Assembly: GCA_031279895.1 (NCBI GenBank)
Contig: JAITHR010000203.1
Location: 1-15,384, forward strand
Source of the DNA: Spirochaetaceae bacterium
GTDB taxonomy: Bacteria; Spirochaetota; Spirochaetia; Treponematales; Breznakiellaceae
Direction of reading: 5' to 3'
Length of the DNA stretch: 15,384 nucleotides
The stretch's first letter is position 1; each line of letters opens with the position of its first letter. Shown here in pieces: positions 1 through 15,384 of this stretch. The position numbers were made by a program, and so were the translations under genes. Below the pieces are notes generated by a model that ran no database searches, had not been told where the DNA came from, and worked only from the letters and a program-made list of their open reading frames with translations.

Positions 1-338
1 ATATCCTGGCCGAGACCGCCGGCTTTACCCCGCCCGCGCTTCTGCGGGAGCTTGTGGTGTGCGCCGAGGCGCGGGGACGCGGGCGCCTGCGGTTTCGCGG
101 CATGATTTGCGTTATCGACACGCTGCGTTTTCTCAAGCTATTCGCGGCTGCCGTTTCCCTGTACGAGCAGGCCGCGTCAGCGGATTGCTTCGTGCTTTCC
201 AAGGCCGCGCTTGCGGAGCCGGAACATATTCAGGATATTCAGGAGATACTCGGCACAATCCGCCCCCTAGCGCCGGTATTTCTTCTGGAAAAGAACCCCC
301 TTTCATTCAAAGCCATAAGGGAATCCCTCCTCAAATAA
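1..338 (+). CDS. CobW/G3E-family P-loop GTPase, C-terminal part (5' end outside window)
   Basis: The frame is open from base 3 to a TAA at 336-338 and gives about 111 residues. Seen: a motif ETAGFTPP, which matches the E-T/S-G-x-x-x-P switch motif of COG0523/CobW GTPases, and about 50 residues later ADCFVLSKAAL, in the position of the guanine-specificity motif (usually NKxD). Here it is degenerate, with SKAAL. It continues to a short IRPLAPVFLL stretch that matches the last strand of the GTPase domain and then stops, so the separate CobW C-terminal domain is missing and this is a short, GTPase-only member. Family knowledge: G3E proteins are metal-cofactor chaperones or insertases. The metal cannot be read from this fragment. 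The Walker A part lies outside the window. The stop is followed at once by a repeat element whose CCGTC-TCC-GACGG hairpin could serve as a transcription terminator. Family call fairly sure, role unknown. Confidence 0.72.
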   Translation, partial: ILAETAGFTPPALLRELVVCAEARGRGRLRFRGMICVIDTLRFLKLFAAAVSLYEQAASADCFVLSKAALAEPEHIQDIQEILGTIRPLAPVFLLEKNPLSFKAIRESLLK

Positions 339-445
339 CCGCCGTCTCCGACGGTTTCAAAAGCTTCCCGCTAAGCGGCTCAAAGCGGACGTTGTCTGCT
401 TTGTCGCGGGATCGGGAAGCCGTTTAAAAAAGCCGGAGGCTGCGG
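339..445. repeat. MITE-like hairpin-ended repeat element, about 107 bp
   Basis: The left end reads CCGCCGTCTCCGACGG, then TTTCAAAAGCTTCCCG. The right end, read in reverse complement from 445, is CCGCAGCCTCCGGCT, then TTTTTTAAACGGCTTCCCG. These are imperfect terminal inverted repeats of about 35 bp around a core of about 40 bp. Each end holds a 5-bp stem with a 3-base TCC/GGA loop. It starts directly after the stop codon of the upstream GTPase. Copies of about the same build occur at 3402, 4241, 10881 and elsewhere. No ORF of its own. Confidence 0.7.
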
Positions 446-1095
446 CCATGCTTAAACAGCCGGAGGCTGCGCGAAGCGCAGCAGCGCCTGGGGCTGTGCC
501 ACCTGCCGCCGGCGGGGTGTTGCACCATTACGAAACAACAGGCGGCCATGCTTAAACAGCCGGAGGCTGCGTGTCGGGGATGCGTGTCTCCAGAGCGCGG
601 AGCGGTGTCCCTAAAACGCGGAGCGGTGTGTCTAAAACGCGGAGTTGTGGTGCCGAAGCGGGGTGGTGTGTCGTCAAAATGTGGGGCGGGTATGTGGACT
701 GAATAACGTTGAGGTGCGGCGCGGGAAGCTTATGAAACCGTCGGAGGCTGCGCGAAGCGTAGCCGCGCCTGGGCAGCACTGACTCGCTCACCGGACACGG
801 TGTTGCACCGCTTTGAAGCAACAGGCGGCCATGCTTAAACAGCCGGAGGCTGCGCGAAGCGCAGCCGCGCCTTAACAGCAGCCAGCGAAGTAAATGGACA
901 AGGTGTTGCACCACTCGGAAGCAACAAGCGGCCATGCTTAAACAGCCGGAGGCTGCGGCCATGCTGAAGCCGTCGGAGACGGCGCGAAGCGTAGCCGCGC
1001 CTGGGCAGCACTGACTCGCTCAACGGACAGGGTGTTGCACCATTCGGAAACAACACGCGGCCATGCTTAAACAGCCGGAGGCTGGGCGGAGGCTG
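446..1095. repeat. Cluster of interspersed hairpin repeat modules filling a 780-bp gene gap
   Basis: The gap between the GTPase and the peptidase has no credible gene. It holds repeated blocks, all in one orientation: AAACAGCCGGAGGCTGCG (about 435, 555, 838, 941, 1071), a GCGAAGCGTAGCCGCGCC block (about 751, 855, 987), and a GGTGTTGCACC module followed 9-10 bases later by CAACA (about 516, 799, 901, 1030). The last can fold as a TGTTG/CAACA stem. A half copy of the MITE-like right end (GGAAGCTTATGAAACCGTCGG) lies near 725-745. The order of blocks is partly conserved, giving an imperfect higher-order repeat. The peptidase start follows 25 bp after the last hairpin. Confidence 0.75.
582..686. 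repeat. Degenerate 21-bp tandem array, 5 units
   Basis: Units begin at 582, 603, 624, 645 and 666. The second and third are almost identical (CGGTGTCCCTAAAACGCGGAG versus the same with GTGTGT in place of GTGTCC), the first matches in most positions, and units 4-5 are strongly decayed. No clear palindrome is left. Because 21 is a multiple of three, the minus strand reads a seven-residue repeat (RVLDTPL, RVLGTPL), which I regard as a by-product and not a protein. Its period equals that of the arrays at 3883, 4522 and 10480. Confidence 0.6.
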
Positions 1096-1119
1096 CGGGT
1101 ATGAAGGGAAAGGGAAAAC

Positions 1120-2385
1120 GTGTATGCTTGGCGGGCTATGAAGGAAAAAATCTTTAGGTATATTGACGGGTGCGAGGCGCTGGCTGTGGAGCTTGAGACC
1201 GAATTAACCAGACGTCCCGCGGTTTCCCCGCAGTCAGGCGGCGAAGGAGAGCTTGAGAAGGCGCTCTTTCTTGAAACATGGCTTAAACAGAAGGGCGTAA
1301 CCCACCTTGAGCGCTATGACGCGCCGGATCCGAAGGCAAAAGGCGGGGTGCGCCCCAACCTGACGGCAACGGTTCCCGGGGCCGCGGATAATACGCGGCT
1401 CTGGATTATGAGCCACCTTGACGTGGTGCCGCCCGGGGAGCTTTCCCAGTGGGCAAGCGACCCCTGGACCGTGGTGAGAAAGGACCGGCGCATCATCGGG
1501 CGGGGCGTTGAAGACAACCAGCAGGGGCTTACCTCGTCGGTGCTGGCGGCGCTGTCCCTTATTCACCAGGGCATAACCCCGCCGCATACGGTAAAACTCC
1601 TCTTCGCGGCAGACGAGGAAACCGGCAGCGATTACGGGGTGGGGTGGCTCCTCAAACAGCCCGGGGTTTTTCGGAAAGACGACGCGGCGCTTATACCGGA
1701 CAGCGGGGATCCTCTGGGGGAAACCATCGAGATTGCCGAGAAGAACCTCCTCTGGATGAAGTTTACCACCACCGGCGTCCAGACCCACGGCTCCCGACCG
1801 TGCCAGGGGGTCAACGCCCACCTTGCGGGCGCGGCGCTGGCTCTGGCGCTCCACCACGGGCTTTCCGAGAAGTTTCCGGCACGGGACGCGCTCTTTGAGG
1901 CGCCCGGTTATTCCACCTTCGAGCCGACCAAACAGGAAGCCAACGTGCCGAATATCAACACCATTCCCGGTGAAGACGTCTTTTGTATGGATATGCGGAT
2001 ACTCCCGCGCTATCCCCTCAAAGACGCGCTTGCGGAGATTGACCGGATTACGGCGGACGTCGCGGCAAAGTACGGGGTTGCCGTTAAGAGCGAGGTTGTC
2101 CAGAGCGCCCAGTCCAAAACCACGCCGGACGACGCGCCGGTGGTGGCGCTCCTTGCCCGCGCTATTCGGGAGGTATACGGCACGGAGCCGCGAACCGTCG
2201 GTATCGGCGGGGGAACCATGGCCGCGCCGCTCCGCAACGGGGGAATAGACGCCGCGGTGTGGTGCCGGCTTCAGGACCAGGCGCACCAGCCGAATGAATA
2301 CGCGGTGATAGACCACATACTGGGAGACGCGAAGGTTATGGCGCTCCTCATGCTCTCTGACCGTGAACATTATAAGGCGCGTTGA
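1120..2385 (+). CDS. M20-family zinc metallopeptidase (ArgE/DapE/dipeptidase type)
   Basis: A 421-residue protein of normal length for the ArgE/DapE/CPG2 family, which hydrolyses the amide bond of small acylated or peptide substrates with a two-zinc site. Zinc ligands and catalytic residues can be followed in order: SHLDVVPPG (H99, D101), GRGVEDNQQG (bridging D132), ADEETGSDYG (general base E166, ligand E167), IPDSGDP (D194) and DQAHQPNE (H389). The dimerisation/lid part lies between about 205 and 320. It is not possible to say from the sequence whether the substrate is N-acetyl-amino acid, succinyl-diaminopimelate or a dipeptide. The GTG at 1120 is taken as start because AGGGAAAGGG lies just upstream; an ATG at 1138 (MKEKIF) is an alternative that loses only six residues and would also fit the family. 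The 3' end overlaps the next gene by 23 bp, so the two are probably co-transcribed and translationally coupled. Confidence 0.88.
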   Translation: MYAWRAMKEKIFRYIDGCEALAVELETELTRRPAVSPQSGGEGELEKALFLETWLKQKGVTHLERYDAPDPKAKGGVRPNLTATVPGAADNTRLWIMSHLDVVPPGELSQWASDPWTVVRKDRRIIGRGVEDNQQGLTSSVLAALSLIHQGITPPHTVKLLFAADEETGSDYGVGWLLKQPGVFRKDDAALIPDSGDPLGETIEIAEKNLLWMKFTTTGVQTHGSRPCQGVNAHLAGAALALALHHGLSEKFPARDALFEAPGYSTFEPTKQEANVPNINTIPGEDVFCMDMRILPRYPLKDALAEIDRITADVAAKYGVAVKSEVVQSAQSKTTPDDAPVVALLARAIREVYGTEPRTVGIGGGTMAAPLRNGGIDAAVWCRLQDQAHQPNEYAVIDHILGDAKVMALLMLSDREHYKAR

Positions 2386-3448
2386 GGACCTGCCGGAACC
2401 GCTCCGCGCCGGCGTACTGCCGGAAGAGGCGGCGTACCTCCGGCGCCTCGGAGAAGAGCCGGCTTTACGCGGCATACCGCTCTTCGGGGTAACGCCCCAC
2501 TTCGCGTCCCTTGCGGGATCCGACGCGGCGGACCCCCTGCGCCGCCAGTTCTTTCCCTCGCCGGCGGAGGCGGCGCCGGACCCCTTTGCCCTCGCGGACC
2601 CGCTGGGCGAGGAGGCGCACCGAAAGGCCCCGCGCCTTATCCGTCAGTACGAGGATAGGGCGCTTCTCCTTGCAAGCGGGGAGTGCGCCGGCTATTGCCG
2701 GTACTGTTTCCGCCGGATATGGGCGCGGAAGGATACGGGGTTCATCGACGATACGCGCCTTGCGCCGGTTCTCGCGTACCTTGCCCGCCATCGGGAGATA
2801 CGCGAGGCGCTCATTTCCGGCGGGGACCCGCTTACCGCGCCGGACGGGGCTCTGGACCGGCTTCTCGGTTCCCTCCGCAGCGTGAGACCGGACCTGCGCC
2901 TGCGGCTCTGCACCCGCGTTCCGATTACGTTTCCCCAACGGTTCGACCGCGGCCTTCTGGATCTCCTGAAATCCTACCGGCCCCTGCGGATGGCGGTCCA
3001 CATCAACCACCATCGGGAACTCTCGCCGCCGGCGCGGGAGGTTCTGGGCGCCTGCGCGGACGCGGGCATTCCGGTCCTCACCCAAACCGTGCTGCTCCGG
3101 GGGGTCAACGACGACGCGGAAACGCTGGCGCGTCTTTTTGCGGCGTGTGTTGACGCGGGGCTTTCCCTGTACTACCTGTTTCAGCTTGACACTGCCCAAG
3201 GCACCGCGCATTTTCGGGTTGACCTTGCGGACGGGCTTGCGCTTTACGCGAACCTCGCGTCCCGGGGCGCGGCGCTGCCGGTATACGCGCTAGACCTTCC
3301 CGGCGGCGGCGGCAAAATACGCCTTCACGAGGGCGTTATTGCCGGCAAAAGAGAGGGCGCCTACCTCCTCAGATCCCCCTCCGGCATCCTGTACCCCTAC
3401 CCCGCAGCCTCCGGCTGTTTTAAACAGCTTCCCGCAAAGCGGCTGTAA
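2363..3448 (+). CDS. KamA/EpmB-type radical SAM aminomutase
   Basis: A 361-residue protein of the lysine 2,3-aminomutase family. Seen: radical SAM cluster motif CAGYCRYC (C108, C112, C115) binding the 4Fe-4S cluster, ALISGGDPL (SAM-binding GGD), a TRVPITFPQRF segment, VLLRGVNDD, and LPGGGGK with K318 as the expected PLP lysine. The two aspartates that hold the lysine substrate in known aminomutases appear to be present (D276 in FQLDTAQG, D311 in ALDLPGGG). The length is closer to EpmB (lysyl-EF-P modifying, about 340 aa) than to catabolic lysine 2,3-aminomutase (about 415 aa). No EF-P or EpmA gene is in view, so free lysine versus EF-P lysine as substrate is open. The GTG start at 2363 has no clear ribosome site and lies inside the end of the peptidase gene, which suggests coupling. 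The last 14 or so residues (from PAASGCFKQL) and the stop are encoded by a repeat element that runs into the gene. Confidence 0.85.
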   Translation: MNIIRRVEDLPEPLRAGVLPEEAAYLRRLGEEPALRGIPLFGVTPHFASLAGSDAADPLRRQFFPSPAEAAPDPFALADPLGEEAHRKAPRLIRQYEDRALLLASGECAGYCRYCFRRIWARKDTGFIDDTRLAPVLAYLARHREIREALISGGDPLTAPDGALDRLLGSLRSVRPDLRLRLCTRVPITFPQRFDRGLLDLLKSYRPLRMAVHINHHRELSPPAREVLGACADAGIPVLTQTVLLRGVNDDAETLARLFAACVDAGLSLYYLFQLDTAQGTAHFRVDLADGLALYANLASRGAALPVYALDLPGGGGKIRLHEGVIAGKREGAYLLRSPSGILYPYPAASGCFKQLPAKRL

Positions 3449-3507
3449 GTACGCAAAGACCGCTTTGAGGCGCTTAGCACGACGCTTATGAAACCGTCGG
3501 AGACGGC
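3402..3507. repeat. MITE-like hairpin-ended element overlapping the 3' end of the KamA-type gene
   Basis: The left end is CCGCAGCCTCCGGCTG, then TTTTAAACAGCTTCCCGC. The right end in reverse complement is CCGTCTCCGACGG, then TTTCATAAGCG. It has the same build and almost the same length (106 bp) as the element at 339. The first 47 bases are translated as the C-terminus of the upstream gene, whose TAA (3446-3448) lies inside the element core. The left hairpin followed by TTTT resembles a terminator, but it sits before the stop codon. Confidence 0.68.
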
Positions 3508-3680
3508 CTGCGGAGCGCCCCTAAGCAGTCGCGTCTAGTTATACGCGACCCGCGCTTATATGATTCCGCACCTCGCTTACTTCGTATACATCGCAGTTCT
3601 GTGCGATATGCTGCTGTTTGTTACCGTTTGGCGTCGTATTTTACGGCATCCGGCAGCCTCCGCCCGCCGGCGGCGGGTGG

Positions 3681-3809
3681 CCAGCCTCCGGCTGTTCCAA
3701 AAGCGTCCTGCGGAGCGCGGCACAGCGGACGACAACTGCTTACAGGCGCGGGGCTGGAAGCTTATGTGCCTGCCGCGGCTCGCGGCCCGCCGGCGGGCGG
3801 AGACGGCGG
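3681..3809. repeat. Divergent hairpin-ended repeat element
   Basis: The left end CCAGCCTCCGGCTG, then TTCCAAAAGCGTCCTGCG, matches the other elements. The right end keeps GGAAGCTTATG but then holds a GC-rich block with CCCGCCGGCGGGCGG in place of the usual hairpin. A CCCGCCGGCGG block also lies just to the left (3663-3677). The stretch 3508-3680 outside the elements is AT-richer, has no convincing gene and no recognised site. Confidence 0.5.
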
Positions 3810-3882
3810 TTATTACTCATTACCGCGTAACGACTTATCAGTAGCAAGAGACGGTTCTGCCCCGCGTAAGACCGGCGTAAAA

Positions 3883-4155
3883 GGTATACCTTTTAGAGCA
3901 TCCGGTATACCTTTTACGGCATCCGGTATACCTTTTGGAGCATCCGGTATACCTTTTACGGCATCCGGTATACCTTTTGGAGCATCCGGTATACCTTTTA
4001 CGACAAAAGGTATACCTTTTACGACAAAAGGTATACCTTTCAGGACAAAAGGTATACCTTTCAGGACAAAAGGTATACCTTTTACGACAAAAGGTATACC
4101 TTTTACGGCAAAAGGTATACCTTTTATGACAAAAGGTATACCTTTTGGGACGGTG
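3883..4155. repeat. 21-bp tandem array of a perfect palindrome, 13 copies
   Basis: GGTATACC starts at 3883 and recurs every 21 bp without a slip (3904, 3925, 3946, 3967, 3988, 4009, 4030, 4051, 4072, 4093, 4114, 4135). In most units it is extended to AAAAGGTATACCTTTT, a perfect 16-bp palindrome; the spacer varies. Units 1-5 have spacers ending GCATCC, alternating between two versions (ACGGCATCC and GGAGCATCC), while units 6-12 have spacers ending ACAAAA or GCAAAA. Two blocks with different histories are therefore visible. Three reading frames stay open through it. Because the unit is palindromic and seven codons long, both strands read GIPF every seven residues. There is no ribosome site or family match, so I do not call a gene. 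Confidence 0.95.
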
Positions 4156-4240
4156 TAAAAACCGAAACGGATAGAAATGAGTAATGTAGTTTCATATAGT
4201 ATCATGCGTTAGGTACGTTGGTCTTATTGTTCAACAGTCT

Positions 4241-4347
4241 CCGCCGTCTCCGACGGTTTTAAACGGCTTCCTGTGTAGCGCTCCGAACAACACGCCGCCG
4301 CGTACCGCGCACAAAAACGCGCCGCTCCCAAACCGTCGGAGACGGCG
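4241..4347. repeat. MITE-like hairpin-ended element, 107 bp
   Basis: The left end is CCGCCGTCTCCGACGG, then TTTTAAACGGCTTCCTG. The right end is CCCAAACCGTCGGAGACGGCG, an inverted copy of the left hairpin. The length is the same as the element at 339. The core (about 4280-4325) resembles the core of the element at 12629, with shared words such as CCGAACAAC and GCCGCGTACC or similar. It stands between the 21-bp array and the repeat cluster before mnmG. Confidence 0.68.
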
Positions 4348-4770
4348 CGAGAGCGTAGCCGCGTCTTAGCAGCAACCAGACTGCTCACCGGACAGGGTGT
4401 TGCACCACTTGGAGGCAACAGGCGGCCCTGCTGTGCCTCCGGCGCCGCCGGCGGACACGGTGTTGCACCACTCTGAAACAACACGCGGCCATGCTGAAAC
4501 AGCCGGAGGCTGGCCTTCAAACGCCGGCGTTTAGCCTTCAAACGCCGGCGGGTAGACTCTAAACGCCGGCGTTTAGCCCTGAAACAGCCGGAGGCTGCCG
4601 CCTGAAAGGTGCGGAGGCTGCGGCTCATAACAACGCACCGATTCCAAACCGTCGGAGGCTGCGCGAAGCGTAGCCGCGCCTAAGTAGCAATAAGCCCGCT
4701 AACCGGACACGGTGTTGCACCATTATCAAACAACAGTGCTGAAACAGCCGGAGGCTGCGGAGACGGCGGA
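4348..4770. repeat. Cluster of interspersed hairpin repeat modules upstream of mnmG
   Basis: Blocks in the same orientation as at 446-1095: GCGAGAGCGTAGCCGCG near 4347 and 4668, GGTGTTGCACC near 4396, 4458 and 4711 with CAACA 9-10 bases later, and CAGCCGGAGGCTG near 4500, 4585 and 4745. No gene is supported. Open frames that run from here into mnmG are made of repeat sequence only. Confidence 0.72.
4522..4597. repeat. Short 21-bp palindromic tandem array, 3 copies plus a related fourth
   Basis: CGCCGGCG occurs at 4522, 4543 and 4564, exactly 21 bp apart, in the context AAACGCCGGCGTTT (a perfect 14-bp palindrome in the first and third copies). The next position in register, 4585, holds the general repeat hairpin CAGCCGGAGGCTG, so the array continues in phase into the common interspersed module. 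Confidence 0.8.
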
Positions 4771-4807
4771 GGCTGGTAAAAAGGCTTTGGCAGAAATACA
4801 ATGGGTT

Positions 4808-6679
4808 ATGGACTATGACTGTATTGTGGTGGGCGGGGGACACGCGGGGCTTGAGGCGGGCGTGGCCGCCGCGAGGCTGGGGCTTGAAACGCTCCTTATT
4901 ACCCAAAACCCCGACCGGATTGCCGCGCTTTCGTGTAACCCCGCGATCGGGGGGCTTTCAAAGGGCAATCTGGTGCGGGAAGTGGACGCGCTCGGCGGTG
5001 AAATGGGAAAACTGATTGATAAAACCATGATCCAGTACCGGATACTGAACCGGTCGCGGGGTCCGGCGGTGCAGGCGCCCCGCGCCCAGGCGGACAAAGA
5101 GGCGTACCAGCGCGCTGCCCGCGCCGCGGTGGAGGCCCAGCGCGGTCTTTCGGTCTTTATGGACACGGTGGTTGACCTTCTTGCGACCGATGCCGGCGCG
5201 GAAGGGGTTATAACCGAGCGCGGAGGCCGCATTACGGCGCGGGCGGTTATTCTTGCGACAGGCACTTTCATGGAGGGGAAGATTTTCATAGGCGAGTACG
5301 ACGCGCCCCAGGGGAGGCTGGGGGAAAGCGCGGCGCTGGGGCTTGGGACGCGCCTTCGGGAGCGGGGGTTTCCGGTGGGGCGCCTTAAAACCGGCACGCC
5401 CGCCCGCGTTGCCGGGGACACGATCGATTACGCGGCACTTGAGCGACAGGACGGCGAGGAGGCGGCGCCGTTTTCCTTTGACGCGGAAGACGGGGAGACC
5501 GCGTCCCGCCCCCGCGTTCCCTGCTGGATAACGTATACGAACGCCCGAACCCACGGGGTCATTCGGGCGCATATCCACCGCTCCCCCCTGTACGGCGGCA
5601 AGATACACGGCGCCGGGCCGCGCTACTGCCCGTCTATCGAGGATAAGGTGGTGCGCTTCCCGGATCGGGAGAGGCACCCTGTCTTTATCGAGCCCGAGGG
5701 TCTTGGCACGAACGAGATGTACCTCAACGGCGCCTCAAGCTCCCTTCCCGAAGACGCGCAGCGGGATTTTATCCGCACCATACCGGGGCTTGGGGAAGCG
5801 CGTATCGTGCGTCCGGCCTACGCGGTTGAGTACGATTATCTTGACCCGCTCGACCTGTATCCCACCCTTGAGTCCAAGCGTATGGCCGGTCTTTTCGTGG
5901 CGGGCCAGACGAACGGCAGCTCCGGCTACGAGGAGGCGGCCTCCCAGGGCCTTATGGCGGGCATCAACGCGGCGCTGAAACTGCGCGGGGAACCGCCTTT
6001 CGTGCTGGGGAGGGCGGAGGCGTATATCGGGGTGCTGGTGGACGACCTTACCACGCTGGGAACCAAAGAGCCGTACCGGATGTTCACGAGCCGGGCCGAA
6101 CACCGGCTCATGCTGCGCCACGATACCGCCGATGCGCGGCTTACCCCCAAGGCGCGGGAACTCGGCCTTATAAGCGGGCGGCGCTGGGAGCGTTTTGAAG
6201 AGAAAAAAGCCGGCGTCGCGGCGATACGGGAACTTTTGCGGACGCGGCGCGTCTGTCATGCCGAGCGGGAGGCCGCGCTCGGCGCCCATAGCGGGGAGCC
6301 GCTGGAGCGGGCCGCGCTGGATCCCAAGGTGCCGTTTGAGGCCCTGCTGTCCGCCCTGGCGGAACCGTACCCGGCGCACTGGATTTCCCAAGCGCTGCTG
6401 GACATACGCTACGCGGGCTATATCGAGAAAGAGGCGCGTCTTGCGGCAAAGAGCGCCAAGCTGGATAGGATAAAAATTGCCCGCGATCTGGACTATGCGG
6501 CGCTGACCGGCCTTTCGTTAGAAGCGCGGGAGAAGCTCTCCCAGGTGCGCCCCCTGACAGTCGGCCAGGCGGCGCGGATACCCGGCGTCCGCCAGGGGGA
6601 CATCGCGCTCCTCATGGTCCTTAACCGCCCGCCCGCCGGCGGCGGAGGCACAGCAGGGCCGCCTGTTATTTCCGAATAG
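4808..6679 (+). CDS. mnmG: tRNA uridine-5-carboxymethylaminomethyl modification enzyme MnmG (GidA)
   Basis: A 623-residue FAD protein that with MnmE puts the carboxymethylaminomethyl group on U34 of tRNA wobble positions in the cytoplasm. Seen from the chosen start: dinucleotide-binding [10 protein letters not shown] (residues 9-18), LSCNPAIGG with the conserved cysteine C43, [18 protein letters not shown] with the second conserved cysteine C274, [18 protein letters not shown] (second FAD contact) and [14 protein letters not shown], all hallmarks of GidA. The length fits the family. The ATG at 4808 is chosen because [11 protein letters not shown] is the usual beginning. A TTG at 4787 has a better purine stretch before it (AAAAAGG), so a start seven codons earlier cannot be excluded. 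Sequence farther upstream is repeat. The last 16 or so residues (after LMVLNR) and the stop codon come from a repeat module; normal MnmG ends about there. The usual partner rsmG is not adjacent. Confidence 0.96.
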
Positions 6680-6943
6680 TGCAACACCGTCTCCGACGGC
6701 TTCAGCATGGCCGCCTGTTGCCTCCAAGCGGTGCAACACCGTCTCCGACGGCTTCAAACATGGCCGCCTGTTGTTTCCGAACGGTGCGACACCGTGTCCG
6801 ACGGCTTCAGCATGGCCGCCTGTTGTTTGAGAGTAGTGCAACACCGTCTCCGACGGCTTCAGCATGGCCGCTTGTTGTTTGAGAGTAGTGCAACACCCTG
6901 TCCGTTGAGCAAGTCAGTGCTGTTAAGGCGCGGCTACGCTCTC
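6613..6943. repeat. Tandem 52-bp repeat of hairpin modules after mnmG
   Basis: GCAACACC (GCGACACC once) starts at 6681, 6733, 6786, 6838 and 6890, giving spacings of 52, 53, 52 and 52 bp. Four units read GCAACACCGTCTCCGACGGC, then TTCAGCATGGCCGCCTGTTG, then a variable 8-12 base loop. This is the reverse complement of the GGTGTTGCACC module seen upstream of the plus-strand genes. The variable part lies between TGTTG and CAACA arms and falls into three versions. A divergent fifth unit leads into an AAGGCGCGGCTACGCTCTCG block at 6924-6943. The cluster begins inside the last codons of mnmG (from about 6629). Confidence 0.8.
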
Positions 6944-7077
6944 GCGCCGTCTCCAGTGCTTTGGAAACACTGCGTTGCGGCGAGTGGTTTGCCGCGCTTC
7001 GCAGGCCGCTTATGGAATCGTCGGAGACGGCGTGGTTCGGAGCGCGTGGCAGGAAGCTTATGAAACAGCCGGAGGCT
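6944..7077. repeat. Hairpin-ended repeat element(s) between convergent genes
   Basis: The left end CGCCGTCTCCAG, though damaged, is inverted relative to ATCGTCGGAGACGGCG at 7017-7032. A further GGAAGCTTATGAAACAGCC end closes at about 7077. It looks like two overlapping or nested copies that share the middle hairpin. The right end covers the last codons and stop of hydE, which is read on the minus strand. Confidence 0.55.
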
Positions 7078-8086
7078 GCCAGCCGGCAACATCGCCGCGC
7101 CCCATGTTCGGCACGAAGCCGAAACCCCGTATCCGGCCCTCCATACAGTACCGGCACTCGGCAGCTTCGTCTCCGGTGCAGATCTTGTTGTCATAGAGCG
7201 CGTAGAGTTTCCGTACTTCCCGCGGCGACAGGTTGGGCATAACCACGTTCGCGCCGGCCATAAGTCCCCGCTCCCGCCCCACGGGACTTATGGTTCCCAA
7301 GGCCGTGGTTGCCGGAATAAGCGCCTTGGGCAGGAGTAGGCGCGCAAGGGCCACCATGCGGAGGGTCTGCTCCAAGGTGCCTGCCGGATAGTTCCCGAAA
7401 GGCGTGTCCGCCTGGGGGATAAAGGGGCCGATACCTACCATGTGGGGCTGCAAATCCTGGAGAAACCGCAGGTCTTCCAAGAGGTGTTCCGGCTTTTGGA
7501 AAGGAGTCCCTACCATAAAGCCCGCCCCCACCTGGTAGCCGATGGTCTTGAGGGTATAGAGGCACTCCTTCCGCGCCCGGAGGCTCATGGAAGACGGGTG
7601 CATCATGGCGTAGTGTTCCTCGTCGGCGCTTTCGTGGCGCAAAAGATACCGGTTCGCGCCGGATCGGAAAAACGCCTCGTAGCTTTCCCGCGGGCGCTCC
7701 CCGACGGATACGGTTATGGCGTGGTCGGGATAGGCCCCGCGGATAGCCCGCAGGATCTCGACGACCCGCTCATCGGTAAAATAGGGGTCCTCCCCGCCTT
7801 GCAGCACGAACGTCCTGAACCCAAGGGAGTTCCCGACCTTACAGCTTTGCAGTATCTCGTCCAGAGACAGGCGGTATCGCGCCACGTTGGTATTGCTCCG
7901 GCGGAGGCCGCAGTAGTAGCAGTCGTTCTTGCAGTAATTGGTAAACTCCACAAGCCCCCGAAAATATACCTCGTTGCGGTAATGCTCGGCGCGAACCTTC
8001 CGGGCCGCCGCGAAAAGCTCCTCAGCCTCATCGGTATCCTCTGTGGTGATAAAACGGAGTATCTCCGCGTCAGTTATCTTGCACAT
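7058..8086 (-). CDS. hydE: [FeFe]-hydrogenase H-cluster radical SAM maturase HydE
   Basis: A 342-residue radical SAM protein. With HydG and HydF it builds the 2Fe subcluster of [FeFe]-hydrogenase; HydE works on the HydG product on the way to the dithiomethylamine bridge. Seen: CKNDCYYC (C52, C56, C59) for the SAM cluster, FVLQGGEDPYF (GGE motif), LLRHESADEEHY, and a C-terminal C-x7-C-x2-C (C303, C311, C314), the second cluster site known in part of the family. The ATG at 8086 is chosen because AAGGAG stands six bases before it. The frame is open 42 codons farther upstream, but that part is a duplicated intergenic sequence. The last residues (WQPPAVS) and the TAA are repeat-derived. It is the last gene of a minus-strand maturation operon, about 160 bp after hydG. 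Confidence 0.95.
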   Translation of the reverse strand: MCKITDAEILRFITTEDTDEAEELFAAARKVRAEHYRNEVYFRGLVEFTNYCKNDCYYCGLRRSNTNVARYRLSLDEILQSCKVGNSLGFRTFVLQGGEDPYFTDERVVEILRAIRGAYPDHAITVSVGERPRESYEAFFRSGANRYLLRHESADEEHYAMMHPSSMSLRARKECLYTLKTIGYQVGAGFMVGTPFQKPEHLLEDLRFLQDLQPHMVGIGPFIPQADTPFGNYPAGTLEQTLRMVALARLLLPKALIPATTALGTISPVGRERGLMAGANVVMPNLSPREVRKLYALYDNKICTGDEAAECRYCMEGRIRGFGFVPNMGRGDVAGWQPPAVS

Positions 8087-8091
8087 AGCCG

Positions 8092-8097
8092 CTCCTT
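8092..8097 (-). promoter_or_regulatory. Ribosome binding site that fixes the hydE start
   Basis: AAGGAG on the minus strand, five bases before the ATG at 8086. The alternative in-frame ATG at 8107 has only GAAAAG in front. Confidence 0.75.
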
Positions 8098-8129
8098 GCG
8101 CACTCATGCGCGTCTTTTCCGTGCGTTCC

Positions 8130-8248
8130 GGCGGCGTGTCCGGCACGTAAGCAGCCGAACCGCCAGCGGAACCACGGTAAAAAACCTCGCGCCGCGGCGG
8201 CGTGTTCGGCACAAGCCGTCAAACCGCCGCGGAACCACGGTAAAAAAA
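8130..8248 (-). repeat. Duplicated two-tier hairpin between hydG and hydE
   Basis: Two copies (8130-8184 and 8196-8248, 66 bp apart) share the ends GGCGGCGTGT and GCGGAACCACGGTAAAAAA. In the transcript each can fold with an outer GGCGG/CCGCC stem and an inner CGGC/GCCG stem, although the loop bases differ (TTGT in one copy, a nine-base loop in the other). In the copy next to hydG the outer stem can extend to nine pairs (CCGCGGCGG with CCGCCGCGG). The T-run lies on the 5' side, directly after the hydG stop codon, so it is not a standard terminator. It could be an mRNA processing or stability element, or a weak attenuator, that tunes hydE against hydG. Confidence 0.55.
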
Positions 8249-9682
8249 TTAGAAGAAGAAATCGCGCTGGCCCTGACGGATCTTTTCCACGTTCTGGCCG
8301 GTCTTGCCGCGGATTTTCTCATTGCCGATCGCGGGAATCTCCCGCGCAATCGCGTTCGCGGCTTTCCGCTTGAAAGTCTCGTCCCCGTAATCCATCGCGT
8401 ACTCGCAGAGCGTCATAAGCGCGTTCGGCAGGCACACGTTCTTTATCTCGCCGGACTTGGCAAGGCGCATGAACCGGTCCCCGGTGCGCCCGTTCCGGTA
8501 GCAGGCGGTACAGAAACTGGGGATGTACTCGTCGTCCATGAGTTCCGAGATGATAGAGAGGGCGCTCCGCTCGTCGTTGACGATAAACTGGGGGTTATCC
8601 GCCTTCTCCCGCCGCTCCCGTTTCGCGTACCCGCCGACTTCGGTACTGGACCCGGCGCTTATCTGGGAGATACCTATTTTGAGGAGCTTCTTGCGCATCT
8701 CGTGGTTCTCCCGCGTGGAGAGTATCATGCCGGTAAACGGCACCGCCAGGCGGATAACGGCCACGATTTTCTCAAAAGTGGCGTCGTCAACCAGCGCGTA
8801 GTCCGCCATATTCATCCCCGGCGCCGGACAGAGGCGCGGCACGGAAATCGTGTGGAACCCCACGCCGAAGCGCTCCTCAAGGTGTTCGTTGTGGATCATA
8901 AGCGCCAGGGTCTCAAAGTAGGGATCGGCCAGGCCGAAAAGCACGCCGCCGCCCACGTCGTCAATCCCCGCCTCCTGAGCGCGGTCAAACGCGGTGAGGT
9001 GGTAGGCGTAATCCCGCTTGGGCCCTGCCTGATGAAAGCGCTCGTAGGCGGGCCTATGGTAGGTTTCCTGAAAGAGGATATAGGTGCCGATGCCCGTCTC
9101 TTTGAGTTTCCGGTAATTCTCCACGGTGGTCGCCGCGATATTCACGTTTATCCGCCGGATTTCCCCGTTCTCGAACTTCATGTCGTAGATCGTCTTCATG
9201 CACTCAAGGACGTACTCAATGGGACACTCCTTGTCATGCTCCCCGGCTTCCATGGCGATGCGCTTATGCCCCATGGACTCAAGGATACGCACCTCTTCCC
9301 GCACCTCGTCCTGGGTGAGTTTTCTGCGTCCGAAACTGTGGCCGCAGTTGTAACTACAGTAGGCGCAGCGGTTGACGCAGTGGTCGCTTACATAGAGGGG
9401 CGCGAACATGACGATGCGGTTGCCGTAGATGTGCTGTTTGATTTTTCCGGCAACGGCGAAGATCCGCTCAAGGTGCGCCGGGTTGTCGCTTACAAGAAGT
9501 GCGGCGATTTCACGGTGGTTAAGGCCCTCAAAGCGGTCGGCCTTGTCAAGCGCCGCGGTAATAACCGCGTCGTCGGTCTGTTTTGCCGTTTCCAGCAGCC
9601 CTTCGATATACTCTTTATCAATAAAAACGGTTTCCGGGCTGTCTTTCGTCTTATGCCCGGAGACGACCGCGCTATTTGCCAT
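8249..9682 (-). CDS. hydG: [FeFe]-hydrogenase H-cluster radical SAM maturase HydG
   Basis: A 477-residue protein of normal HydG length. It cleaves tyrosine and delivers CO and cyanide as an organometallic iron synthon for the H-cluster. Seen: CVNRCAYC (C102, C106, C109) for the SAM cluster, SYNCGHSFGRRKLT, the AMEAGEHD segment (GGE-equivalent), CPAPGMN, and the diagnostic C-terminal C-x2-C-x22-C (C391, C394, C417), which carries the auxiliary cluster and separates HydG from ThiH. A good ribosome site, AAGGAG (9689-9694), stands six bases before the ATG. The start overlaps the end of the TM1266-type gene by 11 bp, which implies translational coupling. Order in the operon: small ORF, regulator, hydG, hydE. 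HydF is missing here and must be elsewhere. Confidence 0.97.
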   Translation of the reverse strand: MANSAVVSGHKTKDSPETVFIDKEYIEGLLETAKQTDDAVITAALDKADRFEGLNHREIAALLVSDNPAHLERIFAVAGKIKQHIYGNRIVMFAPLYVSDHCVNRCAYCSYNCGHSFGRRKLTQDEVREEVRILESMGHKRIAMEAGEHDKECPIEYVLECMKTIYDMKFENGEIRRINVNIAATTVENYRKLKETGIGTYILFQETYHRPAYERFHQAGPKRDYAYHLTAFDRAQEAGIDDVGGGVLFGLADPYFETLALMIHNEHLEERFGVGFHTISVPRLCPAPGMNMADYALVDDATFEKIVAVIRLAVPFTGMILSTRENHEMRKKLLKIGISQISAGSSTEVGGYAKRERREKADNPQFIVNDERSALSIISELMDDEYIPSFCTACYRNGRTGDRFMRLAKSGEIKNVCLPNALMTLCEYAMDYGDETFKRKAANAIAREIPAIGNEKIRGKTGQNVEKIRQGQRDFFF

Positions 9683-9944
9683 GGTGTTCTCCTTGTGTAA
9701 GTTCGCCGGATATGGCGGTTTTGACGGTTACTTCCGCAAGATTGCCTAATTTTCCGGTAAGGGCGTTAATATCGTCCAGTTCCCCCAGGAGGGTAATGGA
9801 GATAACCGCAAGATTGTCATTGTCAAAGGGAATGCCCATGCGCCCCTGCACAATGCCCTTAAATTGTCCGAGGGTCTCGTTAAACGCTTTCTGGCTAACC
9901 TGCGGGTTCTCCAGAATCGCGCCGACCACCGCAATTCTACTCAT
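9672..9944 (-). CDS. TM1266-type iron-only hydrogenase system regulator (ACT-like fold)
   Basis: A 90-residue protein. The pattern MSRIAVVGAIL, then FNETLGQFKGIVQGRMGIPF, then NLAVISITLLGELDDINALT, then GKLGNLAEVTVKTA matches the small ACT/NikR-C-like proteins described as iron-only hydrogenase system putative regulators, which sit beside hyd maturation genes in many anaerobes. It has no DNA-binding domain of its own, so if it regulates it probably senses a ligand and acts through a partner. Start supported by AAGGAAGG five to six bases upstream. It overlaps hydG by 11 bp and the small upstream frame by 8 bp. Confidence 0.88.
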   Translation of the reverse strand: MSRIAVVGAILENPQVSQKAFNETLGQFKGIVQGRMGIPFDNDNLAVISITLLGELDDINALTGKLGNLAEVTVKTAISGELTQGEHHGK

Positions 9945-10077
9945 GTTTTCCTTCCTTCTCTTTTTCTTTACGGATTCCGGTTTGAGGGGGTGCGGGCGAG
10001 GCGGGGAAACCCGACGCCCACAGGGTAATGACAGGCATTAACGCGCCCTCGCAGAACCAGAACAAATCTTGATTCAT
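9937..10077 (-). CDS. Possible 46-residue leader/small membrane peptide at the head of the hyd maturation operon
   Basis: The ATG at 10077 has AAGGA eight bases before it. The frame runs 46 codons and its TAG lies within the first codons of the TM1266-type gene (8-bp overlap, ACATGAGTAG). Residues about 5-27 are hydrophobic (LFWFCEGALMPVITLWASGF) and the C-terminus is strongly charged (KEKEKEGKHE), the look of a small inner-membrane peptide. I recognise no family. The charged tail is also what a purine-rich ribosome site gives when translated, so it may be a translational-coupling leader only, or no gene at all. Confidence 0.4.
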   Translation of the reverse strand: MNQDLFWFCEGALMPVITLWASGFPASPAPPQTGIRKEKEKEGKHE

Positions 10078-10138
10078 AAGGTAATTCCTTATCACACGGC
10101 CTTGGCAAGAATACTCTCGCCTTGCAATGACGGTATCT

Positions 10139-10166
10139 ATAGTAAATATAACCTTTCTTTTAAGAA
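10139..10166 (-). promoter_or_regulatory. Candidate promoter of the hyd maturation operon
   Basis: On the minus strand TTCTTA (10166-10161) is followed 16 bp later by TACTAT (10144-10139) in an AT-rich patch, about 60 bases before the ATG at 10077. The -35 match is poor. Placed here mainly because it is the only AT-rich stretch before the operon. Confidence 0.3.
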
Positions 10167-10188
10167 CGCGCAAGCTTTTTCCCCCGCC

Positions 10189-10400
10189 CAGCCTCCGGCT
10201 GTTCCGGCATGGCCGCAGCCTCCGGCTGTTTCAGCATGGCCGCAGCCTCCGGCTGTTTCAGCATGGCCGCCTGTTGTTTCCGAATGGTGCAACACCCTGT
10301 CCGGTTAGGGGGCCGGTTGCTACTACGGCGCGGCCCGTCTCCGACGGCTTCATAAGCTTCCTGCGAAGCGGCTGTAAGTACGCGAAGGCCGCTTTCGGGC
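10189..10400. repeat. 27-bp tandem hairpin repeat and half repeat element
   Basis: CAGCCTCCGGCTG starts at 10189, 10216 and 10243, spaced exactly 27 bp with GCATGGCCG between. This is the spacer seen in the other clusters, here without the GGTGTTGCACC module except once at the end (10272-10296, reversed). After 10334 a single left end of the MITE-like element follows (CCCGTCTCCGACGG, CTTCATAAGCTTCCTGCG) and its core, but no matching right end is found before the 21-bp array. Confidence 0.7.
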
Positions 10401-10479
10401 GGCGGTGTTTCTATGGGAGAAACCGCACTCCGCGCTTTGGCGGTCGGGGGTTTTGCTTTGGGCACACAGCTCCCTGTTT

Positions 10480-10857
10480 TGGCAGGACGTGTTTCCGTGA
10501 CGGAAATGCGTATTTCCAGGACGGCAGGACGTATTTCCGTGACGGCAGGACGTATTTCCGTGACGGAAATGCGTATTTCCAGGACGGAAATGCGTATTTC
10601 CAGGACGGAAGGACGTATTTCCGTGACGGAAATGCGTATTTCCAGGACGGAAGGACGTATTTCCGTGACGGAAATACGGATTTCTGTGACGGAAATACGT
10701 GTTTCCAGGACGGAAATACGTGTTTCTGTGACGGAAATACGGATTTCTGTGACGGAAATACGGATTTCTGTGACGGAAATACGTGTTTCTGTGACGGAAA
10801 TACGTGTTTCCAGGACGGAAATACGTGTCTCCAGGGCGGAAATACGTGTCTCTAACT
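10480..10857. repeat. 21-bp tandem array of a near-palindrome, about 18 copies
   Basis: Units start at 10480, 10501 and then every 21 bp to 10837 with no slip. The core is GGAAATACGTGTTTCC or GGAAATGCGTATTTCC, a 16-bp near-palindrome with GGAAA/TTTCC arms, followed by a short spacer (AGGAC or GTGAC). Variants are grouped: AATGCGTA and AGGACGTA types in the left half, AATACGTG and AATACGGA types in the right half, a sign of local block duplication. A seven-residue periodicity can be followed in decayed form left of 10480 to about 10396, so the array was once longer. Two plus-strand frames are open through it (TEIRVSV and DGNTCFQ heptads). No ribosome site or known family supports a protein. 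Confidence 0.93.
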
Positions 10858-10880
10858 CTCTATGAATAAAGGAGTTACTG

Positions 10881-11022
10881 CCGCAGCCTCCGGCTGTTTT
10901 AAACGGCTTCCTGCGAAGCGCGACAAAGCGGTCGTTGACAGCTTCGGGGCGCGGGGCTGTAAGCGGTCGTCGTCCGCTGTGAGGCGCTCTGCGGGAAGCT
11001 TATGAAACCGTCGGAGACGGCG
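10881..11022. repeat. MITE-like hairpin-ended element, 142 bp
   Basis: The left end is CCGCAGCCTCCGGCTG, then TTTTAAACGGCTTCCTGCG. The right end is GCGGGAAGCTTATGAAACC, then GTCGGAGACGGCG, an inverted counterpart of about 40 bp. The core is about 35 bp longer than in the 107-bp copies. This is the copy in which the terminal inverted repeats are easiest to see. Confidence 0.72.
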
Positions 11023-11140
11023 CGAGAGCGTAGCCGCGCCTCAACAGCAGCCAGCCCCCTAAACGGACACGGTGTTGCACCATTATCAAACAACAGGCGG
11101 CCATACTTAAAACAGCCGGAGGCTGTGCCACCCGCCGCCG
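11023..11140. repeat. Interspersed repeat module after the anti-sigma gene
   Basis: It holds GCGAGAGCGTAGCCGCGCC, AACAGCAGCCAGC, the GGTGTTGCACC module with CAACA (11069-11095), AAAACAGCCGGAGGCTG and CCCGCCGCCGGCGGG, in the order seen elsewhere. The anti-sigma stop (minus strand) follows within a few bases, so on that strand a CAGCC-TCC-GGCTG hairpin with TTTT stands about 20-35 bases after the stop and could work as a terminator. Confidence 0.7.
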
Positions 11141-11145
11141 GCGGG

Positions 11146-11646
11146 TTATTTTAGAAAACGTTGGGAGAACTCTTTGAGGTGGCTGCCGATGAAAATGGCG
11201 CCGTAACCGGTAAGCACGCACCCTATCGTCAAACCCACGGGCAAAAGAAACGACGACCCCTGAGAGGCGGCTACCTTGCTGAACTCCACGCCGAAAAACG
11301 AAGTGCCAAGGGAAATAAGCACGATAAAGCCGGTTACCACCCAGCCGCGAAACGATACGCCGGTGCACGGGTCCAACCCTTCGTCCGCAAGGCCCGGCGC
11401 GTCCCGCTCGTCCGCCTCTTCCGCGTACACGCGCTCCATGACCCGATCGGCAAAGGCCGGCGGTTCGGGGAAAAACTCGGACCCCTCGACCTCAAGGAGT
11501 TTCCACGCGGCTTTTAGTTTGCGCTCCTCCGCGGCGCAGCGGGGGCAGAAAAGCCGGTGCGCCTCCAGCCGCATCCGGTCGGCCAGAGAGATTTCGCAGG
11601 TTCCAAGCGCCTCGTATAGGGTGTCCATAAACTCGCGGCACGTCAT
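11146..11646 (-). CDS. Membrane-anchored zinc-finger anti-sigma factor (ZAS type)
   Basis: A 166-residue protein. Residues 30-37 (HRLFCPRC) give the H-x3-C-x2-C motif of zinc anti-sigma domains, which hold the cognate ECF sigma factor. A linker follows, then two hydrophobic segments at about 102-121 and 133-153, so the N-terminal domain should sit in the cytoplasm and the protein in the inner membrane as a hairpin. It has no extracytoplasmic sensor domain of any size, so the signal is probably sensed in or near the membrane, perhaps with the membrane protein encoded at the head of the operon. Its ATG overlaps the sigma stop as ATGA, the usual coupling that keeps sigma and anti-sigma in balance. 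Confidence 0.88.
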   Translation of the reverse strand: MTCREFMDTLYEALGTCEISLADRMRLEAHRLFCPRCAAEERKLKAAWKLLEVEGSEFFPEPPAFADRVMERVYAEEADERDAPGLADEGLDPCTGVSFRGWVVTGFIVLISLGTSFFGVEFSKVAASQGSSFLLPVGLTIGCVLTGYGAIFIGSHLKEFSQRFLK

Positions 11647-12218
11647 TCAACGCCCCCTTCTATAAGTTGTTTTAGTTTCTCCCGCAGCAGTTTCTTTGCC
11701 CGAAAGACATGGGATTTAATCGTATTCACCGGATACCCGGTGATAGCCTCGATTTCCAGATACGAGCGCCCGTAGAAAAAAAAGAGGTCCACGCAGACGC
11801 GGTAGCGCTCCGGTAGCTCCCGCACCGCCTCCCGCACCGCCTCTTTCACCATGTCCCGCAGGACGGCCCTCTCCGGCGCCGCACGCTCTTCGGCGCGGGC
11901 AGGCGGCCCGTCTTTCTCTTCCGCAAGGCTCTGGTACTCTTTTCTGCGGGTTACGCTGTTCACCGCCGTATTATACGCGATTTTATACAGCCACGTTGAA
12001 AAGCGGGACCGCCCCTCAAAATGCGCGAGTGCGCGGAACAGTTTCAGGAATACCTCCTGGGTGAAATCCGAAGCGTCTTCGGCGTTATGGAAAAAACTCA
12101 GTCCCATAGCATATACGGTTTTTTCATGCCGGTTTACTAAAAGCCGGAATAAATTCTTCTGTCCCGAGACGACCTCCGCGACGATCATCTGATCGTCAAA
12201 ATCGTCTCCCTTATTCAT
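11643..12218 (-). CDS. ECF (RpoE-like) RNA polymerase sigma factor
   Basis: A 191-residue protein. The sigma-2 domain is at about 25-95 (LLVNRHEKTVYAMGLSFF, DFTQEVFLKLFRAL, then SRFSTWLYKIAYN, the -10 recognition part). A charged linker of about 30 residues follows, and the sigma-4 domain lies at about 130-185 with helix-turn-helix SYLEIEAITGYPVNTIKSHV. Sigma-3 is absent and the length is normal for ECF factors. It is encoded between a small membrane protein and its anti-sigma factor, with 4-bp ATGA overlaps on both sides, so the three proteins are made together. No convincing autoregulatory ECF promoter was found by eye in front of the operon. Confidence 0.95.
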   Translation of the reverse strand: MNKGDDFDDQMIVAEVVSGQKNLFRLLVNRHEKTVYAMGLSFFHNAEDASDFTQEVFLKLFRALAHFEGRSRFSTWLYKIAYNTAVNSVTRRKEYQSLAEEKDGPPARAEERAAPERAVLRDMVKEAVREAVRELPERYRVCVDLFFFYGRSYLEIEAITGYPVNTIKSHVFRAKKLLREKLKQLIEGGVE

Positions 12219-12556
12219 CCGCTTCCGCCGCCTCGTTTTATCCGGTAATAAGCCAAAAGGCCGATCCCCATAGAGAGGGGGATTATCCCGCCCAAAAGCC
12301 CGAAACTGGCGCCCAGGCCCGCCGCGAGAAAGACGGTCAGGCCCGCGCCCACGCTACTCAGAAGCAATCCCGCAAGCAAACTAAACGAAAGGAGGTCGAA
12401 GCGGGGTTTTTGATACTGCCCCGCTTGAATGAGCAGCGTTTTGCGTTTGTGACTCCAGAGGAGGTAAAAAAATACCACAGTGGATCCCATCACAATACCC
12501 ACAATAGGAATAATAGCGATAATGACCGCGGCGGCGGTTGCCTGTTGCTGGCCCAC
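12215..12556 (-). CDS. Small three-helix membrane protein (DUF6249-like) heading the sigma operon
   Basis: 113 residues with hydrophobic segments at about 9-33, 55-79 and 83-103. The cytoplasmic loop between the first two (SHKRKTLLIQAGQYQKP) resembles the R/K-x-x-L-I-E-x-G loop of DUF6249-type membrane proteins often found beside ECF sigma genes; the family call is from memory of that pattern and only moderate. The start is GTG at 12556, with AAGGAG seven bases upstream. Its TGA overlaps the sigma start as ATGA. The operon position suggests a role in signal sensing or in stabilising the anti-sigma factor. Confidence 0.75.
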   Translation of the reverse strand: MGQQQATAAAVIIAIIPIVGIVMGSTVVFFYLLWSHKRKTLLIQAGQYQKPRFDLLSFSLLAGLLLSSVGAGLTVFLAAGLGASFGLLGGIIPLSMGIGLLAYYRIKRGGGSG

Positions 12557-12563
12557 AGCATAG

Positions 12564-12569
12564 CTCCTT
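12564..12569 (-). promoter_or_regulatory. Ribosome binding site deciding a GTG start
   Basis: AAGGAG on the minus strand, seven bases before the GTG at 12556. An ATG at 12561 is nearer, but it is out of frame and too close. Confidence 0.7.
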
Positions 12570-12585
12570 TTTTAATCTTGCTTTA

Positions 12586-12591
12586 AGTATA
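12586..12591 (-). promoter_or_regulatory. Candidate -10 box for the sigma/anti-sigma operon
   Basis: TATACT on the minus strand about 30 bases before the GTG. No good -35 hexamer stands 16-18 bp upstream, where the repeat region begins. Confidence 0.3.
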
Positions 12592-12610
12592 ACCCTCTCC
12601 GCCCCTTTTA

Positions 12611-12870
12611 CCAGCCTCCGCCCGCCGGCCAGCCTCCGGCTGTTTCAAAAGCTTCCCGCCACGCGCTCCGAACCACGACTGTCCGCGTACCACGCCGCGC
12701 CCCGAACAACGCGCCGCCCCTTACCACGCGCAGCAACGCAGTGTTTCCAAACCGCCCGTCGTTGCGCGAGAGCGTAGCCGCGCCTCAACAGCAACCAGCC
12801 CGCTCACCGGACAAGGTGTTGCACCATTAAGAAACAACAGTGTTTAAAACAGCCGGAGGCTGCGGGCGGA
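12611..12870. repeat. Last interspersed repeat cluster, with a decayed MITE-like element
   Basis: CCAGCCTCCG (12611), CCCGCCGG, then an element left end CCAGCCTCCGGCTG plus TTTCAAAAGCTTCCCGC from 12629. Its right end near 12741-12766 is degraded (CCAAACCGCCCGTCG in place of the hairpin). Then come GCGAGAGCGTAGCCGCGCC, the GGTGTTGCACC module with CAACA (12813-12838) and AAAACAGCCGGAGGCTGCGG. No copy is seen right of about 12880. The stretch 12881-12999 shows no gene I can support. Confidence 0.7.
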
Positions 12871-12999
12871 GGCTGCGGGGGAGTATTTTACGAGCTCTTG
12901 GAGGTAAGGTACGGCGGCTCGATATCGAGTATTGTTCTGAACTCGGTACCATCAAAGGGCGTGAGGGTATTTCCGGGTCCGGTTTTCTGTTACCGGCGG

Positions 13000-13119
13000 T
13001 CAGAACGGCGGTATATCGTCCTCAAACGTATCTTCTTTAATGCTCCGGTAACGGGAAACTCCGGGATATTTTTTCCCGTCGTATTCCTCCCCCTCTTTGC
13101 ATACCACGATACCGTCTGT
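13000..13119 (-). pseudogene. C-terminal remnant of a phage DUF669-like ssDNA-binding protein
   Basis: A 39-codon open stretch ending in TGA reads ...EEYDGKKYPGVSRYRS... and finishes with EDTFEDDIPPF. The G-K-K-Y core followed by an acidic tail ending in DDIP-x-F is typical of phage DUF669 proteins and resembles the SSB tail that docks replication proteins. Such genes follow the nuclease and ATP-binding genes in phage operons, exactly the order here. The N-terminal 100 or so residues are missing; an in-frame TAA lies just upstream. The match is short, so moderate confidence. Confidence 0.4.
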
Positions 13120-13687
13120 TTATTGTTATAATGCCGTAATAGGCGAGGATTGGTTTTACCGTATCGTTCCCGCCGTTGCGGATGCTGAAGGCGTGTTTCC
13201 CGTCTTTGAACACGGCTTTGAACACGATGGTGAAAAGCCCCTCGACCGTTATCTTGTCGTCAAGCAGTTTCCCTATGGTCTTGATTTTCTCAACAGCGCC
13301 GTCCCTCTCAAGGCGTGAAAGGAAATAAACCCGGCAATCATCCGGCACGGTATCGACACTCCGTATAACGTCGTAACGGTCTTTTGCCGTGTCGGTGAAC
13401 TTTTGAAAGCCGCTTTCTTTGGCCCGCGCCATAAAAGGATGTAGTAACAGCCCCCGGAAATCATCGATAACGATTATTGGTGTTTGAGACTTTTGCGGTA
13501 TCCCAAGTACCTTTTTTGGGTCTGACCGCCGGACGATTTTCAAATCGTTGTCCCGGAACGGAAGGGGTTTCCCGTATACCGATATGACGGCGGTATGTTC
13601 CCGCGGCAGGTTTCTCATACCGGTCGGTTTGCCGGCGCCGCTTTCGCCTATGACCGGAATGCCTGTTCCCGTTGCCGCGCCCCCGTA
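13120..13687 (-). pseudogene. Degraded phage P-loop ATP-binding protein
   Basis: In the frame after a TAA at 13690-13688 the sequence reads GTGIPVIGESGAGKPTGMRN, a Walker A motif in which the usual Ser/Thr after Lys is proline (GKPT instead of GKST). It then continues with YGKPLPFR, PIIVIDDFRGLL (Walker B), FMARAKESGFQKFTDTAKD, VYFLSRLERD, KIKTIGKLLDDKITVEGLFT and IRNGGNDTVKP, matching the phage AAA/RecA-like ATP-binding proteins of nuclease, ATPase and DUF669 modules. No usable start codon exists before the P-loop; the first ATG (13618) lies behind it. The C-terminus after NDTVK is unlike the family and appears joined by deletion to the following remnant, although this frame stays open to 13037. 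Probably inactive. Confidence 0.68.
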
Positions 13688-14538
13688 TTACGCCCGAAAC
13701 CGCACCGCCGGCACACGTCGCGCCGGTTTTCGCGTTTCACGCCGGAGACCGGGCGCCCGGTTATGTAATACTGGCCGGCCCGCGTACAAAGTAAGGCCGG
13801 ATACGCCTCCGCCTCGGCGCGTGTCGGGAAAACCCGGATTGCTTTTTTCATACCCCGTTTCATTACCGCGAAAGGTATCCTCCCGCGCCCGCCGCTCGTT
13901 TTCATCGCACGGGGGTATTTCGTCGTCTTTCAGGTATCTCGCGGCAATATACGCGGTAACTTTCAGGTCGATGAACTGTTCAATGTTTACCAGGTTTATC
14001 GGGCTCGGTTCGGTCCCGCGTATGAATACGGGGCTTTGCGGATAATCCGCTTCGCCTCGTTGCGGTTCCGGTCCTTGCGTAAGGCGATAAACTTTATGTT
14101 TTTTACCGGCAGACCGTTGCGGCGCAGCAGCCACGCACAGATAAGACCCTGGTAATCCCGGTCGTCAAAATCGGAGAATTGGGTTTTCCATACGCTACAG
14201 GTCTTGCGGTCGGTGATTTCACCGGTGTCCCGGTTGTACGCGTCAATGTGTCCGGTAACGGTGATACCGCTCCCGTGTTTTGTTTCCAGATAGAGTTCCG
14301 TTTCGAGTTTTGGCAGGCCGTTTTCTTCCATGGGTTTGTGAAAGGCCGTACCCAACAGGGCCGGCAGTCTGTCTGCCGCGCCGACCTCTATTTCGTCAAA
14401 GTGCCGTTCCGTCAGGATTATTTCTTTAATCCCTTTGATTAGCGTTGTGGCCGATAGGCAGTCGGGCTTGTTATGTAATTCCTTATCAACGGCCTTGACG
14501 ATGGCCGCCGGCAGTCTCAGGTCGTTCCTTACCTTCAT
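13648..14538 (-). pseudogene. Frameshifted phage PD-(D/E)XK nuclease (Cas4/RecB-like)
   Basis: The ATG at 14538 has a TGAGGT ribosome site. The first segment (14538 to about 14050) shows LSATTLIKGI, LLGTAFHKPME (H67), GHIDAYNRDTGEITDRKT (D99, and D110-x-K112 as the metal site) and DYQGLICAWLL. Translation in this frame then ends early. The expected continuation lies in a second frame (NLVNIEQFIDLKVTAYIAAR, IPPCDENERRARE; about 14050-13880). It then returns to the first frame (FAVMKRGMKKAIRVFPTRAE, YYITGRPV, DVCRRC; about 13870-13650). Joined, these give a nuclease of about 290 residues, the usual length for phage exonucleases that pair with a recombination ATPase. At least two frameshifts make it a pseudogene. 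It follows the DnaC-like gene closely and overlaps the P-loop remnant. Confidence 0.7.
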
Positions 14539-14556
14539 CGTTTTGAATACCTCATG

Positions 14557-15341
14557 TTACACCCTGCCGGCGGCACGGTTCATAGCGCCCGGCTTCCGCC
14601 GGTAATCGTCCCCGGTAAACTCCATAAAGGTTCCCTCCTCCGTAAAACGGCTTTTAATATCATCACCGAAACGGTTTCGTATGCCGTCGATAAAATTAGA
14701 GATAAAAATTGTCGGCAGCCTCCTGCCGTACCTTTCGTCTAAAATGTCCGAAAAACAGTTCGGATTGAAATCCGAACCTTTGTCCCCGCCTGTCTCGTCA
14801 ACGACTAGAAGAGGGGTTCTCCCCAGCCGTTCGACGGTTTCCAGATCGTTTGCCGCCCCGTCAAGCGGTCCGTATCCCTCGACCGGTTTTTGAATTGTAG
14901 AGCGTATGACGGCGTTCGTCCGTTTGGCTTTAATAAAAAAACCCGCCGGTTCCGTCTTTCTTCAATATTTCTACCAGTACGGCGACCGCAAGACGGGTTT
15001 TTCCCGTGCCGTTTCCGCCGACCGTCAGGAGCCGTCCCCGCTATTCCTTCGGTCTGTTAATAAAATCCCGTGCGGTCGCAAGGCGCCTTTCCGGTTCCGG
15101 CGTACCGGCAATGAAACTGTCGAGACTTGCGTTCTTATACCGTTCGTCGATATTCGTAAGCGCGAAGCGCCGGAGGTCCCGGTTCCGCCGCCCGTTCCTC
15201 ACCGCAAACGGGGCGGGGGCTTCTTATTTTTAATCGGCCGACGGATAATACTTTTCCCTTATACCCGCCGCGCGCGTCGCGGATAAAAGTTTTCTCCGTC
15301 GCGTCAAGCGGTTCTCCCGCGCTTTTGTATTCCTCATCCAT
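14557..15341 (-). pseudogene. Degraded DnaC-like helicase loader (AAA+ ATPase)
   Basis: The ATG at 15341 has GAGGGA nine bases upstream. The first 50-60 codons (MDEEYKSAGEP..., with PVCGEERAA) run in one frame. Then the recognisable part shifts to another: LTNIDERYKNASLDSFI, ERRLATARDFINRPKE, an in-frame TAG at 15043-15041, then RGRLLTVGGNGTGKTRLAVA (Walker A). After a run of seven T (14941-14935) a further shift is needed to continue with RTPLLVVDETGG (Walker B), SDILDERYGRRLPTIFISNF (sensor 1), DDIKSRFTEEG and FTGDDYRR, ending in TAA at 14559-14557. Together these match phage and bacterial DnaC/IstB-type loaders, which place the replicative helicase on DNA. There are three lesions in about 260 codons. 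The T7 run could also be a sequencing slip, but the TAG and the first shift cannot be explained that way at once. Confidence 0.7.
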
Positions 15342-15343
15342 TG

Positions 15344-15384
15344 CTACATTCCCTCATAACAGATGCCCAGTCGGACTTCTTTCC
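15344..15384 (-). other. Possible C-terminal end of a further upstream gene (partial)
   Basis: A minus-strand frame entering from the right edge reads KEVRLGICYEGM and ends in TAG at 15346-15344, just before the DnaC-like start. The tight spacing is what a phage operon would show. Too short to identify. Confidence 0.25.

Follow-up and report, generated by a model that had tools for sequence, protein, structure and literature searches.

The window, by which we mean the whole stretch of DNA that was analysed, comprises 15,384 bp (positions 1 to 15,384) of contig JAITHR010000203.1 from the Spirochaetaceae assembly GCA_031279895.1, which holds 1.88 Mb in 292 contigs and is 75% complete. The host organism is akin to termite-gut species through the family Breznakiellaceae, from which we infer a gut origin of the MAG. 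A tandem array of a palindromic unit lies between a KamA-family gene and mnmG, and further arrays of 21-bp units are found downstream:

2363..3448, + strand: gene of a KamA-family radical SAM protein, upstream neighbour, outside the element
3799..3809, + strand: GGAGACGGCGG, the left-hand arm of a perfect inverted repeat of 11 bp whose other arm is at 4241-4251
3808..3878, + strand: leader module, 18 copies in the genome, each followed by 21-bp units (E up to 0.01)
3812..3821, + strand: ATTACTCATT, left arm of an inverted repeat of 10 bp
3879..4151, + strand: array of 13 exact 21-bp units with the core GGTATACC, the putative expandable module
4152..4236, + strand: trailer module, found 8 times in the genome and always behind GGTATACC units
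4176..4185, - strand: right arm of the 10-bp inverted repeat
4241..4251, - strand: right arm of the 11-bp inverted repeat
4497..4596, + strand: 4.7 degenerate 21-bp copies belonging to the AAACGCCGGCG(TTT)-AGCCTTC family, a short array in which the phase jumps once
4802..6679, + strand: mnmG, downstream neighbour, outside the element, start codon uncertain
10487..10847, + strand: another array of this class, with 17 21-bp units, the palindrome GGAAATACGTATTTCC and the spacers GTGAC/AGGAC

The GGAAATACGTATTTCC array, whose palindrome is 16 bp long, sits between the hydG/TM1266 genes and an anti-sigma gene; hydE, hydG and a TM1266-family regulator ([FeFe] hydrogenase maturation) follow one another on the minus strand at 7058-9944. 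A 52-bp tandem repeat of 4.9 copies (6651-6904) begins in the 3' end of mnmG and continues into intergenic DNA. No Rfam family matched the window at the gathering score.

An earlier note on this DNA had described 13 palindromes at an exact 21-bp spacing, and this was confirmed: cores of GGTATACC start at 3883, 3904 and so on to 4135 (last base 4142), and each interval is exactly 21 bp. The chance expectation for GGTATACC in the window is 0.17, and 13 copies were reached in 0/200 shuffles. The same note had taken a 16-bp palindrome to be the conserved core, which holds for its inner part; the 8-bp GGTATACC is invariant and the 5-bp spacer varies, but the full 16-mer AAAAGGTATACCTTTT is perfect in 6/13 units only, ATCC replacing AAAA in five units (3900-4004) and TTTC standing at the end of two.

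The sequences on either side of the array recur in the genome. The 75 bases 3808-3882 have 18 copies, 13 of them followed by GGTATACC-type units and five by ACATYAATG-type units; at one copy (L114) the sequence is cut 25 bases after the leader. When the 89 bases 4148-4236 were used as the trailer query, eight copies were found, and the number of units was 1, 2, 5 and 13 at L104, L113, L106 and the window, respectively. A different trailer stands behind other copies of the element (L107, L109), and the leader had no match in five other genomes of the genus. The 10- and 11-bp inverted repeats around the window copy pair in the predicted fold, whose energies were computed without a shuffled control. 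Most other leader copies of the window type carry ATTACTTATT, with one mismatch, in place of ATTACTCATT, and letters resembling the GGAGACGGCGG arm also flank other intergenic repeats of this genome.

Arrays with this period are abundant in the genome. A set of 49 contigs not picked for arrays (C1-9, C40, C50 and every fifth of C100-C290 but one; 262,099 bp) was searched for tandem arrays of at least 2.8 copies, and the period was exactly 21 in 46/67 of them, the next period being 9 bp with eight arrays. A period-21 array is carried by 27 of these contigs, and if multiples of 21 are included, the count rises to 48/67 arrays and 2.9% of the 262 kb. All fetched contigs of the genome, including those chosen for GGTATACC, hold 72 period-21 arrays, which fall into 27 unit families when units are joined at 16/21 matching bases. 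The sequence AAAGGTATACCTTT alone has 138 copies in the genome. The MAGs are fragmented, and for 37/49 intergenic arrays one flank runs out at the end of the contig.

A check for absence in relatives gave a divided result. The paired GGTATACC pattern (at most two mismatches) occurs in 0/57 other genomes searched, many of them incomplete, but it is present in another Spirochaetaceae MAG (L005), the sole spirochaete found when genome contigs were scanned for the pattern, where eight GGTATACC or GGCATACC cores (GGYATACC) stand at 21-bp steps (2881-3028); and the class as such recurs, with new letters, in a sister species. The L005 array (2881-3048) consists of eight degenerate 21-bp units of GGYATACCTTTT within an open frame with KG[IM]P heptads. 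The L006 match, one pair on a contig from Clostridia, was disregarded. In the sister species (G005; MnmG 81% identical), 11/18 arrays have a period of 21 or its multiples and cover 4.9% of 44 kb. The 21-bp share of tandem arrays was 2/5 in G001 and 1/2 in G003, and no tandem array at all was found in G002 and G004 (28 and 46 kb). Counting multiples of 21, 3/13 arrays qualified among 20 other genomes of the family (261 kb) and 0/9 among 20 genomes from the other families of the order (272 kb). The mnmG loci of nine relatives contain 0 or 1 single GGTATACC, a comparison that says little because the KamA neighbour is missing from the fetched flanks of these relatives. A palindromic array of the CACATTAGCTAATGTG type upstream of mnmG in G008, which represents another genus of Breznakiellaceae, has a period of 22-23 bp and hence is not a member of the class (L133:1064-1190). 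Among the best-matching titles and abstract openings, from a search in which subscription journals were mostly outside the scope, none dealt with 21-bp arrays in spirochaetes; in PMC13067680, the word 'repeat' occurs once, and 'tandem' and 'intergenic' do not occur.

The earlier observation of an exact pitch free of insertions and deletions was supported, the pitch being held strictly. In three unit families, all intervals below 90 bp are multiples of 21 (164/164, i.e., 88/88, 57/57 and 19/19). Phase-tracking alignment gave 1441 substitutions to 4 phase jumps in the period-21 arrays, 583 to 25 in the remaining tandem arrays of these contigs (Fisher 2.8e-10) and 150 mismatches to 4 gaps in the leader copies (Fisher 0.004). 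The contrast is strong but not exact: the repeat finder breaks an array wherever an indel occurs, some control rows cover the same sequence, and the substitutions do not count as independent events. Where adjoining arrays switch from one unit family to another, the 21-bp phase appeared unbroken by eye.

The ends of the element are best seen in the sister species. The G005 arrays share a leader and a trailer, each with at least 40 copies (103 leader and 195 trailer candidates at first look), and a tag of the element end matched 168 times in G005, against at most one match in any of seven other genomes. In 18/21 distinct elements with leader and trailer, both ends match at least 85% of the end consensus AAGAGGCGCGAA(A)GCGCCGATAATT, in inverted orientation. 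The window copy, unlike these elements, is bounded by the 10- and 11-bp inverted repeats only. The number of 21-bp units at 37 trailer loci (32 distinct) of G005 ranges from 1 to 22, and the distance from leader to trailer in the 21 distinct elements leaves residues of 11-15 modulo 21 throughout, with 13/21 at residue 13. The cores of these elements include TTTGCTAGCAAA, CCGGTGAACCGG, CTTGGCGCCAAG, TTGGGGCCCCAA, CGCGTTACCGCG and TCTGCAAGCAGA. The assembly of the window itself contains, on contig C56 (L235), one complete element of the G005 type, with six TTTGCTAGCAAA-type units and both terminal repeats; either transfer or mis-binning would account for it. On G005 contig C9 (L236), TTTTCTTG-ACTA-CAAGAAAA units at 21 bp have a non-palindromic four-base centre and look like stem-loops.

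Across the elements of the sister species, symmetry and pitch seem to have been retained while the letters turned over. The two arms of the units are complementary at 578/936 positions in 117 distinct G005 units, compared with 402 ± 12 after shuffling, and at 53/66 positions in 11 family consensuses, compared with 29.2 ± 3.3 (0/5000 shuffles); the probabilities are indicative, since some units were re-registered by one base, the families were picked by core difference and shared descent inflates shuffle tests. In these 11 families, complementarity is 0.80 at the true dyad and 0.18-0.45 at shifted dyads, and four of the five arm pairs outside the centre vary between two or three kinds of Watson-Crick pair. 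At the central pair, complementarity is less frequent (6/11 families, a minority of units); a hairpin loop would explain this, and so would a loose dimer site. Self-complementarity relative to dinucleotide shuffles was 13.2 against 11.4 ± 0.5 for ten G005 units and 12.0 against 10.9 ± 0.3 for the 27 families of the window's genome, where many units are not palindromic. In the GGTATACC family, the three outer pairs are broken in 7/14 distinct units, and the inner eight bases are invariant. Covariation within arrays was looked for and rejected: double and single arm changes stand at 1:37 in the GGTATACC family, at 6:67, 5:45, 3:32 and 9:120 in other families of the same genome, and at 6:72 in five G005 arrays taken together, so that changes are mostly one-sided and covariation is seen between families of the one sister species only.

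Plasmid iterons and partition sites are repeated protein sites spaced at about two helical turns. The window array could be read as a binding array, in which a sequence-specific dimeric protein (operator, partition or nucleoid type) recognises GGTATACC on one face of the helix. The exact pitch and the invariant core suit such a reading, as do the many AAAGGTATACCTTT copies in the genome and the eight GGYATACC units of L005. It is nonetheless very improbable, as the pitch is common to 27 unit families and the sister species has other cores. The array is not a unique partition site because the genome holds 48 such arrays in 262 kb, with many different cores; an operator for one protein ought to have the same letters wherever the leader is shared, which does not hold for 5/18 copies. 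A partition or operator array has one conserved site with a cognate DNA-binding protein, whereas the site here changes between copies with the same leader. The reading of GGTATACC as a dedicated operator or partition site, and the earlier suggestion that this particular palindrome is under selection, are hence not supported; the absence of the paired pattern from 57 genomes also speaks against the latter, although L005 counts the other way.

A protein might instead disregard the core and sense pitch and dyad together with a TYNRRGRCNAAA-like box or with A/T tracts, and the array would then be a helically phased satellite read, for example, by a nucleoid protein or by the transposase of the element. 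The TYNRRGRCNAAA-like box is common to the 27 unit families of the genome (EM score 193, compared with 161 ± 5.5 for dinucleotide shuffles), indels are rare, and AA/TT steps are phased near 10.5 bp (mean z 0.84 over families that are not independent, with the 22-23-bp G008 unit included). On the other hand, the box-side spacer is the variable part of the window array, and the relatives taken together do not show the box (nine units, combined z 1.1; about 1.3 minus the G008 unit); it reached p=0.017 in a single G005 unit (L056), and a common box across species was given up, being significant in the window's genome but not in the relatives. The earlier suggestion of DNA curvature fits the window unit, for which the predicted bend is raised (p=0.035), but not the class (z 0.27, SE 0.19, in a wedge-based prediction), and intrinsic curvature was therefore rejected as a common property. 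A phased satellite of this kind is unlikely, if the most plausible of the alternatives. Somewhat more speculative is the view of a bacterial satellite selected for its geometry and not for its letters, in which a protein, be it a nucleoid protein or the transposase of the element, would recognise a dyad every two helical turns, and each of the two sister species would have arrived at this lattice anew with letters of its own. Rather improbable, too, is a neutral minisatellite, in which slippage or recombination in this lineage happens to make and homogenise 21-bp units. Units are indeed alike within arrays, a locus may have as few as 1 or as many as 22 of them, and most of the sampled relatives have few arrays; yet neutrality leaves one period for many different units unexplained, and it sits poorly with the scarcity of indels (a contrast itself weakened by array splitting), with the phase kept across unit switches and with the complementary arm changes between families.

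As 21 bp correspond to seven codons, a coding function needed careful testing. Open frames cross the window array on both strands, and the array could accordingly be taken for part of a gene for a heptapeptide-repeat protein (KGIPFVV / TTKGIPF). A protein search yields similar KG.PF heptads elsewhere, and the degenerate L005 array lies within an open frame. However, when families were placed by the common box, the best stop-free frame was open in 20/27 families and none in all 27, with strands set by an EM box alignment that may be wrong for some families; and 3/72 arrays are closed in all six frames. A three-base rhythm of variation reached p<0.05 in 1/36 arrays, and no clear synonymous excess was seen (mean best-frame z 0.97 for 55 arrays of the genome and 1.40 for six from relatives), in tests of low power, as the coding-looking repeat L030:2244-2801 itself gives p=0.36 for the three-base rhythm and z 1.6-1.9 for the synonymous excess. 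The position of the arrays is the stronger argument against coding: 49/51 lie outside ORFs scored by codon use with a home-made gene finder, although 65% of the sequence is inside ORFs, and two lie within. The arrays are probably non-coding as a class, and mostly intergenic; a heptapeptide-repeat gene, for which a consistent open frame and a synonymous bias were not found with these low-power tests, was rejected as a general account and is the least probable of the explanations considered. Two coding-looking repeats of 21/42 bp, L030:2244-2801 and L154:602-777, are unlike the rest of the class; the former is a KETDRRFKETDEQF-type coiled coil (KETDRRF array), and the latter lies within a scored ORF. 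P0001, a protein in the database, was predicted from the window array itself, and the predicted proteins P0002-P0007, with KG.PF heptads on other contigs, are perhaps translated arrays of a like kind. Gene callers can thus make probably false proteins from such arrays, which often lie at contig ends.

Pneumococcal BOX elements have a middle module of about 45 bp, whereas the families studied here have a middle unit of 21 bp. This unit keeps strict phase, is frequently a palindrome and can differ in sequence from one copy of the element to the next, and the elements occur in a spirochaete host, where they make up 3-5% of the sampled bases in two sister species. The resemblance to the modular dispersed BOX repeats (boxA-boxBn-boxC) of Streptococcus pneumoniae and S. 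suis lies in a fixed left module, tandem middle modules of variable number and a fixed right module, in terminal inverted repeats (here in the sister species), in predicted stem-loop folding, in large copies that can hold open frames on both strands and in a presence among few close relatives (PMC3049150). By analogy the element would work like a BOX element without being filed as one, the label BOX-like referring to its architecture only. MITEs and Correia elements are small and have inverted terminal repeats (PMC3049150). The present element may be called MITE-like for the terminal repeats in 18/21 G005 elements, the window copy having only its 10- and 11-bp inverted repeats, and it shares with MITEs the small size and the many copies, again in the sister species, but its interior is an expandable palindromic array, and neither an empty site nor a target-site duplication was found. 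REP sequences and BIMEs are high-copy extragenic palindromes of 20-40 bp, marked by a GTAG or CGTC tag and associated with RAYTs (PMC3733652); the present units are likewise abundant, mostly intergenic and often palindromic, but they line up head to tail with an unvarying step of 21 bp, between a leader and a trailer. As for a transposase of this kind, one Y1 transposase (PF01797) was found in the genome, on contig C185 (L148/L165), and it was not tied to the arrays; several different 21-bp arrays (15400-16185) lie at the opposite end of that contig. A TIGR-Tas array was rejected, as no Nop-domain Tas protein was found (PF01798, 0 matches in the 75% complete genome).

It is most likely, with a probability of roughly 0.7, that the window array is the part that can expand within a BOX-like or MITE-like intergenic repeat, which is dispersed, apparently does not code for protein and changes its central units by whole 21-bp steps. 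The plan of the element would be leader, (21-bp palindromic unit)n and trailer. Its modular build, a unit number from 1 up, the strict 21-bp register and, in G005, the turnover of symmetric units and the terminal inverted repeats are observed directly; that the element is mobile we infer, and as a non-autonomous element it would probably be moved by a transposase acting in trans, with central units gained and lost in whole 21-bp steps. Complementarity may be kept because single-stranded units make short stem-loops or pair with one another by folding back. For the constant pitch there are two candidate reasons, which may apply together: in a folded strand each unit could pair with every other, and, with a step of two helical turns, a protein would find every dyad on one side of the helix.

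Taken together, the data point to a BOX/MITE-like element with a middle module that stays constant in pitch and symmetry through the turnover of its sequence. If selection on geometry, tentatively considered above, were real, pitch and symmetry would be held over tens of units while the palindrome itself could be replaced wholesale. The element makes it testable whether short bacterial repeats persist for their geometry, be it dyads on one face or a regular fold-back, over their sequence.
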